Shown in pieces: positions 1 through 64,000 of a DNA stretch of 64,000 nucleotides. Both the position numbers and the translations under genes were made by a program. The stretch lies in assembly GCF_004214895.1 (NCBI RefSeq), contig NZ_CP035952.1, positions 4,784,501 through 4,848,500 of the forward strand, written 5' to 3'. A model generated the notes under the pieces. The model did no database searches, had not been told where the DNA came from, and worked only from the letters and a program-made list of their open reading frames with translations. The stretch's first letter is position 1, and each line of letters opens with the position of its first letter. This stretch comes from Pseudomonas tructae (lineage in GTDB: Bacteria; Pseudomonadota; Gammaproteobacteria; Pseudomonadales; Pseudomonadaceae).

Positions 1-1322
1 GCCGAGAGGATCGCCTGGTTGTTCAGGTGGCTGATGACATCACCCGGACGCAGGCCGATCAGCGCCGCCGGACCATCCTGGACTTCCTTGATGACCACGC
101 CGCCCTTGAGCTCAAGGGTTTTCTTCTGCTCTGCAGTCAGATCGGACACCGACACACCCAGACGGTTGCTGCTGCGCTCGACGCCGCCAGTGAGGTTGCT
201 GGCGATTTCGGCGTCGTCATCCGGCAGTGCACCAATGGTGATGTCCAGCGACTGCCGCTTGCCACTACGGATGATGTCCAGCTTGGCCTTGGCACCATCC
301 TTCAGACTGCCAATCAGGTGTGGCAAGTCGGCAGACATGACAATCGGCTGACCGTTCATGCTCAGGATCACGTCACCCACCTGCAAGCCACCCTTGGCCG
401 CCGGGCCGTCTTCCAGAACCTGGGCGACCAGGGCACCGGCCGGTTTATCGAGGCCGAACGATTCAGCCAGGTCCTTGTTGACCTCCTGAATCACCACGCC
501 CAGCCAGCCACGGCTGACCTTGCCGTCTTTTTTCAGTTGGTTGGAAACATCCAGGGCTACGTCGATCGGGATGGCGAACGACAGGCCCATGAAGCCGCCG
601 GAACGGGTGAAGATCTGCGAGTTGATACCCACTACCTCGCCGTTCATGTTGAACAGTGGGCCACCGGAGTTACCCGGGTTGATGGCCACGTCAGTCTGGA
701 TGAACGGTACATAGGTGTCGTTAGGCAAGGTACGGCCCTTGGCACTGACAATGCCTTTGGTCACCGAATGATCGAAGCCGAACGGCGAACCGATAGCCAG
801 CACCCACTCACCTACCTTGAGTTTCTCCGAATCGCCTAGCTTGACGGTCGGCAGGTCCTTGCCTTCGACCTTGAGCAGGGCGACGTCAGTGCGCGGGTCG
901 GTGCCGACCAGTTTGGCCTGCAACTCGCTGCGGTCCGACAGGCGGACGATGATTTCGTCGGCGTCGGCGACCACGTGGTTGTTGGTCAGCACGTAGCCAT
1001 CACTGGAGATGATGAAACCCGAACCCAGCGATTGCGCCTCACGCTGACGATCACCGCGCGGCGAGCGCGGGGTCTGCGGCATATTGCGCTCGAAGAACTC
1101 ACGGAACATCGGCGGCAGGCCTTCGAGGTCGGGCATTTGCCCGGCGGCGTACTTGCGGTCCGGCAGTTTCTGCTTGGTACTGATGTTCACTACAGCAGGC
1201 GAGGCCTGCTCGACCAGGGTGGTGAAATCCGGCAGGGCTTCGGCCTGGGCGGTGAGCACCTGACCGAGCATGAACACGGCGGCGAACATCGATAGGTAGG
1301 TTTTCAAGCGTGGTATTGACAT
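1..1322 (-). CDS. mucD: MucD periplasmic serine endoprotease (DegP/HtrA family), 3' end outside window
   Basis: Periplasmic chaperone-protease that removes misfolded envelope proteins and dampens AlgU activation. The 440 visible residues start at the ATG at 1322 with a signal peptide ending near QAEA. The trypsin-like domain carries the triad His116 (TNNHV), Asp146 (TDVALLK) and Ser219 (GNSGG). PDZ1 follows (GWLGVVIQEV), and PDZ2 is cut by the window edge; family members have about 475 residues. It is the last gene of the algU operon, but 171 bp separate it from mucB and a sigma-70-like promoter lies in that gap, so it can probably be expressed independently. mucC, present between mucB and mucD in P. 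aeruginosa, is absent. Confidence 0.95.
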   Translation of the reverse strand, partial: MSIPRLKTYLSMFAAVFMLGQVLTAQAEALPDFTTLVEQASPAVVNISTKQKLPDRKYAAGQMPDLEGLPPMFREFFERNMPQTPRSPRGDRQREAQSLGSGFIISSDGYVLTNNHVVADADEIIVRLSDRSELQAKLVGTDPRTDVALLKVEGKDLPTVKLGDSEKLKVGEWVLAIGSPFGFDHSVTKGIVSAKGRTLPNDTYVPFIQTDVAINPGNSGGPLFNMNGEVVGINSQIFTRSGGFMGLSFAIPIDVALDVSNQLKKDGKVSRGWLGVVIQEVNKDLAESFGLDKPAGALVAQVLEDGPAAKGGLQVGDVILSMNGQPIVMSADLPHLIGSLKDGAKAKLDIIRSGKRQSLDITIGALPDDDAEIASNLTGGVERSSNRLGVSVSDLTAEQKKTLELKGGVVIKEVQDGPAALIGLRPGDVISHLNNQAILS

Positions 1323-1399
1323 ACGGCTCCCGTCACAACGAGCGTGGTTAGCAGTAGGGACCTGCAGAAGCAGGAAAGGCCAGCCCCCGAAAGGACTGA

Positions 1400-1428
1400 C
1401 CTATAGAAAAAATCTGGAGTTTTTGCAA
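1400..1428 (-). promoter_or_regulatory. Putative sigma-70 promoter of mucD
   Basis: Reading the minus strand, TTGCAA (1428-1423) and TATAGG (1405-1400) are separated by exactly 17 bp, about 80 bp upstream of the mucD start. The rest of the 1323-1493 gap shows only an imperfect palindrome around the TTGCAA. A separate mucD promoter fits the known need to keep MucD made when AlgU is inactive, but this is inference from sequence only. Confidence 0.5.
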
Positions 1429-1493
1429 ATTGCAAAGCTTGCCAATCATGTCAGCCAAGCAATCCTCGCACTGTCAGCTTCATTGCCGGCGTC

Positions 1494-2459
1494 TCATTTC
1501 TTTGCCTGAGCATCCTGGGCGCGCATGGACAGCGCAATGCGTTCGGCGGTGCCGATGGGGATCTCGCCGACTACGGTGACCATCATTTCGCCCCTGGGCG
1601 TGGTCAAGCGCCGCGAGACGGCCACGGTCGGGCCAAGCTGGGTGCGGATGTCAGCTGCAGTACCTTTATCCAGGGCTTCGACGAACACCGAGAAACGCGC
1701 CAGGCCATCGTCGTACATCAAGCTGCTGACGGTGCTCTTGTTCTGCGAGTCCTTGCGCACGGAGCTCGTCACCAACTCGAAACCCGGCGGCAGCCAATCC
1801 GAACGCCAGTCTGTGACTGGTTGTGCTGATTGCGCCGCTACCTGTGAGAGCGACTTGCAGCCAGGGCTGCCCTTGAGGTCGTTATCGTCTGGCGCCTGGG
1901 CAGTATCCAGCCGAGTGAACTGGAAGCGCTCAAGCAAACGCCCCTTGTCATCGAGCATCAGCGATTTGAGCGGCAACCCGGTCTCACGATCCAGGTGCAA
2001 CTCGAAGGCATAACGGTGTTGATCACGCGGGGTCAGGGTGACGATCACCGCTGCGCGGTCTGCCACCCTGGATTTGCCGGCGACCCCGAGGTCGTACCAG
2101 CTCATCAGTTTCAAAGGATCAAGCACTCGCGCCGTAGGCTCCGGCGTATTGGCCACTCCCGCTTCCAGGGCTCCGCTCACGCACTGGGTGCGCCCATCGA
2201 CACGCACGACTTCCTGGGCAGAACCATCGAGCTGCAACAACCGCTCGCTGACTTTGCCGCTCTGGACGCGATGCCAGATGTCGTGGGTGGAGAAGCTACC
2301 GTTACGCTCGTAAACGAAAGTACCCTGATAACTCTGCTGTTGCTCGGCCTGGGCCAGACGCTTGAGCCAGTCACCTGCCTCCGGAGAGGAGTTGGCGGCA
2401 AGGGCCGGCACCGTCAACCAGCTACCCAGCAGCAGCGGTATGAGAGGTAGCGCGCGCAT
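1494..2459 (-). CDS. mucB: MucB (RseB-like) periplasmic regulator of AlgU
   Basis: Periplasmic protein that binds the periplasmic domain of MucA, shields it from AlgW cleavage and senses mislocalised lipids. 321 residues, typical length. It has a signal peptide (PLLLGSWLTVPALA), then the MucB/RseB N-terminal lipoprotein-like fold (about residues 30-190) and the smaller C-terminal domain (about 210-315). It starts 12 bp after mucA in the same operon, so it is translated from the algU transcript. Nothing looks truncated, so the envelope-stress switch appears wild type. Confidence 0.95.
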   Translation of the reverse strand: MRALPLIPLLLGSWLTVPALAANSSPEAGDWLKRLAQAEQQQSYQGTFVYERNGSFSTHDIWHRVQSGKVSERLLQLDGSAQEVVRVDGRTQCVSGALEAGVANTPEPTARVLDPLKLMSWYDLGVAGKSRVADRAAVIVTLTPRDQHRYAFELHLDRETGLPLKSLMLDDKGRLLERFQFTRLDTAQAPDDNDLKGSPGCKSLSQVAAQSAQPVTDWRSDWLPPGFELVTSSVRKDSQNKSTVSSLMYDDGLARFSVFVEALDKGTAADIRTQLGPTVAVSRRLTTPRGEMMVTVVGEIPIGTAERIALSMRAQDAQAKK

Positions 2460-2471
2460 GATCCTCCTTAC

Positions 2472-3062
2472 TTAACGATTTTCCAGGCTGGCTGCACGTG
2501 CGTACGGCAGAGCGCTCTCGGTTCCTTTGAGGGCTGCTTCCTGAGCATGCTGGCGCAGGTAGCCAGGCAGACGCTGGTCGTGCCAGCCGGTTTGCCCTTG
2601 CAGCACGCCATTGGCCATCGGGCCTGGCTGTTCTGCACTTTCACTATAGCCTGCCAATACGGCCGGGCCTTGCGCTTGTGGCAGGCTCAGGCCTTGCTGT
2701 GCCGGTTGCTGGGCGGCCAGCTGGGCACCGCTGATTTCATCCTGGTTGTACAGGCGCACACCGGCCAGCACCGCGACGGTCACCGAAGCGGCGACGGCCA
2801 GGCGGCCAAGGCTGCGCCACGGGCCACGGGAGACCTTGGCGGGTGCGGCTTCGTCGGCCAGCGCTGCGGATACGGCCGATGCGATATCCAGCTGTGGCAG
2901 TACCAATTCCTTGTGCATCGCTGCACGGGCAACCTGGTAACGCGACCAGGTGGCACGGGTTTCAGGGTCGTCGACGGCATTCAATACCCGACGTAACTCC
3001 AGCTCGTCCGCTTCGTTATCCATCACCGCGGACAGCGATTCCTGCAAAGCTTCACGACTCAT
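2472..3062 (-). CDS. mucA: MucA anti-sigma factor for AlgU
   Basis: Inner-membrane anti-sigma factor that sequesters AlgU at the membrane until regulated proteolysis releases it. 196 residues. The N-terminal cytoplasmic RseA-type domain (SAVMDNEADELELRRVL) is followed by one membrane helix near residues 85-105 (LGRLAVAASVTVAVLAGV) and a periplasmic C-terminal domain. The frame is intact to the normal length, so there is no mucA22-type truncation; this strain should not be constitutively mucoid through mucA. It lies 31 bp downstream of algU. Confidence 0.95.
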   Translation of the reverse strand: MSREALQESLSAVMDNEADELELRRVLNAVDDPETRATWSRYQVARAAMHKELVLPQLDIASAVSAALADEAAPAKVSRGPWRSLGRLAVAASVTVAVLAGVRLYNQDEISGAQLAAQQPAQQGLSLPQAQGPAVLAGYSESAEQPGPMANGVLQGQTGWHDQRLPGYLRQHAQEAALKGTESALPYARAASLENR

Positions 3063-3093
3063 GGCGGTTCCTCTCTTGGCTGTCGCCGCTGTC

Positions 3094-3675
3094 TCAGGTT
3101 TCCTGCAACAACGGCTGCAGGGCTTTGTCTATGGCCTCCCGAGCGCGGAAGATTCGAGAGCGCACGGTACCCACCGGACACTGCATGACGCTCGCAATGT
3201 CCTCGTAACTCAGACCATCGAATTCACGTAAAGTTAACGCCGTACGTAAATCTTCTGGCAGTTGCTGGATGGTCCGATGGACGGTGCCTTCGATCTCATC
3301 TCGCAACAACGCGCGCTCGGGGGACTCCAGATCCTTGAGGCCATGATCGCCGTCGTAAAATTCCGCATCCTCGGAACTTACATCGCTGTCCGGTGGCCGC
3401 CGACCGCGGGATACCAGATAGTTCTTTGCCGTGTTGATGGCAATGCGGTACAGCCAGGTATAAAAAGCGCTGTCTCCGCGAAAATTACCAAGCGCGCGGT
3501 AAGCCTTGATGAAAGCTTCCTGCGCAACATCCTGGGCTTCATGGGTGTCGTGAACAAAACGCACGATCAACCCGAGAATCTTGTGCTGATACTTCAGCAC
3601 CAACAGATCGAACGCTCGCCTGTCGCCACGCTGCACGCGCTCGACAAGCTGCTGATCCTCTTCCTGGGTTAGCAT
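3094..3675 (-). CDS. algU: AlgU (AlgT/RpoE) ECF sigma factor
   Basis: Extracytoplasmic-function sigma factor of the RpoE type controlling alginate and envelope-stress genes. 193 residues with region 2 (DVAQEAFIKAYRALGNFRG, TWLYRIAINTAKN) and region 4 (YEDIASVMQCPVGTVRSRIF). It is nearly identical to P. aeruginosa AlgU as I remember it. A GAGGAG ribosome site precedes the ATG. First gene of algU-mucA-mucB-mucD; two AlgU-type promoters upstream indicate autoregulation. nadB is divergent, 433 bp away. Confidence 0.97.
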   Translation of the reverse strand: MLTQEEDQQLVERVQRGDRRAFDLLVLKYQHKILGLIVRFVHDTHEAQDVAQEAFIKAYRALGNFRGDSAFYTWLYRIAINTAKNYLVSRGRRPPDSDVSSEDAEFYDGDHGLKDLESPERALLRDEIEGTVHRTIQQLPEDLRTALTLREFDGLSYEDIASVMQCPVGTVRSRIFRAREAIDKALQPLLQET

Positions 3676-3734
3676 GAATACTCCTCAGTGAACTCGAAGG
3701 AGCGTTGCAAATGCCACCGTTCAGGCTTGCAACC

Positions 3735-3761
3735 ATAGACTCGGGCTTTTCGCAAAAGTTC
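3735..3761 (-). promoter_or_regulatory. AlgU-dependent promoter of algU (proximal)
   Basis: On the minus strand GAACTT (3761-3756), 16 bp, then TCTAT (3739-3735), an excellent match to the sigma-E/AlgU consensus GAACTT-N16/17-TCtgA. It lies about 60 bp upstream of the algU start and closely resembles the autoregulated proximal promoter described for P. aeruginosa algU. Confidence 0.75.
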
Positions 3762-3927
3762 TCCCCTCCAAGCAAGTTTCCTGCGGCCCTTGGTCGGCTC
3801 GCACGAAAAACGCAGCACGGTCACGGCCGGCTGCGTCGATAATCGGGTCTCGAATACGCAAACAGTGCCTCCAACGGGCGCCTGCCGTGCGTCGCCGCGG
3901 CATTTGTGGCGTGCGGGCATCCTTCTA

Positions 3928-3954
3928 TGGATATCCGTGCATCACGGAAAGTTC
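3928..3954 (-). promoter_or_regulatory. Second AlgU-type promoter of algU (distal)
   Basis: On the minus strand GAACTT (3954-3949), 17 bp, TCCA (3931-3928). This gives a distal second sigma-E type promoter about 250 bp upstream of algU. The remaining part of the 3676-4108 divergent gap must also hold the nadB promoter, for which I see only weak candidates (TATAAA near 4013). Confidence 0.55.
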
Positions 3955-4108
3955 CCACAAAAGGCCACCAAGACTGCACAAGCGCCATTGGAAATCAGGG
4001 CCTTGGGGCTGTTATAAAGGCAGCCGGCCCAGATTCACGATAGTTTCACAATGCCATAAGCGCCTGACTATTGTGCCGATCCCCCCCTTCAGATACTAGT
4101 GTCCTGAC

Positions 4109-5725
4109 ATGAGCCAACAATTCCAACATGATGTTCTCGTGATCGGCAGCGGTGCCGCCGGCCTCAGCCTGGCCCTGACCCTCCCCGGCCACCTGCGCAT
4201 CGCCGTGCTCAGCAAGGGCGACCTCGCCAACGGCTCGACGTTCTGGGCCCAGGGCGGCGTGGCCGCGGTGCTGGACGATACCGACACGGTGCAATCCCAC
4301 GTCGAAGACACCCTCAATGCCGGTGGCGGGCTGTGCCATGAAGACGCTGTGCGCTTCACCGTAGAGCATAGCCGTGAGTCGATTCAGTGGCTGATCGACC
4401 AGGGCGTGCCCTTCACCCGCGACGAACACGCCGGCGATGAAGAAAGCGGCTTCGAGTTCCACCTGACCCGCGAAGGCGGCCACAGCCATCGGCGCATCAT
4501 CCACGCCGCCGATGCCACGGGCGCGGCAATATTCACCACCCTGCTGGCCCAAGCGCGGTTGCGGCCCAATATCGAGCTGCTGGAGCAGCGGGTGGCGGTC
4601 GACCTGATCACCGAGCGGCGCCTGGGTCTTGACGGCGATCGCTGCCTGGGCGCTTATGTGCTGGACCGCAACAGCGGCGAAGTCGACACCTTCGGCGCCC
4701 GCTTCACCGTGCTGGCCACCGGTGGCGCGGCCAAAGTCTACTTGTACACCAGTAACCCCGACGGTGCTTGCGGCGATGGCATCGCCATGGCCTGGCGCGC
4801 TGGTTGCCGGGTGGCCAACCTTGAATTCAACCAGTTCCACCCGACCTGCCTGTACCACCCCCAGGCCAAGAGTTTCTTGATTACCGAAGCCCTGCGTGGC
4901 GAAGGCGGCCTGCTCAAGCTGCCCAATGGCGAACGCTTCATGCCGCGTTTCGACCCGCGCGAAGAACTGGCCCCACGCGATATCGTCGCCCGCGCCATCG
5001 ACCATGAGATGAAGCGCCTGGGGGTCGACTGCGTCTACCTGGACATCAGCCACAAACCGGCCGAGTTCGTCAAAAGCCACTTCCCCACCGTTTATGAACG
5101 CTGCCTGACCTTCGGCATCGACATCACCCGCCAGCCGATCCCGGTGGTGCCAGCCGCTCACTACACCTGCGGCGGGGTGATGGTCGACGAGCAGGGCCTG
5201 ACCGACGTACCGGGCCTGTATGCCATTGGCGAAACCAGCTTTACCGGCCTGCACGGCGCCAATCGCATGGCCAGCAACTCGCTGCTCGAATGTTTTGTAT
5301 ACGGGCGCTCGGCTGCCAACGACATAGTCGCCCGTCTCGACCAGGTCGAAATGCCCCAGGCGCTGCCCTGTTGGGATGCAAGCCAGGTCACCGACTCTGA
5401 CGAAGACGTGATCATCGCCCACAACTGGGACGAGTTGCGGCGCTTCATGTGGGACTACGTCGGCATTGTGCGCACCAACAAGCGCCTGCAGCGTGCCGAG
5501 CACCGGGTGCGCCTGTTGCTTGACGAAATCGACGAGTTCTACAGTAACTACAAGGTCAGCCGCGACCTGATCGAGTTGCGCAACCTCGCCCAGGTGGCCG
5601 AACTGATGATCCGTTCGGCCATGCAGCGCAAGGAAAGCCGGGGCCTTCACTACACCCTGGATTATCCGAGCATGCTCAGTGAGGCCTGCGACACTATCCT
5701 GCAGCCACCCACCTACGCCGACTGA
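4109..5725 (+). CDS. nadB: L-aspartate oxidase NadB
   Basis: FAD enzyme oxidising L-aspartate to iminoaspartate, the first step of de novo NAD synthesis. 538 residues, family length. The N-terminal dinucleotide-binding motif is [15 protein letters not shown] (about residues 10-24). It has the succinate dehydrogenase/fumarate reductase flavoprotein fold, with the [18 protein letters not shown] signature near residue 385 and a helical C-terminal domain. Its 3' end overlaps the convergent ygfX frame by 32 bp. The divergent arrangement with algU is conserved in Pseudomonas. Confidence 0.97.
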
Positions 5726-6146
5726 ACTTCAGGCGCACGCGCAGGCGTCGGTGCTGCACCGGCTCCAACGCATCGAAGGCAATGCACTGGCCTTCGCTCA
5801 AACACCCTGCGGGCCGGCGAAAACGCAGCACCACCAAACCTGGCAGGGCCAGGCTGTCGGGTTTCAATCGCACCGGCTGCCAGCCCTGGCCGCGACTGAA
5901 CAACTGCCAACCGAGGGCATCGCGGCGCAGTGCAGTAATGGCATTGGGATGCGTCAGCAGAATACGCCGGGGGATAATCCAGGCGCCGTGCAGCAGGCAC
6001 AGGGCGATGGCCGCCAGGCACAACCACAAGGGCAGTTGCAGCAGGCTCAGGGCCAGCAAGGCCAGCAACTGGCTGGAGAGGTACGCCACCAGCAGGGCCC
6101 TTGAGCCCTGCCAGTGACATTCGAAGCGTTCACTTGGGCTGGACAC
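5694..6146 (-). CDS. YgfX-family membrane protein
   Basis: Small inner-membrane protein of the YgfX (CptA) family. 150 residues: a short cytoplasmic N terminus ([12 protein letters not shown]), two hydrophobic segments (about residues 18-55) forming a hairpin, and a basic beta-rich cytoplasmic tail. It overlaps the upstream sdhE by 17 bp, the usual ygfY-ygfX gene pair. In E. coli the pair was proposed as a toxin-antitoxin module, but SdhE is now established as a flavinylation factor, so a link to SdhE function or membrane assembly is more plausible. Its 3' end runs 32 bp into nadB on the opposite strand. Confidence 0.8.
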
Positions 6147-6384
6147 GGTCCAGAATAATGCGAACCATGCGTTGCAGCTCCGGGTCTTCGGACTCGCTAC
6201 GCTCCATGAACCAGCCGAACATGTCTTGGTCTTCGCAGCTCAACAAGCGCTTGTACAGCTCGCGATCGGCTTCGCTCAGGGTCGGGTAGACCTCCGCGCT
6301 GAACGGGACCAGCAAGACATCGAGCTCGAGCATGCCACGGCGGCTATGCCAAAAGAGCCGGTTGAGTTCAGTTTGTTCGACCAT
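6130..6384 (-). CDS. sdhE: SdhE flavinylation factor for succinate dehydrogenase
   Basis: Cytoplasmic assembly factor promoting covalent FAD attachment to SdhA (and FrdA). 84 residues of the all-helical SdhE/Sdh5 fold with the RRGMLELD motif (residues 15-22) containing the conserved RGxxE, and the DQDMFGWFM segment. First gene of sdhE-ygfX. Divergent from ygfZ, another factor for iron-sulfur enzymes, and next to the flavoenzyme NadB. Confidence 0.9.
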
Positions 6385-6549
6385 GAAGCCCTCCTAAAAT
6401 AGGCCGCCAGTATACAGAGCCAGCGGCCGAGGGGCACACGACGTTGGTCCGGACATGTGAGCAAATAATGACAGAGGCCCGCGCTCAACTACCTATTTTG
6501 CCAACAGCGCTCTATCATGAGCCCCAGTCTTATCATCTTGCGATCAACC

Positions 6550-7491
6550 ATGGCCGATTCCGCTTTTTTCTGCACCCTTTCCCATGAAGGCGTTCTCGCC
6601 GTACGCGGCTCGGACGCCGGCAAGTTCCTGCAAGGCCAGTTGACCTGCAACATCAGTTACCTCAACGAGCATACCGCCAGCCTCGGCGCCCGTTGCATGG
6701 TCAAGGGCCGCATGCAGTCGAGCTTTCGCATTCTTCCCGAGGGTGATGGCTACCTGTTGGCGATGGCCCACGAACTGCTTGAGCCACAGCTGGCCGATCT
6801 CAAGAAGTACGCGGTGTTCTCCAAGGCCAAGCTGACCGACGACAGCACCGCCTGGGTGCGCCTGGGCTTGCACAACGGCGAAGCAGTCCTGCCGACCCTG
6901 GGCCTGGAAGTGCCAGCGCAACCCGACGCGGTGACCCGTCACAACGGCCTGATCGCCATCGCGGTATCGCCCGCCCGGATCGAGTTGTGGGTACCTGCCG
7001 AGCAGGCCGAAGCGGTACAAACCCAACTGGCCTCCTCGCTGGCCAAAGCCGAGCTCAATGACTGGCTGCTCGGCCAGATTCGCGCTGGCATCGGCCAGGT
7101 CATGGCGCAGACCCGCGAGTTGTTCATCCCGCAGATGATCAACCTGCAGGCCGTCGGCGGCGTGAGTTTCAAGAAAGGTTGCTACACCGGCCAGGAAATC
7201 GTTGCGCGCATGCAATACCTGGGCAAGCTCAAGCGCCGCCAGTACCGCGTGGCCCTGGCCGACGACACGCTGCCTGCGCCGGGCACTGAAGTGTTCTCGC
7301 CGACCCATGGCTCATCCGTGGGTGAAGTAGTGCTGGCCGCCCGCAGCGAACAGGGCTGCGAACTGCTGGCAGTGCTCACCGCCGATGCCGTGGAAGATAA
7401 CAACCTGCATCTGGGCAGCCCCGAAGGCCCGCGCCTGACACTGCTGACACTTCCTTACGAACTGGACCGCGATCGCGAAATCCAGCGCTGA
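6550..7491 (+). CDS. ygfZ: YgfZ tetrahydrofolate-dependent Fe-S cluster maintenance protein
   Basis: Folate-binding protein related to the glycine-cleavage T protein, needed for activity of MiaB and other Fe-S enzymes. 313 residues from the ATG at 6550 (MADSAFF). An in-frame ATG at 6517 would add 11 residues, but neither has a strong ribosome site and homologues start at the second. The family signature KGCYTGQE with its essential Cys is at about residues 215-222. It sits divergent to sdhE-ygfX; together with nadB these suggest a cofactor-maturation cluster. Confidence 0.9.
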   Translation: MADSAFFCTLSHEGVLAVRGSDAGKFLQGQLTCNISYLNEHTASLGARCMVKGRMQSSFRILPEGDGYLLAMAHELLEPQLADLKKYAVFSKAKLTDDSTAWVRLGLHNGEAVLPTLGLEVPAQPDAVTRHNGLIAIAVSPARIELWVPAEQAEAVQTQLASSLAKAELNDWLLGQIRAGIGQVMAQTRELFIPQMINLQAVGGVSFKKGCYTGQEIVARMQYLGKLKRRQYRVALADDTLPAPGTEVFSPTHGSSVGEVVLAARSEQGCELLAVLTADAVEDNNLHLGSPEGPRLTLLTLPYELDRDREIQR

Positions 7492-7546
7492 GCCTGCTTG
7501 CGCCCGGCACGGGTGGGGCACTCTTCAATTGCGGTAGAGAATCACC

Positions 7547-8353
7547 ATGAACAAGATGGCCGAGACGATCCAGGCCCAACTGCTAAGTGCCATCGACAAC
7601 GATGACCTGGTACTGCCGACCTTGCCGGAAGTAGCCCTGAGCATCCGCGAAGCGGCCGAAGACAGTGAGATCAGCGTCAGCGCCCTGAGCAAGGTCATCG
7701 GTCGCGACGCGGCGCTGTCCGCCCGCCTGATCAAGGTGGTCAACAGCCCCTTGCTGCGTGCTGCCAGCGAAGTCACTGACCTGCACACAGCCATCACCCG
7801 CCTGGGCATCAACTACAGCTGCAACCTGGCGATTGGCCTGGTGATCGAGCAGATCTTCCATGCCCGCTCCGATGTCGTCGAGCAGAAGATGCGCGATATC
7901 TGGGCGAAAAGCCTGGAAGTGGCCGGTATCAGCTATGAGCTGTGTCTGAACTTCACCAAGCTCAAGCCCGACCAGGCAGCACTGGCCGGGCTGGTTCACC
8001 AGATTGGCGTACTGCCGGTCCTGTTGTATGCCGAGGAACACAACGAGTTGCTGGCCGATCCGGTCAGCCTGAACTACGTGATCGAGCAGATCCACCCCAA
8101 GCTGGGTGACAAAATCCTGCGCGTCTGGGATTTTCCCGAACAACTGGTGTACCTGCCCGGGCAGATCCAGGACCTGGACCGTCGCACCGAGAGTGTCGAT
8201 TACGTCGATATCGTGCAGATCGCCCAGGTGCTCTGCAGCAACAGCAAGGAACGGCCACTGGCCGCCCTGCCCGCCTACCGCCACCTCGGCCTGCCCACCG
8301 GCACCGAACTGCAGGCCAGCGATCTGCTCAATGCCAAGGCGATGTTCCGCTAG
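7547..8353 (+). CDS. HDOD-domain signalling protein
   Basis: 268 residues, almost wholly one HDOD domain (about residues 15-215; LVLPTLPEVALSIREAAED and ALSKVIGRDAALSARLIKVVNSP). HDOD proteins are HD-related helical regulators, usually lacking metal ligands, linked to c-di-GMP, motility and stress signalling. Here the canonical HD pair is replaced (LAGLVHQIGVLP), as expected for HDOD. The C-terminal 50 residues have no recognisable domain. Its stop overlaps the convergent tctE stop by 4 bp. The partner is unknown. Confidence 0.85.
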   Translation: MNKMAETIQAQLLSAIDNDDLVLPTLPEVALSIREAAEDSEISVSALSKVIGRDAALSARLIKVVNSPLLRAASEVTDLHTAITRLGINYSCNLAIGLVIEQIFHARSDVVEQKMRDIWAKSLEVAGISYELCLNFTKLKPDQAALAGLVHQIGVLPVLLYAEEHNELLADPVSLNYVIEQIHPKLGDKILRVWDFPEQLVYLPGQIQDLDRRTESVDYVDIVQIAQVLCSNSKERPLAALPAYRHLGLPTGTELQASDLLNAKAMFR

Positions 8354-9729
8354 TCAGCGCTGAAGCTGACCCGTACCTTCAAACCGCCGCGTTCACCATC
8401 ATGCAAACTGATCTGCACCAGGTGCGCGCGGCAGATCTCGCCGACAATCGCCAACCCCAGGCCGGTGCCTTGCGCGCCGCGGCGGTAGAATCGCTCGAAG
8501 ACCTTTTCCCGTTCGCTTTCAGGAATGCCCGGGCCGTCGTCTTCCACCTCGAGAATCCCCGGTGCGCTGACCCGCAGAATCACATTGCCGCCCTTGGGCG
8601 TGTGGGCCAGGGCGTTGTCCACCAGGTTGTTGAGCAACTCATTGAGCAAAGTCGGCTCGCCGCGCACCCACACCGGCACCTCGGCCTCCAGCGCCAGGGC
8701 GACACCGTGGGCGTGCGCCAGTGGTGCCATGGCCATGCCCAGCTCACGCGCCAGCTGGCTGAGGTCAAGCACCTGCGCGCCGCCCTCGGCAATCGCCCGG
8801 GCACCGTTCTCGACCCGCGCCAACGACAGCAACTGATTGGCCAGGTGGGTCAGGCGGTCGGTGCCCTGTGCAGCAGACTCCAGGGTCTCGCGCCAGACCT
8901 GCGGTTCATTGGAGCGCAACCCCAGCTCGACCCGCGCCTTGAGCGCCGCCAGCGGCGTACGCAGTTCATGGGCGGCCTCGGCAATGAACTGCGCCTGACG
9001 CTCGAACTGGCCACGCAGGCGTTCGGTGAAGTGGTTCAAGGCACGCACCAGCGGACTCAGCTCGCGTTGCACCTCTACCTGCGGCAAGGCCCGCAGGTCA
9101 TCGGGCTGACGCTCCTCCACGGCGCTGCGCAGGCGCTCCAGCGGGCGCAGCGCGGCACTCACGGCAAACCACACCAGCATCAAGGCCCCCAGGGCAAGCA
9201 TCCCCAGGCGCAGCAAGGTATCGGCCATCAGGCTGCGGGCCATGCGCACCCGCGCCTCCTCGGTTTCGGCCACGCGAATTTCGGCCATGCCGTTCATGTT
9301 CGGCTCGCTCACCGCCTTGAGCAGGCTGACCACACGTACATCCTGGCCCAGGTAACGGGCGTTGTAGAAACGCGCCAGGGCTGGGTAATCGTCCGTGCGC
9401 GGGGTATTGGGCGGCGGCGCCGGCAGGTTTTCGTAGCCGGAGATCAGCCGCTGGTGAATGTCGTTGACCTGGTAGTAAATGCGCCCGGCGCTGTCGTAGG
9501 CGAAGGTATCCAGGGCCACGTAGGGCACGTCGGCGCTGAGGGTCCCGTCGCGTTGCGACAAGCCGGCGGCGATGGTCCGCGCCGAGGCCAGCAGGGTGCG
9601 GTCGTAGGCCGTGTCGGCGGCCTCGCGACCGTTCCAGTAGGCGCTCAGGCCGCTGGCCAGCATCAGCACCACCAGCAGGATCGCCAGGTTCCACAGCAGG
9701 CGCCCGCGCAGGCTGCCGCTGTCACGCAT
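8350..9729 (-). CDS. tctE: TctE sensor histidine kinase (tricarboxylate sensing)
   Basis: Membrane sensor kinase of the TctD-TctE system. 459 residues from the ATG at 9729. Membrane helix 1 is about residues 10-30 (LLWNLAILLVVLMLASGL), then a periplasmic TctE-type sensor region (about 30-165) and membrane helix 2 (MLALGALMLVWFAVSAAL). The HisKA box is EAAHELRTPLAALK and the HATPase C-terminal domain has the DDGPGIP and GTGLGLAIV boxes. The start overlaps the tctD stop by 8 bp (ATGCGTGA), so the two are translationally coupled. The adjacent opdH-tctCBA genes identify citrate/tricarboxylates as the likely signal. Confidence 0.92.
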   Translation of the reverse strand: MRDSGSLRGRLLWNLAILLVVLMLASGLSAYWNGREAADTAYDRTLLASARTIAAGLSQRDGTLSADVPYVALDTFAYDSAGRIYYQVNDIHQRLISGYENLPAPPPNTPRTDDYPALARFYNARYLGQDVRVVSLLKAVSEPNMNGMAEIRVAETEEARVRMARSLMADTLLRLGMLALGALMLVWFAVSAALRPLERLRSAVEERQPDDLRALPQVEVQRELSPLVRALNHFTERLRGQFERQAQFIAEAAHELRTPLAALKARVELGLRSNEPQVWRETLESAAQGTDRLTHLANQLLSLARVENGARAIAEGGAQVLDLSQLARELGMAMAPLAHAHGVALALEAEVPVWVRGEPTLLNELLNNLVDNALAHTPKGGNVILRVSAPGILEVEDDGPGIPESEREKVFERFYRRGAQGTGLGLAIVGEICRAHLVQISLHDGERGGLKVRVSFSAD

Positions 9730-10393
9730 CTTTATGCTCGAGCAGGTACCCGAGCCCCCGGAAAGTGACGATGGCCACGGCATGGCCATCGAGCTTCTTG
9801 CGCAGGCGGTGCACATAGATTTCGATGGCGTCGGCACTGGCCTCTTCATCCAGGCCAAACACCTGGGCGGCCAGCTGCTCCTTGCTCATAACCCGCCCGG
9901 GCCGGGCGACCAGGGCTTCGAGCACGGCCTGTTCGCGGGAGGTCAGGGTCAGCAATTCCTCACCGAGGGCAAAACGCCGGGTATCGAGGTCGTAGACCAG
10001 CGGCCCACAACGCTGCTGGCGCTCGCCGCCAAGTACGCTGCGGCGCAGCAAGGCTTTGACCCGCGCTTCCAGTTCGGTCAGTTCGAACGGCTTGGCCAGG
10101 TAATCGTCGGCCCCAAGGTTCAGGCCATGGACCCGGTCCTTGACGTCGCTGCGTGCGGTCAGCATCAACACCGGCACGGTCTTGCCACGGCCACGCAAGC
10201 GCGCCAGCACCTCGAAGCCGTCCATGCGCGGCAGGCCGACATCGAGCACCGCCACAGCATATTCCTCGCTGGCCAAGGCCAGGTCGGCGGCCACGCCATC
10301 ATGCAGCACATCCACGGTCAGGCCAGTGCTTTTCAGGGCCTGGGCCACGCTCTCGGCCAGTTGCAGATGGTCTTCGACGAGCAGCACACGCAT
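9722..10393 (-). CDS. tctD: TctD response regulator (OmpR family)
   Basis: DNA-binding response regulator of the tricarboxylate transport system. 223 residues: receiver domain with acceptor Asp51 (AVLDVGLP) and the Lys in YLAKPFEL, then an OmpR/PhoB winged helix from about residue 125 (LTLTSREQAVLEALVARPG). Transcribed away from opdH across a 202 bp gap that holds a two-box direct repeat suited to an OmpR-type dimer. Likely activates opdH-tctCBA when tricarboxylates are present. Confidence 0.93.
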   Translation of the reverse strand: MRVLLVEDHLQLAESVAQALKSTGLTVDVLHDGVAADLALASEEYAVAVLDVGLPRMDGFEVLARLRGRGKTVPVLMLTARSDVKDRVHGLNLGADDYLAKPFELTELEARVKALLRRSVLGGERQQRCGPLVYDLDTRRFALGEELLTLTSREQAVLEALVARPGRVMSKEQLAAQVFGLDEEASADAIEIYVHRLRKKLDGHAVAIVTFRGLGYLLEHKDA

Positions 10394-10482
10394 CGATCTC
10401 TCTCCTTTGCGTCGCGTTCAATGGCGCGGAGTGTACAGCCGACAGCCCGCCTGTGAAGCCTTTGAATGGATCAAAAGCAGTT

Positions 10483-10514
10483 GAAAGGTTAGCGAAAGGT
10501 TCACGCCCTAGCAT
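10483..10514 (+). promoter_or_regulatory. Candidate TctD operator and opdH promoter
   Basis: GAAAGGTT occurs twice (10483-10490 and 10494-10501), an 11 bp period that places both copies on the same helix face, as OmpR-family dimers bind. A -10-like TAGCAT follows at 10509-10514 with no good -35, the arrangement of an activator-dependent promoter. The rest of the tctD-opdH gap includes a small hairpin (CGGACC / GGTCCG) in the opdH leader. Confidence 0.55.
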
Positions 10515-10572
10515 CCTCTCACGGCTCACTCTGCTTGCCGTAAAACCGGACCCAAGGTCCGAAACTAATAAG

Positions 10573-10580
10573 AACAATAA
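10573..10580 (+). promoter_or_regulatory. CA motif (Hfq/Crc site) before opdH
   Basis: AACAATAA matches the catabolite-activity motif AANAANAA and lies just before the opdH ribosome site. In Pseudomonas, Hfq with Crc binds this sequence and blocks translation when preferred carbon sources are present. The identical octamer precedes tctC. Confidence 0.55.
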
Positions 10581-10595
10581 CGGAGTCACATCACG

Positions 10596-11885
10596 ATGCT
10601 GTCCATGCAGCCTCAGGCGTACGCGCCTACCCGACGTATTCCCTCCCGCCAGACCGCAGTTGCCAGCGCCCTCGCCCTTGCCGGCGTCGCACCGTTGAGC
10701 CAGGCCGCCTTCTTCGATGACAGCAAGGCGAGCTTCGAAACCCGCAACATGTACTTCAACCGCGACTTTCGCGACGGCACCAGCGCCCAGCAATCCAAGC
10801 GCGACGAATGGGCCCAGGGCTTCATGCTCAACTTCGAGTCAGGCTATACCGACGGTACCGTGGGCTTTGGCCTGGATGCCTTGGGGATGCTCGGTATCAA
10901 GCTCGACTCAAGCCCCGATCGCACCGGCACCGGCCTGTTGCCAACCCATGACGATGGCCGCGCCGCCGACGAGTATTCCAAGCTCGGCCTGACCGGCAAG
11001 GTGAAGATCTCCGCAACCGAGCTGAAGGTCGGCACGCTGATCCCGGAACTACCAACCCTGCAGCCCAACGACGGGCGCATCCTGCCGCAAACCTTCGAGG
11101 GCGGCCTGCTGAGCTCGGGCGAAATAAAGAACCTGACCTTCACCGGCGGGCGCCTGGAAAAAGCCCGCGACCGCGACAGCACCAACAATGAAGACATCGC
11201 CCTCAACAACAAGAACAAGCGCTTTCTCGGCACCGTCGCCGGCAACCATTTCGATGTAGCTGGCCTGGACTACAAGTTCACCGACAAGATCACCGGCAGC
11301 TACCACTGGGCCCAGCTCGACGACGTCTACCGCCAGCACTTCGTCGGCCTGCTCGCCTCTCAGCCTTGGGGCCCGGGCACCTTCGGCGCCGACCTGCGCA
11401 TGGCCTTGAGTGACGACCAGGGCCAGGCCCGCGGCGGCAACATCGACAACACCGCGCTCAACGGCATGCTCAGCTATAGCCTCATCGGCCACAAGCTCAG
11501 TGCCGGCTTCCAGCACCTGTCTGGCGACACCGCCTTCCCCTATGTCGACGGCGCCGACCCGTACCTGGTCAACTTCGTCCAGATCAACGACTTTGCCGAC
11601 GCCGACGAGCGCTCCTGGCAAGCCCGCTATGACTATGACTTCGCCAAGCTCGGGGTTCCGGGCTTGAGCTTCATGACCCGCTACATCAGCGGCGATAATG
11701 TCAGCCTGGCCGATGGCGGCGAGGGCAAGGAGTGGGAACGCGACACCGAGTTCAAGTACGTGGTGCAAAGTGGCGCCCTGAAAAACGTCGCCGTGCGCCT
11801 GCGCAATGCCACCTTCCGTTCCAACTTCGCCCGCGATGCCGACGAAGTGCGACTGCTGGTGAGTTACAGCCTTGCGTTGTGGTAA
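10596..11885 (+). CDS. opdH: OprD-family outer membrane porin, tricarboxylate channel (OpdH-like)
   Basis: Substrate-specific 18-strand porin. 429 residues. A long signal peptide ends near LSQA, followed by the family start AFFDDSKASFETRNMYFNRDFR and ending in an aromatic C-terminal strand (VSYSLALW). P. aeruginosa OpdH takes up cis-aconitate and related tricarboxylates. The position directly before tctCBA and opposite tctDE supports the same role. A CGGAG ribosome site and a CA motif precede the start. Confidence 0.9.
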   Translation: MLSMQPQAYAPTRRIPSRQTAVASALALAGVAPLSQAAFFDDSKASFETRNMYFNRDFRDGTSAQQSKRDEWAQGFMLNFESGYTDGTVGFGLDALGMLGIKLDSSPDRTGTGLLPTHDDGRAADEYSKLGLTGKVKISATELKVGTLIPELPTLQPNDGRILPQTFEGGLLSSGEIKNLTFTGGRLEKARDRDSTNNEDIALNNKNKRFLGTVAGNHFDVAGLDYKFTDKITGSYHWAQLDDVYRQHFVGLLASQPWGPGTFGADLRMALSDDQGQARGGNIDNTALNGMLSYSLIGHKLSAGFQHLSGDTAFPYVDGADPYLVNFVQINDFADADERSWQARYDYDFAKLGVPGLSFMTRYISGDNVSLADGGEGKEWERDTEFKYVVQSGALKNVAVRLRNATFRSNFARDADEVRLLVSYSLALW

Positions 11886-11893
11886 TCCCTGAT

Positions 11894-11901
11894 AACAATA
11901 A
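11894..11901 (+). promoter_or_regulatory. CA motif (Hfq/Crc site) before tctC
   Basis: A second exact AACAATAA, lying upstream of the tctC ribosome site (GGAGAG). Its repetition at the same place relative to two genes of one pathway makes catabolite control by Hfq/Crc likely. Confidence 0.55.
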
Positions 11902-11919
11902 CGTTCACGGAGAGAAACG

Positions 11920-12900
11920 ATGACTTTTTCACTGCGCCGCATTGCCCTCGCCACCAGTTGCCTGCTGCTAGCCGGTAACGTCCTGGCGGCCGAACCAAAA
12001 CGCCCTGAATGCATCGCCCCGGCATCGCCCGGCGGCGGTTTCGACCTGACCTGCAAACTGGCGCAAAGCGCCCTGGTCAACCAGAAGATCCTCAGCAAAC
12101 CAATGCGCGTCACCTACATGCCCGGCGGTGTCGGCGCGGTGGCCTACAACGCGGTGGTTGCCCAGCGCCCGGCCGATGCCGGCACGCTGGTGGCCTGGTC
12201 CAGTGGTTCGCTGCTGAACCTGGCCCAGGGCAAATTCGGCCGTTTCGATGAAAACGCCGTGCGCTGGCTGGCGGCGGTCGGCACCAGCTACGGTGCTATC
12301 GCTGTGAAAAACGATTCACCCTACAAGACCCTCGACGACCTGGTCGCAGCCCTGAAAAAAGACCCGAGCAAGGTGGTGATCGGCTCCGGTGGCACCGTCG
12401 GCAGCCAGGACTGGATGCAGACCGCACTGATCGCCAAGGCCGCAGGCATCGATCCGCGCGACCTGCGCTACGTCGCCCTGGAAGGCGGCGGCGAGATTGC
12501 CACGGCCTTGCTCGGCGGCCACATCCAGGTGGGCAGTACCGACATCTCCGACTCGATGCCGCATATTCTGAGCGGTGACATGCGCCTGCTGGCGGTGTTC
12601 GCCGAGAAGCGCATTGACGAGCCGACCATGAAAGACATCCCGACCGCCAAGGAACAGGGTTACGACATCGTCTGGCCGGTAGTACGCGGTTTCTACCTGG
12701 GGCCGAAGGTCACCGACGAAGAATATGACTGGTGGAAGGCCTCCTTCGACAAGCTGCTGGCGTCCGAAGAGTTCGCCAAACTGCGCGACCAGCGCGAGCT
12801 GTTCCCCTTTGCCATGACCGGTAAAGAGCTGGACAGCTACGTTAAGAAACAGGTGGCTGACTATAAGGCCCTGGCCAAGGAATTTGGCTTGATTCAGTAA
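11920..12900 (+). CDS. tctC: TctC periplasmic tricarboxylate-binding protein
   Basis: Substrate-binding protein of the tripartite tricarboxylate transporter. 326 residues. The signal peptide ends at LAA, then the Bug/TctC fold with the phosphate/carboxylate-loop region (CIAPASPGGGFDLTC) and the second binding stretch GSGGTVGSQDWMQT. It delivers citrate or similar acids to TctAB. It lies 34 bp after opdH and is separated from tctB by a REP pair, which often lowers expression of distal genes relative to the abundant binding protein. Confidence 0.94.
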   Translation: MTFSLRRIALATSCLLLAGNVLAAEPKRPECIAPASPGGGFDLTCKLAQSALVNQKILSKPMRVTYMPGGVGAVAYNAVVAQRPADAGTLVAWSSGSLLNLAQGKFGRFDENAVRWLAAVGTSYGAIAVKNDSPYKTLDDLVAALKKDPSKVVIGSGGTVGSQDWMQTALIAKAAGIDPRDLRYVALEGGGEIATALLGGHIQVGSTDISDSMPHILSGDMRLLAVFAEKRIDEPTMKDIPTAKEQGYDIVWPVVRGFYLGPKVTDEEYDWWKASFDKLLASEEFAKLRDQRELFPFAMTGKELDSYVKKQVADYKALAKEFGLIQ

Positions 12901-12920
12901 GCCTCTCCCCTTTCTAGACG

Positions 12921-12979
12921 CATCGCGGGGCAAGCCCGCTCCTACACAGACCCCTGTGGGAGCGGGCTTGCCCCGCGAA
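12921..12979. repeat. REP pair (BIME) between tctC and tctB
   Basis: Two inverted copies of the P. putida-type REP (GCGGGGCAAGCCCGCTCC and its complement), about 12922-12948 and 12955-12978, around a short ACACAGACCCCTGTG centre. Each copy is a stem-loop and the pair can form one long hairpin. It lies inside the tct operon and may stabilise the tctC message. Confidence 0.9.
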
Positions 12980-12992
12980 AAGAGGATTCCCT

Positions 12993-13451
12993 ATGATCCT
13001 GCAACGCCTCTTCGCCCTGTTCCTGCTGGCGATCTGCAGTGCCCTGATGGTGATGGCCTGGCCCTATCAGGCAGCCTTCTCCTACGAACCGATCGGCCCC
13101 CGCGCCTTTCCCTTGCTGATGCTCGGCCTGATGGCCTGCGGCCTGCTGTACCTGGCCTTTCGCCCGACGCCCCTGGTGCACAAGGACGACGAGCCTGAGC
13201 TCGACCGCGCCACCTTGAACAAAATCGTGATCTGCGTGGCCTTGCTGCTGGTTTTCGCCGCCTCCTTCGAACCGCTGGGCTTCATTCTCAGCAGTATCCT
13301 CATCGGCGTGCCCATGGCGCGCCTGTATGGCGGCCGCTGGCTGCCCAGTGTGGTGATCATCGTCTTGACCAGCCTGTCCCTGTACTGGCTGTTCGACCGC
13401 GTCATGGAAGTCCCTCTGCCCCTCGGCCTGCTCGACGTTCTGGAGAATTGA
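12993..13451 (+). CDS. tctB: TctB small membrane subunit of tricarboxylate transporter
   Basis: Four-helix small subunit of the TTT transporter. 152 residues with hydrophobic segments at about 5-25, 38-55, 75-110 and 118-135. It partners with TctA to form the membrane channel. The stop overlaps the tctA region with a single intervening base, so the genes are coupled. Confidence 0.9.
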   Translation: MILQRLFALFLLAICSALMVMAWPYQAAFSYEPIGPRAFPLLMLGLMACGLLYLAFRPTPLVHKDDEPELDRATLNKIVICVALLLVFAASFEPLGFILSSILIGVPMARLYGGRWLPSVVIIVLTSLSLYWLFDRVMEVPLPLGLLDVLEN

Positions 13452-13452
13452 C

Positions 13453-14967
13453 ATGGATACCTTCAGCTATCTGAGCCAGGGCTTCGGTGTCGCCCTGACC
13501 CCCTACAACCTGGTCACCGCCCTGACCGGCACCCTGATCGGCACCGTGGTCGGCCTGCTGCCTGGCCTGGGCCCGATCAACGGCGTGGCCCTGCTGATCC
13601 CGATTGCCTTCGCCCTCGGCCTGCCACCGGAATCGGCCCTGATCCTGCTGGCAGCGGTGTACCTGGGTTGCGAGTACGGCGGCCGTATCAGTTCGATCCT
13701 GCTCAATATTCCCGGCGAAGCCGCCACCGTCATGACCACCCTCGACGGCTACCCCATGGCCCGCCAGGGCCTGGCAGGTGTGGCCCTGTCGCTGTCAGCC
13801 TGGAGCTCGTTCATTGGCGCCTTCATTGCCACCTGCGGCATGGTCCTGTTCGCGCCGATACTGGCAAAATGGGCGATAGCCTTCGGGCCCGCCGAGTACT
13901 TCGTGCTCATGGTCTTTGCCATAGTCTGCCTTGGCGGTATGGCTGGCGACCGGCCGCTCAAGACCTTCATTGCCGCCTTGATCGGCCTGTTCCTGTCCTG
14001 CGTCGGGATCGACGCCAACAGCGGCGTCTACCGCTTCACCGGGGATAGTGTGCACCTGGCTGACGGCATTCAGTTCGTGGTGCTGGTGCTGGGCCTGTTC
14101 TCCATCAGCGAAATCCTCCTGCTGCTGGAAAAGACCCATCACGGTCATGAAGCGGTCAAGGCCACCGGGCGCATGCTGTTCAACTTCAAGGAAGCCGCCT
14201 CGGTCTTTGCCGTGAACATCCGCTGCGGCGTGCTCGGTTTTATCATGGGCGTGCTCCCTGGGGCCGGTGCGACGCTGTCCAGTGCCGTGGCCTACATGAC
14301 CGAAAAACGCATCGCCGGCCCCAGCGGCACCTTCGGCAAGGGTGACAAACGCGGCCTCGCCGCCCCGGAAACCGCCATCGGCGCCGAAGCCTGCGGCGCA
14401 CTGGTACCGATGCTGACCCTGGGTGTGCCAGGCTCGGGCACCACCGCGGTGATGATCGGGGCCTTGTCGCTGTACAACATCACCCCGGGGCCGATGCTGT
14501 TCGAGCAGCAGCCGGACATCGTCTGGGGGCTGATCGCTTCGTTGTTCATCGCCAACATCATGCTGGTGATCCTCAACATCCCGATGATCCGCATCTTCAC
14601 CCGCATTCTGGCGGTACCGAACTGGGCCCTGGTGCCCTTCATCGCGATCATCACCGCGATCGGCGTGTACGCGGTGCATGCCACCACCTTCGACCTGTTC
14701 CTGATGATCGGCATCGGCATCTTCGGCTACATCCTGCGCAAGCTGGACTTCCCGCTGTCGCCGATCCTGCTCGGCTTTATCCTCGGCGGGCTGATGGAGC
14801 AGAACCTGCGCCGGGCGCTGTCAATCTCCAACGGTACCCTGGATATCCTCTGGTCCAGTCCGATCAGTGTCAGCGTGTGGAGCCTGACCCTGGTCATGCT
14901 GTTCCTGCCGCTGCTGCGCATCTGGCGCAAGCGCAGCCTGCAACGGCGTGCCCTGGCCAATGGCTGA
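13453..14967 (+). CDS. tctA: TctA large membrane subunit of tricarboxylate transporter
   Basis: Twelve-helix permease of the tripartite tricarboxylate transporter. 504 residues, family length. The duplicated signature is visible as VVGLLPGLGPINGVALLIP (about residues 33-51) and GVLPGAGATLSSAVAYM (about 265-281), the two inverted-repeat halves. Import is driven by an ion gradient. Its last 8 bp overlap the start of the AbrB-family gene. Confidence 0.95.
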   Translation: MDTFSYLSQGFGVALTPYNLVTALTGTLIGTVVGLLPGLGPINGVALLIPIAFALGLPPESALILLAAVYLGCEYGGRISSILLNIPGEAATVMTTLDGYPMARQGLAGVALSLSAWSSFIGAFIATCGMVLFAPILAKWAIAFGPAEYFVLMVFAIVCLGGMAGDRPLKTFIAALIGLFLSCVGIDANSGVYRFTGDSVHLADGIQFVVLVLGLFSISEILLLLEKTHHGHEAVKATGRMLFNFKEAASVFAVNIRCGVLGFIMGVLPGAGATLSSAVAYMTEKRIAGPSGTFGKGDKRGLAAPETAIGAEACGALVPMLTLGVPGSGTTAVMIGALSLYNITPGPMLFEQQPDIVWGLIASLFIANIMLVILNIPMIRIFTRILAVPNWALVPFIAIITAIGVYAVHATTFDLFLMIGIGIFGYILRKLDFPLSPILLGFILGGLMEQNLRRALSISNGTLDILWSSPISVSVWSLTLVMLFLPLLRIWRKRSLQRRALANG

Positions 14968-15991
14968 TGGGCGGCTGAAACTGTACTGGGCCACCGGCCT
15001 GGTCGGCCTTGCCGGCGGATACCTGGCAAGCCTGGTCGGCTGGCCGCTGCCGTGGATGGTCGGCTCGTTGCTGGCGATCATCCTGGTGCGCTGCCTGACG
15101 CCCTGGCAACTGAGCGAGATCCCCGGCGGGCGCAAGTGCGGCCAATGGATCATCGGCATCGGCATCGGCCTGCACTTCACCCCGGCGGTGGTCGAACAGG
15201 TGGCGAGCAACTTCGGCCTGATCTTCTGCGGGGCGCTGATCACCAGTGTTTCCAGTGTGGTCGGCGTGTGGTTGCTCAGGCGCACCGGCGAAGACCGCGC
15301 CACGGCGTTCTTTTCCAGCATGCCCGGTGGCTCCGGGGAGATGGTCAACCTCGGCGCGCGCAATGGCGCGGTGCTCAGCCAGGTGGCGGCAGCGCAGAGC
15401 CTGCGGGTATTGGCGGTGGTGTTGTGCGTGCCAGCGCTGTTCAAGTTCCTGCTCGGCAACGGCGTACCGCTGACCCATACCGGCAGCGTCAACTGGGGCT
15501 GGCTGTTGCTGATCTGCCCGCTGGGGGTGTTGCTGGCCCTGGTTTGGCAGCGCTTGAAGCAACCCAACCCCTGGTTGTTCGGGCCGTTGCTGGTGGCGGC
15601 GGTGGCCAGTGTCAGCGCCAACCTGCAGGTTGCCCTGCCCGATGGCGCCAGCCAGATCGGCCAATGGCTGATCGGCAGTGGCCTGGGCTGTCACTTCAAT
15701 CGTGCATTCTTTCGCCGCGCGCCGTCGTTCCTGGGTCGCACCTTGATCGCCACGGCCCTGACCATGCTCATTGCAGGCGCTGCCGCTTACGTGCTCAGTG
15801 TCATGACCGACCTCGACCTGCGCTCGCTGACTCTGGGGATGATGCCCGGCGGCATCGCCGAGATGAGCCTGACCGCCGAAACCCTGCAACTGTCGGTGCC
15901 GTTGGTGACGGCGCTGCAGGTGATGCGCTTGCTGTTCGTACTGTTTCTCGCCGAGCCCTTGTTCAGGCATTGGGACAGGCGCTGCGACTGA
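14960..15991 (+). CDS. AbrB-family membrane protein coupled to tctA
   Basis: 343 residues from the ATG at 14960 (MADGRL); a GTG at 14948 would add four residues. AbrB family (once labelled ammonia monooxygenase regulator, not the Bacillus AbrB). About ten hydrophobic segments in two repeats, with repeated signatures WPLPWMVGSL and FFSSMPGGSGEMVNLGA / LGMMPGGIAEMSLTAE. ATGGCTGA contains both its start and the tctA stop, so translation is coupled. Function is unknown; the context suggests an accessory transporter for organic acids. A strong terminator follows. Confidence 0.85.
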   Translation: MADGRLKLYWATGLVGLAGGYLASLVGWPLPWMVGSLLAIILVRCLTPWQLSEIPGGRKCGQWIIGIGIGLHFTPAVVEQVASNFGLIFCGALITSVSSVVGVWLLRRTGEDRATAFFSSMPGGSGEMVNLGARNGAVLSQVAAAQSLRVLAVVLCVPALFKFLLGNGVPLTHTGSVNWGWLLLICPLGVLLALVWQRLKQPNPWLFGPLLVAAVASVSANLQVALPDGASQIGQWLIGSGLGCHFNRAFFRRAPSFLGRTLIATALTMLIAGAAAYVLSVMTDLDLRSLTLGMMPGGIAEMSLTAETLQLSVPLVTALQVMRLLFVLFLAEPLFRHWDRRCD

Positions 15992-15994
15992 AGC

Positions 15995-16027
15995 AAAAAA
16001 AAGAGGAAGCCAAGGCTTCCTCTTTTT
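15995..16027. terminator. Bidirectional intrinsic terminator
   Basis: An A-run, then GAGGAAGCC (16003-16011) pairing with GGCTTCCTC (16014-16022), then TTTTT. The A/T flanks make it work in both directions, ending the opdH-tct operon and the convergent autotransporter gene. Confidence 0.85.
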
Positions 16028-16038
16028 CATCAGCGCGC

Positions 16039-18147
16039 TTACCAGGTAAAACGCACCCCGACGTTGGCACCGAACGGCTTCTCGATCTTGTCGCCGTTGC
16101 TGTAATCGATATCGGCATGCACCTGCAGGCGCTCGGACAGTGACACGGCGATACCGGCACCGACCTCGGCACGCGAGCCGGACAGGTCGTTGTTGAACAC
16201 GTTATTGTTGACCTTGACCTTGTTGTTCTTGGCAAACTCGTGCACCGCAGCGGCACGCAGGTACGGCTGGGCAAAACGGCCCTCGCCCAGCTCGAAGTTG
16301 CGACCGACTGTGGCCCCGGCCTTACCCAGCACCGACAGGGTGCGATCGCCTTCAGCCTTCAGGCCGCTGTCCAGGTTGTAGGACGCGCCCTGGATGCTGA
16401 CGGCCGATACCTGGGCAAAAGGTTCAACGAAGAAACCGTCATCGAGCTTGATGTGGCGACCGAACTCGGCCGAGGCACCCACGCCATTAGTCTTGTAGCT
16501 GCCCTTGGCCTGGCTGCCGTCGCTCATGGCCACCTTGGACTTGTTGTCGAAGCGGTTGAGCTTGGCCACGGCGTCGAAGTAGTAACCGCTGTCCTGGTCC
16601 AGCCAGGTGGTATAGGCACCGGCATAGTAGCTGTCGACGGTACCGCTGGTACCGCGGTTCAGGTCCAGGTCGGAGCTGCTATGACCGGCCAGTACACCCA
16701 CCAGCCATTGGCTATCGCCCAGCTGGGCATCGGCACCCAGGGTGAAACCTTGCTGGGTCTGCTTGTAGGCGGTGCCAGACGATTCGGCCACGTTGTACTT
16801 GCTGCCATAAGCCCGGCTCCAGGCGCCGCTTTTACCTTCGTTGTAGCGCAACTCCCCCATGCGCGTACGCAGCGACGACAGCTCGCCGTACCAGACGGTC
16901 GGTGCGGTGTTGAACAGCGCCAGGACCGAACGGGTGCCGGGGCTGATGACCTTTGTCTCGGTGTCCAGGTGCCAGTCGTTGCCTTCTTTAATCAGGTCAT
17001 AGGAAAACGCACCCAGGTCGACAGGACCATTGACCAGGCTGAATTCGGCATCGCCGCCGCCGGTCGTGACCACGGTGACCCGCTCCACAGGGTCAAGCTC
17101 GAGCCCGCTGGCTTTGATGGCCAGGCCGAATTCGCCGTTGGCCTGACCGCTGACATTCAGGCGATCGCCTTCGCCGGTGGCGAAGTCGGCGGCCATCTGG
17201 AAGGTGCCGTTGCCTGACAGCTCATTGACGTCCAGGCGGTAGAACTGCTCTGCGCTACCAAAGCTGACGGTTGCACCGTTCAATGCCAGCTCGCCTACCT
17301 GACTATTGCCGGTCAGGGTCCACTGGCTACCGGCATCGGCGCTCAGGCTGGAAACGTTGCCCAGGCGTCCGACCAGTTGCGAACCATGCTGCAACTGCAC
17401 ATCAGCCTTGCCACCGGCGGCTACCAGAATGTCACCGTTAAGCTGCGATTCAGACATCGCCAGGGACACGCCACTGCCGCTGTCGACCTGGATGTTGCCG
17501 GTCAGCGCACTGCGCGCAACCTGCACATCGGCGGTCGAGCCCTGCTTGATTTCCAGCATGTTGCCGTTACCGCCAATCAGCTGGGCGCCATCACTGACGG
17601 TGATTTTCGCCTGGGTACGGGCATCGACCACCACGGCGGCGCCGCGCTCGCCAATCACTTTGGAACCGCTCATCACGTGCAACTCAGGCACTTCGCTGTT
17701 TGGTTCCAAGCCCACTGTTTCATGGGCCAGGAAGGCGCCGTTAAGCCCCCCCTGAATGATGCTTTGATCAACCGCCGTCACTCGGCCGCCATAGCTGCGT
17801 ACACCAATACTGCTAGCGCCGGTCGCGATCAGTTGCGACTGGTTGGCCAGGTTGAGCTGGCTGAACGCGGTCAGGCTGGCGCCGCCGGTAACAGCCGTAA
17901 GCTTGGTGTTGTTGAGGGTCAGGTTGGAGCCACGGAACTGGCCATTGGTAGTACGACCCAGGGATATAGCCTGGGCACTGGTGCTCTGCTCTTTGTCAGT
18001 GACGGTGAGGGTTTTCCCTATCAAACTGTAAAGGGTGGTGTTGCTGGTTTGCGCCATCAACTGGCTAGCGCACAGGCTTAATGGTGCTGCCAGGATAAAA
18101 GGCAGCACACGGGAAAACGGTGCAGAAGACAAGTAAATACGGGACAT
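16039..18147 (-). CDS. Autotransporter (type Va) with beta-helix passenger
   Basis: Self-secreting surface protein. 702 residues: signal peptide (LAAPLSLCASQLMAQ), a passenger of about 35-390 rich in short T/S/N/G strand repeats typical of a right-handed pertactin-like beta-helix, the linker TAPTVWYGELSSLRTRMGELR (about 410-430), and a C-terminal 12-strand barrel ending in GVRFTW. I see no protease, lipase or RGD motif in the passenger, so adhesion or aggregation is the default guess. Transcribed in the same direction as the two repeat proteins upstream but separated from them by a hairpin and its own leader. Confidence 0.88.
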   Translation of the reverse strand: MSRIYLSSAPFSRVLPFILAAPLSLCASQLMAQTSNTTLYSLIGKTLTVTDKEQSTSAQAISLGRTTNGQFRGSNLTLNNTKLTAVTGGASLTAFSQLNLANQSQLIATGASSIGVRSYGGRVTAVDQSIIQGGLNGAFLAHETVGLEPNSEVPELHVMSGSKVIGERGAAVVVDARTQAKITVSDGAQLIGGNGNMLEIKQGSTADVQVARSALTGNIQVDSGSGVSLAMSESQLNGDILVAAGGKADVQLQHGSQLVGRLGNVSSLSADAGSQWTLTGNSQVGELALNGATVSFGSAEQFYRLDVNELSGNGTFQMAADFATGEGDRLNVSGQANGEFGLAIKASGLELDPVERVTVVTTGGGDAEFSLVNGPVDLGAFSYDLIKEGNDWHLDTETKVISPGTRSVLALFNTAPTVWYGELSSLRTRMGELRYNEGKSGAWSRAYGSKYNVAESSGTAYKQTQQGFTLGADAQLGDSQWLVGVLAGHSSSDLDLNRGTSGTVDSYYAGAYTTWLDQDSGYYFDAVAKLNRFDNKSKVAMSDGSQAKGSYKTNGVGASAEFGRHIKLDDGFFVEPFAQVSAVSIQGASYNLDSGLKAEGDRTLSVLGKAGATVGRNFELGEGRFAQPYLRAAAVHEFAKNNKVKVNNNVFNNDLSGSRAEVGAGIAVSLSERLQVHADIDYSNGDKIEKPFGANVGVRFTW

Positions 18148-18252
18148 GATGAGTCACACTCTCGAACGCTGTTAGTCAGAATGAAAAACAGAGCTGACAC
18201 AACCGTGCTCCGTTTTCAGGCTTGCAGCGTACAGAGGTACTCAGAAAGACTA

Positions 18253-18269
18253 TGTAGGAATAATCTACA
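18253..18269. promoter_or_regulatory. Dyad resembling a LuxR/GacA-type operator upstream of the autotransporter
   Basis: TGTAG (18253-18257) and CTACA (18265-18269) flank a 7 bp AT-rich centre, about 105 bp upstream of the autotransporter start. The shape resembles NarL/LuxR-family operators; the GacA box is TGTAAG-N6-CTTACA, one base longer. A second TGTAG half-site lies nearby on the minus strand (near 18286-18291). Confidence 0.35.
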
Positions 18270-18307
18270 AGAACAACAGGGGATTTCTACAGCGCATCAT
18301 TGACAGA

Positions 18308-18338
18308 CAAGGGCCGGCAGCCAGGCTCCCGGCCCTTG
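18308..18338 (-). terminator. Hairpin after the repeat-protein gene
   Basis: CAAGGGCCGG (18308-18317) and CCGGCCCTTG (18329-18338) form a perfect 10 bp stem 6 bp past the stop of the minus-strand gene. The T-run is poor, so termination strength is uncertain. Confidence 0.55.
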
Positions 18339-18344
18339 TTCAAG

Positions 18345-20318
18345 TTACAACTTACCGACTCTTACAGATTTACGACGTCGCGCAAATGTGGGAACACAGT
18401 TGCCTGAGCCCTGACGAATATTGTATTGGTAAGTCCGCTCTGCAGACACGCCAACTGGAATACCATCGCGTACCACGCTCCAGCTGATACGGATAAAAGC
18501 CAGGTTAGGCGCCGGTTTGATGTATTCGTCCCAGAGCACCGAAATCGATATCCCAAATTCAACATGCGTGGGATCGGAAACATCCCCTCTGAGCGCCACA
18601 ACGGTTCCCTCCACCGGTTCACTGCCGCTCAGAGGGTACATGGCCCAATTCACCGTGATATTATCACCGAGCTGCAACTTGCTCGGATCACTGACCCGTA
18701 CGGTCATGCCATTCCATGGCGCATGTTCACACAGAACCGTCGGGTTACCGGTGGGTGGGATAGTGACGCCTACGATACTCGGCAAGGCCAGGCCTTCCAG
18801 CTGCTCGATGACCGCGCGTACCTTTTCCGATTCAGACTCCTGGTAGTTTTCCGCCGTTGCATCTTTGTAGAGGCGATAGAACAGCGGCTGCTGTAAACCA
18901 TTGCCAACTTCGATAACATCCTCAGCGCTGATGATCATGTCGATCACCCCACCAGCTTCTTCAGTGGTAATGGTATGAGTGGCCACCAGTTTTGCCGAAG
19001 GGCCATAGTACAACCGGATAACCTCACCGGCGTTTACCGGGGAATAGACCGCTACTTCGACAGTGACTTCTGTGCCACGATCTTCGGGGGTCAGTTCATT
19101 CTCAAACCCGCTGACAGGTCCAATCAGCAAAGGCAGCAGCAGGTCCGGGTTGACCGGATCCGGCTCCTCCGGGTTCGGCGGCCCGACCCTGGTCGTATCG
19201 ACCTCGACATCATTGATATCAGAGGGATATGGGCGCCCGCGACTGACCAGGTAATCAACCTCGGCGGTGTAGGCCTCGGCCTTGTCTACGGTGGCGAAAC
19301 GCGCAGTAGCTTCCAATGGCCAGACTTGAAACTCGCTGGTGACAAATGTCCCAATTGTCACCCCATCCCAGCGGATATGGACGATATCACCCGGTAGCCA
19401 GTTGGTATATTTCTTCACCAGAACCACAACACCCTGACGTGCGTCTGCCAGATCGATGGGCTCGTTGGGCACCTCCGGTTCCACTAGATCAGCCGGCGCG
19501 GGATCCAGGGCCAACACCATCGGTTGAGGGAGGGAAAACCTGGTTTCGTTGCCGGCCGCATCGGTGAGCTTGAGCCAGATAGGCGTGTAGCCACTAAGGA
19601 GCGTTTCCAGCTCTTCCCGGAGTACATCGATGCTGAAATATGCCCTTCCGCCGCTCTCATCAGGCACCACTGTACCCGCTTTTATTGGCCCACTTTGCTT
19701 CCCCATGAACAGTGACCAAAGGTCCCCCGGGTTAGGATCGGCATAGCGGGGGACATCCAGGGTCAGTACATCATCATTAGCCGCCAGGTACTCTGCAGTC
19801 ACTTCGGTTCCGACAAGGTCTTCCGGGAGCAGCGGACTTGGCGGAGTGCCGCCGAATGCAGGGTCCAAGGTATCGACGATGACATCCCGTGAGTCTGAAT
19901 AGCTTTCATTCTGGTTTTTCACCCTATAGGTAATACGTCGTAAGCCATCGCCACCCAGTTGCGCTCGACTCAACGTGCGCACAATGGGAAAAGATCCTGG
20001 TGGATGATCGGCCGGCACCCTGATACCTTCAATCTGGGGCACATTATTTACCAAGATGTCGATGACATCTTCCGGGTCAAAACCCGCGCTTTCGTATTCA
20101 GAAATTATTACATCCAAGCCCCGCGCAAGGTTCGCGGTCAGAATCAGGCCATTTGCCTCAATAGGAAAGGCTGTTGGAGCAGGCAATGTGTTCGACGTTT
20201 CCGAGGGAATCTCGACCTTTCTGCTGGCTGAGCGGAGGGACGTCGCCTTTTGCTTGGTCGACGCTTTACTGGTTTGAGTCTTCTTGCTGGTTTTGGGTAA
20301 AACTTCTTGTTTAGTCAT
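18345..20318 (-). CDS. Multi-repeat beta-rich protein of unknown function (paralogue A)
   Basis: 657 residues, function not recognised. A Lys/Thr/Ser-rich tail (residues 1-45) with no signal peptide is followed by about five units of 110-125 residues. Units contain a (P/L)G(D/E)xV motif: NPGDL 196-200, LPGDI 308-312, NAGEV 429-433, QLGDN 549-553, with a degenerate first unit. Units are joined by Pro-rich linkers (VDTLDPAFGGTPPSP), as in Ig-like beta-sandwich arrays. The last unit has two Cys (530 and about 642) and the end is basic (FARRRKSVRVGKL). It is co-linear with the upstream gene, so the two are tandem duplicates. Base composition is visibly more AT-rich than neighbours, suggesting recent acquisition. 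Adhesin-like or envelope role is a guess. Confidence 0.8.
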   Translation of the reverse strand: MTKQEVLPKTSKKTQTSKASTKQKATSLRSASRKVEIPSETSNTLPAPTAFPIEANGLILTANLARGLDVIISEYESAGFDPEDVIDILVNNVPQIEGIRVPADHPPGSFPIVRTLSRAQLGGDGLRRITYRVKNQNESYSDSRDVIVDTLDPAFGGTPPSPLLPEDLVGTEVTAEYLAANDDVLTLDVPRYADPNPGDLWSLFMGKQSGPIKAGTVVPDESGGRAYFSIDVLREELETLLSGYTPIWLKLTDAAGNETRFSLPQPMVLALDPAPADLVEPEVPNEPIDLADARQGVVVLVKKYTNWLPGDIVHIRWDGVTIGTFVTSEFQVWPLEATARFATVDKAEAYTAEVDYLVSRGRPYPSDINDVEVDTTRVGPPNPEEPDPVNPDLLLPLLIGPVSGFENELTPEDRGTEVTVEVAVYSPVNAGEVIRLYYGPSAKLVATHTITTEEAGGVIDMIISAEDVIEVGNGLQQPLFYRLYKDATAENYQESESEKVRAVIEQLEGLALPSIVGVTIPPTGNPTVLCEHAPWNGMTVRVSDPSKLQLGDNITVNWAMYPLSGSEPVEGTVVALRGDVSDPTHVEFGISISVLWDEYIKPAPNLAFIRISWSVVRDGIPVGVSAERTYQYNIRQGSGNCVPTFARRRKSVRVGKL

Positions 20319-20415
20319 GGTTGTCTACTTTCGCGAACATTACTTTAACCCAGCACTGTGCTGGATGCCGTGTTGCCAAACGCACCTACTTTCACTCAAT
20401 ACGAACTTTCCTCAT

Positions 20416-22338
20416 TCAAGGCTCGACCGGATCACCGTTGTCGCAGTAAAACTCACTGCCAGGCTCGATAACCGACAGCCGTACCTGTGAGCGCGGCGAG
20501 TTTCCGACCCCGCCGCCGTTGGCGGCTGCCTTGACCAGCCGGTAGCTGACAACCCCCGCTCCGCGCAAGCGCGCGGCCGCCTGGATCAAAGGTTCATAAG
20601 GCCAGACGTCGATTTCGAAACCCTCGCGGGCATCGTCAGCGCTCAGCACATGAGAGAATTGGGCCTGAGTACCTTCAATCGGGTCCCCCCCCACCTGGCC
20701 ACGGTCAGCAACCCAGAACAGGGTGACCCGGTCCTGCGCGGCGAAACGCTGAGCGTCCCCTGGAATCCGGACCTTCACGCCATTCACCCAGGGTTGGTAG
20801 GCACAATTGACCCACCCCCCCTCGGCGGTTCCGGGAAACGTTGCCCGAGCCAGGCCTTCGATAATCCGAATTTGTACATCGACGCGTGTCGTGGGCGAAT
20901 GCTGGGTATTAACGCCATTGAAGGTGCTGTAATAGACCGGCAGCGCAGGGTTGCTGCCGACAGCATTGATGATCGCCCAAGGCACGCTGAAAGCGATGGT
21001 CGCGCCGCCAGTGTCTCCAGGCTTGATCTCGTAGGTAGCAGCGGGCCCGGCGTGGCTGCCCCAATACAACTGCAGCACCTGCCCCGGTTGCGGGTTGGCG
21101 TACAACACCAACTCCACCCGGGCGTCGTGATCGACATCCTCGGCACCGAGCTGATCATCGCCAGCGCGACCCTTGACCACCACTGAGGCCAGCCTTGGGT
21201 TGACAAGCTCAGGGCCTTGCGGATCGGGCCCGGCCACTGTCAGGTTCAGCGCCACCGACAAAGCGCGTGACGGCCTGGCACGCCAGGTGAAATGCACCTG
21301 GTCGTTGCGCTCGACAAAGCCTGCGGCGGTCAATACCTCAAACCCCACCGGGAACTTCACCGGCCAACGCAAAGGTGCGGGCAGGTCGATACTGCCCACC
21401 GGCAACCCACGCCAATAGCCGATAACGCGGTCGCCAGGGCGGGCGTCGATGATTTCATTGATGACCAGCTCGACGCCGGTACGTGCCCGCTCCAGGTCGA
21501 TCAGCCCCGCAGGCTCGACCTGTGGCAGCGGTAAAGGGCTCGGCGTGCTGCCCAGGTCAACATTGATTTCGTTGACATCGGAAAGGGGCCCGCGATTGCT
21601 GGTACGGTCTTCCAAGTCGTAGCTCAGATAGCGCAAGCCATTACCGCTGTTGCGAATGGAATCGGCTGGCACTCTGAGCTCGACTGGCGCATCTTTATCT
21701 CGCACCACGAACTCGTCCACGGCCTCCAGCACATCATTCAGGCGGGAAAAGCTACGCCAGTACAGGCGCACGCTATCGCCCAGGCGCATGTCACGCCACG
21801 ACTCCAGCCGAATGTTCACCCCTTGGTGTGCCGCCAGGTAGTCCTCGTTCAAGCCCTCCGGCCCGATAGGCACAATCGGCTCGGGCTTGCTACCTCTCTG
21901 GCCAGTGTTGGGCGCAGTCCTGTCGATGTTCAGCAACACCTCATCGGACAGCGCGGCATTACCCATATGGATGCGGTAGCTGACCCTGTGAGAGCCTGCG
22001 GTTGTGAGGTTGACTTGCGGTACCGTAAGCTCCAGCGGAATGATCGCTTGCGGGTCGTATGGCCAGATCAGAGGGGGGTCTAGAGAATTTACCCGCTGAC
22101 CATCCCAGAGCAGCTCAACCTGGGTTACATCCCCTGGGAAACCCTCATGCTGCGGCCAGATCTCATCAATGACCACCTGCAAATCCCGCAATTGGTCGTC
22201 CTTGTGAATCAGATGATGGTTTTGATCATCTGACTCCAATGCCATTGCCGCCGGTACCACTGGCGCTTTGTAGCTGACCACCTGGGACGACTCAGAGGAT
22301 GCGTCCTGCTCGAGCGGTGATGGAGTGAACCCGGACAT
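20416..22338 (-). CDS. Multi-repeat beta-rich protein of unknown function (paralogue B)
   Basis: 640 residues, not recognised. About 35 N-terminal low-complexity residues without a signal peptide, then five units with the motif PGDxVxLYW: FPGDV (67-71), LGDSVRLYWRS, PGDRVIGYWRG, PGQVLQLYWGS and QDRVTLFWVA. Linkers such as NIDRTAPNTG and LIDLERARTG match those of the downstream paralogue (IDLADARQG) at the same unit boundary. The final unit again has NCAYQPWVNGV and a Cys near the C terminus. A GGGAGAGG ribosome site precedes the ATG. Repeats resemble bacterial Ig-like domains, but no export signal is seen. The 97 bp to the next gene holds a short palindrome. Confidence 0.8.
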   Translation of the reverse strand: MSGFTPSPLEQDASSESSQVVSYKAPVVPAAMALESDDQNHHLIHKDDQLRDLQVVIDEIWPQHEGFPGDVTQVELLWDGQRVNSLDPPLIWPYDPQAIIPLELTVPQVNLTTAGSHRVSYRIHMGNAALSDEVLLNIDRTAPNTGQRGSKPEPIVPIGPEGLNEDYLAAHQGVNIRLESWRDMRLGDSVRLYWRSFSRLNDVLEAVDEFVVRDKDAPVELRVPADSIRNSGNGLRYLSYDLEDRTSNRGPLSDVNEINVDLGSTPSPLPLPQVEPAGLIDLERARTGVELVINEIIDARPGDRVIGYWRGLPVGSIDLPAPLRWPVKFPVGFEVLTAAGFVERNDQVHFTWRARPSRALSVALNLTVAGPDPQGPELVNPRLASVVVKGRAGDDQLGAEDVDHDARVELVLYANPQPGQVLQLYWGSHAGPAATYEIKPGDTGGATIAFSVPWAIINAVGSNPALPVYYSTFNGVNTQHSPTTRVDVQIRIIEGLARATFPGTAEGGWVNCAYQPWVNGVKVRIPGDAQRFAAQDRVTLFWVADRGQVGGDPIEGTQAQFSHVLSADDAREGFEIDVWPYEPLIQAAARLRGAGVVSYRLVKAAANGGGVGNSPRSQVRLSVIEPGSEFYCDNGDPVEP

Positions 22339-22442
22339 AAAACCTCTCCCTGGCCAGGGGCTGCCTGGCGTTGCGTACAGGGAGATTATTTAATGCCCTA
22401 TTTCTACCCACCGAAACTGGCAAAAATACTAGGTACCCGGCG

Positions 22443-23135
22443 TTAAACCGCTGGCAAACGCCAGTCGATCGCGGTCAGCCCGCGCTGCTCCAGAAAGCTG
22501 TTGGCCCGGCTGAAATGCCCGCAGCCGAGGAAGCCCCGGTAGGCCGACAAGGGCGATGGATGCACCGATTTGAGTACCAGGTGCTTGGTGGCATCGATGA
22601 GTTTCTGCTTGCTCTGGGCATGCGCGCCCCAGAGCAGGAACACGCAGTTGGCCTGCTGTTCGCTGACCACTTCGATGATGCGGTCAGTGAAGAACTCCCA
22701 GCCTTTTTTGGCATGAGACGCGGCGTTGGCGCGCTCGACGGTCATGGTGGTGTTGAGCAGCAACACGCCCTGCTCGGCCCAGGATTGCAGGCAGCCGTGC
22801 CTGGGAATCTCGATGTTCAGGTCGCGCTGCAACTCTTTGTAGATATTGACCAGCGACGGCGGCGTGGTCACCCCCGGTTGCACCGAGAAGCACAGGCCAT
22901 GGGCCTGGCCCGGGCCGTGGTACGGGTCCTGGCCGAGGATCACCACCTTGACCTTATCCAGCGGGGTGGAGTTGAGGGCGTTGAAGATCAACGGGCCCGG
23001 TGGGTAGATTTCCTTGCCCGCTGCGTACTCCTGGCGCAGGAACTCGCGCAACTGGTGCATGTACGGCTGGTCGAATTCGGCGCGCAGGGCCTGTTTCCAG
23101 CTGGGTTCAAGTTTGATGCGGTCGTCGTCGGTCAT
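22443..23135 (-). CDS. ung: Uracil-DNA glycosylase
   Basis: Removes uracil from DNA in base-excision repair. 230 residues from the ATG at 23135 (MTDDDRIKL). Family motifs: water-activating Asp in [20 protein letters not shown] and the DNA-intercalation loop [12 protein letters not shown] longer in-frame start at 23165 has no support. Divergent from the acyl-CoA enzyme gene. Confidence 0.95.
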
Positions 23136-23261
23136 GGTCAGGTCCGTAAAACAATGGCGCGACACTAGGAAAGCCGCCTGCGCTTGTCAATCGATCCGAC
23201 CGGCGACCGCCGAAATCGCCAGCAGCGGCCATACTTGAGCGGATCAACCCCGAGGTCGCCC

Positions 23262-24371
23262 ATGACTGCAGTATTGTGCGAAGAACTCACTGGCGTCGAC
23301 GGCGCGCGGATCGGCGTCGCCACCCTCAATGCGCCGCAAACCCTCAATGCCTTGTCGCTGCCGATGATCGAGGTGCTCGACGAACAGCTCAAGGCCTGGG
23401 CCGATGACCCGGACCTGGTCTGCGTACTGTTGCGCGGCGCTGGCGCCAAGGCCTTCTGCGCCGGTGGCGAGGTGCGCAGCCTGGCCCAGGCCTGCCTTGA
23501 GCATCCCGGCCGGGTACCGCCCCTGGCGGCGCATTTTTTTGCCGCCGAGTACCGTTTCGACTACCGCCTGCACACCTACCCCAAACCGCTGATCTGCTGG
23601 GGCCATGGCCATGTGTTGGGCGGCGGAATGGGTGTGTTGCAGGGCGCCAATGTGCGCGTGGTCACCCCGGGCAGCCGCCTGGCCATGCCGGAAATCAGCA
23701 TCGGCCTGTACCCGGATGTCGGCGGCAGTTGGTTTTTGTCACGCCTGCCCGGCAAGCTCGGTTTGTTCCTGGGCCTGACCGGTGCCCCGATCAACGCCAG
23801 CGATGCCCTGGACCTGGGCCTGGCAGACCGCCTGCTCGGCGAAAGCCAGCAGGAGGAGTTGCTCGATGACTTGCTGCAACTGAACTGGCAGGAGCAGACC
23901 GCCCTGCAGCTCAACAGCCTGCTCAAGGCCCAGCAGCATGCGGCCCAGGCCGAGCGCCCCGAGGCCCAGTGGCTGCCAAGGCGTCGGCAGATCGACGCGC
24001 TGCTCGATGTCGCCGACCCGGTGTGCGCCTGGCGCGCCATCGCCCAGTGGCGCAACCATGACGACCCACTGCTGGCCAAGGCTGCGCAGACCATGCTTGA
24101 CGGTTGCCCACTGACCGCTCATCTGGTGTGGGAGCAGATCCAACGAGCCAAGTACCTGTCCCTGGCCCAGGTGTTCCAGATGGAATACACCATGAGCCTC
24201 AATTGCTGCCAGCATCCGGAATTCAGCGAAGGCGTGCGTGCCCGGCTGATCGACAAGCAGCAAAAACCGCGCTGGCACTGGGCGGATATCGCCCAGGTAC
24301 CAACGGCGGTGATCGATGCGCATTTCAACAAGGCCTGGGAGGGCCGTCACCCATTGGCCGACCTGGTCTGA
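23262..24371 (+). CDS. Enoyl-CoA hydratase/isomerase family, 3-hydroxyisobutyryl-CoA hydrolase-like
   Basis: Crotonase-fold enzyme of 369 residues; the length and the C-terminal extension (WEQIQRAKYLSLAQVFQMEYTMSLNCC) fit the 3-hydroxyisobutyryl-CoA hydrolase group of valine catabolism rather than ordinary hydratases. Oxyanion-hole segments: GAKAFCAGGEVRSL (about 62-75) and GHGHVLGGGMGV (about 112-123); catalytic-region acidic residues in MPEISIGLYPDVGGSW. Start chosen at the ATG at 23262 (MTAVLCEEL), in agreement with the family. It stands alone, not in a valine cluster. Confidence 0.85.
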   Translation: MTAVLCEELTGVDGARIGVATLNAPQTLNALSLPMIEVLDEQLKAWADDPDLVCVLLRGAGAKAFCAGGEVRSLAQACLEHPGRVPPLAAHFFAAEYRFDYRLHTYPKPLICWGHGHVLGGGMGVLQGANVRVVTPGSRLAMPEISIGLYPDVGGSWFLSRLPGKLGLFLGLTGAPINASDALDLGLADRLLGESQQEELLDDLLQLNWQEQTALQLNSLLKAQQHAAQAERPEAQWLPRRRQIDALLDVADPVCAWRAIAQWRNHDDPLLAKAAQTMLDGCPLTAHLVWEQIQRAKYLSLAQVFQMEYTMSLNCCQHPEFSEGVRARLIDKQQKPRWHWADIAQVPTAVIDAHFNKAWEGRHPLADLV

Positions 24372-24376
24372 GTGCC

Positions 24377-24754
24377 TCAACGGCGCCAGTTGCGATCCGG
24401 CCAGCCATCACGGCTGCGCTCGTGACGTGACGAGCCCTGACGGTCGCGGTCGTAGCCTCGGCCTGGGTAAGGCTTGTAATAGTTATGCGGTGCTTCCCGG
24501 TAGTAGCCGTGGGGCGCCGGGCGGTAATAATGCGGAGGTGGCGCGTAGTAACGCGGTGGTGGCGCCACATAATAACGCGGTTGCGGTGCTACATAGTAAC
24601 CACGGTTGTAGGGATAGGCCGGCCGGTAGTAACCCGGATAACCATAGCGATCGGCGGTGTAGACCTCGGTGCGGTAATAGCCGTTACCGGCATAGGGGAC
24701 ACAAGCGGTTGTCAGCAAACCCAACACTGCAATCAGCAAAAGTCGGCGATACAT
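24377..24754 (-). CDS. Tyr-rich repeat lipoprotein
   Basis: 125 residues from the ATG at 24754, preceded by GGGAGG. The lipobox LTTAC (residues about 14-18) gives a lipoprotein. The mature part is dominated by Tyr/Pro/Arg repeats (RYYVAPPPRYYAPPPHYY), then a basic Arg/Asp-rich tail. No known fold. Similar low-complexity lipoproteins occur in many pseudomonads with unknown function. It is convergent with the crotonase gene, 5 bp apart. Confidence 0.75.
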   Translation of the reverse strand: MYRRLLLIAVLGLLTTACVPYAGNGYYRTEVYTADRYGYPGYYRPAYPYNRGYYVAPQPRYYVAPPPRYYAPPPHYYRPAPHGYYREAPHNYYKPYPGRGYDRDRQGSSRHERSRDGWPDRNWRR

Positions 24755-24967
24755 GGCGGCCTCCCGGACCGCGAAACTGCCCATCCCAGCGGCGCTGGTC
24801 GGCGTCGATCGGCAAGTGTTCATCGACACTGGATAAGACTGTCAAAACCCGTTCAGGTGCCATTGCTGCAATAAATTGATACAAGGCTGATACCCGTAAA
24901 AATCGTAAAGTTATTTTCCCGCCAGAGCACTAGAATACCTGCCATTGGCCCACCGCTCGGGAATGTC

Positions 24968-26452
24968 ATGCCGCCTCGTTCCGCCCTGTTTTCACAGCGC
25001 TCGCTGATCCTGACATTATTGCTGTTGCTCGCCTGCGGTTTCTTGGCGACTTCCCTGCTCAGCTACTTCGCCTCGCGCAGTTCGATCCGCGACAACATCG
25101 TCAACACCGAGCTGCCGCTGACCTCCGATACGGTCTATTCGGAAATTCAGAAGGACCTGGTGCGGCCGATCCTGATCTCCTCGATGATGGCCCACGACAC
25201 CTTCCTGCGCGACTGGGCACTGGGCGGCGAGCGTGACACCGCCCAGGTGACCCGCTACCTGGACGAGGTCATGCGCCAGCACCAGGCCTACACGGCGTTC
25301 TTCGTCTCCAGCACTACGGGGATCTACTACCAGGCCAAGGGCGTGCTCAAGCAGATCGACCCGCAGGACCCTCGGGACGCCTGGTACCCGCGGGCGCTAC
25401 GCATGAACACGCCCTACGAGATCAACGTCGACCTGGACATGGCCAACCAGGACCGGCTCACGGTGTTCATCAACTATCGAGTGCTGGACTACGACGGCAA
25501 GCTGATCGGCATCGCCGGCCTGGGCCTGACCGTCGAAGCGGTGATCCGCCTGATCGACGACTACCAGCAGCGCTACCAGCGCCAGGTGTTCTTCGTCGAT
25601 CCACAGGGGCGAATCGTGCTGACCGGCTCGCACGGCGGGCCCCATGGCGCCAGGAGCGGCCAGCCGCTGGGCCAACTGGACGGGCTCGAGCACATGCCAC
25701 AACCCCTCAGCGGCAGTCACGAATACAGCAGCAGCGATGGCCACAGTCACTTCCTCAACGTGCGCCTGGTGCCGGAGCTGAACTGGTACCTGTTCGTCGA
25801 CAAGCGCGAAGACGGCGCCGTGGATGCCATTCGCCAGTCGCTGTACCTGAACCTGGTGATCTGCGCGATCATCACCCTGGTGGTCCTGTCGTTGCTCAAT
25901 GCCATGGTCAAGCGCCATCAAGACAACATTGAAACCCTGGCCACCCTCGACAGCCTCACCGGTCTGCCCAACCGCCGCGGCTTCGACCTGCTCGCTGCGC
26001 AAGCACTGCACGAAGCCCAGCGCGAGCCCAAGGCGCTGATTGCCCTGCTGATCGACCTCGACCACTTCAAGGCGCTCAACGACACCCACGGCCACCTGGC
26101 CGGCGACGAGGTGCTGCGCCAGTTCGCCCAGGTGCTCGAGGACTGCCTGCGCCAGGCTGATATAATCTGCCGCTGGGGCGGTGAGGAGTTCATCGTGCTG
26201 CTCAAGGACACCGACCGCCAGCAGGCCCTGGCGGTGGCCGAGAAAATCCGCAGCAGGACCCAAGCGCTGGCCTTCAGCTATGCCGAGCAACCGATCCACC
26301 TGACCGCCAGCATCGGCTTGAGCAACCTGCAGGCCGACGATACCCTGCACAGCCTGATCGCCCGTGCCGATCATGCCCTGTACCGGGCCAAACAGAGTGG
26401 ACGTAACCGCGTTTGCAGCGAGATGCCCCGATCCGACCATGAACAGCCTTGA
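24968..26452 (+). CDS. Membrane diguanylate cyclase (dCache-GGEEF)
   Basis: Makes c-di-GMP from two GTP. 494 residues: membrane helix 1 (about 12-32), a large periplasmic dCache-like sensor domain (about 40-290), helix 2 (LVICAIITLVVLSLLNAMV) and a GGDEF domain with an intact GGEEF active site. An RxxD inhibitory site (RQAD) lies five residues ahead of it, so feedback inhibition is expected. Followed after 2 bp by a small Cys-rich protein, so probably co-transcribed. Confidence 0.92.
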   Translation: MPPRSALFSQRSLILTLLLLLACGFLATSLLSYFASRSSIRDNIVNTELPLTSDTVYSEIQKDLVRPILISSMMAHDTFLRDWALGGERDTAQVTRYLDEVMRQHQAYTAFFVSSTTGIYYQAKGVLKQIDPQDPRDAWYPRALRMNTPYEINVDLDMANQDRLTVFINYRVLDYDGKLIGIAGLGLTVEAVIRLIDDYQQRYQRQVFFVDPQGRIVLTGSHGGPHGARSGQPLGQLDGLEHMPQPLSGSHEYSSSDGHSHFLNVRLVPELNWYLFVDKREDGAVDAIRQSLYLNLVICAIITLVVLSLLNAMVKRHQDNIETLATLDSLTGLPNRRGFDLLAAQALHEAQREPKALIALLIDLDHFKALNDTHGHLAGDEVLRQFAQVLEDCLRQADIICRWGGEEFIVLLKDTDRQQALAVAEKIRSRTQALAFSYAEQPIHLTASIGLSNLQADDTLHSLIARADHALYRAKQSGRNRVCSEMPRSDHEQP

Positions 26453-26454
26453 CC

Positions 26455-26676
26455 ATGAATGACACCCGCCGCTGCCCCGCCTGTGGCGCTAGCAACGACT
26501 GCAGCCTGGCCGACCCGCGCACCGCCGCCCAGGCCTGCTGGTGCTATGGCGTGAGCATCGACCCCAAGGTGCTTGAAGCCCTGCCACCCGAGCTGCGCAA
26601 CCAGGCCTGCCTGTGCCCGCGCTGCGCCCGGGTCGAGGCGCAATTGCAGGCAGCCAAGGCTGCGTCCGCAGGTTAA
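26455..26676 (+). CDS. Small cysteine-rich CWC-type protein
   Basis: 73 residues from the ATG at 26455. Cys pattern CPACGASNDCSLAD...CWC...CLCPRCA, matching the cysteine-rich CWC family, likely a zinc-binding knuckle. It begins 2 bp after the diguanylate cyclase stop and ends 27 bp before rsuA, so the three may form a transcription unit. No function is established for the family. Confidence 0.8.
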   Translation: MNDTRRCPACGASNDCSLADPRTAAQACWCYGVSIDPKVLEALPPELRNQACLCPRCARVEAQLQAAKAASAG

Positions 26677-26703
26677 ACTGGCGCACCCTGCGTCTGGCCC
26701 TGT

Positions 26704-27396
26704 ATGCGTCTTGATCGATTCCTCAGCAACCTGCCCTGCTTCAGCCGTCAGCACGTTCGCTTGCTGCTGGTAGAACGGCGCGTGCGTGTCGATGGCCAGT
26801 GCGTCAGCGATCCGCACTTTGAGGTGCGCAAGTTCAGCCGTATCCAGGTCGACGAACAACTGCTGCAAGCCGGTCGCCCGCTGCGCTACCTGATGCTGCA
26901 CAAGCCCCAGGGTTGCGTGAGTGCCACCCAGGACCCACAGCACCGGACCGTGATCGAGTTGATCGACGAGCCCGACACCCAGGACCTGCACATCGCCGGG
27001 CGCCTGGACTTCAACACCACCGGGCTGATGCTGCTGACCAACGACGGCCTGTGGTCGCGACGCCTGACCCATCCGCAGACCAAACTGCCCAAAATCTACT
27101 ACGTCGAGACCGAGCAGGACATCGGCGAGCACTACATCGACACCTTCCGCCAGGGCGTGTACTTCGCCTTCGAAGACCTCACCACCCAGCCCGCCGAGTT
27201 GACCCTGCTGGGGCCGCGCAGCGCGCGCCTGAGCATCGTCGAAGGCCGCTACCACCAGGTCAAGCGCATGTTCGGCCATTTCGACAACAAGGTTGTGCGC
27301 CTGCACCGCGAACGCATGGGCCCGCTGCAGCTGGACCCGAACCTGCAGCCGGGCCAGTACCGCGCACTTACCCCGGAAGAAATCCAGGCGATCTGA
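26704..27396 (+). CDS. rsuA: 16S rRNA pseudouridine(516) synthase RsuA
   Basis: Converts U516 of 16S rRNA to pseudouridine. 230 residues, like E. coli RsuA. N-terminal S4 RNA-binding domain (MRLDRFLSNLPCFSRQHVR), then the catalytic domain with the Asp motif AGRLDFNTTGLMLLT and the EGRYHQVKRMF signature. Single-domain lengths and motifs favour RsuA over RluB/RluE. Confidence 0.9.
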   Translation: MRLDRFLSNLPCFSRQHVRLLLVERRVRVDGQCVSDPHFEVRKFSRIQVDEQLLQAGRPLRYLMLHKPQGCVSATQDPQHRTVIELIDEPDTQDLHIAGRLDFNTTGLMLLTNDGLWSRRLTHPQTKLPKIYYVETEQDIGEHYIDTFRQGVYFAFEDLTTQPAELTLLGPRSARLSIVEGRYHQVKRMFGHFDNKVVRLHRERMGPLQLDPNLQPGQYRALTPEEIQAI

Positions 27397-27719
27397 ACCT
27401 GCGACCGCCCGGCAGAAAATTTTCGTCAATTACCCCAATGGCACTTGCGGGTTGGCCGGGTGCCTGCTTGAATCCAATCGTCGGTCTGCATGTGACCAGC
27501 CAGTCACGCTCGTAGTCAAAGACACCTTTTTGCTGGCGACCTGTGCCTCGAAGCACCGGCGTCCGGCAGATTGCCCTCCTAGAACAATACCGGTCGACCA
27601 CGGTGCAACGCGGATCGCCCAGGGCCCTCAGCTTCAGTTCAAGGCGTATGCCTACCTGTCATAAAGAACGCGCATCCTTGCATGTGCGAACACCCTTTTT
27701 TGCGCCAGGAGTCGACGAC
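27397..27719. other. Non-coding stretch upstream of phaG
   Basis: 323 bp between rsuA and phaG. I see no protein, RNA gene or repeat here. It ends with a CAGGAG ribosome site for phaG and must contain its promoter, but no strong -35/-10 pair is evident. Confidence 0.5.
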
Positions 27720-28604
27720 ATGAGGCCAGAAATCGCTGTGCTTGATATACAAGGTCAGTATCGGGTTTACACGGAGTTCTATCGCGCAGACGCCGCACTC
27801 AAGACCATCATCCTGATCAATGGCTCGCTGGCCACGACGGCCTCGTTCGCCCAGACGGTGCGCAACCTGCACCCGCAATTCAATGTGGTGCTGTATGACC
27901 AGCCCTACGCCGGCAAGTCCAAGCCGCACAACCGCAACGAACACCTGCTGACCAAGGAAACCGAAGGGCAGATCCTGCTGGAGCTGATCGACCACTTTGC
28001 CGCCGATCACATCATGTCCTTCTCCTGGGGCGGTGCCTGCACCCTGCTGGCCCTGGCGCACAAGCCGCGGCGCATCGAAAAGGCCGTGGTCAGCTCGTTC
28101 TCGCCGGTGATCAACGAACCGATGCGCGACTACCTCGAACGCGGCTGCCAGTACCTGAGCGCCTGCGATCGTTACCGGGTCGGCAACCTGGTCAACGACA
28201 CCATTGGCAAGCACCTGCCCTCACTGTTCAAGCGCTTCAACTACCGGCATGTCAGCAGCCTGGACAACCACGAATACGCGCAGATGCACTTTCACATCAA
28301 CCAGGTGCTCGACCATGACCTGGGCAAAGCGGTGCGGGCGGCGCGGGTGATCGACATCCCGGTGCTGTTCATCAATGGCGAGTGGGACGAATACACCACC
28401 ACAGGCGACGCCCGGCAATTTGGCCAGCATGTGCGCAACAGCCACTTTCGCGAGATCCGCGCCACCGGCCACTTCCTCGACATGGAACACAAGGCCGCCT
28501 GCCGCGACACCCGCGAAGCCCTGCTGGGTTTCCTTGCGCCTGCGCCGAAAGAATCGCGTACCCGCTACAGCTTTGCCCAGGAGCATCATGCACTGGCTAT
28601 CTGA
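27720..28604 (+). CDS. phaG: PhaG, (R)-3-hydroxyacyl-ACP thioesterase/transacylase for PHA
   Basis: Alpha/beta hydrolase that links de novo fatty-acid synthesis to medium-chain polyhydroxyalkanoate. It releases or transfers (R)-3-hydroxyacyl groups from ACP. 294 residues from the ATG at 27720 (MRPEIAVLDIQGQYRVYTEF), almost identical to the P. putida sequence I remember. Nucleophile in SFSWGGA (about residue 102), HX4D motif HVSSLD, and C-terminal His in ATGHFLDME. Stands alone, as in P. putida, away from phaC genes. Confidence 0.95.
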   Translation: MRPEIAVLDIQGQYRVYTEFYRADAALKTIILINGSLATTASFAQTVRNLHPQFNVVLYDQPYAGKSKPHNRNEHLLTKETEGQILLELIDHFAADHIMSFSWGGACTLLALAHKPRRIEKAVVSSFSPVINEPMRDYLERGCQYLSACDRYRVGNLVNDTIGKHLPSLFKRFNYRHVSSLDNHEYAQMHFHINQVLDHDLGKAVRAARVIDIPVLFINGEWDEYTTTGDARQFGQHVRNSHFREIRATGHFLDMEHKAACRDTREALLGFLAPAPKESRTRYSFAQEHHALAI

Positions 28605-28761
28605 GCAACACGGTCGGCCGCTAGCGCAGCCTCCTGCATCAACGGCCCCAAAGGCCACAAGGAAGATGCACGACCTCGCGCCAGCGGCCACCGGCAGATA
28701 GATTGCGCCAACATAAGGCTTCAAATTGCCACGAAGTTCTGGTACAAAGTCAGCCCTGAAA

Positions 28762-28835
28762 GCGGGTGTCGTATAATGGCATTACTCCAGCTTCCCAAGC
28801 TGATAACGAGGGTTCGATTCCCTTCACCCGCTCCA
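28762..28835 (+). tRNA. tRNA-Gly (anticodon CCC)
   Basis: GCGGGTG (28762-28768) pairs with CACCCGC (28825-28831). The T arm (GAGGG TTCGATT CCCTT) and encoded CCA (28833-28835) are present, 74 nt in total. The anticodon CCC is at 28794-28796 in loop TTCCCAA. Reads GGG glycine codons. Seven bases separate it from the stop of the convergent DUF2388 gene. Confidence 0.95.
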
Positions 28836-28842
28836 GCTTCTT

Positions 28843-29298
28843 TCAGGTTTCAGCGTCGCTGAGGCCTTGGCCACCGCCCTGGTGGCTGTTTCGCTCAATC
28901 CCCTTTGCCTCAACTGCCGCCAGCACCAGTATTGCCTGGGCCAGCTCGCGATCCGTTGCACCTGTTGCACGCCCCTCGCTGCGCAACCAACTCAGCGCCG
29001 ATTGCAGATATACACCCCGGTAAACCCCGTCACTGGCAACGAAAGCCGCCGCATCGTCGCGGGCTTGCGCCAGCACGCGCTTACCGTCGTTGCCGGAGCT
29101 GGCCTCCGAGGCCATGGTTGGTCCGAAAGTGGTGGCACCGGTAAGCATGAAGGGCAGATACACCGTGGCCCCCAGGGTCAGCATGCCGTCGACGTCGCCA
29201 CCGCTGCCAAAGATATCGCCCTGGCCCTGGGCGGTGCAGCACCAGACCAAGCTCAACAGGAGTGCAGGCTTTTTCCAACCATTGATCATGCGTTCCAT
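28843..29298 (-). CDS. DUF2388 exported protein
   Basis: 151 residues from the ATG at 29298, preceded by AAGGAAG; a further in-frame ATG lies three codons later. Signal peptide ending near AQGQ, then the DUF2388 pattern ARDDAAAFVASDGVYRG followed by LRSEGRATGATDRELAQAIL. Family is small, periplasmic and largely restricted to Pseudomonas; function unknown. Confidence 0.85.
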   Translation of the reverse strand: MERMINGWKKPALLLSLVWCCTAQGQGDIFGSGGDVDGMLTLGATVYLPFMLTGATTFGPTMASEASSGNDGKRVLAQARDDAAAFVASDGVYRGVYLQSALSWLRSEGRATGATDRELAQAILVLAAVEAKGIERNSHQGGGQGLSDAET

Positions 29299-29446
29299 CG
29301 GCTTCCTTGCTCTATCCCTGCAATCGGCCGGCATTCTCCACGGCTTGCGCCAGACTTAACAGCAGTGTTTTTGACCTGACGCCCTGCCCTGGCACCTCGC
29401 GCTGCGCTTTAATAGCCCACCGCGAAACACTCGAAAGGATCCGTGC

Positions 29447-31159
29447 ATGTTTCTCTCCCGCTGGCTGCCTGGCCTGGCCAACCTGTTGCAGTACCGCCGC
29501 GAATGGTTTCGCCATGACCTGCAGGCGGGCTTGTCGGTGGCGGCGATTCAGATTCCCATCGCCATTGCCTATGCGCAGATCGTCGGCCTGCCACCGCAGT
29601 ACGGTTTGTACGCGTGCATTCTGCCAATGATGGTTTATGCCCTGATCGGCAGTTCACGGCAATTGATGGTCGGACCGGATGCCGCCACCTGCGCCATGGT
29701 CGCCGGGGCGATTGCGCCCTTGGCCATGGGCGACCCGGCGCGGCTGGCGCAGTTGTCGGTGATTGTCACCATCCTGGTCGGGCTGATGCTGATCGGTGCG
29801 GGGCTTGCGCGGGCCGGCTTCATCGCCAGTTTTTTCTCGCGGCCGATCCTCATCGGCTACCTCAACGGTATCGGCCTGAGCCTGTTGGCCGGGCAACTGG
29901 GCAAGGTTGTGGGTTTTCAGATCGAGGGCAGCGGTTTTGTGCTCAGCCTGATCAACCTTTTGCAGCGCCTGGGGGAAATCCACTGGATTACTCTGAGCAT
30001 AGGTTGCGCCGGCTTGGCGCTGCTGATCTGGCTACCGCGGCGCTATCCGCGCTTGCCTGCCGCGTTGGTTACCGTGGCCATCGCCACCCTGCTGGTGGCG
30101 GTGTTCGGCCTGGATCGCTTCGGCGTGGCAATTCTCGGCCCGGTACCGGCCGGCATGCCGGAACTGGCCTGGCCGAAAACCAACCTTGAGGAAATGAAAA
30201 GCCTGATGCGCGATGCCCTGGGTATTGCCACCGTGAGTTTCTGCAGCGCCATGCTCACCGCCCGCAGCTTTGCCGCCCGCCATGGCTATGCGATCAACGC
30301 CAACCATGAGTTCCTGGCCCTGGGCGTTACCAACATCGCCGCCGGGGTTTCCCAGGGTTTTGCCATCAGCGGCGCCGACTCGCGCACCGCGGTCAACGAC
30401 ATGGTCGGTGGCAAAAGCCAGCTGGTGGGGATCATTGCCGCACTGGTCATTGCCCTGATCCTCCTGGCGTTCACCAAGCCCATGGCCTGGATTCCTCAGG
30501 CCGCGCTGGGCGCGGTGCTGCTAATGGCCGGTTGGGGGCTGATCGACGTCAAGTCACTGAAGAAGATCTACACGCTCAGCCGCTTCGAGTTCTGGCTGTG
30601 TGTGCTGACCACCGTCGGCGTGCTCGGGCTCGGCGTATTGCCGGGCATTCTGATCGCCGTGACCCTGGCGATCCTGCGCCTGCTCTACAGCATCTACCAG
30701 CCTACCGATGCGGTGCTGGGCTGGGTGCCGGGCATCGAAGGCCAGGTGGATATCCGCCGCCACAAGGAGGCGCGCACCGTGCCAGGGCTGGTGGTGTACC
30801 GCTTTGACGATGCGATTCTGTTTTTCAATGCCGACTATTTCAAGACGCGCCTGCTCGAAGCCGTGCAACGCGAAAGCCAACCCCAGGCGGTGCTGTTCGA
30901 CGCCGAAGCCGTGACCTCCATCGATGTCAGCGGCATCGCCGTGCTGCGTGAAGTACGCGACACCCTCGCCGCCCAGGGCATTCACTTTGCCATTGCCCGG
31001 GCGCGCGGGCGCTTCCTGCGCATGCTGGTGCGTTCAGGGCTGGCACGGGAAATGGAAGAGCAGTTGCTGTTCGGCTCGGTACGCGCGGGAATACGTGCCT
31101 ACCGGGTATGGCGTAACCGGAGTCGGCGCCAGGACGGGGCGTTGTCTAGCAACCATTAA
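29447..31159 (+). CDS. SulP-family anion transporter
   Basis: SLC26/SulP membrane transporter of 570 residues. The entry signature is LQAGLSVAAIQIPIAIAYA followed by GLPPQYGLYA and GSSRQLMVGPDAAT. Twelve to fourteen membrane segments, then a C-terminal STAS domain (about 440-550; AVTSIDVSGIAVL). Substrate could be sulfate, bicarbonate or an organic anion; there is no neighbouring gene that decides. A hairpin follows. Confidence 0.92.
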   Translation: MFLSRWLPGLANLLQYRREWFRHDLQAGLSVAAIQIPIAIAYAQIVGLPPQYGLYACILPMMVYALIGSSRQLMVGPDAATCAMVAGAIAPLAMGDPARLAQLSVIVTILVGLMLIGAGLARAGFIASFFSRPILIGYLNGIGLSLLAGQLGKVVGFQIEGSGFVLSLINLLQRLGEIHWITLSIGCAGLALLIWLPRRYPRLPAALVTVAIATLLVAVFGLDRFGVAILGPVPAGMPELAWPKTNLEEMKSLMRDALGIATVSFCSAMLTARSFAARHGYAINANHEFLALGVTNIAAGVSQGFAISGADSRTAVNDMVGGKSQLVGIIAALVIALILLAFTKPMAWIPQAALGAVLLMAGWGLIDVKSLKKIYTLSRFEFWLCVLTTVGVLGLGVLPGILIAVTLAILRLLYSIYQPTDAVLGWVPGIEGQVDIRRHKEARTVPGLVVYRFDDAILFFNADYFKTRLLEAVQRESQPQAVLFDAEAVTSIDVSGIAVLREVRDTLAAQGIHFAIARARGRFLRMLVRSGLAREMEEQLLFGSVRAGIRAYRVWRNRSRRQDGALSSNH

Positions 31160-31166
31160 ACGCGAT

Positions 31167-31197
31167 AACCCGGCAAGCCCGTGTGGCCTGCCGGGTT
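31167..31197. terminator. Hairpin between convergent genes
   Basis: AACCCGGCA (31167-31175) pairs with TGCCGGGTT (31189-31197). It sits between the sulP stop (31159) and the stop of the convergent small gene (31204), as expected for a shared bidirectional terminator, but lacks a clear T-run. Confidence 0.5.
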
Positions 31198-31203
31198 AAC
31201 TGC

Positions 31204-31704
31204 TCAGGATGCCGACGGTGGCGAGTAGCTGCAACCGACGTAGAAATTGCGCTTGGCGTCTTCTGTCGACACCACCTGCAAGGTGTTTACACCCGCGCTA
31301 TCGAGGTCACGCTGGTAAGCAACGTAGCCATCGCTGTCATGCTTTTTCTCAAGCTTCAGGGCCTTTGCAGCCTTCTGCATGTCAGCGTGCGGGCTGGCAC
31401 TGGCTACCAGGATGAAGAAGCTGAAACGGTCGGTCATGACCGCTGTCTTTGATGAGACCACACCGATACGCAGCGCTTCTCCCAGCTGCCAGGCACCGCC
31501 ACCCCAAGGGCCGTGGGCTTCATCCCTGGAAAACGAAAGCTGCCCGGCGTCGACCAGGCGATTGAACTCGGCAATCTGCTCACGGCTGCCCTGGCAGTGG
31601 GCCAGGGTGTTGAACAGTTGATACTGCGCCGGCTCGTCCGCCATGGCGCAAAAAGCAGACAAGCAACCCGCCAGTGCAACGGCGGTGCGAAGGTACCGGC
31701 TCAT
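31204..31704 (-). CDS. Small exported protein, unknown
   Basis: 166 residues from the ATG at 31704 (MSRYLRTAVALAG). Signal peptide ending FCAMA, mature mixed alpha/beta protein with two Cys (AHCQGSREQ and YVGCSY) that could form a disulfide. No family recognised. Thirteen bases after the upstream OB-fold-like gene, so the two are probably an operon. Confidence 0.65.
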   Translation of the reverse strand: MSRYLRTAVALAGCLSAFCAMADEPAQYQLFNTLAHCQGSREQIAEFNRLVDAGQLSFSRDEAHGPWGGGAWQLGEALRIGVVSSKTAVMTDRFSFFILVASASPHADMQKAAKALKLEKKHDSDGYVAYQRDLDSAGVNTLQVVSTEDAKRNFYVGCSYSPPSAS

Positions 31705-31717
31705 CGGTCGTCCTTGA

Positions 31718-32092
31718 TCAGTTGAACGTGCACTGGTGGAACGGCATGTAGTCCGAGCCAGAAGCAAACTGCAAAACGCACTCGGCGTTGAACCTCTGCC
31801 CTTCTTGCAACGCGCTCATTTTGGCATTCTGCGCAGCATCCACACCTTGCAAGCGGGCCAGAATGTAGCCTTCTTCATCGCCTGCGATCAGCAATGGCGC
31901 GCCTTGCATGTTTTGCGACAACTCCAGCGCAATGCCAGTGATGCTGACCGACTGGTTGTACTCTTCCATGCTCAGCGTCGAGTTGCCTTTGTCTTCAAAG
32001 ACCTGGTACAGCGCGCTCAGGTCCTGCGCAGCGCTCGCCGCCAGAGGAAGGATCATGCTGCAGGTGAGTAACGCCAGTTTTGCGATTTTCAT
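31718..32092 (-). CDS. Small exported OB-fold-like protein
   Basis: 124 residues from the ATG at 32092 (MKIAKLALL). Signal peptide ending ASA. The mature part has the pattern of periplasmic tRNA_anti-like OB-fold proteins: EEYNQSVSITGIALELSQN, then strands, then GQRFNAECVLQFASG and a C-terminal HQCTFN, with two Cys. Family assignment is by pattern only. Followed closely by another small exported gene. Confidence 0.6.
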   Translation of the reverse strand: MKIAKLALLTCSMILPLAASAAQDLSALYQVFEDKGNSTLSMEEYNQSVSITGIALELSQNMQGAPLLIAGDEEGYILARLQGVDAAQNAKMSALQEGQRFNAECVLQFASGSDYMPFHQCTFN

Positions 32093-32192
32093 AGGACTTC
32101 CTTGTTGATTGAAACTACGGTGCTTGCTTAGCAGGCGCGGCATATTGCCATTATTGAACCCTGAGCGCTACTCACTCAAACCACTCTCAGCG

Positions 32193-33788
32193 TCACAGCA
32201 CGCAGGCCTGTGGCAGCGTTGCCCGGCCCTTGCCGATCAGGCTGATCAACCCGCACGGCAGGCTACCGCGCCACTGCAGGTAATCATGACCGGCCGGGTA
32301 TTCGACCTGCTCCACCGGATAGCCCTTGGCCAACAATACGTCACGCAGATGACGGTTGGTGTCGAGGATCTTCGGCCCTTCGAACAGGCCCGACTGCAGG
32401 TAGAAGCGCAGTGGCTGCTTGGGCGCCTTGACGTATTCGCGGGTAAGCCAGCCCGGCTCCTCGCCCTCACGCCCCCACCAGTAGGAACCGGACATGCTCA
32501 ATACATTGCCGAACAGTTCCGGGTGCGCAAGGCCCATGTAGGCCGACGCCAGGCCGCCGTAGCTGGAACCCGCCACCACCGTGCGCTGTGCCGACGCGGC
32601 CATACCTTGCTGGCGCGCCCAGGGCATCAGTTCCTCGGCCATGAAACGGGCGAACTGCGGGTTGGGCGGCAACTCCTGCTGGCGGCTCAAGTCACTGGGG
32701 TTGGCGATGATCAAGGCTGCAGTCGGCGGGATCAGGCCGTCGGCGATCAGGTTGTCGAGGATCGTCGGGGTCGGCACCTGCCGGGTATAGGCGTGGGCAT
32801 CGAACAGCACCAGCAAGCCCTGACCCTTGGCGCCCGCCTGCCACTGCGCCGGTCGGTACAGGTAGACGTCACGCTGGTTACCCAACAGCTTGCTGCTCAA
32901 CATCTTGCGTTCCAGGCTGCCACGGGCCACCCCCGGACGCTCGGCCACCCAGGGCTGCGCAGGCGCTGCGGGCAGCTCCAGGCGCGAGCGCGACAGGTAC
33001 GGATCGCCGCTGCCATCAGCAAAACCGTTGGGGTTGAGCGGATCGCGTTGAGTGCTGGCAAGGATCATGCGCCGATCATCGGACGCCGGCACGTCCGGGG
33101 CTATCTGGTAGCTCAGGCGCGCAGAGGCAGGCAGCAGATAACTGCGAAACCACACGTCACTGTCACCCAGGCGTTGCAGTTCATCGTGATTACCCGACGG
33201 CGCGCCGAACACTCGTACGTTGTGGCGGGCGCCGCGCCAGAGGAAGGTCACCAGGGACAAGCCCGGCTGGCCCGCCACGGCTTCGACCATCGGCGTGCCC
33301 TGTTGCTGACGCGCCTGCCAAAACCCTTCACTGCTCGCGCCCTGGGCCAGCTGTTGCTGCAGCTCGCGTAGGGTCGGGCTTTGCAAGGGGGCCGCTGTGC
33401 GCTTCTGCTCGCTGGCTGATATCACCTGCTTGAGGCTCAACGCGTAAGCGGCTTGCGGACGGCTGGCCAGCGCCTCGGCACGCAGGCCGTAGGCGCCCTC
33501 GCGCTCAGCAATGAAAATGAACTCGCGCGGCTGGTCCTGACCATCGATCAACAGCCGCAGCGGTTGGCCCTGGGCATCGAGCAGACGCAGGCTGGCATCG
33601 CCTTGCAGCCGGCCCTGGACCAGGTCCCCGGCCTTGAGCTGCACGGTCCAGGTTGGTTGTTGCGCCTGGGTAAAGCTGGCGTTGACGGTTTGCCCCGGTT
33701 GCAAGCGCGTGTCAGTACTTGCCATCGCGCTGCCACTCACCCCCAGGGCCAGCGCCAGGGCACAGCCCCACTGATTGAACGTGTGCAT
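32193..33788 (-). CDS. Exported enterochelin-esterase-type siderophore hydrolase
   Basis: 531 residues from the ATG at 33788, which has TGAGGTGA as ribosome site; the stop of the receptor lies within it. Signal peptide (ALALALGVSGSAMA), N-terminal domain that may bind substrate, then the Fes N-terminal region and the esterase D alpha/beta-hydrolase domain. Nucleophile in VVAGSSYGGLAS and His in YPAGHDYLQWRGSL. It should cleave a ferric ester siderophore in the periplasm after uptake by the adjacent TonB receptor, like PfeE or IroE. Substrate unproved. Confidence 0.85.
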   Translation of the reverse strand: MHTFNQWGCALALALGVSGSAMASTDTRLQPGQTVNASFTQAQQPTWTVQLKAGDLVQGRLQGDASLRLLDAQGQPLRLLIDGQDQPREFIFIAEREGAYGLRAEALASRPQAAYALSLKQVISASEQKRTAAPLQSPTLRELQQQLAQGASSEGFWQARQQQGTPMVEAVAGQPGLSLVTFLWRGARHNVRVFGAPSGNHDELQRLGDSDVWFRSYLLPASARLSYQIAPDVPASDDRRMILASTQRDPLNPNGFADGSGDPYLSRSRLELPAAPAQPWVAERPGVARGSLERKMLSSKLLGNQRDVYLYRPAQWQAGAKGQGLLVLFDAHAYTRQVPTPTILDNLIADGLIPPTAALIIANPSDLSRQQELPPNPQFARFMAEELMPWARQQGMAASAQRTVVAGSSYGGLASAYMGLAHPELFGNVLSMSGSYWWGREGEEPGWLTREYVKAPKQPLRFYLQSGLFEGPKILDTNRHLRDVLLAKGYPVEQVEYPAGHDYLQWRGSLPCGLISLIGKGRATLPQACVL

Positions 33789-33795
33789 GGTCACC

Positions 33796-36210
33796 TCAGA
33801 AATCGATGCTGGCAGAGAGTTTCAGCGTGCGCGGCTCGCTGACCGTGGCGTACCCGTCGTTGAACACCCCGGCCCAGTAGGCACGGTTCTCGACGTTCTC
33901 GAGGCTGGCGCGCAGCACCACGTCCTTGCTGAGAACGCGCGTGCTGTAGCGGCCGCCAAGGTCATAGCGGGTCCATTGCGGGATCTTCAGGTCGTTGGCA
34001 CTGTCCAGGTACTGCGAGCTGCTGTGGATGCCCAGCGCAGTCAGGGTCAGGCCCGGAACCCAGGGTGTGTCCCACTCGGCGCCGAGGTTGGCCGACCAGG
34101 CCGGCACACCACGGGCGGTGTTGCCATCGAAGGTGCCGCCGGCGGTGCGGGTCAGTTCGGCACGGGTGTAGGTGACGCCGCCGAGCAGGCGCACGCTCGG
34201 CGTTAGCGCACCGAACAGGTTCCATTCCACGCCACGGTTACGCTGCTCACCATCGTCGGTGTAGCGGTTGCTGGCACGGTCCAGAAGCATGCTCGGCTTC
34301 TCGATCTGGAACACGCTGAGGGTGTGGGTGAAGTCGCCCAGGTCCCACTTGACCCCGGCCTCCATCTGCTTGGCCTTGTACGGGGCGAACTGCTCGCCAT
34401 AGTTGGCGGCGGCCAGGTCAGTGACCATGCCGCCCTGGGTCAGGCCTTCGATGTAGTTGGCGTACAGCGATACCGGCGCATCCCAGGGCTTGAGCACCAG
34501 GCCCAGGGCCGGTGTCAGGGCGCGTTCGTCGTAGGCTGGTTTGCTCATCTTCTGCCGCACCCGTTGCGAACGCACACCCAGGGTCAGCAGCACCTTGTCG
34601 TCGATAAAGCCCAACGTGTCGGCAACGGCAAAGCTGGACAGGGTGTTATCACCGGTCTTGTCGCTGGAGCCGATATCGCCGGCAATGATCGGCTTGCCCG
34701 GGTGGTAGATGTTGGTCATGTACTTCTTGCTGGTCACGGTGGCGGCGCGGCCGATGTCCTGGTGCAGCAAGGTAGTGCTCACTACCAACTGGTGGTTGAC
34801 CGGGCCGGTGACGAAGTTGCCGCGCACCCCGGCCTCGCTGGAGAGGCTATGGGTGTAGCCGCCCTGGTTGTAGGTCTCGCCGCTGGCATCGCCGTTGGCG
34901 CCGGTGACGATCACCCGGGTGCCATTGAGGAAACCCTTGTAGCGGGTGCGGGCGCTGCCAACGCTGGCGTAGGCGCTCCAATCGTCATTGAGTTCATATT
35001 CGCCGCGCACTACCACGGCCTTGCTGATCTGCTTGGCCGAGATGCCGTCGAGGATGTTGGTGTCCGGTTTCGGCGCCTTGGTGACATGCCCCAGCTTGCT
35101 GAAGCCGGCCATCATCGGACTGCCGTCTTCGAGCTTTTCGTGGCTCTCGTAGGCATCCAGCTCGAGCTTCCAGCCATCGCCGCGATAATCCATGCCCAAA
35201 GACGCCAGGGTGCGGTCCTTGGACTGCTGGTCAACACCGGTTTCGCCGCTGCCGTACACGCCGTTGAAGCGGATGCCCAAGCGTTGCTCGTCGCCCAGGC
35301 GACGGCCCAGGTCGATGTGTTCAGCGACATAACCGTCGGACACGTAGCTGCTGGTCAGGCGGGTCAGCGGTGCTTCGCCGGCGCGCTTGGGCACCAGGTT
35401 GATCACCCCGCCGACGCCACCGTTGGGCGCCATGCCGTTGAGCAAGGCACCGGGGCCCTTGAGCACCTCGACCCGTTCCAGAAATTCGGTCGGCACGTGT
35501 CCATCCGGGGCCAGACCGTACAGGCCGTTCAGTGCAAGCTCGGTGGAGTCGAGGGAGTAACCGCGGATCATGAAGTTTTCGTAGGCGTGGCCTTCGCCGG
35601 TACTGAAGCGGATCGACGGATCGTTGCGCAAGACCGCGCCAACCGTGCCGCTTTGCTGATTTTCCATGTGCTGGGCGGTATAGGACGTGACGTTGAACGG
35701 CGTCTCCATCACATCGCGATTGCCCAGCATGCCCAGCCGCGCACCACGGGCGACCTGGCCACCGCTGTAGGCCTCGGGGAGGCCGCCGGGGTTGCTGTTG
35801 GCATTGATGTTCAGCTCGCCAAGGGTCAGGGCGCCGTCGCTGTTGAGGCTGCGCAGGATGATCACGCCGTTCTCTTCACTGGCCACCAGGCCGCTGTTGG
35901 CCAGCAAATACTGCAAGGCCTGCTGCAAGGTGAAGCGGCCTTGCAATGCCGGAGCGCTGCGCCCTGCCAGCAACTGGCTGTCGGCGGCGATGGGCACCCC
36001 GGCTTCGCGCGCCAGGGCATGCACCGCGGCTTCCAGGGACTGGCTCGGCAGGTTCAGGCTCAGGGCAGGCGCATCGGCGGCCAGGGCGGTAGCATTGACC
36101 GCGCTCAACGGCAACAGGCTGGCACTGCCCAGGGCACAGGCCAGCGCCAGCCGGCGCAGGGTACCGGGGAAAGCCACTGGGTGTGCCGGGCGGGCATGGG
36201 GAAGCGACAT
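33796..36210 (-). CDS. TonB-dependent siderophore receptor with signalling domain
   Basis: Outer-membrane receptor and transducer, 804 residues. Signal peptide ending around ALAA, then the STN secretin/TonB signalling domain (about 48-120; LNLPSQSLEAAVHALAREAG), plug (TPFNVTSYTAQHMENQQSG; GPGALLNGMAPNGGVGGVIN) and a barrel ending in LKLSASIDF. The STN domain contacts the periplasmic part of the FecR protein encoded just upstream. The downstream esterase suggests an ester-type siderophore such as a catecholate lactone. Confidence 0.92.
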   Translation of the reverse strand: MSLPHARPAHPVAFPGTLRRLALACALGSASLLPLSAVNATALAADAPALSLNLPSQSLEAAVHALAREAGVPIAADSQLLAGRSAPALQGRFTLQQALQYLLANSGLVASEENGVIILRSLNSDGALTLGELNINANSNPGGLPEAYSGGQVARGARLGMLGNRDVMETPFNVTSYTAQHMENQQSGTVGAVLRNDPSIRFSTGEGHAYENFMIRGYSLDSTELALNGLYGLAPDGHVPTEFLERVEVLKGPGALLNGMAPNGGVGGVINLVPKRAGEAPLTRLTSSYVSDGYVAEHIDLGRRLGDEQRLGIRFNGVYGSGETGVDQQSKDRTLASLGMDYRGDGWKLELDAYESHEKLEDGSPMMAGFSKLGHVTKAPKPDTNILDGISAKQISKAVVVRGEYELNDDWSAYASVGSARTRYKGFLNGTRVIVTGANGDASGETYNQGGYTHSLSSEAGVRGNFVTGPVNHQLVVSTTLLHQDIGRAATVTSKKYMTNIYHPGKPIIAGDIGSSDKTGDNTLSSFAVADTLGFIDDKVLLTLGVRSQRVRQKMSKPAYDERALTPALGLVLKPWDAPVSLYANYIEGLTQGGMVTDLAAANYGEQFAPYKAKQMEAGVKWDLGDFTHTLSVFQIEKPSMLLDRASNRYTDDGEQRNRGVEWNLFGALTPSVRLLGGVTYTRAELTRTAGGTFDGNTARGVPAWSANLGAEWDTPWVPGLTLTALGIHSSSQYLDSANDLKIPQWTRYDLGGRYSTRVLSKDVVLRASLENVENRAYWAGVFNDGYATVSEPRTLKLSASIDF

Positions 36211-36279
36211 GATCTGTCCTTGCAGAGGTGGGTTCAGCGATGAAGACGGGCCACTTCAGCCTTACCCCTCAAAACTTTT

Positions 36280-37248
36280 TCAACGCAGTTGCAAAGTACG
36301 CTGCTGGCCCTGCTGAACCAGGCTCACCGGGAGGATTTTCGGCAACGTGTGCAGGAGCATTTCCGGCTGGTCGCTGGGGAAGCTGCCGGTCAGGTGTAAC
36401 TGGGCGGCGTCAGCGGCCAGGCTCACCGGTTGCAGGGCATAGGCGTTGACCTCGGCGATCACCTCGGCCAGCGGCGCGTCGGTAAACGACCACCAGCCGC
36501 GCTGCCAATGCGCGATACTCGCCACGGCATGGGGATCGGCCCGCAGCGCCAGCAAGCGGCCCTGGCGATCGAGGCTGATACGCTCGCCGGCCTGCAGCAC
36601 TTGCAAACCTTCGTGCAAACCGCGCACCTCGACCCGCCCGCGGGCCACCGCCACTTGGATCTCGCCACCGCGATCGCTGACGCTGAAGGCCGTACCCAGC
36701 ACCTGCACTTCACCCAACCGGGTAGTGATCAGAAACGGCCGCAAACGCTCGCGCGCCACATCGAAATAGACATTGCCGTGCAGCAGGCGCACCTGGCGCA
36801 GGCCATTGCTGTACTCGATGCGCAGGCTGGTTTCGGCAGCCAGCAGCAACTGGCTGCCATCGGGCAACCTTTCGCTGCGCGGCGGTTCGGCATGCACGGT
36901 TTGCAACAGGCGATCGAACTGCGCAGTACGTCGCCACAGCCAGCCCAGCCAACTGGCCCCGGCGACCGCCATCAGCAAGCCACCGCCCTGACGCAGCAGA
37001 CGCCGCCGGCTGACATTGACCGGCTCCGGCGCCACTGCCGTACGCAGTTGCGGGGTCAGCCGGTGCACCAATTGCCAGCGTTGTTCGGCCTCTTGCCAGG
37101 CCCGCTCGTGCTCACTGCTCTTGCCGCGCCAACGCTCCAGTTGCCCGCGCACCTGCTGGACCCGTTCGGGATCGTCACTGTTCAGCGCCGCCAGGTAACT
37201 CAAGGCCTGCTGCACCTTGCGCGGGGAAACCGGCAACGGCTCAGACAT
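36280..37248 (-). CDS. FecR-type anti-sigma/transmembrane regulator
   Basis: 322 residues. N-terminal cytoplasmic DUF4880 region (QQALSYLAALNSDDPERVQ), one membrane helix (about 92-110; LLMAVAGASWLGWLW), then the periplasmic FecR domain (SERLPDGSQLLLAAETSLRIEY) and a C-terminal STN-interacting part (APLAEVIAEVNAYA). Relays the receptor signal to the sigma factor with which its start overlaps by 8 bp. Confidence 0.93.
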   Translation of the reverse strand: MSEPLPVSPRKVQQALSYLAALNSDDPERVQQVRGQLERWRGKSSEHERAWQEAEQRWQLVHRLTPQLRTAVAPEPVNVSRRRLLRQGGGLLMAVAGASWLGWLWRRTAQFDRLLQTVHAEPPRSERLPDGSQLLLAAETSLRIEYSNGLRQVRLLHGNVYFDVARERLRPFLITTRLGEVQVLGTAFSVSDRGGEIQVAVARGRVEVRGLHEGLQVLQAGERISLDRQGRLLALRADPHAVASIAHWQRGWWSFTDAPLAEVIAEVNAYALQPVSLAADAAQLHLTGSFPSDQPEMLLHTLPKILPVSLVQQGQQRTLQLR

Positions 37249-37780
37249 GTCGCGCCGCCAGGCTCAGCTCGGACAAATCGAACACCGCACGGGCAATGTG
37301 CAGCTCCACCGCCTTGGCCGACAGTTCAAGCTCGGCACACACCTGGCGATGAGGCTGACCATGCAGGCGTACCCGCACGAACACTTCGCGGCGCAGGCGC
37401 GGCATGCGTTCGATACGCTCGATCAGTTGCTGCAACTGCTCGCGGGCGATGATGATGTCTTCAACGCTGGGGCTCAGCACATCGGCGCGCATCAGCCAGT
37501 CTTCGAGCGCCGCCAGCTCATTGCTGCGTCGGCGGTACTGATCGATGCACAAGTTGCGCGCGGCCTGGAACAGCAAAGCCCGGGCGTTGGCCACCGGCGC
37601 ATTCAAGGCGTGGGCATAGGCCTGGGCAAAACTCGACTGGGCGATGTCGGCCGCATCATCCGGATTGCGCAGGCGCCCACACAGGTAGCGGCGCAAGTCG
37701 CTGTAGTTGGCCAGCAGATCGTGGATGACCGCCTGCAAGGCCGGGGCTGCGGCGTTCCAGGGCGTGGAGAGCGAAGTCAT
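37241..37780 (-). CDS. FecI-type ECF sigma factor
   Basis: 179 residues, iron-starvation ECF sigma of the FecI group. Region 2 (YLCGRLRNPDDAADIAQSSF; LFQAARNLCIDQYRRR) and region 4 (RLRREVFVRVRLHGQPHRQV). Preceded by a Fur-box-like sequence, so made under iron limitation; it then drives the receptor-esterase genes. First gene of the four-gene minus-strand system. Confidence 0.93.
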   Translation of the reverse strand: MTSLSTPWNAAAPALQAVIHDLLANYSDLRRYLCGRLRNPDDAADIAQSSFAQAYAHALNAPVANARALLFQAARNLCIDQYRRRSNELAALEDWLMRADVLSPSVEDIIIAREQLQQLIERIERMPRLRREVFVRVRLHGQPHRQVCAELELSAKAVELHIARAVFDLSELSLAARHV

Positions 37781-37810
37781 GAAGGTCCGGCGGGCAAGAA
37801 AGACATGAAT

Positions 37811-37830
37811 AGGAATTCATATCATTCTCA
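37811..37830 (-). promoter_or_regulatory. Fur box ahead of the first FecI gene
   Basis: Reading the minus strand, GAGAATGATATGAATTCC resembles the 19 bp Fur consensus GATAATGATAATCATTATC and lies about 35 bp upstream of the start, over the expected promoter. Confidence 0.6.
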
Positions 37831-37857
37831 CATATCGGTGTAGCCTTCTGCCAGCCC

Positions 37858-38496
37858 TCAGCCGTTACGCGGCAACAGGCCCGGCAAGGCATGCGCCAGG
37901 GCGTTGACAGCAAAACCAATGAACATCACGCCGCAAGCGCGGGTGATCCACAGTTCATAGCGGGTATACAGAGTACGCACGTGGCGGGCGCCAACTACGC
38001 CAATCAGGATCACGTAAGCCAACAAGCCACCGACAAAACTCAGCGCGATCAGTGCCGGCAACATCGACCAGTCAAGCGCTTCGGCGCGGCTGGAGAGCAA
38101 GGCGGTGAACGTGGCCACCGCTACCGGGTAGGCCTTGGGGTTGGTCAGGCCGAACACCACGCCATGCCAGAACGGTTTACGCACAGCCCCCTGCTCGCCC
38201 TCGCCGTTGCCCGGACGGCTGCGCAACGCGCGCATGCCCAGCCAGAACAGGTACAGGCCGCTGATCACACCCAGGATATCGAACACTGAACTACCGATTT
38301 GCCGGGCACCGACAATCGCCACCAGCGCAGTACTGCACCACAGCACGTCACCGAGCAAGTGCCCACAAAGAAACCCCGCCCCGGCGCGGCGCCCGCGGGT
38401 CGCGCCAATGCCCAGTACCGCCAGCACACCGGGCCCAGGAGTAATGCCGTAGATGAATCCGGAAGCCAGTACGGCAAGCAGCAGCGAAAAGGTCAT
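37858..38496 (-). CDS. LysE-family amino-acid exporter
   Basis: 212 residues with six hydrophobic segments and the family start FIYGITPGPGVLAVLGIGATRGRRAG. LysE/RhtB proteins export amino acids or related metabolites. Substrate not predictable. Its 3' end is near the Fur-box region of the minus-strand iron system, but it is a separate unit. Confidence 0.9.
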   Translation of the reverse strand: MTFSLLLAVLASGFIYGITPGPGVLAVLGIGATRGRRAGAGFLCGHLLGDVLWCSTALVAIVGARQIGSSVFDILGVISGLYLFWLGMRALRSRPGNGEGEQGAVRKPFWHGVVFGLTNPKAYPVAVATFTALLSSRAEALDWSMLPALIALSFVGGLLAYVILIGVVGARHVRTLYTRYELWITRACGVMFIGFAVNALAHALPGLLPRNG

Positions 38497-38565
38497 CGAG
38501 GCAGTGTCCTGAAAGTCAGTGCAAGGCGCGAAGTCTACGGCAGCCGCGCTGCGCCAGCCAGCCTG

Positions 38566-39636
38566 TCAGTATCCTTCGGCGCTCAGGATCTGTGCTTCGC
38601 TGCGGGCACTGGGCCGGGCCAGGTGGCGCAACAGCGGGCCGCTGCGGTTGGTGAATATGCCGTCCACGCCGGCAGCCAGCACCCGGCGAAAATCCACCGG
38701 CTCATCGACGGTGTACACGTGCACCAGCAGGCCCTTGTCGTGGCTCAGCTGGTTCATCCACGGTTGCACCAGGTCGGCGTAACTCTGGGCGCCACCCCCG
38801 GCCAGCGCCGCCGACGGCCCGGTGCCAATGGCGCCATCCGCCTTGGCGTAATCCAGCCAGCGCTCGAACTCGGCCTTGTCCTTGGGTTGCTGACGGGCAT
38901 TAAACGCGGCCTTGTCAGTTTCACCCGACTCGGCGAAGGTCTGCCCAGAGGCCGGCTCGATGCTGCCTTTGCCGACCCACAGCAACAGCACCTTGGGTAC
39001 TTGGGGCATGTGCTGGTGCAGCAGTGCCAGGCTGTTACGGTCGAAACTCTGTAGCACCACCCTGCCCGGCCGGTCGAGCCAACCACCTGCTTGCAGGGCT
39101 TTGTTCAGGTCAGCCTCGATCCCGGGAAACAAGCCTGGCACCTTGGTTTCAATGTACAAGCCAGGCTGACGCTGCGGGTTGGCCGTGGCGATGGCCATGA
39201 CTTCATCAAGGGTCTGGATCTTCAGGCCCTTGAAGCTTGCCCGGGCACGCTCGGGGTAGGCCTTGTTGAACCAGCTGCCGACATCCAGCAATTTGAGCTC
39301 GGCCAGGGTGAAGGCGCTGACCGGGCTGCCCTGGCGCTCGGGAAAACGCTCGGCAACATCGCTGGTGCGCAATAGATTGTCATCGTGCACCGCGACCAGC
39401 ACGCCATCGCGCGAGCGCTGCAGGTCCAACTCGAGGTAGTCGGCACCCAACTCACGTGCCAGCCGATAGGCCGGCGCCGTGGACTCCGGTGCATCATGAG
39501 AAGCGCCGCGATGGGCAATCACCGCCGGGTAAGCCATGCCCTGTGCCTTGGCAAGTTCACTGCCTTGGCTTGCCTGGGCAAGCCCGGCCAGGGGCAACAG
39601 CGCCAGGCAACACACACGTCCGATTGCGTTGAACAT
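38566..39636 (-). CDS. glpQ: Periplasmic glycerophosphodiester phosphodiesterase
   Basis: Hydrolyses glycerophosphodiesters to glycerol-3-phosphate. 356 residues from the ATG at 39636, with AGGAGGG just upstream. Signal peptide (LALLPLAGLAQASQG), then the GDPD motif VIAHRGASHDAPESTAPAY with HR and the ExD pair (YLELDLQRSRDG), and VAVHDDNLLRTS. Length and export match the GlpQ type. Confidence 0.92.
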   Translation of the reverse strand: MFNAIGRVCCLALLPLAGLAQASQGSELAKAQGMAYPAVIAHRGASHDAPESTAPAYRLARELGADYLELDLQRSRDGVLVAVHDDNLLRTSDVAERFPERQGSPVSAFTLAELKLLDVGSWFNKAYPERARASFKGLKIQTLDEVMAIATANPQRQPGLYIETKVPGLFPGIEADLNKALQAGGWLDRPGRVVLQSFDRNSLALLHQHMPQVPKVLLLWVGKGSIEPASGQTFAESGETDKAAFNARQQPKDKAEFERWLDYAKADGAIGTGPSAALAGGGAQSYADLVQPWMNQLSHDKGLLVHVYTVDEPVDFRRVLAAGVDGIFTNRSGPLLRHLARPSARSEAQILSAEGY

Positions 39637-39747
39637 CTTCAGCCCTCCTTTGCTCCATAGCCAATCCAGCATAGTCGCCAACGCTGATGACAAACCGGTT
39701 GCATGCTAAAGTCGCGGCGATTGCCTGCCCTGCCACAGAGATGCCCG

Positions 39748-40770
39748 ATGACCCACGCCAACCTCGACGCCAGCCTCAACCTCTGGCCAGACCTGAACGC
39801 CAGTCACCCGTGCAGCGGCCTGCTGCTGGGCAATGGCGCCAGCCGGGCGCTGTGGCGGCCATTCAGCTACTTCTCGCTGTTCGAGGAGGCCCAGCGGGTA
39901 CGACACAAACCCCTGAACCTGAGCGACCAGGCGCTGTTCAAGTCGCTGAGCACCGAGTTGTTCGAACCGGTGCTCAGCGCCCTGAACACCACGGTACGGA
40001 TCAACGCCGCGCTAGCGATCAGTTCCTCGGCGCCGCTGAACCGCTACTACGCAATCAAGGAAGCATTGATCCACGCCATTCGCAGTGTGCATATTCCCTG
40101 GCGCATGCTGCCCAGCCAGACCTTGCAGTTGATCAATCGCGAGCTGGGCAACTACCAGAATGTCTACTCGAGCAACTACGACCTGATCTGCCATTGGGCC
40201 GTCAGCCAGGCGCCAAAAGGCTTCCAGCAATTGTTCGATGAAGACGGCGGCTTCGACATCCGCCGCACTCGCAGCCCAGGCACGCGCCTGCTGTACCTGC
40301 ACGGTGGCCTGCACCTGCTCAAGCAGCAGGACGGCAGCACCCGCCAACGCAGCGCCACTGACGGCCAACTGCTCGACGGCTTTGCCGTCAACACCCCGGG
40401 CGATGTGCCGCTGTTCGTCAACGAGAGCAGCAGCGACGACAAGCTCAAGGCCATTCGCAGCTGCGACTACTTGAGCTGGGCCCTGGGTGAACTGGCCGGC
40501 CATCAGGGCGGCCTGTGCATCTTCGGCCAGCACCTGGACAGCACCGACCAGCATCTGCTGCAGGCCATCAAGCAGGCGCGCCCGGCGCACCTGGCCATTG
40601 CCATACGGCCCTTGAGCGACGCCTCGATCATCAGCCAGAAGCAGCACTACGTGCAGCGCTTTGCCGATGCACCGGAACTGGCGCTGTACTTTTTCGACGC
40701 CAGCAGCCACCCACTGGGAACACCCGGCCTGGAAGTCGCCGTGCCTGTAGCGATTCGCAAGCGGCGTTGA
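39748..40770 (+). CDS. DUF4917 protein, SIR2-like
   Basis: 340 residues from the ATG at 39748. DUF4917 family. The nucleotide-binding-type motif GLLLGNGAS (residues 24-32), SSNYDLI (141-147) and LLYLHGGLHLL (181-191) are the three landmarks of SIR2-like enzymes (glycine loop, Asn-Asp and His), which bind or degrade NAD. No signal peptide or membrane segment. Upstream gene is glpQ, divergent; downstream is an iron ECF sigma with a Fur box. NADase/defence activity is possible, but no partner effector is present. Confidence 0.75.
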   Translation: MTHANLDASLNLWPDLNASHPCSGLLLGNGASRALWRPFSYFSLFEEAQRVRHKPLNLSDQALFKSLSTELFEPVLSALNTTVRINAALAISSSAPLNRYYAIKEALIHAIRSVHIPWRMLPSQTLQLINRELGNYQNVYSSNYDLICHWAVSQAPKGFQQLFDEDGGFDIRRTRSPGTRLLYLHGGLHLLKQQDGSTRQRSATDGQLLDGFAVNTPGDVPLFVNESSSDDKLKAIRSCDYLSWALGELAGHQGGLCIFGQHLDSTDQHLLQAIKQARPAHLAIAIRPLSDASIISQKQHYVQRFADAPELALYFFDASSHPLGTPGLEVAVPVAIRKRR

Positions 40771-40792
40771 GCTGGATAAAAACAGGCATAGT

Positions 40793-40811
40793 AAATAACA
40801 ATTATTCTCGA
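40793..40811 (+). promoter_or_regulatory. Fur box ahead of the second FecI gene
   Basis: AAATAACAATTATTCTCGA fits the palindromic Fur consensus and lies 45 bp upstream of the second sigma-factor start. Confidence 0.6.
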
Positions 40812-40855
40812 TACCATTCGCAACCTTTCTCTCCGGTCCGTCCTGGAAAGCTTGC

Positions 40856-41395
40856 ATGCCGCGTCCCAAACCTGACCCTTTTGCCCACGAAACCTGTCGC
40901 GGGTTCTATGCCGATATCCTGCATTTCCTGCGCAAGCGCATGGACAATGCCAATGACGCGGCAGACATGACCCAGGACGTGTTCACCCAGTGGCTGGGCT
41001 ACCGTGACCGGGCGCGGGTCGAGCAACCCAGGGCGTTCTTGTTCCAGATGGCGCGCAACCTGCTCAGCGACCACTGGCGCCGGCAAAAGGTGCGTCACAG
41101 CGTACTCGACGAAGACGCCAAGGCCTGCGAACAGACCCCGGCCTGTACCGCCAGCGACCCGCTGAACCATGCCCAGCAGCAACAACGCCTGGAACAATTG
41201 AAACTTGTCCTCGCCGAACTCTCGCCGCGCCGCCGCGAAGCCCTTATGCTGCACCGCTTCGAAGGTTTGACGCAGGCGCAGATCAGCGCGCGCATGGGCA
41301 TTTCCGTCAGCATGGTGGAAAAGCACATCGCCGCGGCCCTGCTGCATTGCAAGCAACGCCTGGACAGTGACGACGGCATGGAGCAGCCAGAATGA
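40856..41395 (+). CDS. FecI-type ECF sigma factor (second system)
   Basis: 179 residues, FecI group. Region 2 (FLRKRMDNANDAADMTQDVF; LFQMARNLLSDHWRRQ), region 4 (LSPRRREALMLHRFEG; SMVEKHIAAALLHCK). Overlaps the anti-sigma gene by 4 bp. With the downstream receptor the trio resembles HxuI-HxuR-HxuA heme-signalling of P. aeruginosa. Fur box upstream. Confidence 0.92.
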   Translation: MPRPKPDPFAHETCRGFYADILHFLRKRMDNANDAADMTQDVFTQWLGYRDRARVEQPRAFLFQMARNLLSDHWRRQKVRHSVLDEDAKACEQTPACTASDPLNHAQQQQRLEQLKLVLAELSPRRREALMLHRFEGLTQAQISARMGISVSMVEKHIAAALLHCKQRLDSDDGMEQPE

Positions 41396-42345
41396 CCCCC
41401 ACTCCTGAAATCGATAAGCGCAGCATCGATGCCCAGGCAGCCAGCTGGTTTACTCGCAACCGCAACGACAGCTCGCGGGAGACGCGCAAGGCCTTCGCCC
41501 AATGGCTGCAGCACCCCGAACATGCCCGCGCCTATGCCCAGTTCGAACAACTCTGGGACGACCTGGCCGCGCTCAAGCGCCTGAACCAACCGCTAGCCCT
41601 GCCCAGCCGCAAACCGCTGCGCTGGCGCCCGGCGCTGGCCATCGCCGCCGGGCTGGTATGCGCGGTGCTGGCCGCCAACCTCGGCCTGCCCAGCCGCAAC
41701 CACCAGCAACAGCTGGCCGTGCAGAGCGAGCGCCCCCAGCACCTGGCCCTGCCCGATGGCAGCCAGCTGGACGTCAACGCCCGCACCCGGCTGAGCCTGA
41801 ACTTCGACAACGAGCGCCGATTGATTCGCCTCGACCAGGGCCAGTTGTACATCGACGTGGCCGCCGACAAGGAACGCCCGCTGTACATCGACGCCGGCAA
41901 CGCCCGGGTACGGGTGGTCGGCACCGGCTTCGATCTGCGCCGTGGCCAGCATGAGCTGGTGGTCAGTGTCGCCCACGGCCAGGTCGCCGTGGAAACCTTG
42001 GGCGAGAACCGCCCACCGGTGCTGTTGAGCGCCGGTCAGCGTGCCACCTATGACCCGGCCCGTGGCAGCCTGAACGTAGAGAACCTCAGTGTCCAGGACG
42101 TCGCTGACTGGCGCGACGGCCACGTGAGTTTTCGTAACCGCGAACTGGCCAGCCTGATCGACGAACTGTCGCTGTACCGCTCGGCACCGGTGTTGCTCGC
42201 CGACCCGTCATTGGGCCGCTTCAAGGTCTCGGGCAACCTCGACGTCAGCGACCCGGACGCCTTGCTCAATGCCTTGCCGGCGCTGCTGCCGATCAAGACT
42301 GTGAACCTTGCCGATGGCCGCCTGCGGATCGAACGCAAACGCTAA
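41392..42345 (+). CDS. FecR-type anti-sigma/transmembrane regulator (second system)
   Basis: 317 residues. DUF4880 N terminus (AASWFTRNRNDSSRETRKAF), membrane helix near 83-100 (ALAIAAGLVCAVLAANLGL), periplasmic FecR domain (PQHLALPDGSQLDVNARTRL) and C-terminal receptor-contact part (ELASLIDELSLYR). Start overlaps the sigma stop by 4 bp (ATGA). Confidence 0.92.
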   Translation: MTPTPEIDKRSIDAQAASWFTRNRNDSSRETRKAFAQWLQHPEHARAYAQFEQLWDDLAALKRLNQPLALPSRKPLRWRPALAIAAGLVCAVLAANLGLPSRNHQQQLAVQSERPQHLALPDGSQLDVNARTRLSLNFDNERRLIRLDQGQLYIDVAADKERPLYIDAGNARVRVVGTGFDLRRGQHELVVSVAHGQVAVETLGENRPPVLLSAGQRATYDPARGSLNVENLSVQDVADWRDGHVSFRNRELASLIDELSLYRSAPVLLADPSLGRFKVSGNLDVSDPDALLNALPALLPIKTVNLADGRLRIERKR

Positions 42346-42462
42346 TTTGAGAATATTTTTCATTCGCATGTGAGGGTTTTCCGCTGCCCTGCGTCTTCCT
42401 CCCGTCTGCGTAATCACTGCAGGCCTTTTCTGGCCTTTGTCGCCATATTGGGGGGTTTCATC

Positions 42463-45012
42463 TTGCGTGCGTTTGCTCCGTTCAAGCCGTTGTCTGTTCG
42501 TCCTTCACTGCTGGCTGCATGCCTGGCCCTGAGCCTGCAGGCCCAGGCCGCGCCGTTGCAATTGAACCTGCCGGCGCAGCCGCTGGCGGCGTCGCTGAGC
42601 CAACTGGCGCAGCAGGCCAAGCTGCAACTGCTGTTTGACGAATCCTTGCTCAACAGCGTTCAGGCGCCGGCCCTGCAAGGTGCTTACGAACCGCTCGAAG
42701 CCATCAGCCAATTGCTGCACAACAGCCGCTTTGCCCTGGTCAAGGTCGGCAATGCCTATGTGGTACGCCTGCGCGAAGACGATGCCACTGCGGACAACAG
42801 CATCCAGCTTGGCGCCGTAAGTGTTGTCGGCAACGGCCAGCAAGTCGACCCGAGCACCGTCGGCCGCTCGACCCTGACCCAGGAAGACATCGACCGTTAC
42901 CAGCCCAGCAACATCCCCAGCGTGCTCTCGACCCTGCCCGGGGTGAACATGGGCGGCTCGGCCAAGCCCGGTGGCCAGACCATCAACATCTGGGGCCTGG
43001 GCGACGCCGAAGACGTGCCGATGACCGTCGATGGCGCGACCAAGAGCGGCTTCGAGCGCTACCAGCAAGGCACCGTGTTCATCGAGCCGGAGCTGATCAA
43101 GAACATCGAGGTGGAAAAGGGCCCGCACTCGATCTACACCGGTAACGGCGGCTTTGGCGGCAGCGTCAACATGACCACCAAGGATGCCCCCGACCTGCTC
43201 CAGGAAGGGCGCAACAGTGGCGCCATGCTCAAGTATGGTTATGCCAGCAACGACCATCAGCAGGTCTACAGCTCGGCACTGTTCGGTCGTACCGACGATG
43301 GCCGCATGGATGGCCTGGTGTACCTGACCAAGCGCGACGGCGACGACATGAAGCTGGCCGGCACCCTGCCCGACGCCGAGGGCCTTTACCCGATCAACCC
43401 CCAGCGCCTGCCTAACAGCGCCCTGGACCTGGAAGGCGCGCTGCTCAAAGCCAACCTGCATTTCAACGACGAGCACAGCCTGGGGTTTTCCTGGTCTCGC
43501 TCCGAGAGCGAGCGCTGGGCGCCGTTCTCCTCCACCGCCTACCCGACCCCGCCGACCCAGTGGGACATTGACAGGTTTGGCTACAAGAATGCCCTGAAAC
43601 GCTTTTTGGCCAACCGCACGACCACCGACACCACCTGGTCGACTACTTACAAGTATCAGCCGGTCAACAATCCGCTGATCGACCTGCAGGTCAAGTACTC
43701 GGAGTCCGACACCAAGCAGACCGACGAGCGTGATGCCACGGCGTTCTTCCAGCCGTCCACCGGCGGCCGCAAGATGGACACCGAGTATCAGGACCAGATG
43801 CTCGATGTGCGCAATACCAGCCTGTTCACTACCGGCCCACTGGAACACGCGTTCACCAGCGGTTTCCAGATCCGTCACCACGAACGTGACACCCAGATGT
43901 GGATGCCTGGTAAAAGCTACGAGACTCCCAAGTACAACAACGGCCACTACCAGCCGAACTTCATGCCCAGCGGCACCGTCGACAGCCAGGGCTATTTCAT
44001 CCAGGACGCCGTCACCCTGGGTGACGTGACCATCACCCCGTCGCTGCGTTACGACCATGTCGCCAACAAGGGTAAACAGAACCAAGCGCCGCACTACAAC
44101 GTTGCCGCAAACGGCCACGACTACAGCGAGAAAACCTACACCGGCTGGTCGCCACGCCTTTCAGTGTTCTGGAAAGCCACCGCCAACACCGCCTTCTTCG
44201 CCGACTACAGCAAGACCTGGCGCGCACCGGTGCTGGATGAACAATACGAAGTCCAGGGCATCGGCAGCCGCACCGCCAGCAGCCGCAACCTCGACCCGGA
44301 ACGCATCACCGCCCTGCGCGCGGGCAACGTCACCGACTTTGCCAACGTTTTCATGGCCGACGACAACATGCAGATCCGCACCACGCTGTTCCGCAACGAG
44401 ATCAAGGACGAGATTTTCAAAGCCACCGGTATTGGTTGCCAGGCGCAGCTGGCCACCGGGCAGAACATCAACGATGCCTGCGGCAAGGGCCTGATGTCCA
44501 ACTACCGCAACCTCAAGGGCGTGACCATCAAGGGCTTCGAGGTCGAAAGCTTCTACGACTCGACGTACCTGTTCGGCTCGGTGTCCTACTCGTGGATGAC
44601 CGGTCGCCATGACGGTGCCTACACCAACCCCTGGGGGCCGGACGTCTGGGCCAAGGACATCCCGGCGCCGAAGTGGATCACCACCCTTGGCGTGAAGATT
44701 CCTAGCTGGGATGCCAAGGTCGGCTGGCAGGCACAGTTCGTGCGCAAGACCGACCGCCTGCCGAGCGACAACTACCGCGAGGGCCCGGCCAGTTCCCTGG
44801 GTGACCGCTACTACGACCACTACGCCAACGACGACTACCAGATCCATGGCCTGTTCGCCAACTGGAAGCCCGAGCAGCCTTACCTCAAAGGCACCGAGGT
44901 CAACCTGACGGTGGATAACCTGTTCAACAAGGACTACCGCTCGGAACTCAGCGGCGAATACGCCTATAGCCAGGGCCGCAACGCCAAGGTCAGCATTACG
45001 CGTTTCTTCTGA
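42463..45012 (+). CDS. TonB-dependent receptor with signalling domain, heme-receptor-like
   Basis: 849 residues if the TTG at 42463, preceded by GGGGGG, is used; an in-frame GTG at 42370 would add 31 residues and make an oddly long leader. Signal peptide ALSLQAQA, STN domain (LNLPAQPLAASLSQLAQQAK), plug (VSVVGNGQQVDPSTVG; IEVEKGPHSIYTGNGGFGGS) and barrel ending in AKVSITRFF. WRAPVLDEQY and NLDPERI resemble the FRAP and NPNL-like landmarks of heme receptors. Together with the Fur-regulated FecI/FecR pair this suggests a HxuA/HasR-like heme sensor-transporter; substrate is inferred. Confidence 0.88.
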   Translation: MRAFAPFKPLSVRPSLLAACLALSLQAQAAPLQLNLPAQPLAASLSQLAQQAKLQLLFDESLLNSVQAPALQGAYEPLEAISQLLHNSRFALVKVGNAYVVRLREDDATADNSIQLGAVSVVGNGQQVDPSTVGRSTLTQEDIDRYQPSNIPSVLSTLPGVNMGGSAKPGGQTINIWGLGDAEDVPMTVDGATKSGFERYQQGTVFIEPELIKNIEVEKGPHSIYTGNGGFGGSVNMTTKDAPDLLQEGRNSGAMLKYGYASNDHQQVYSSALFGRTDDGRMDGLVYLTKRDGDDMKLAGTLPDAEGLYPINPQRLPNSALDLEGALLKANLHFNDEHSLGFSWSRSESERWAPFSSTAYPTPPTQWDIDRFGYKNALKRFLANRTTTDTTWSTTYKYQPVNNPLIDLQVKYSESDTKQTDERDATAFFQPSTGGRKMDTEYQDQMLDVRNTSLFTTGPLEHAFTSGFQIRHHERDTQMWMPGKSYETPKYNNGHYQPNFMPSGTVDSQGYFIQDAVTLGDVTITPSLRYDHVANKGKQNQAPHYNVAANGHDYSEKTYTGWSPRLSVFWKATANTAFFADYSKTWRAPVLDEQYEVQGIGSRTASSRNLDPERITALRAGNVTDFANVFMADDNMQIRTTLFRNEIKDEIFKATGIGCQAQLATGQNINDACGKGLMSNYRNLKGVTIKGFEVESFYDSTYLFGSVSYSWMTGRHDGAYTNPWGPDVWAKDIPAPKWITTLGVKIPSWDAKVGWQAQFVRKTDRLPSDNYREGPASSLGDRYYDHYANDDYQIHGLFANWKPEQPYLKGTEVNLTVDNLFNKDYRSELSGEYAYSQGRNAKVSITRFF

Positions 45013-45023
45013 GGCAACTGTAC

Positions 45024-45058
45024 GGATGATCTTGTCAACAACTGTAACAAGATCATCC
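45024..45058. repeat. Perfect 12 bp inverted repeat
   Basis: GGATGATCTTGT (45024-45035) and ACAAGATCATCC (45047-45058) around an 11 bp centre, just after the receptor stop and 50 bp before the DMT exporter. No T-run follows, so it is either an operator or a weak terminator. A smaller CTGTGGC/GCCACAG dyad follows at 45066-45098. Confidence 0.6.
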
Positions 45059-45107
45059 ATACGCCCTGTGGCTCAATGAGGCTACCTCTCTGCCACAGGC
45101 GATTCGT

Positions 45108-46001
45108 ATGTCCAGCCGCGAAAACACCGGGATGGTTCTAGGCCTTCTCGGGGTGATTATTTTCAGCCTGACCCTGCCCATGACCCGCATCGTCGTGCAG
45201 GAACTGCACCCTTTGCTCAATGGCCTGGGCCGCGCCTTGCTGGCGGCGATCCCGGCGGCGGCGCTGTTGCTCTGGCGCCGGGAAAAATGGCCGACCTGGG
45301 TACAGATCAAAGGCCTGAGCCTGGTGGCCCTGGGGGTGATCCTGGGGTTCCCGGTGTTGTCAGCCTGGGCCATGCAAAGCGTACCGGCGTCCCACGGCGC
45401 CCTGGTCAACGGCCTGCAGCCCTTGTGCGTAGCGGTGTACGCCGCCTGGTTGTCCCATGAGCGCCCCTCGAAAGCCTTCTGGGCCTGCGCCGCCCTGGGC
45501 AGTGCCCTGGTGCTGGCCTATGCAATGATCATGGGCGCCGGGCAGATCCAGGCCGGCGACCTGCTGATGCTGGCGGCGATTGCCGTGGGTGGCCTGGGTT
45601 ATGCCGAAGGCGGCCGGCTGGCGCGGGAAATGGGCGGTTGGCAGGTGATCTGCTGGGCCCTGGTGCTGTCGGCGCCGCTGTTGCTCGGGCCGGTGATTTA
45701 CCTGGCCTTGCAGCATCAGGGGCCGGTGAGTGCCAGGACCTGGTGGGCCTTTGGCTACGTGTCGCTGTTCTCGCAGTTCATCGGCTTCTTTGCCTGGTAC
45801 GCCGGGCTGGCCATGGGCGGCATTGCCCGGGTGAGCCAGATCCAGCTGCTGCAGATCTTCTTCACCATCGCCTTTTCGGCGCTGTTCTTTGCCGAGCAGG
45901 TCGAGCCGATTACCTGGGTGTTTGCTGCCGGGGTGATTGCGACAGTGGTGCTGGGGCGCAAGACGCGGGTATATCCGGCACCCGTGAAGGGACTGGGCTG
46001 A
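45108..46001 (+). CDS. DMT (EamA) family exporter
   Basis: 297 residues with ten hydrophobic segments in two EamA repeats; LVNGLQPLCVAVYAAWL in the first half, QLLQIFFTIAFSALFFAEQ near the end. Drug/metabolite transporter family, substrate unknown. Followed by a REP element. Confidence 0.88.
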   Translation: MSSRENTGMVLGLLGVIIFSLTLPMTRIVVQELHPLLNGLGRALLAAIPAAALLLWRREKWPTWVQIKGLSLVALGVILGFPVLSAWAMQSVPASHGALVNGLQPLCVAVYAAWLSHERPSKAFWACAALGSALVLAYAMIMGAGQIQAGDLLMLAAIAVGGLGYAEGGRLAREMGGWQVICWALVLSAPLLLGPVIYLALQHQGPVSARTWWAFGYVSLFSQFIGFFAWYAGLAMGGIARVSQIQLLQIFFTIAFSALFFAEQVEPITWVFAAGVIATVVLGRKTRVYPAPVKGLG

Positions 46002-46005
46002 TGCT

Positions 46006-46056
46006 ATCGCGGGGCAAGTGGGAGCGGCGATGCGGCGATCCGACTTGCCCCGCGAT
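46006..46056. repeat. REP element, second subtype
   Basis: ATCGCGGGGCAAG on the left and CTTGCCCCGCGAT on the right bracket the longer core GTGGGAGCGGCGATGCGGCG. This differs from the common inverted pair in the window and matches the copy near 63594. It lies between two convergent genes. Confidence 0.8.
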
Positions 46057-46060
46057 GTTT

Positions 46061-47278
46061 TCAGGCAGGAATCAAACCATCGGCCCGCAGCAAGGTCTCC
46101 AGGCAATGCTCCTTGACCCCGTAGAACGCCTTGAGCTGCTCGATCTTCTCCAGCAGCGCTGAAGCGTCAACCGGCGCCTGGCGTTTGACCGCCAGGATCA
46201 TCTTGTTCTTGTTGGTGTGCTCCAGCGAAATGAACTCGAAGACCTTGGTTTCGTAACCGCAGGCTTCCAGGTACAAGGCGCGCAAGCTGTCGGTGAGCAT
46301 TTCGGCCTGCTGGCCCAGGTGCAAGCCGTACTGCAGCATCGGCTTGAGCAAGCCCGGGCTGTGCAGTTGCGGGCGGATCTGCTTGTGGCAGCACGGCGAG
46401 CACATGATGATCGCCGCACCGCAGCGAATGCCGGTGTGAATCGCATAGTCGGTAGCGATGTCACAGGCATGCAGGGCGATCATCACCTCGATGGCGCTGG
46501 GCACCACACTGCGCACGTCACCGCACTCGAACACCAGGCCCGGGTGGTCCAGGCGCGAAGCCGCGGCGTTGCACAGCTCGACCATGTCCGGGCGCAGCTC
46601 GACACCGGTCACCTGGGCCTCGCGTTGCAGGGTATTGCGCAGGTAATCATGGATGGCGAACGTCAGGTAACCCTTGCCTGAACCGAAGTCGGCCACCCGC
46701 AGCAATTGACCGGCAGCCAGCGGTGCCGAGTTCAGGGCATGGGAAAACACTTCGATGAACTTGTTGATCTGCTTCCACTTGCGCGACATGGCCGGAATCA
46801 ACGCCTGCTGCTTGTCGGTCACGCCCAGGTCCTGCAGGAACGGCCGGCTCAGTTCCAGGTAGCGCTTCTTCTCCCGGTCATGTTCAGCCGCCGGCGCCTG
46901 ACGCGCCTGCTGCACGGCGCTGCGGTGGAGCATGGGCTTGCCCTTCTTGCTGAACGCAAGCTGCGCTTCGTCGCTGAGGCTGAGCAGATGTCCATTGCGA
47001 AACGAGGCCGGGAGCAACTCGTCGACCAGCGCCAGGGCCTGGTCATTACCCAGGTTACGGGTGATGTCGCGGGTCTTGTAGCGATAGACGAACGACACAC
47101 AGGCCTGGCCCTTGACCGTCAGCGGCTTGGCGATGATGCGCTGCAGGGTTTCTTCGTTGCCGACAGGGCGCGCCAGCACCAGCTTGATCAGGGCGTTCTG
47201 TTCCAGGCTGGTGGCGAGCAGGCTCAGAAACTGCGCACGCGCATCCGGCGCGGCCTGGGCGGTAGTGGAATCGGACAT
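46061..47278 (-). CDS. SAM-dependent methyltransferase, METTL25-like
   Basis: 405 residues. Unusual N-terminal half (about 1-165, basic), then a Rossmann methyltransferase domain: motif I VADFGSGKGYLTFAIHDYL (about 195-213), TGVELRPDMVEL, IALHACDIATDYAI and the Cys-rich CSPCCHKQ segment. The CC-bearing domain is shared with eukaryotic METTL25/RRNAD1-like proteins. Substrate not established; RNA or protein are possible. Confidence 0.82.
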   Translation of the reverse strand: MSDSTTAQAAPDARAQFLSLLATSLEQNALIKLVLARPVGNEETLQRIIAKPLTVKGQACVSFVYRYKTRDITRNLGNDQALALVDELLPASFRNGHLLSLSDEAQLAFSKKGKPMLHRSAVQQARQAPAAEHDREKKRYLELSRPFLQDLGVTDKQQALIPAMSRKWKQINKFIEVFSHALNSAPLAAGQLLRVADFGSGKGYLTFAIHDYLRNTLQREAQVTGVELRPDMVELCNAAASRLDHPGLVFECGDVRSVVPSAIEVMIALHACDIATDYAIHTGIRCGAAIIMCSPCCHKQIRPQLHSPGLLKPMLQYGLHLGQQAEMLTDSLRALYLEACGYETKVFEFISLEHTNKNKMILAVKRQAPVDASALLEKIEQLKAFYGVKEHCLETLLRADGLIPA

Positions 47279-47387
47279 CGAAAAAGGGTGCCTCGGGTAG
47301 CGGAGGGGGCGCAGGTTTGCGCAGAGCCGGGAATTTTACGTGGATGCGCTTTGCCTGCACAGCTTTTGTCGATCGACGCCGCTCCAG

Positions 47388-48005
47388 TCAATCGAGCACC
47401 ACCAGGCGATTGGGCAGTTCGTTACGCTCGTGGGTCAGTGGCACATGGGTGCTGAGCAGTTCGCCGCAGGCCTCGATACAGCTGACAAAGCCCTGCACCG
47501 TGTGGCCCTGGCGCACCTGTTCGGTAAAGCGCAGGACGATCGCATCCCACACCCGGTTGTCCAGGTGCCGGGAGATGCCCTCATCGACGAGGATTTCAAC
47601 ATAGCGCTCGGCCTCGCTGACAAAGATCAGCATGCCGGTGCCTCCCTGGGTGTGGTGCAGGTTCTGTTCGAGAAACTGCCGCCGGGCCAGGTTCGCCGCA
47701 CGCCAGTGGCGCACCGGGCGCGGGATCAGGCGGGTAGTCAACGCCGGTATGCGAAACAGCAGGCACAAGGCAATGAACGTCAGCCACTGCACAATCAGCA
47801 AGCTGTGCACACTCATCCAGCCGCTGAGGTAATGGACGATGCCCGGTACCACCAAGGCCAGCAGGCTGGCCCACAGCAGGGGAATATAGGCATAGTCGTC
47901 AGCGCGCCTGGCCAGCACGGTGACCAGTTCGGCGTCGGTATGCCGCTCGACCTGGGCAATGGCTTGCGCGACCTGGCGCTGTTGCTGTTCAGTGAGCAAA
48001 GTCAT
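47388..48005 (-). CDS. TPM-domain membrane protein
   Basis: 205 residues: N-terminal TPM (TLP18.3/Psb32/MOLO-1) domain start (QAIAQVERHTDAELVTVLA), two membrane helices (about 42-62, 70-90), then the rest of the TPM fold (GMLIFVSEAERYVEILVDEGI). Last gene of lemA-TPM-TPM, 26 bp after the second TPM gene. Such trios occur in many bacteria; role in envelope stress or protein complex assembly is suspected only. Confidence 0.85.
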   Translation of the reverse strand: MTLLTEQQQRQVAQAIAQVERHTDAELVTVLARRADDYAYIPLLWASLLALVVPGIVHYLSGWMSVHSLLIVQWLTFIALCLLFRIPALTTRLIPRPVRHWRAANLARRQFLEQNLHHTQGGTGMLIFVSEAERYVEILVDEGISRHLDNRVWDAIVLRFTEQVRQGHTVQGFVSCIEACGELLSTHVPLTHERNELPNRLVVLD

Positions 48006-48031
48006 GTGCTGCGCTACTCGTTGTCGTTGAT

Positions 48032-48766
48032 TTACCAGCCGCCCGACGATCCACCACCGCCGAAGCTGCCCCCGCCACCACTGAATCCCCCTCCGCCGCC
48101 TCCGCCACCCAGGCCGCCACCGTAGCCGCCACCAAAACCGCCGCCCATGCCACCGCGCCCGCTGCCACCCAGGCCCAGCGACTGCAAGGCGAACACCACC
48201 AGAATCAGCAGGATGAACAAACCGATAGCCCAGGCCGGAGCACCGTCATCAGACTCGTTGCCCAGCGCCCTCGACGGTTCGGCCAGCGGGTTGCCACCCA
48301 GTACCTGAAGGATCGCCGCCGTGCCCTGGACGATGCCCTGGCTGTACTCGCCGCGACGAAACGCCGGGGTGATGATGCGGTTGATGATGACCGAGGACTG
48401 CGCATCGGTCAGCCGCTCTTCCAGGCCGTAGCCGACTTCGATACGCAGCTTGCGCTCCTGGGGTGCGACGATCAACAGCGCGCCGTTGTCCTTGCCTTTC
48501 TGGCCAATGCCCCAGTGACGGCCGAGCTGGTAGCCGTAATCTTCGATGCTCTGCCCCTGCAAGCCCGCCAGGGTCACCACCACGACCTGCTCGCCAGTGC
48601 CCTGCTCGTGGGCCTTGAGCATATTGTCGAGCTGGCTGCGGCTGGCGCCGTCGAGCAAGCCGGCGTTGTCCACTACCCGCCCGCTCAGTGCCGGAAAGCT
48701 CAGCTCAGCACGCAGCGGCGTGGTGAACAGCAGCGCCAGCAGCAGCGCGAGCTTGAACAGGCGCAT
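48032..48766 (-). CDS. YgcG-type TPM-domain protein with Gly-rich tail
   Basis: 244 residues. Signal peptide (LALLLALLFTTPLRA), periplasmic TPM domain (about 25-165; VVDNAGLLDGASRSQLDNML), one membrane helix (GLFILLILVVFALQSLGLG) and a glycine-rich C-terminal tail with GGGFGGG repeats ending SSGGW. The ATG and the lemA stop share one base (TGATG), so the pair is coupled. Confidence 0.88.
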   Translation of the reverse strand: MRLFKLALLLALLFTTPLRAELSFPALSGRVVDNAGLLDGASRSQLDNMLKAHEQGTGEQVVVVTLAGLQGQSIEDYGYQLGRHWGIGQKGKDNGALLIVAPQERKLRIEVGYGLEERLTDAQSSVIINRIITPAFRRGEYSQGIVQGTAAILQVLGGNPLAEPSRALGNESDDGAPAWAIGLFILLILVVFALQSLGLGGSGRGGMGGGFGGGYGGGLGGGGGGGGFSGGGGSFGGGGSSGGW

Positions 48767-49368
48767 CAGAATTTCACTTCAGGCGCTTTGTCGGCATCGG
48801 CGGCGGTGGCCTCGAAGTTCTCGCGGATCGGCAAATCGCTGTACATCACGCTGTGCCACAGGCGCCCGGGAAAGGTGCGGATCTCGGTGTTGTAGCGCTG
48901 CACGGCGGCGATGAAATCCTTGCGCGCCACGGCGATACGGTTTTCGGTGCCTTCAAGCTGGGACTGCAGGGCGAGAAAGTTCTGGTTGGACTTGAGGTCC
49001 GGGTAACGCTCGGACACCACCATCAGGCGGCTCAGCGCCCCGCTCAGCTGGGATTGGGCCTGCTGGAACTGACGCAGCTTCTCGGGATCGTCCAGAGTGC
49101 TGGCATCGACCTGGATCGAGGTCGCCTTGGCCCGGGCTTCTATGACCGCGGTCAGGGTTTCCTGCTCCTGCTTGGCGTAGCCTTTGACCGTTTCGACCAG
49201 ATTGGGAATCAGGTCGGCACGGCGCTGATACTGGTTCTGCACCTGGGCCCAGGCTGCCTTGACCTGCTCGTCATAGTTGGGGATGTTGTTGATCCCGCAA
49301 CCGGCCAGCAGGCTGCCGAGCACCAGCAGCAGCCACAGGCGCAAACCCTTGAATTGAATAACCTGCAT
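48766..49368 (-). CDS. lemA: LemA-family lipoprotein
   Basis: 200 residues. Lipobox SLLAGC (near residue 24) followed by the LemA signature NIPNYDEQVKAAWAQVQNQY and RRADLIPNLVETVKGYAKQE, a long four-helix bundle. Role unknown; consistently co-encoded with TPM-domain proteins, as here. First gene of a three-gene minus-strand operon. Confidence 0.92.
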   Translation of the reverse strand: MQVIQFKGLRLWLLLVLGSLLAGCGINNIPNYDEQVKAAWAQVQNQYQRRADLIPNLVETVKGYAKQEQETLTAVIEARAKATSIQVDASTLDDPEKLRQFQQAQSQLSGALSRLMVVSERYPDLKSNQNFLALQSQLEGTENRIAVARKDFIAAVQRYNTEIRTFPGRLWHSVMYSDLPIRENFEATAADADKAPEVKF

Positions 49369-49551
49369 GTCGCTATGCTCCTTGATCGCCGTGATTCACC
49401 GGACTTGAGGCATAATCCGTCGTCGCCGCTGGATCAGGATCGCCCAATCGGCTAAAAGATGCCCCAGCAAACTACAACAATAGCCGCTTCCCCAACTTCG
49501 GCTGGGCAGTATCGACCGTGAATACTGCCGTAAGCCTTGAGAACAGAATTC

Positions 49552-51843
49552 ATGAACAAGCTGTGTTTGCTGGGCCTGGTAGTCAGCCTGGCCAGTCAGT
49601 CGGCCTTTGCCGACACCCCCGCTGCCCCGTTGCAAGACAAACAGGCGTTCATCGCCAACCTGCTCAAGCAGATGACCCAGGATGAAAAGATCGGCCAGTT
49701 GCGCCTGATCAGCATCGGCCCGGAAATGCCTCGCGAGCGCATCCGCGAAGAAATCGCCGCCGGCCGCATCGGCGGTACCTTCAACTCGCGCACCGCGCCC
49801 GAGAACCGGCCGATGCAGGACGCGGCCATGCGCAGCCGCCTGAAGATCCCGATGTTCTTCGCCTACGACGTGATCCACGGCAACCGCACGATCTTCCCGA
49901 TCAGCCTGGGCCTTGCCGCAACCTGGGACATGCAGGCGATCGCCAAGGTTGGCCGGACGTCGGCCATCGAAGCTTCCGCCGACTCCCTGGACATGACCTT
50001 CGCGCCCATGGTCGACATCGCCCGTGACCCGCGCTGGGGCCGCACCAGCGAAGGCTTCGGTGAAGACACCTACCTGACCTCGCGGATCGGCAAGGTCATG
50101 GTCCAGTCGTTCCAGGGCAGCAGCCCGGCCAACCCCGACAGCATCATGGCCATCGTCAAGCACTTCGCCCTGTACGGCGCGGTGGAAGGCGGGCGCGACT
50201 ACAACACGGTCGATATGAGCCTGCCGAAGATGTACAACGATTACCTGCCGCCCTACCGCGCCAGCCTCGATGCGGGCGCCGGCGGGGTGATGGTGGCCCT
50301 GAACTCGATCAACGGTGTACCGGCCACGTCCAACACCTGGCTGATGAATGACCTGCTGCGCAAGGACTGGGGTTTCAAGGGCGTGACCATCAGCGACCAT
50401 GGCGCGATCCAGGAACTGATCCGCCACGGCGTCGCCCGCGATGGTCGCGAGGCCGCCAAGCTTGCGATCAAGGCCGGCATCGACATGAGCATGAACGACA
50501 CCCTCTACGGCGAAGAGCTCCCGGGCCTGCTCAAAAGCGGTGAAGTGACCCAGGCAGAACTCGACCAGGCCGTGCGCGAAGTGCTCGGGGCCAAGTACGA
50601 CATGGGCCTGTTCAAGGACCCTTATGTGCGCATCGGCAAGGCCGAGACCGACGTCAAGGACTACTACGCCGACCAGCGCCTGCACCGCGAAGCCGCCCGC
50701 GACGTCGCGCGCCGCAGCCTGGTGCTGCTGGAGAACCGCGCGCAGACCCTGCCATTGAAAAAATCCGGCACCATCGCCGTGGTCGGCCCGCTGGCCGATG
50801 CACCGATCGACATGATGGGTAGCTGGGCCGCCGACGGTCGTCCGGAGCACTCGGTCACCGTCCGCGAGGGCCTGCGCCGGGCCGTTGGCGACAAGGCCAA
50901 ACTGGTCTACGCCAAGGGCGCCAACGTCACGGGCGACAAGGCGATGTTCGACTACCTGAACTTCCTCAACTTCGCCGCGCCGGAAATCATCAACGACCCT
51001 CGCCCGGCCGCCGTCTTGATCGACGAAGCGGTCAAGGCCGCCAAGCAGTCCGACGTGGTGGTGGCCGTGGTGGGTGAATCGCGCGGCATGTCCCACGAGT
51101 CCTCCAGCCGCACCACCCTGGAAATCCCCGAGTCCCAGCGCGCGCTGATCAAAGCCCTGAAAGCCACCGGAAAACCGCTGGTATTGGTGCTGATGAACGG
51201 CCGGCCGCTGTCGCTGGCCTGGGAACGTGAACAGGCCGATGCAATCCTGGAAACCTGGTTCAGCGGCACCGAAGGCGGTAACGCCATCGCCGATGTGCTG
51301 TTCGGCGACTACAACCCGTCGGGCAAGCTGGCCATCACCTTCCCGCGCTCGGTCGGGCAGATCCCGATGTACTACAACCACCTGCGCATCGGCCGGCCGT
51401 TCACACCCGGCAAGCCGGGCAACTACACCTCGCAGTACTTCGAAGAGCCGAACGGCCCGCTGTATCCCTTCGGCTACGGCCTGAGCTACAGCGACTTCAG
51501 CCTCTCGGGCCTGAACCTGTCGAGCAAGTCGGTGAAACAGGGCCAGGATCTGCAAGCCAGTATCCTGGTCAAGAACACCGGCAAGCGTGACGGCGAAACC
51601 GTGGTGCAGCTGTACATTCAGGATGTGTCCGCGTCCATGAGCCGTCCGGTCAAGGAGCTGAAGAACTTCCAGAAAGTCATGCTCAAGGCGGGCGAAGAAC
51701 GCACTTTGCACTTCACCGTCAAGGCAGACGACCTGAAGTTCTACAACGGCCAGTTGCAGTGGGCAGCGGAACCTGGTGAGTTCCGGGTTCAGGTCGGCCT
51801 GGACTCGCAGGCTGTGCAAGAACAGAGCTTCGAGCTGCTGTAA
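49552..51843 (+). CDS. bglX: Periplasmic beta-glucosidase BglX (GH3)
   Basis: Hydrolyses beta-glucosides in the periplasm. 763 residues from the ATG at 49552, with signal peptide LVVSLASQSAFA. GH3 N-terminal barrel with nucleophile Asp in GVTISDHGAI (about residue 282), GH3 C-terminal alpha/beta sandwich (SDVVVAVVGESRGMSHESSS) and a fibronectin-III-like end (KNTGKRDGETVVQLYIQDV). Precedes a C4-dicarboxylate-type sensor kinase by 59 bp but is probably its own unit. Confidence 0.95.
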   Translation: MNKLCLLGLVVSLASQSAFADTPAAPLQDKQAFIANLLKQMTQDEKIGQLRLISIGPEMPRERIREEIAAGRIGGTFNSRTAPENRPMQDAAMRSRLKIPMFFAYDVIHGNRTIFPISLGLAATWDMQAIAKVGRTSAIEASADSLDMTFAPMVDIARDPRWGRTSEGFGEDTYLTSRIGKVMVQSFQGSSPANPDSIMAIVKHFALYGAVEGGRDYNTVDMSLPKMYNDYLPPYRASLDAGAGGVMVALNSINGVPATSNTWLMNDLLRKDWGFKGVTISDHGAIQELIRHGVARDGREAAKLAIKAGIDMSMNDTLYGEELPGLLKSGEVTQAELDQAVREVLGAKYDMGLFKDPYVRIGKAETDVKDYYADQRLHREAARDVARRSLVLLENRAQTLPLKKSGTIAVVGPLADAPIDMMGSWAADGRPEHSVTVREGLRRAVGDKAKLVYAKGANVTGDKAMFDYLNFLNFAAPEIINDPRPAAVLIDEAVKAAKQSDVVVAVVGESRGMSHESSSRTTLEIPESQRALIKALKATGKPLVLVLMNGRPLSLAWEREQADAILETWFSGTEGGNAIADVLFGDYNPSGKLAITFPRSVGQIPMYYNHLRIGRPFTPGKPGNYTSQYFEEPNGPLYPFGYGLSYSDFSLSGLNLSSKSVKQGQDLQASILVKNTGKRDGETVVQLYIQDVSASMSRPVKELKNFQKVMLKAGEERTLHFTVKADDLKFYNGQLQWAAEPGEFRVQVGLDSQAVQEQSFELL

Positions 51844-51902
51844 AACGTTGCCATGCTCCAAGGGAAGGCCAGGAGGCCTTCCCCACTGCCGGGACTTGCA
51901 CC

Positions 51903-53660
51903 ATGCCTTCTTCCTTTCGCGCCCTGCGTCTGGGCCTGATTCTGTTCTTCATCCTCGCCGGCACCCTGCTGACCGCAGGCTGGGCCATGCACCATGCCAA
52001 GCGCCAGTCGATGGTCGAGGATGCGCGCCGGGCCAGTGAGCAACTGGGGCTGTATGCCACCTCGCTGCATACCCTGATCGAGCGTTACCGCGCGCTGCCC
52101 GCCGTGCTGGCCCTGGACCCGGAGCTGATCAGCGCCTTGCGCGGCCCGGTCGCAGGCACAGTGCAGGACGTCCTCAACCGCAAGCTGGAGCGCATCAATG
52201 GCGCGGCCAACTCCTCGACCCTGGAGTTGCTCGACCGTACGGGCCTGGCCGTGGCCGCCAGCAACTGGCGCCTGCCCAGCACCTATGTCGGTTCCAACTA
52301 TGGTTTCCGCCCCTATTTCAAACAGACCCGCAGCCAGGGCAGCGGCCGCTTCTACGCGGTCGGCGTGACCAGTGGCGTGCCGGGTTATTTTCTGTCCAGC
52401 GCCGTGCAGGACGAGAACAGCCGCTTCCTCGGCGCCATGGTCGTCAAGCTGGAGTTCCCCGAGCTTGAGCGCGAGTGGCGCCAAGGCAGCGACATCCTGC
52501 TGGTCAGCGACGCCCGCGGGATCATCTTCATCGCCAACCAGGACGGCTGGCGCTACCGCGAACTGCAACCGTTGAGCAGCGCCGACCGCGCCGAGCTGGC
52601 CGTCACCCGCCAGTACGACAAGCAACCGCTGGTGCCGCTGCAGCACCATGTACTCAGCAGCTTCGACAGCAACAGCCACCTGACGCGCGTGCAGGGCCCG
52701 GAAGGCACCACCGATTACCTGTGGGAGAGCCTGCCGCTGGAAGCCGAAGGCTGGACCCTGCACCTGCTGCGCAAACCGCAGGTCAGCGAAGACGGACGCA
52801 ACGCCGCGCTGGCCGCCGCCGCGGTATGGCTAAGCGTGGTGTTCGCTCTGCTGTTCATCAGCCAGCGCCTGCGCCTGGCGCGCTTGCGCCAGCGTAGCCG
52901 CGAAGAACTCGAACGCCTGGTCCAGGCCCGCACCCGCGACCTGCGCACCGCCCAGGAAGGCCTGGTGCAATCGGCCAAGCTGGCGGCACTGGGGCAGATG
53001 TCGGCGGCCCTGGCCCACGAGATCAACCAGCCGCTGACCACCCAGCGCATGCAACTGGCGACCCTGCGCCTGCTGCTCGACAACCAGCGCCTGGACGAAG
53101 CACGCCAGGCCCTGGAACCGCTGGAGCAGATGCTTACGCGCATGGCGGCGCTCACCGGGCACCTGAAGACCTTCGCCCGCAACAGCCCCAGCGGCCTGCG
53201 CGAACGCCTGGACCTGGCCACCGTGGTAGACCAGGCGCTGCAGTTGCTCGATGCGCGCATCCGCGCCGAGGACGTCAGCGTTGCCCTGTACCTGGCCCGT
53301 CCGGCCTGGGTGCGCGGCGATGCGATTCGCCTTGAGCAGGTACTGATCAACCTGCTGCGCAATGCCCTGGATGCCATGGCGCAAAAGAGCTACAAGCGTC
53401 TGGAGGTGCGCATCGACGCCGAACAGGACCACTGGCGCCTGAGCGTGCTCGACAGCGGCGGCGGTATTGCTGCCGAACATCTTGCCTGCGTCTTCGATCC
53501 GTTCTTCACTACCAAACCGGTGGGCGAAGGTTTGGGCCTGGGCCTGGCGATTTCCTATGGCATCATTCACGAGGCCGGTGGCCGCCTGCAGGTCGACAAC
53601 CAGCCCGGCGGCGCCCGTTTCAGCCTGACCTTGCCTATGGACCCGGAACCCGCATGTTGA
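51903..53660 (+). CDS. DctB/MifS-type sensor histidine kinase
   Basis: 585 residues. Membrane helix 1 ([17 protein letters not shown]), a large periplasmic double-PAS sensor (about 35-290), helix 2 ([16 protein letters not shown]), then HisKA with [20 protein letters not shown] and HATPase ([24 protein letters not shown]). Overlaps the response regulator by 7 bp. Resembles DctB, but the downstream ketoglutarate-type permease makes the P. aeruginosa MifS-MifR system a closer functional parallel. Confidence 0.9.
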
Positions 53661-54988
53661 ACAGCGTGATGGTCGTTGACGATGAAGCCAGCATCCGCAC
53701 TGCCGTGGAGCAGTGGCTGAGCCTGTCCGGCTTCCAGGTGCAGTTGTTCAGCCGCGCCGAAGACTGCCTGCAGCAACTGCCCGGGCACTTTCCCGGGGTG
53801 ATTCTCAGCGACGTGCGCATGCCCGGCATGGACGGCCTGCAATTACTCGAGCAACTGCAGGCCAGCGATGCCGACCTGCCGGTGATCCTGCTCACCGGCC
53901 ATGGCGACGTGCCGATGGCGGTCGAGGCCATGCGCAATGGCGCCTACGATTTTCTCGAAAAACCCTTCAGCCCCGAGGCCTTGCTCGGCAGCCTGCGCCG
54001 CGCCCTGGAAAAACGCCAGCTGGTGCTGGAGAACCGCCGCCTGCATGAACAGGCCGACTTGAAGGTACGTCTGGAGAGCAAACTGCTGGGTATGTCCCAA
54101 GGCATGCAGCAGTTGCGCAAACAGGTGCTGGAGCTGGCCAACCTGCCGGTCAATGTGCTGATTCGTGGCGAAACCGGCAGCGGCAAGGAGCAGGTCGCGC
54201 GCTGTCTGCACGACTTCGGCCCGCGCGCCGCCAAGCCGTTCGTCGCCCTCAACTGCGCGGCGATCCCCGAGCAGCTGTTCGAGGCCGAGTTGTTCGGCCA
54301 TGAAAGCGGCGCCTTCACCGGCGCCCAGGGCAAGCGCATCGGCAAGCTCGAATACGCCAATGGCGGCACGGTGTTTCTCGACGAAATCGAAAGCATGCCA
54401 CTGGCCCAGCAGGCCAAACTGCTGCGGGTATTGCAGGAGCAGAAACTCGAACGCCTGGGCGCCAACCAGAGCATCAGCGTCGACTTGCGGATCATTGCCG
54501 CAACCAAGCCCGACCTGCTCGAGGAAGCCAGGGCTGGGCGCTTTCGCGAAGATCTGGCCTATCGCCTGAACGTCGCCGAACTGCGTCTGGCGCCGTTGCG
54601 CGAGCGGCGCGAAGACATCCCGCTGCTGTTCAACCATTTTGCCCGCCTGGCCGCCGAGCGCACGGGCCGCACCGCACCGCAGCTCGGTGGCGCGCAATTG
54701 GGCAAGCTGCTGGGCCATGACTGGCCGGGCAATGTCCGCGAGCTGGCCAACGCTGCCGAACGTCACGCCCTGGGCCTGGGTGAACCACCCACGGCACAGA
54801 TCGAAGCCGGGCAATCGCTGGCCGCTCAACAAGAGGCCTTCGAAGCCCAATGCCTGCGCGCGGCCCTGAGTCGGCACAAGGGCGAGATCAAGGCAGTGAT
54901 GCAAGAGCTGCAACTGCCGCGGCGTACCCTCAACGAAAAGATGCAGCGCCATGGTCTGCTGCGCGAAGATTTCCTCGGGCCAGCTTGA
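53654..54988 (+). CDS. DctD/MifR-type sigma-54 activator
   Basis: 444 residues, NtrC-family response regulator. Receiver with Asp53 (VILSDVRMPGMDG), AAA+ domain with Walker A GETGSGKE and the sigma-54 contact loop GAFTGA, and C-terminal Fis-type helix-turn-helix (GEIKAVMQELQLPRRTLNEK). Should bind the two GCGGA-type sites 20-70 bp beyond its stop and activate the sigma-54 promoter of the next gene. Confidence 0.92.
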   Translation: MLNSVMVVDDEASIRTAVEQWLSLSGFQVQLFSRAEDCLQQLPGHFPGVILSDVRMPGMDGLQLLEQLQASDADLPVILLTGHGDVPMAVEAMRNGAYDFLEKPFSPEALLGSLRRALEKRQLVLENRRLHEQADLKVRLESKLLGMSQGMQQLRKQVLELANLPVNVLIRGETGSGKEQVARCLHDFGPRAAKPFVALNCAAIPEQLFEAELFGHESGAFTGAQGKRIGKLEYANGGTVFLDEIESMPLAQQAKLLRVLQEQKLERLGANQSISVDLRIIAATKPDLLEEARAGRFREDLAYRLNVAELRLAPLRERREDIPLLFNHFARLAAERTGRTAPQLGGAQLGKLLGHDWPGNVRELANAAERHALGLGEPPTAQIEAGQSLAAQQEAFEAQCLRAALSRHKGEIKAVMQELQLPRRTLNEKMQRHGLLREDFLGPA

Positions 54989-55010
54989 TCGAAGCAGCTG
55001 ATCGCCATAA

Positions 55011-55022
55011 GCGGATTTTCGC
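55011..55022. promoter_or_regulatory. Enhancer site 1 for DctD/MifR-like regulator
   Basis: GCGGATTTTCGC, near-palindrome, related to the second site below. Centres of the two are 32 bp apart (three helical turns), as for NtrC-type enhancers. Located 76-87 bp upstream of the -24 element. Confidence 0.6.
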
Positions 55023-55042
55023 CTAACCACTCATATGGATAG

Positions 55043-55054
55043 GCGGAATTCCGC
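55043..55054. promoter_or_regulatory. Enhancer site 2 for DctD/MifR-like regulator
   Basis: GCGGAATTCCGC, a perfect palindrome (AGCGGAATTCCGCT with flank on the reverse side), resembling the DctD-type site. Same spacing logic as site 1. Confidence 0.6.
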
Positions 55055-55097
55055 TCATTCTATCCGTCCGACCCTTCTAGACCGGGCCTCCAGCACC

Positions 55098-55113
55098 TGG
55101 CACAGCTTCTGCT
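55098..55113 (+). promoter_or_regulatory. Sigma-54 promoter of the ketoglutarate-type permease gene
   Basis: TGGCACAGCTTCTGCT: GG at 55099-55100 and GC at 55111-55112 are separated by exactly 10 bp, matching TGGCAC-N5-TTGC with one deviation (CTGC). About 60 bp upstream of the permease start. Confidence 0.7.
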
Positions 55114-55148
55114 ATAGCCCTGGCAGGCTGCGTTTCGGCGCGCTCCAC

Positions 55149-55156
55149 AAAAACAA
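55149..55156 (+). promoter_or_regulatory. CA motif before the permease
   Basis: AAAAACAA fits AANAANAA and lies 18 bp upstream of the start codon, so Hfq/Crc could repress this carbon-uptake gene as well. Confidence 0.35.
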
Positions 55157-55173
55157 CTATGAAGGTCCCTTCG

Positions 55174-56493
55174 ATGGATAACTCCACCACCCTGCCAGCC
55201 GGGGCGGCCGTTGCGCCCGCCGCGGACAAAACCACCCGCAGCCGCCTGAAGTCGATTTTCAGCGGTTCGATCGGCAACATGGTCGAATGGTACGACTGGT
55301 ACGTCTACGCCGCATTCTCGCTGTACTTCGCCAAAGCCTTCTTCCCTGCCGGCGACACCACTGCCCAACTGCTCAATACCGCCGCGATCTTCGCAGTAGG
55401 CTTTTTGATGCGCCCAATCGGCGGCTGGCTGATGGGTATCTACGCCGACCGCAAGGGCCGCAAGGCCGCACTGATGGCCTCGGTCCTGCTGATGTGCGCA
55501 GGCTCGCTGGTCATCGCCCTGACCCCGGGCTATGAAACCATCGGCGTCGCAGCACCGGTGCTGCTGGTCATCGCCCGCCTGATGCAAGGCCTGTCGGTGG
55601 GTGGCGAATACGGCACCTCGGCCACCTACCTGAGCGAGATGGCCACCAAGGAACGCCGTGGCTTCTTCTCCAGCTTCCAGTACGTGACGCTGATTTCCGG
55701 CCAGCTCATCGCCCTGGCGGTGCTGATCATCCTGCAGCAGACCCTGACCACCGAACAGCTGTATGCCTGGGGCTGGCGCGTACCCTTCGTGATCGGCGCG
55801 CTGTGCGCGGTCGTCGCCCTGTACCTGCGCCGCGGTATGGAAGAAACCGCCTCCTTCACCAAGAAGGAAAAGTCCAAGGAAAGCCTGATGCGCACCCTGA
55901 TGCGCCATCCCAAAGAGCTGGCCACCGTGGTCGGCCTGACCATGGGCGGCACCCTGGCCTTCTATACCTACACCACCTACATGCAGAAGTACCTGGTGAA
56001 CACGGTGGGCATGAGCATCAGCGACTCGACCACCATTTCGGCGGCCACCCTGTTCCTGTTCATGTGCCTGCAGCCAGTCATCGGCAGCCTCTCCGACAAG
56101 ATCGGCCGGCGTCCGATCCTGATCGCCTTCGGCGTGCTCGGCACCCTGTGCACAGTACCGATCCTCACCACCCTGCACACCATCCAGACCTGGTGGGGCG
56201 CGTTCTTCCTGATCATGGCCGCGCTGATCATCGTCAGCGGCTACACCTCGATCAACGCGGTGGTCAAAGCTGAACTGTTCCCCACCGAAATCCGTGCCCT
56301 GGGCGTTGGCCTGCCGTACGCCCTGACCGTGTCGGTCTTCGGCGGTACCGCAGAATACGTCGCCCTGTGGTTCAAGAGCATCGGCATGGAAACCGGTTAC
56401 TACTGGTACGTGACCGCCTGCATCGCCTGCTCGCTGCTGGTGTATGTGTTCATGAAGGACACCCGCAAGCATTCGCGGATTACCACGGACTGA
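55174..56493 (+). CDS. MFS alpha-ketoglutarate permease-like transporter
   Basis: Metabolite:H+ symporter of 439 residues from the ATG at 55174, which has GAAGG upstream; an ATG at 55159 lacks a ribosome site. Start of the fold MVEWYDWYVYAAFSLYFAK, MFS loop DRKGRKAALM, GLSVGGEYGTSATYLSEMA and IGRRPILIAFG are characteristic of KgtP/ProP-group symporters. Placed after a DctD/MifR-type activator with matching enhancer and sigma-54 sites, so it is probably induced by ketoglutarate or another dicarboxylate. Confidence 0.85.
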   Translation: MDNSTTLPAGAAVAPAADKTTRSRLKSIFSGSIGNMVEWYDWYVYAAFSLYFAKAFFPAGDTTAQLLNTAAIFAVGFLMRPIGGWLMGIYADRKGRKAALMASVLLMCAGSLVIALTPGYETIGVAAPVLLVIARLMQGLSVGGEYGTSATYLSEMATKERRGFFSSFQYVTLISGQLIALAVLIILQQTLTTEQLYAWGWRVPFVIGALCAVVALYLRRGMEETASFTKKEKSKESLMRTLMRHPKELATVVGLTMGGTLAFYTYTTYMQKYLVNTVGMSISDSTTISAATLFLFMCLQPVIGSLSDKIGRRPILIAFGVLGTLCTVPILTTLHTIQTWWGAFFLIMAALIIVSGYTSINAVVKAELFPTEIRALGVGLPYALTVSVFGGTAEYVALWFKSIGMETGYYWYVTACIACSLLVYVFMKDTRKHSRITTD

Positions 56494-56514
56494 CGTCTAG
56501 CCACAGGCAATAAG

Positions 56515-56550
56515 AAGGGGGCATCCGCCAGCGGATCGCCCCCTTTTTTG
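56515..56550 (+). terminator. Intrinsic terminator after the permease gene
   Basis: GGGGGC-ATCCGC / GCGGAT-(C)-GCCCCC stem then TTTTTT, 24 bp after the stop. Confidence 0.85.
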
Positions 56551-56604
56551 TTTACAGCGTTTTAACGCGCAATTAATTCTTGCTCTTTATTGTTCAACTA
56601 TCCA

Positions 56605-56662
56605 ATCACGGGGCAAGCCCGCTCCCGCAGAAGTCTGTGTAGGAGCGGGCTTGCCCCGCGAT
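56605..56662. repeat. REP pair (BIME) downstream of the permease gene
   Basis: Inverted copies CACGGGGCAAGCCCGCTCC and GGAGCGGGCTTGCCCCGCG around a CGCAGAAGTCTGTGTA centre. Followed by an unusually AT-rich stretch (56680-56760) with a AAGTGC/GCACTT hairpin at 56706-56725 that precedes the small repeat gene. Confidence 0.88.
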
Positions 56663-56798
56663 AGAGGCGAAACCGTCGCCATATATATCGATAAATTCGA
56701 TTTTTAAGTGCGAATTTTTGCACTTTTTAATCAAATTAATCGGCGTAGCATTAAACCCATAGAAACAAACAACCCCTCACCACCTCGGAGCAACGACC

Positions 56799-57047
56799 AT
56801 GAAAAGCAAACTGATCCTGACCCTGGCCTTCTCGGTACTGGCTGCCAACGCTTTCGCCGAAGACGGCTTCGACCGCACCAACAGCCACAACTTCAGCGCC
56901 GTGCAAACCCAGTCGGCCACTTATGCAGAAGACGGTTTTGATCGTACCGGTGGTGCCAAATTCGCCGAAGATGGCTTTGATCGCACCGGCGGCGCCAAAT
57001 TTGCCGAAGACGGTTTCGATCGCACCCAGGCTCATCGCATCAGCTAA
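56799..57047 (+). CDS. Small exported protein with four EDGFDRT repeats
   Basis: 82 residues. Signal peptide MKSKLILTLAFSVLAANAFA, then EDGFDRT at residues 21-27, 44-50, 57-63 and 70-76. Copies 2-4 form perfect 13-residue units EDGFDRTGGAKFA. Each copy follows an aromatic-Ala pair (AFA, TYA, KFA, KFA), which looks like a signal-peptidase site, so release of short peptides is conceivable. Codons differ between copies only at synonymous positions, so the peptide is conserved at protein level. Function unknown; small periplasmic peptides with DG-x-DRT repeats are known in pseudomonads but are uncharacterised as far as I can recall. Confidence 0.8.
   Translation: MKSKLILTLAFSVLAANAFAEDGFDRTNSHNFSAVQTQSATYAEDGFDRTGGAKFAEDGFDRTGGAKFAEDGFDRTQAHRIS
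56859..57026 (+). repeat. Coding tandem repeats EDGFDRT
   Basis: Four 21 bp copies (56859-56879, 56928-56948, 56967-56987, 57006-57026). The last three have a strict 39 bp period. DNA copies vary at third positions while the protein stays identical. Confidence 0.95.
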
Positions 57048-57161
57048 GCCCTGATGCAACGCAGTCAGCCCGGCTTCGGCCGGGCTTAGTCATTTTCAGC
57101 GAGGCAAAGCCTTGGCACACTAAAGGCTTACTCACGAAGGAAGGCTTTCGGGCCAGCGCAG

Positions 57162-57773
57162 ATGTATTACTACGAACCGGCAAAAGGCCACGGCCTACCC
57201 CATGATCCGTTCAATGCCATCGTCGGCCCACGCCCGATTGGCTGGATTTCCTCCCAGGACGCCGAAGGTCGCCTGAACCTTGCGCCCTATAGCTTCTTCA
57301 ACGCCTTCAACTACATTCCGCCGATCATCGGTTTCTCAAGCGTCGGGCGCAAAGACAGCCTGAACAACATCGAGCAGACCGGTGAGTTCGCCTGGAACCT
57401 GGCTACCCGTCCACTCGCCGAAGCCATGAACCAGAGCTGCGCCGCCGTCGCGCCACAGGTCGACGAGTTTGCCCTGAGCGGGCTGACTCCGGTGGCGTCA
57501 AAGGTGATTGCCGTGCCGCGAGTGCAAGAGAGCCCGGTGTCGTTCGAGTGCAAGGTGACGCAGATTATCCAGCTGCAACGCGCTGACCAGGCCCTGGTGC
57601 CCAGCTGGCTGATTCTGGGTGAAGTGGTGGCGGTGCATATCGCCGAGCATCTGCTCAAGGATGGCATTTACGATACCGCCGCCGGCCAGCCGATCCTGCG
57701 TGGCGGCGGCCCGGCGGACTACTTCGAACTGGGCAACCTGTTCAAGATGGCCCGCCCGCAGGTCAACGGCTGA
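57162..57773 (+). CDS. Flavin reductase-like FMN-binding protein
   Basis: 203 residues, flavoredoxin/flavin reductase-like split-barrel domain. Signature PRPIGWISSQDAEGRLNLAPYSFFNAFNY and the C-terminal RGGGPADYF. Likely binds FMN; reaction unknown. Not linked to a monooxygenase partner in the immediate neighbourhood. Confidence 0.88.
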   Translation: MYYYEPAKGHGLPHDPFNAIVGPRPIGWISSQDAEGRLNLAPYSFFNAFNYIPPIIGFSSVGRKDSLNNIEQTGEFAWNLATRPLAEAMNQSCAAVAPQVDEFALSGLTPVASKVIAVPRVQESPVSFECKVTQIIQLQRADQALVPSWLILGEVVAVHIAEHLLKDGIYDTAAGQPILRGGGPADYFELGNLFKMARPQVNG

Positions 57774-57774
57774 G

Positions 57775-58005
57775 TTACCAGACCAGCCCGGCGTCGTCAT
57801 CGACGCCCTGCAGGCGCTCAAGCTCAACACAGGCCGCTTCATCAGCAGCCAGGGCAGTGTTGAAGGTCTGCCCTGCAAGCACCTTGTGAAAGCGCGGTGC
57901 CCCGGAGGCGCCCAGGCCTTTAACGGCGATGGCGGCATGGTAACCGTCGTCGCCGCGTACAGCTGCCGATACTGCTTCGAACCGGGAGAATTCTTTACGT
58001 GCCAT
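57775..58005 (-). CDS. Small conserved protein, unknown
   Basis: 76 residues from the ATG at 58005 (MARKEFSRFEAV), with AAGGCAT upstream. Single small beta-rich domain (GYHAAIAVKGLGASGAPRFH), no signal peptide. Its 3' end touches the flavin reductase stop. No family recognised. Confidence 0.6.
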   Translation of the reverse strand: MARKEFSRFEAVSAAVRGDDGYHAAIAVKGLGASGAPRFHKVLAGQTFNTALAADEAACVELERLQGVDDDAGLVW

Positions 58006-58044
58006 ATGCCTTGAACTCCACATCAATTGCCTGAAGCCGCCATT

Positions 58045-58353
58045 CTACCCTGCGCAAGGCTCGCCAAAGGTATGCAGGTCGAGGCTATCGACCACTCGTG
58101 CTTGCACCAGCTCGCCGAACAGCTCAAGGGTCGGTGAAGCGAAGTAGCCACTCATCGCTTGCTGATCGCGCCAAAAACCGCTGAGCAGCCACAGGTCGGC
58201 GTCGGCCTGGGAGCGCTGGAGGCTGAAATTCAGGCAACCAGGCGCTTGGCGCGACGGTTCCAGCAGGTGACGCAAGCGCTCGCCCAACTCCTCTGAACGA
58301 CCGCTGCTGGCCCGGATAAATGCAAGGTGGGTGACCGAATGTACCGAGGTCAT
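58045..58353 (-). CDS. ABM-domain (antibiotic biosynthesis monooxygenase-like) protein
   Basis: 102 residues of the dimeric alpha+beta barrel fold (LAFIRASSGRSEELGERLR; LWLLSGFWRDQQAMSGYF). Most members are small oxygenases or quinol-type enzymes; substrate unknown. Divergent from the AraC gene across a gap containing a long inverted repeat. Confidence 0.8.
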   Translation of the reverse strand: MTSVHSVTHLAFIRASSGRSEELGERLRHLLEPSRQAPGCLNFSLQRSQADADLWLLSGFWRDQQAMSGYFASPTLELFGELVQARVVDSLDLHTFGEPCAG

Positions 58354-58438
58354 GTGCGTTCTCCATGTGCCGCCAGATGAAAATGCCAGGTTGCACAGAT
58401 TAGGCCACGCTCCGGCGAGAGAGTTAGGCGATTCCTGC

Positions 58439-58487
58439 CGAGCGCTTGCCTGATCCTGCGCGCGCTGCAGGATCAGGCAAGTGCTCG
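58439..58487. repeat. Long inverted repeat in the ABM/AraC intergenic region
   Basis: Two 21 bp arms (58439-58459 and 58467-58487) around a 7 bp loop, matching at 20 of 21 positions (inner core CTTGCCTGATCCTGC perfect over 15 bp). Not followed by a T-run. It lies 69 bp upstream of the araC-type gene, in a divergent promoter region. Confidence 0.8.
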
Positions 58488-58555
58488 ACAGCTTTCGACT
58501 AGCACTGTGGCTTGCACAAACCTATCCTGCAGGCGTTCTCTAAGGAATCACTCCC

Positions 58556-59485
58556 ATGCCTGCCAACGATCCCGACCGCCTGATCCTCGACCCGGCCCTT
58601 GAGCACCAGCGCCAGGAGCTGGCCGAACTTATCCGACGTCATGCGCCACGCCAGGCGGGCGTCGAGTCGGTGGTCGAGGACCTGTTTCTGGCGCGCTACG
58701 AAGAAAGCGTGCGCTCGCTGCCGGCCCTGGCCAAGCCTGCGCTGTGCATCCTGGCCCATGGCAGCAAGGAAGTGAGCCTGGGTGACGAACGTTATGTGTA
58801 TGACCCGTTGCATTACATGGTGGTGTCGGTGGCATTGCCGATCAGCGGCGTGCTGCTGGAGGCCAGCCCGGAAAATCCCAGCCTGGGCTTGCGCCTGAAC
58901 ATTGACCCGGCGCAGATCAACAACCTGCTAGCCGATGCTGGCCCTCTTGGCGTACCGGCGCTGCCGTCGGGCCGTGGGCTGTATGTCGAACGTACCGACC
59001 CGCTGCTGCTCGATGCACTGTTGCGGCTGATTCGCCTGCTGGATGCGCCAAAGGACATTCCGATCCTCGCACCGCTGATCCGGCGCGAGATTCTCTATCG
59101 GCTGCTGCGTGGGCCGCAGGGTTATCGGCTGTATGAAATCGCCATGGCCAACAGCCAGACCCACCGGGTGTGCCAGGCCATCGAATGGCTCAACCAGCAT
59201 TTCCATCGGCCGTTGCGCATCGATGAGCTGGCGCAGGAGGTCAATTTGAGTACCTCGACCTTGCATCACCGCTTCAAGGCGCTGACCTCCATGAGCCCGT
59301 TGCAGTACCAGAAGCAGCTGCGCCTGCAGGAAGCCCGACGGCTGATGCTCAATGACGGGCTGGAAGCGGCGGTGGCCGGTTATCGGGTAGGTTATGAAAG
59401 CCCGTCGCAGTTCAGCCGGGAGTACAGCCGGTTGTATGGGGCTCCGCCGGTAAGGGATTTGGCTAGATTGCGCAGTGCGCTTTAA
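58556..59485 (+). CDS. AraC-family transcriptional regulator
   Basis: 309 residues. N-terminal AraC_N domain (about 20-180; PALCILAHGSKEVSLGDERYVYD) and C-terminal double HTH (about 205-305; IDELAQEVNLSTSTLHHRFK and GYRVGYESPSQFSREYSR). This family often controls a nearby oxidoreductase or aldehyde dehydrogenase gene. The inverted repeat upstream may be its operator. Confidence 0.9.
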   Translation: MPANDPDRLILDPALEHQRQELAELIRRHAPRQAGVESVVEDLFLARYEESVRSLPALAKPALCILAHGSKEVSLGDERYVYDPLHYMVVSVALPISGVLLEASPENPSLGLRLNIDPAQINNLLADAGPLGVPALPSGRGLYVERTDPLLLDALLRLIRLLDAPKDIPILAPLIRREILYRLLRGPQGYRLYEIAMANSQTHRVCQAIEWLNQHFHRPLRIDELAQEVNLSTSTLHHRFKALTSMSPLQYQKQLRLQEARRLMLNDGLEAAVAGYRVGYESPSQFSREYSRLYGAPPVRDLARLRSAL

Positions 59486-59490
59486 CTCGC

Positions 59491-59542
59491 CATCGCGGGG
59501 CAAGCCCGCTCCTACACGTGGGAGCGGGCTTGCCCCGCGATG
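59491..59542. repeat. REP pair between convergent araC-type and ALDH genes
   Basis: Inverted copies around a CTACACGTGGGAG centre. The right copy reaches to 5 bp from the stop of the ALDH gene. Confidence 0.9.
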
Positions 59543-59546
59543 GGTG

Positions 59547-60980
59547 CTACACCGCCCTGACCACGTGCTTGATCTCCTGAAACGCACTCAGCCCCCAAGG
59601 CCCCAGCTCCCGCCCCAGGCTGCTCTGCTTGTAGCCACCCCAAGCGGTCTGCGCAAAGATCACCTGCGGCGCGTTGATCCATACCAGCCCCGCCTGCAAC
59701 GCATTGGCGACCCGCTCAGCCGCCTGCAAGTCACGGCTGAGGACACTGGCCACCAGGCCGAATTCGGTGTCGTTGGCCAGCGCCAGCGCCTCGGCTTCAG
59801 TGGCAAACGCACGCACGCATAACACCGGGCCAAAGATCTCCTCGCGCCACAAGGCGCTGTCCAGCGGCACCTCGGTGAACACCGTAGGGCTGACGAAATA
59901 ACCGCAAGACAGATCCGCCGGCCGTGAACCCCCGCAGAGCAACTGCGCCCCCGCTTGCACACCCGCCGTGATGTGCGCCTGGACCCGCTGATACTGGGCC
60001 TGATTGACCAGCGGGCCCATTTCGCTTGCGCCACTGAATGGCTCGCCGACACGGATCGCCTCAGTGCGGACCTTCAACGCATCGATAAACGCCGGGTACA
60101 AGGTTTCGGCTACCAGCACCCGGCTGGTGGCTGAGCACATCTGCCCGGCATTGAAGAAACCACCCAGGCAGGCCAGTTCCACCGCAAGCGCCAGGTCGGC
60201 CTCTTCGAGCACCAGCAACGAAGACTTGCCACCCAGCTCCAGGCTCACGCCCTTGACCGTTTCCGCCGCCCGCTGCATGACCTGCACCCCCACCGCATTG
60301 CTGCCGGTGAAGGAAATCTTGGCGATACGCGGATCACCCGCCAAAGGCGCGCCCACCGCAAGCCCAGTACCACAAACCAGGTTGAATACCCCATCCGGCA
60401 ACCCCGCTTCGGCGATGATCGCGGCCAGTTCCAGTTCGGCCAGTGGCGTGACCTCCGACGGTTTGAGCACCACGCAGCAACCTGCCGCCAACGCTGGCGC
60501 AAGCTTCCAGGCGGTGGTGACCATGGGGAAGTTCCACGGCACGATCAAACCGACCACACCGCACGCTTCACGGCGTACCCGGGCGACAAACTCTTCGCTA
60601 GGCAGCGCTACCGAGCGGTCGCGTCCAAGGTTGTCCGCAAGCTCCGCGTAATAGCTAAAAGTGGCGACGACATCATCGACATCGATATGGGCTTCAGCCA
60701 GCGGCTTGCCGTTGTTGCTGGCTTGCAACTGCACCAGGCGCTCGCGGCGTGCTTCAACGCCTTCGGCAATGGCCCGCAAGAAGGCCGAACGGCTCGGCCC
60801 GCTGGACGCGGACCACTCAGTAAACGCCGCCTGGGCCGCCAGCGCTGCCCGCTCGACCGCCGCCGCATCGCCACCGGCCACTTCGGCCAGCACCTGTTCA
60901 TTGCTCGGATTGATCACCGTCAGTGTCTGGGGGCCATGCTGCCAGACGCCTTCGATATAGAGACCAGGCAGCTTGATCAT
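59547..60980 (-). CDS. NAD-dependent aldehyde dehydrogenase (guanidinobutyraldehyde type)
   Basis: 477 residues. NAD-binding VPWNFPMVTTAWKLAPALAAG, catalytic Glu in LELGGKSSL and nucleophile Cys in NAGQMCSATSRVL. The gene overlaps the decarboxylase stop by 4 bp (ATGA), so it most likely oxidises the aldehyde produced by it, 4-guanidinobutyraldehyde. Substrate is inferred from linkage; the sequence alone fits many aldehydes. Confidence 0.85.
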   Translation of the reverse strand: MIKLPGLYIEGVWQHGPQTLTVINPSNEQVLAEVAGGDAAAVERAALAAQAAFTEWSASSGPSRSAFLRAIAEGVEARRERLVQLQASNNGKPLAEAHIDVDDVVATFSYYAELADNLGRDRSVALPSEEFVARVRREACGVVGLIVPWNFPMVTTAWKLAPALAAGCCVVLKPSEVTPLAELELAAIIAEAGLPDGVFNLVCGTGLAVGAPLAGDPRIAKISFTGSNAVGVQVMQRAAETVKGVSLELGGKSSLLVLEEADLALAVELACLGGFFNAGQMCSATSRVLVAETLYPAFIDALKVRTEAIRVGEPFSGASEMGPLVNQAQYQRVQAHITAGVQAGAQLLCGGSRPADLSCGYFVSPTVFTEVPLDSALWREEIFGPVLCVRAFATEAEALALANDTEFGLVASVLSRDLQAAERVANALQAGLVWINAPQVIFAQTAWGGYKQSSLGRELGPWGLSAFQEIKHVVRAV

Positions 60981-62614
60981 GCTGGCACCGCCTGCATCCA
61001 GGTAGCCTGGTCGATTTCGATCAGGCTCGGACCGTTGCGATCGCAGGCCTGACGCAAAGCTTCACGTAGCTGGACGACGTCAGCCACCGACTCGGCGCTG
61101 CAGCCCAGGGCCTTGGCCACGCCGATAAAATCAGGGGTGTAGATATCGACGCCAACCGGTTCGATGGCACGGTTAACCATGTAGCGCTTGATCTCTTCAT
61201 AGCCCTGGTTGTTCCACAGCAGCACGATCAGCGGAACCTGCGCCTCACTAGCACTGGCCAGTTCCGGCAGGGTGAACTGCAGGCCGCCGTCGCCGATCAG
61301 GCATACCACCGGCGCGCGCTCGGCCGCAACCTGCGCGCTGCCCAGCCAGGCACCCATGGCCGCGGGGAGTGCGTACCCCAGGGTGCCATAGCCGGTGGAG
61401 GCGTTGAACCAGCGCCGCGGCTGGTCCATGTCCAGGGTCAAATTGCCGGTGTACACCGGTTGCGTCGAGTCTCCGACCAGCACCGCACCGGGCAGGGTTT
61501 CGAGAATAGTGTTGAGCATGCGCGTCTGGCTGCGCATCGGCAGGTCGCGCTCGCGCTTGAGCACTTCTCGCAAGCGTGCGGCCCGGGCCGCGCCCCACTC
61601 GGCGCCGCGCACCGGCGCCGGTTGCTCGGCCAGGGCGACCAGCAAGGCCTGGGTAGCAAGGGTCGAGTCGGCGACCAGGGCGACCTTCGGCGGGTAGTTG
61701 CGCACGGTCTGGTCGGGGTCGATATCGATGCGCAACAGCTCACCGGGGATCTGGAAGCCGCCCTTGAAGGTCACGTCATAATCGGTCTCGGCAAGCTCGG
61801 TACCGATCGCCAGCACCACATCGGCCTCGGCGACCAGCGCACGGGTGGCTACCATCGACTGGGTCGAGCCGATCTGCAGCGGGTGACTGGCCGGCAGTAC
61901 GCCCTTGGCGTTGATGGTCAACGCCACTGGTGCCTGCAGGTACTCAGCCAGACGGGTCAGCGCGGCGCTGGCATCGATGGCGCCGCCACCGGCCAGAATC
62001 AGTGGGCGACGCGCCGCGGCCAGCATTGCAGCCATTTGCGCGACCGGCGCAGGTGCGGCACCCGCACGGGCGATACGCACCGGAGCACTGGCCAGCAGGT
62101 GATCGGCGTCTTCCACCAGTACATCCAGCGGAATCTCGATATGCACCGGGCGCGGCCGGGCGCCATCAAACACCGCATAGGCACGGGCCAATACCGCAGG
62201 CAGGTCATCAGCGCTCATCAACGTGTGGGAAAACGCCGCTACCCCAGCTACCAGGCTGCCCTGCGCTGGCAGCTCATGCAGCTTGCCACGCCCGCCGCCC
62301 AGCTGGTTGCGCGACTGCACACTGGAGATCACCAGCATCGGGATCGAATCGGCATAGGCCTGGCCCATGGCGGTGGTAATGTTGGTCATGCCCGGGCCGG
62401 TGATAATGAAGCACACGCCCGGCTTGCCACGGGTACGCGCATAGCCGTCAGCCATGAAGCCTGCACCTTGCTCGTGACGCGGGGTGATGTGGCGGATGCT
62501 CGAGCGTGCCAGCCCGCGATAGAGCTCCACGGTATGCACGCCAGGAATCCCGAAGACATGGTCTACGCCATAACCTTCGAGGAGTTTGACCAGTACTTCG
62601 CCGCAAGTTGCCAT
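60977..62614 (-). CDS. aruI: 2-ketoarginine (5-guanidino-2-oxopentanoate) decarboxylase, ThDP enzyme
   Basis: 545 residues from the ATG at 62614 (MATCGEVLV). ThDP fold: catalytic Glu in TPRHEQGAGFMADGYARTRG, ThDP-binding GDGGLQFTLPELASASE and NNQGYEEIKRYM. Arginine transaminase pathway: decarboxylates 2-ketoarginine to 4-guanidinobutyraldehyde. It is close to acetolactate-synthase-like enzymes, so the name depends on recall of AruI sequences. No transaminase (aruH) is in the window. Confidence 0.75.
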   Translation of the reverse strand: MATCGEVLVKLLEGYGVDHVFGIPGVHTVELYRGLARSSIRHITPRHEQGAGFMADGYARTRGKPGVCFIITGPGMTNITTAMGQAYADSIPMLVISSVQSRNQLGGGRGKLHELPAQGSLVAGVAAFSHTLMSADDLPAVLARAYAVFDGARPRPVHIEIPLDVLVEDADHLLASAPVRIARAGAAPAPVAQMAAMLAAARRPLILAGGGAIDASAALTRLAEYLQAPVALTINAKGVLPASHPLQIGSTQSMVATRALVAEADVVLAIGTELAETDYDVTFKGGFQIPGELLRIDIDPDQTVRNYPPKVALVADSTLATQALLVALAEQPAPVRGAEWGAARAARLREVLKRERDLPMRSQTRMLNTILETLPGAVLVGDSTQPVYTGNLTLDMDQPRRWFNASTGYGTLGYALPAAMGAWLGSAQVAAERAPVVCLIGDGGLQFTLPELASASEAQVPLIVLLWNNQGYEEIKRYMVNRAIEPVGVDIYTPDFIGVAKALGCSAESVADVVQLREALRQACDRNGPSLIEIDQATWMQAVPA

Positions 62615-62697
62615 GATCGTGTGCCTGTAATTGTTCGGGAAACAGCCTTCATTGGACCGCCCGACGGCTACCTGCACAATGCAAAAAAGCTCATACT

Positions 62698-62720
62698 AGC
62701 CATGTCTTCAAGTCATGGCT
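62698..62720. promoter_or_regulatory. Candidate LysR operator
   Basis: AGCCATG (62698-62704) and CATGGCT (62714-62720) form a 7 bp dyad 7 bp before the LysR start, in the gap shared with the divergent aruI-type gene. No ribosome site for LysR is visible outside this dyad. Confidence 0.4.
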
Positions 62721-62727
62721 TAAGCCG

Positions 62728-63636
62728 ATGAAACGTCTGCCTCCCCTGCCTGCCCTGCACACCTTTCTGATCACGGCCCAGTGCTGCAACTTCACCCGTG
62801 CTGCGCAACAGTTGCATATCACCCAGGGGGCAGTGAGCCGGCAGATCGCCGGGCTGGAAGAACACCTGGGCTACCCGTTGTTTCTGCGCCAGGCCCGCGG
62901 CCTGAGCCTGACCCGCGAAGGCCAGGACTGGCTGCCACGGGTGCAGCAGGTGTTCGCCTTGGTCGAGGAAGGGGTGCGCCAGGTCGGTGCTCGCAGTACC
63001 ACCTTGCAGCTCAAGGCACCGACCTGCGTGATGCGCTGGCTGCTGCCGCGCCTGATGGAGTGGCAAGCGCTGCGCCCGGACGTGCCGGTGGAGCTGACTA
63101 CCACGGTGCAACATGGGGTGGATTTTCGTCATGAAGTGTTCGATGCAGCGGTGGTTTATGGCGCCCGGCCCAACCATGGCCTGCAGACCCTGAAGCTGTT
63201 CGAAGAACAACTCACGCCGGTGTGCGCGCCACAACTGCTCAGCAGCGCCTTGCCCTTGCAGCAGGTCGCCGACCTTGACCAGCACATGCTCCTGCATCCG
63301 ACCCGCGACCAGCGCGACTGGAACGCCTGGCTCGACGCCGCCGGGGCGAGCCTGCCCCGCCAAGGTAAGGGCCAGCATTTCGAAACCCTGGACATGGCCA
63401 TGTCGATGGCCTCCCAGGGAACCGGTGTGGCCATCGGCGACTGGGCACTGATCGGCGATGACCTCAAGTGCGGTCGGTTGGTAACCCCGTTTGCGCTCAA
63501 GGTCAGCACCGGCCAGGCCTATTACCTGGTGCGACCACAAGGGGCGGCTTCAGCAGCCTTGCAGGAACTGCTCGCCTGGTTGTGCGAGCAGGCTGGTGGG
63601 AGCGGCGGTGCGACGATTCGACTTGCCCCGCGATAA
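62728..63636 (+). CDS. LysR-family regulator (GcvA-like)
   Basis: 302 residues. N-terminal winged HTH (LPALHTFLITAQCCNFTRAA; ITQGAVSRQIAGLEEHLGY), C-terminal effector domain. Divergent to the decarboxylase-ALDH pair, so it probably controls it. The last eleven residues (SGGATIRLAPR) are encoded by a REP element, so the original stop may have lain earlier. Confidence 0.9.
   Translation: MKRLPPLPALHTFLITAQCCNFTRAAQQLHITQGAVSRQIAGLEEHLGYPLFLRQARGLSLTREGQDWLPRVQQVFALVEEGVRQVGARSTTLQLKAPTCVMRWLLPRLMEWQALRPDVPVELTTTVQHGVDFRHEVFDAAVVYGARPNHGLQTLKLFEEQLTPVCAPQLLSSALPLQQVADLDQHMLLHPTRDQRDWNAWLDAAGASLPRQGKGQHFETLDMAMSMASQGTGVAIGDWALIGDDLKCGRLVTPFALKVSTGQAYYLVRPQGAASAALQELLAWLCEQAGGSGGATIRLAPR
63594..63634. 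repeat. REP, second subtype, overlapping lysR 3' end
   Basis: GTGGGAGCGGCGGTGCGACG ending in CTTGCCCCGCGAT, nearly identical to the right part of the element at 46006. It supplies the lysR C-terminal codons and its stop. Confidence 0.8.
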
Positions 63637-63647
63637 CACTCTGTCAG

Positions 63648-64000
63648 CTAGCTCGCATCGCGGGGCAAGCCCGCTCCTACTGTGAAGCGCTGGCGCGAGT
63701 GCGCCGGCTTTTCCACCTCATCGAGCATGGCGATGGCGTAGTCGGCAAACGTGATCCAGCTCTTGCCGTCGGCGCCGATCAACAGGTGATCCTTGCCCAG
63801 CGTGTAAGCGCCGCTGCGGGCACCTTCGACAAATTCCGCCGAAGGTGACAGGAAGCTCCAGTCCAGGCCCTGTTCCTGACGCAGGGTTTCAAGGTAATGA
63901 CCACCCGCGGTTGCCTCAGCTTTGTAGGCCTCGGGGAAATCCGGGCTGTCGATGACCTTGTGCCCCGACGGCAGCAGCAGGCTACCGGCACCACCGACAA
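63648..64000 (-). CDS. NAD(P)-binding oxidoreductase, 5' end outside window
   Basis: 117 C-terminal residues visible. VGGAGSLLLPSGHKVIDSPD, LDWSFLSPSAEF and SWITFADYAIAMLDEVE are typical of small NmrA/YwnB-type NAD(P)-dependent reductases (COG2910). The last residues (VGAGLPRDAS) come from a REP, as with the convergent lysR gene. Confidence 0.85.
   Translation of the reverse strand, partial: VGGAGSLLLPSGHKVIDSPDFPEAYKAEATAGGHYLETLRQEQGLDWSFLSPSAEFVEGARSGAYTLGKDHLLIGADGKSWITFADYAIAMLDEVEKPAHSRQRFTVGAGLPRDAS
63656..63682. repeat. Single REP overlapping oxidoreductase 3' end
   Basis: ATCGCGGGGCAAGCCCGCTCC, opposite orientation to the element at 63594; together they form an unequal pair between the convergent lysR and oxidoreductase genes. 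Confidence 0.88.

Follow-up and report, generated by a model that had tools for sequence, protein, structure and literature searches.

The window analyzed here is a 64,000-nucleotide stretch of the Pseudomonas tructae genome. On its minus strand lie two adjacent open reading frames of 640 and 657 residues, REP-B and REP-A, with an autotransporter gene (AT) downstream on the same strand, as the initial annotation had described (Table 1). The two REP proteins are paralogs, with reciprocal matches (E 3e-28 and 2e-29, 28% identity) well beyond chance. The AlphaFold models (mean pLDDT 90.0 for REP-B and 85.7 for REP-A) predict chains of Ig/FN3-like beta-sandwich domains. These models support the five-unit layout that had been proposed, as does a profile comparison of five units cut by hand on the B-anchored alignment A4, in which nine of ten unit pairs matched with 93.7-97.9% probability and unit 1 against unit 5 with 45%.

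Table 1. Features of the REP-AT locus (window coordinates)
Feature	Position	Strand	Basis
Conserved flank: AT barrel, PF05145 (AbrB) gene, TctA gene, ~89% DNA identity to P. donghuensis / P. wadenswilerensis	13401..17247	.	DNA alignment
AT, 702 aa: signal-like hydrophobic N-terminus (by eye), passenger, pertactin domain 284-395, beta-barrel 442-680	16039..18147	-	Pfam
Variable cassette: REP-B, REP-A, AT passenger; nearly no alignable DNA vs P. donghuensis / P. wadenswilerensis	17248..22386	.	DNA alignment
AT residues 1-300 (passenger part), differing jointly with the REP genes	17248..18147	-	Sequence comparison
REP-A, 657 aa, second five-unit protein; basic, predicted-disordered N-terminal tail (residues 1-42)	18345..20318	-	ORF, AlphaFold model
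CCAGCAC-T-GTGCTGG inverted repeat between REP-B and REP-A	20350..20364	.	Sequence
REP-B, 640 aa, upstream gene; chain of five Ig-like units without signal	20416..22338	-	ORF, AlphaFold model, unit profile comparison
REP-B unit 5, residues 493-628; C512 inside, C632 just after	20455..20862	-	AlphaFold model, unit cut, Cys alignment
REP-B unit 4, residues 372-492	20863..21225	-	AlphaFold model and unit cut
REP-B unit 3, residues 264-371; IDLxxARxG near start	21226..21549	-	AlphaFold model and unit cut
REP-B unit 2, residues 142-263	21550..21915	-	AlphaFold model and unit cut
REP-B unit 1, residues 22-141	21916..22275	-	AlphaFold model and unit cut
Conserved flank: uracil-DNA glycosylase and enoyl-CoA hydratase genes, ~90% DNA identity to P. 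donghuensis / P. wadenswilerensis	22387..25000	.	DNA alignment

Judging by its domains, the downstream gene is a classical (type Va) pertactin-type autotransporter. Its C-terminal beta-barrel matches PF03797 (E 6e-53) and TIGR01414 (E 6e-100), its passenger matches PF03212, and each of the two domains is matched in 41 of 42 clustered homologs. By eye, the AT N-termini are hydrophobic. The best 12-residue stretch exceeds a hydropathy of 2.0 in 24 of the 42 ATs (median 2.08), and the same holds for 8 of the 113 proteins in the REP cluster (median 1.31). Neither REP-B nor REP-A has an N-terminal hydrophobic segment by sequence or hydropathy, in agreement with the absence of a signal peptide noted earlier. 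By eye, two of the eight hydrophobic REP-cluster proteins are unrelated exported c43 proteins and the rest are mostly over-long or edge ORFs; a 19-residue stretch with hydropathy above 1.6 occurs somewhere in 21 of the 113.

REP-A is indeed the more AT-rich copy (GC3 0.584 vs. 0.707 in REP-B), its value being the lowest among the 41 gene calls above 600 bp in the window (median 0.808). REP-A is compositionally odd, although it differs from P. donghuensis as part of one block with REP-B and the passenger. The Lys/Thr-rich tail ascribed to it exists but is N-terminal, and nearly all of its residues have a pLDDT below 50.

Several of the proposed motifs required revision. The PGDxVxLYW motif described in each unit is degenerate, the literal PGD standing at an equivalent place (by eye) in only two units per protein (residues 68 and 301 of REP-B, 197 and 309 of REP-A). 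The IDLxxARxG linker is present in both proteins, but as one copy in each and not as a repeated unit boundary. The last-unit Cys pair (C512/C632 in REP-B, C530/C641 in REP-A) is conserved, although only one Cys falls within the quoted motif and the other lies near the C-terminus. Both Cys columns are invariant across 38 aligned sequences (members of 580-760 aa only, both window proteins included). When 126 proteins were scored by alignment within a window of four columns, 87 had both, 24 neither and 15 only one, an approximate split. At least one protein scored as having neither (N_L122) does carry two Cys in the last unit, and the Cys of some L071-L074-type proteins stand at shifted positions; the Yersinia REP has none. 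Total Cys numbers showed no even bias in 70 proteins of 580-760 aa (38 even, 32 odd), which disfavors systematic disulfides. Disulfides were therefore set aside as evidence of export, even though the two Cys tend to be retained or lost jointly. The intergenic palindrome occurs exactly as reported, however, its core CAGCAC...GTGCTG recurs in just three of 25 REP-REP intergenic regions (window, L042, and L043), and a conserved operator was rejected.

The view that the pair belongs to no well-characterized family was borne out. REP-B and REP-A matched no Pfam or NCBIfam family at E<=1, Big_1 to Big_13 included; nor, at the same threshold, did PADLOC (anti-phage defense) give any family for the pair and two giant relatives. 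A known Ig-repeat or toxin family was thus rejected. Pfam searches at E<=1 likewise found no RTX repeats and no TPS domain in either protein, and neither a Sec signal nor a hydrophobic N-terminus was seen. REP-B had two matches among PDB sequences, both at chance level. The structural match lists are rich in extracellular Ig/FN3 chains, which shows fold only; Ig/FN3-type phage proteins are among the named Foldseek matches to viral models.

Distribution of REP and AT

Of the 199 genomes sampled in the genus, 137 matched the profiles of both REP and AT, six that of REP alone, six that of AT alone and 50 neither (Fisher p 2e-33, with species not independent). AT sequence lies beside REP in four of the six REP-only genomes, just below threshold in G049, divergent in G145 and fragmentary in G146 and G172; in G038 and G088 REP is present and no AT was found. 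No REP was detected at E<=0.001 in four of the six AT-only genomes (G023, G071, G120, and G157). We also compared 43 loci, comprising the window, two solo giants of the same genome and 40 stretches from 36 other genomes. AT is present in 41 of these, including all 40 from other genomes, and the two without it are the solo giants. REP was matched in 19 of 20 AT-selected loci, in one case as a short remnant, and locus L120 has AT without REP. A scan of genome contigs, partly overlapping the AT-selected loci, gave REP then AT at 19 of 19 loci. Outside the family one strong relative was found; it lies on a Yersinia plasmid, where the order REP-REP-AT is preserved, and the pairing is also found in a second genus at L140, possibly the same site as L043. 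The orientation of the REP genes relative to AT varies among loci, therefore they do not form a single operon. AT similarity correlates weakly with that of the nearest REP across 38 loci (Spearman 0.25, as high in 4 of 2000 permutations).

The gene-neighborhood comparison suggested at the outset as a way to find a secretion partner returned AT as the recurrent neighbor; no other cluster recurs likewise, the commonest after AT reaching 12 of 43 loci each, with most neighbors lacking annotation. The uracil-DNA glycosylase (ung) and enoyl-CoA hydratase (ech) clusters (c2 and c3, 12 loci each) adjoin several modules. REP relatives of 1000-2090 aa exist, some with extra Ig domains and some with Big domains, and in many loci such long relatives are encoded next door; L007 and L008 stand alone. 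The C-terminal domain of a long relative also occurs in a protein with a lipoprotein signal (by eye). Rhs/YD-repeat genes are present in at least 4 of 43 loci. The 1988-aa ORF of L075 was considered as an Rhs-REP fusion, a reading rejected because the Rhs core models were unmatched and the REP part seems by eye to have its own start; from its sequence, it is taken to be a truncated Rhs frame that continues into REP. A mobile origin was also rejected, REP-B as query giving no phage match and one plasmid match.

Apparent exchange of the variable block

The DNA flanking the variable block is 89-90% identical to that of P. donghuensis, and the 5.1 kb in between is unalignable except for patches of 67-70%. 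REP-B, REP-A and the AT passenger of the window differ jointly from P. donghuensis and are jointly shared with P. rubra, which does not support, in the form proposed, the suggestion that the duplicates came from separate donors. Between the window and L043, fourfold sites are 76-78% identical in ung, ech, the barrel and a 347-aa gene (random ~50%), vs. 48% in REP-B, 34% in REP-A and 38% in the passenger (random expectation 31, 28, and 41%). Faster amino-acid change alone is disfavored as the cause of the block divergence, the fourfold sites lying far below those of the flanks. A fourfold identity close to random is seen only for REP-A and for the passenger of window/L043; REP-B (48 vs. 31%) and the passengers of two other pairs lie above it. 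Those two pairs display the same block pattern with a less divergent passenger, 60% identical in L044/L046 (fourfold sites 63% vs. 43% expected at random) and 61% in L047/L059 (55% vs. 39%). In both, REP-A and its counterpart are saturated whereas the passengers are not, so the passenger is possibly not always replaced in the same event. The block pattern is also seen at the DNA level in L043/L140. The window and L042 carry the same cassette; their passengers share 97% identity, and REP-A has drifted to 79%.

Of 43 module pairs whose barrels share at least 85% identity, nine showed high similarity in both the passenger and the nearest REP and 22 showed low similarity in both, with four discordant (for example L131/L132, passenger 77% and REP 36%) and eight in neither class (Fisher p 4e-5, pairs not independent). 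REP dN/dS values were 0.14-0.60 vs. 0.01-0.11 in flanking genes, a rough estimate from four close pairs of which two share a member. Unequal dS between genes of a pair (0.03 in REP-A and 0.18 in ung of L049/L101; 0.53 and 0.10 in L087/L088) indicates that recombination touches close pairs too and keeps the dN/dS rough. In these rough terms, the REPs appear to evolve faster than the neighboring genes.

A candidate surface-recognition cassette

The pair and its AT context point to an undescribed variable cell-surface system. The initial annotation had considered a so far undescribed repeat system, secreted or at the surface, to be possible, and this guess is strengthened because the pair has no library family and is tied to AT in presence, position and exchange; secretion itself is presumed. 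No description of the REP-AT pairing was met in the titles and abstract openings searched, in a literature set without subscription papers and preprints. We see a roughly even chance that REP-B, REP-A and the AT passenger constitute one co-adapted, exchangeable surface-recognition cassette, with the Ig chains outside together with the passenger. As expected from its family and supported here by Pfam, AT would cross the inner membrane via Sec and insert its barrel into the outer membrane, exposing the pertactin-type passenger. The leaderless REP chains may exit by a route without an N-terminal signal and act outside the cell, either docked on the passenger or lying beside it, although here we infer both their export and their passenger binding. 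The Cys pair, for the most part retained or lost jointly, and the lipoprotein-linked long relative hint that the REPs lie outside. Candidates for docking or anchoring are the basic tail at the REP-A N-terminus and the last unit with its Cys residues, and the long relatives encoded nearby could extend the same surface structure. Both REPs and the passenger appear to be replaced en bloc between the conserved barrel DNA and the upstream housekeeping gene. Such replacement, along with quick REP divergence, might serve a variable recognition surface, with possible roles in adhesion, in recognizing kin or hosts, or in escaping phage or grazers.

Other explanations account for parts of these observations. 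Bacteriocins and Rhs/Tc-type proteins are released by lysis, and the REPs could similarly be soluble leaderless proteins that bind AT on neighboring kin in a recognition or competition system. The missing signals, the joint divergence of the REPs with the passenger, the fast change of the REPs and the Rhs/YD-repeat genes in some loci would fit, but the libraries revealed no toxin domain in the pair and the block in the window is flanked by genes for uracil-DNA glycosylase, enoyl-CoA hydratase, PF05145 and TctA; we consider this unlikely. It is rather improbable that type I (ABC) secretion exports the REPs as adhesins devoid of RTX repeats that resemble SiiE-type Ig-chain adhesins, with AT only a functional partner such as a co-adhesin or receptor. 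Adhesins secreted by this route without RTX exist, however, conserved Cys are unusual in such substrates, the two window proteins lack RTX or any other Pfam match, and no gene cluster beside REP recurs as AT does, the next commonest reaching 12 of 43 loci with most neighbors unannotated.

The pairing of REPs with one AT type, and an exchange that accompanies the passenger and not the barrel, would also be expected if the REPs were intracellular assembly factors for the passenger. This has a slim chance of being correct, as the relatives of 1000-2090 aa, some with extra Ig domains, are unlike chaperones, extracellular Ig/FN3 chains abound in the structural match lists (a matter of fold only), and most ATs are not known to depend on such partners. 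Finally, linkage without shared function could arise if a recombination hotspot swapped anything between ung and the barrel, and several modules do adjoin the same c2 and c3 clusters. This explanation is already disfavored because the pairing is found at different sites, away from c2/c3 in many loci, in a second genus (L140, with the reservation on its site given above) and on the Yersinia plasmid; with presence and absence also coupled genome-wide, we judge it very unlikely.

Returning to the surface-recognition cassette, a further and more doubtful possibility is a new type V arrangement, in which a classical AT displays or even exports dedicated leaderless Ig-chain partners encoded next to it, and specificity is changed by swapping both partners and the passenger as a single cassette while the barrel is kept. 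REP and AT were both detected in 137 of the 199 genomes sampled, yet the window REPs match no curated family. If the leaderless chains reach the surface, they need an export or display route that type V models are not known to include; if they stay off the surface, it is equally odd that they are so closely paired with an autotransporter and its passenger. The cassette structure also offers natural allele sets for probing what the passenger and its partners recognize.

The module resembles several known systems in part. AT has the pertactin domain, barrel and hydrophobic N-terminus (by eye) of pertactin-type classical autotransporters (type Va; PF03797 and PF03212). Familiar members act as single proteins, whereas AT here is tied to leaderless Ig-chain genes, with which its passenger varies jointly between species. 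Like the giant type I secreted Ig-repeat adhesins SiiE and BapA, the REPs are signal-less Ig-like chains, and Big domains occur in some long relatives. They differ in lacking an RTX match, in forming short five-unit pairs beside AT with no recurrent second neighbor seen, and in the two Cys in the last unit of most members. As in two-partner secretion (type Vb), the REPs are encoded beside an outer-membrane beta-barrel, but they lack a visible Sec signal or TPS-type Pfam match, and the barrel beside them is that of an autotransporter, which carries a passenger itself. In variable specificity cassettes, such as polymorphic toxin tips and phage tail-fiber modules, specificity parts are exchanged en bloc between conserved DNA as they appear to be here, although the block in this case consists of two whole Ig-chain genes and the passenger part of an autotransporter.

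Repeat pair and neighbouring genes

REP-B and REP-A, the adjoining paralogues built as chains of five Ig-like units, match each other at E values of 3e-28 and 2e-29 and gave no family match at E<=1 in Pfam, NCBIfam or PADLOC. They are followed by AT, which carries pertactin and autotransporter domains according to Pfam. Between REP-A and AT lies an inverted repeat, AAGGGCCGG...CCGGCCCTT, which is possibly a terminator or attenuator.

Features of the REP family, AT and their neighbours in the window and in fetched loci
Feature	Location	Coordinates	Strand	Size
REP-B	window	20416-22338	-	640 aa
REP-A	window	18345-20318	-	657 aa
AT, autotransporter	window	16039-18147	-	702 aa
Inverted repeat	window	18309-18337
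Giant REP relative	L007, own genome	2931-9203		2090 aa
Giant REP relative	L008, own genome	6005-12265		2086 aa
Third long REP relative	L150, own genome	4268-7447		1060-codon frame
Broken REP-B	L042, P. rubra	6340-8004		554-aa ORF
Short REP form, example	L116	4707-5561
Rhs/YD-repeat gene	L063	919-6006
Rhs/YD-repeat gene	L064	12964-17082
Rhs/YD-repeat gene	L066	1115-6073
Rhs/YD-repeat gene, truncated	L075	2682-8648
Large protein	L051	11532
Large protein	L060	10974-16457
Large protein	L061	11514
Candidate halovibrin-like protein	L059	4661-6187
Candidate halovibrin-like protein	L067	158-2761
Second autotransporter	L144, Yersinia frederiksenii plasmid	28284-31196

The association was examined in 40 regions from 36 genomes, fetched around REP matches irrespective of AT presence, whose predicted proteins were clustered with those of the window and of the two giants, long solo REP relatives in the same genome. 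The AT cluster was present in 41 of 43 loci, the giants being the exceptions, and the next commonest neighbour clusters in 12; each AT domain was matched by 41 of the 42 cluster members, and one member is the N-terminal piece of a broken gene. In the reverse test, 19 of 20 AT matches from further genomes had a REP match nearby, the REP being a short remnant in one of these AT-picked loci (L118) and missing from another (L120). A scan of named genomes, several of which overlap the REP-fetched set, found REP then AT in 19/19 loci. The REP-REP-AT order also occurs in a second genus of the taxonomic family (L140), and orientation varies, with AT on the opposite strand in L052, L053 and L071-L074.

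Among 199 sampled genomes of the genus, with the AT threshold fixed in advance at E<=1e-120, both profiles matched in 137, REP only in 6, AT only in 6 and neither in 50 (Fisher p 2e-33, relatedness ignored). REP-only genomes include some with AT sequence beside REP, either just under the threshold (G049), divergent (G145) or fragmentary (G146, G172); no AT was found in G038 or G088. As for AT-only genomes, a REP remnant adjoins AT in G129, weak REP matches lie elsewhere in G131, and G023, G071, G120 and G157 have no REP at E<=0.001.

Other genes also adjoin the module. These include Rhs/YD-repeat genes, one of which continues as a truncated frame into REP (L075), and a large protein of one cluster seen in three loci; its sole scanned copy (L060) has cadherin-like, VWA and RTX repeats and, by sequence, looks like a type I secreted adhesin. 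The proteins of L059 and L067 form one family with signal-like N-termini, which we take on the basis of a motif to be a halovibrin-like candidate, and the C-terminal ~170 aa of the L059 member are common to the long REP relative of that locus.

A variable block between conserved flanks

The window is 92.7% identical to its closest relative, P. rubra, across the whole of 13400-24999; there REP-B is broken, with the remainder in another frame. Identity to P. donghuensis (L043) and to P. wadenswilerensis (L088) is 89-90% at 22387-25000 and 13401-17247, and between these flanks there are only alignable patches at 67-70%. This poorly alignable block comprises REP-B, REP-A and the AT passenger (residues 1-300). 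Protein identity between the window and L043 is 92% for uracil-DNA glycosylase (ung), 93% for enoyl-CoA hydratase (both named by Pfam) and 96% for the C-terminal AT beta-barrel, vs 40% for the passenger, 46% for REP-B and 36% for REP-A. Fourfold sites, compared at conserved residues with random expectation taken from codon usage, agree at 76-78% in flanks and barrel (random about 50%) and at 48, 34 and 38% in REP-B, REP-A and passenger (random 31, 28 and 41%); the AT edge is graded, with 67% in the region before the barrel. Because this agreement is high in the flanks and low in the block, the block has a separate and longer history, which replacement would most simply explain.

Flanks and barrel are likewise conserved in L047/L059 and L044/L046, where the REPs are unalignable and the passenger is less divergent (61% identical, fourfold 55%, random 39%; and 60%, 63% and 43%, respectively), and the same block is visible in a DNA comparison of L043 with L140. 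From 68 modules, 43 pairs had barrels >=85% identical; passenger and nearest REP were both high in 9, both low in 22, opposite in 4 and in neither class in 8. Over 38 loci, AT and REP similarity correlate weakly overall (Spearman 0.25).

Four close pairs, two sharing L049, gave dN/dS of 0.14-0.60 for REPs, 0.05-0.23 for the passenger, 0.00-0.04 for the barrel and 0.01-0.11 for ung and enoyl-CoA hydratase, a range that also takes in the 347-aa neighbour compared in two of the pairs; all these values are rough because dS varies among genes within a pair. The REPs are under constraint, but a loose one, as expected of exposed recognition surfaces; such looseness may also have other causes.

Spread and architecture of the family

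REP-B alone matched 93 of the 199 genomes of the genus (E<=1e-10), and A4, the B-anchored alignment profile, 143 (E<=1e-15). REP matches occurred in 12/148 genomes and 2/19 genera of the taxonomic-family sample, in 6/244 of the order sample (3 of them weak, partial and inside long frames of other families) and in 1/274 of the class sample, the own genome. With REP-B as query, phage records gave no match and 72,556 plasmid records gave one, Yersinia frederiksenii NZ_MT039225.1, on which a 624-aa REP (profile score 417) is followed by a REP-like protein of 1177 aa and then by a distant AT (177 vs about 1000 in close AT members). The second annotated autotransporter of this plasmid, a few kb past the trio, is not matched by the AT profile.

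Family members range from about 270 codons to the 2090 aa of the giants. The own genome holds a third long relative besides these and the pair, and no AT was found in any of the three stretches. In L116, L117, L121, L124-L126 and L128-L130, a five-unit-sized REP and AT are immediately preceded by a short family form (about 270-300 codons); by our reading this form consists of the first unit and the last, Cys-bearing unit.

Neither REP-B nor REP-A has a visible signal peptide, and N-termini in the REP family are for the most part polar. With start codons uncertain, REP-A-type tails are basic (net positive in 19/20), with a median charge of +9 per 100 residues vs -7.2 for the rest, and 9/18 REP-B-type tails are positive. 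By approximate scoring of 126 proteins, the last-unit Cys pair is complete in 87, absent in 24 and reduced to one in 15; an even-Cys bias was looked for and is absent, and the Yersinia REP has no Cys at all.

A possible role outside the cell

We show the REP pair to be tied to AT and, as judged from sequence, replaced together with the passenger in the window's comparison. Autotransporters are exported through Sec and display their passenger, and the REPs may act outside the cell together with it. An outside location is hinted at by the last-unit Cys pair and by the C-terminal domain which the long L059 relative shares with a protein bearing what looks by eye like a lipoprotein signal. Counting against it, no export route was found for the REPs; the lack of even-Cys bias, the Cys-free Yersinia protein, the two REP genomes without AT and the weak AT/REP correlation point the same way. 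No description of a leaderless Ig-chain plus autotransporter cassette was found in titles or the opening parts of abstracts. As far as tested, this cassette is undescribed, and it is assembled from folds and an autotransporter of known kinds.
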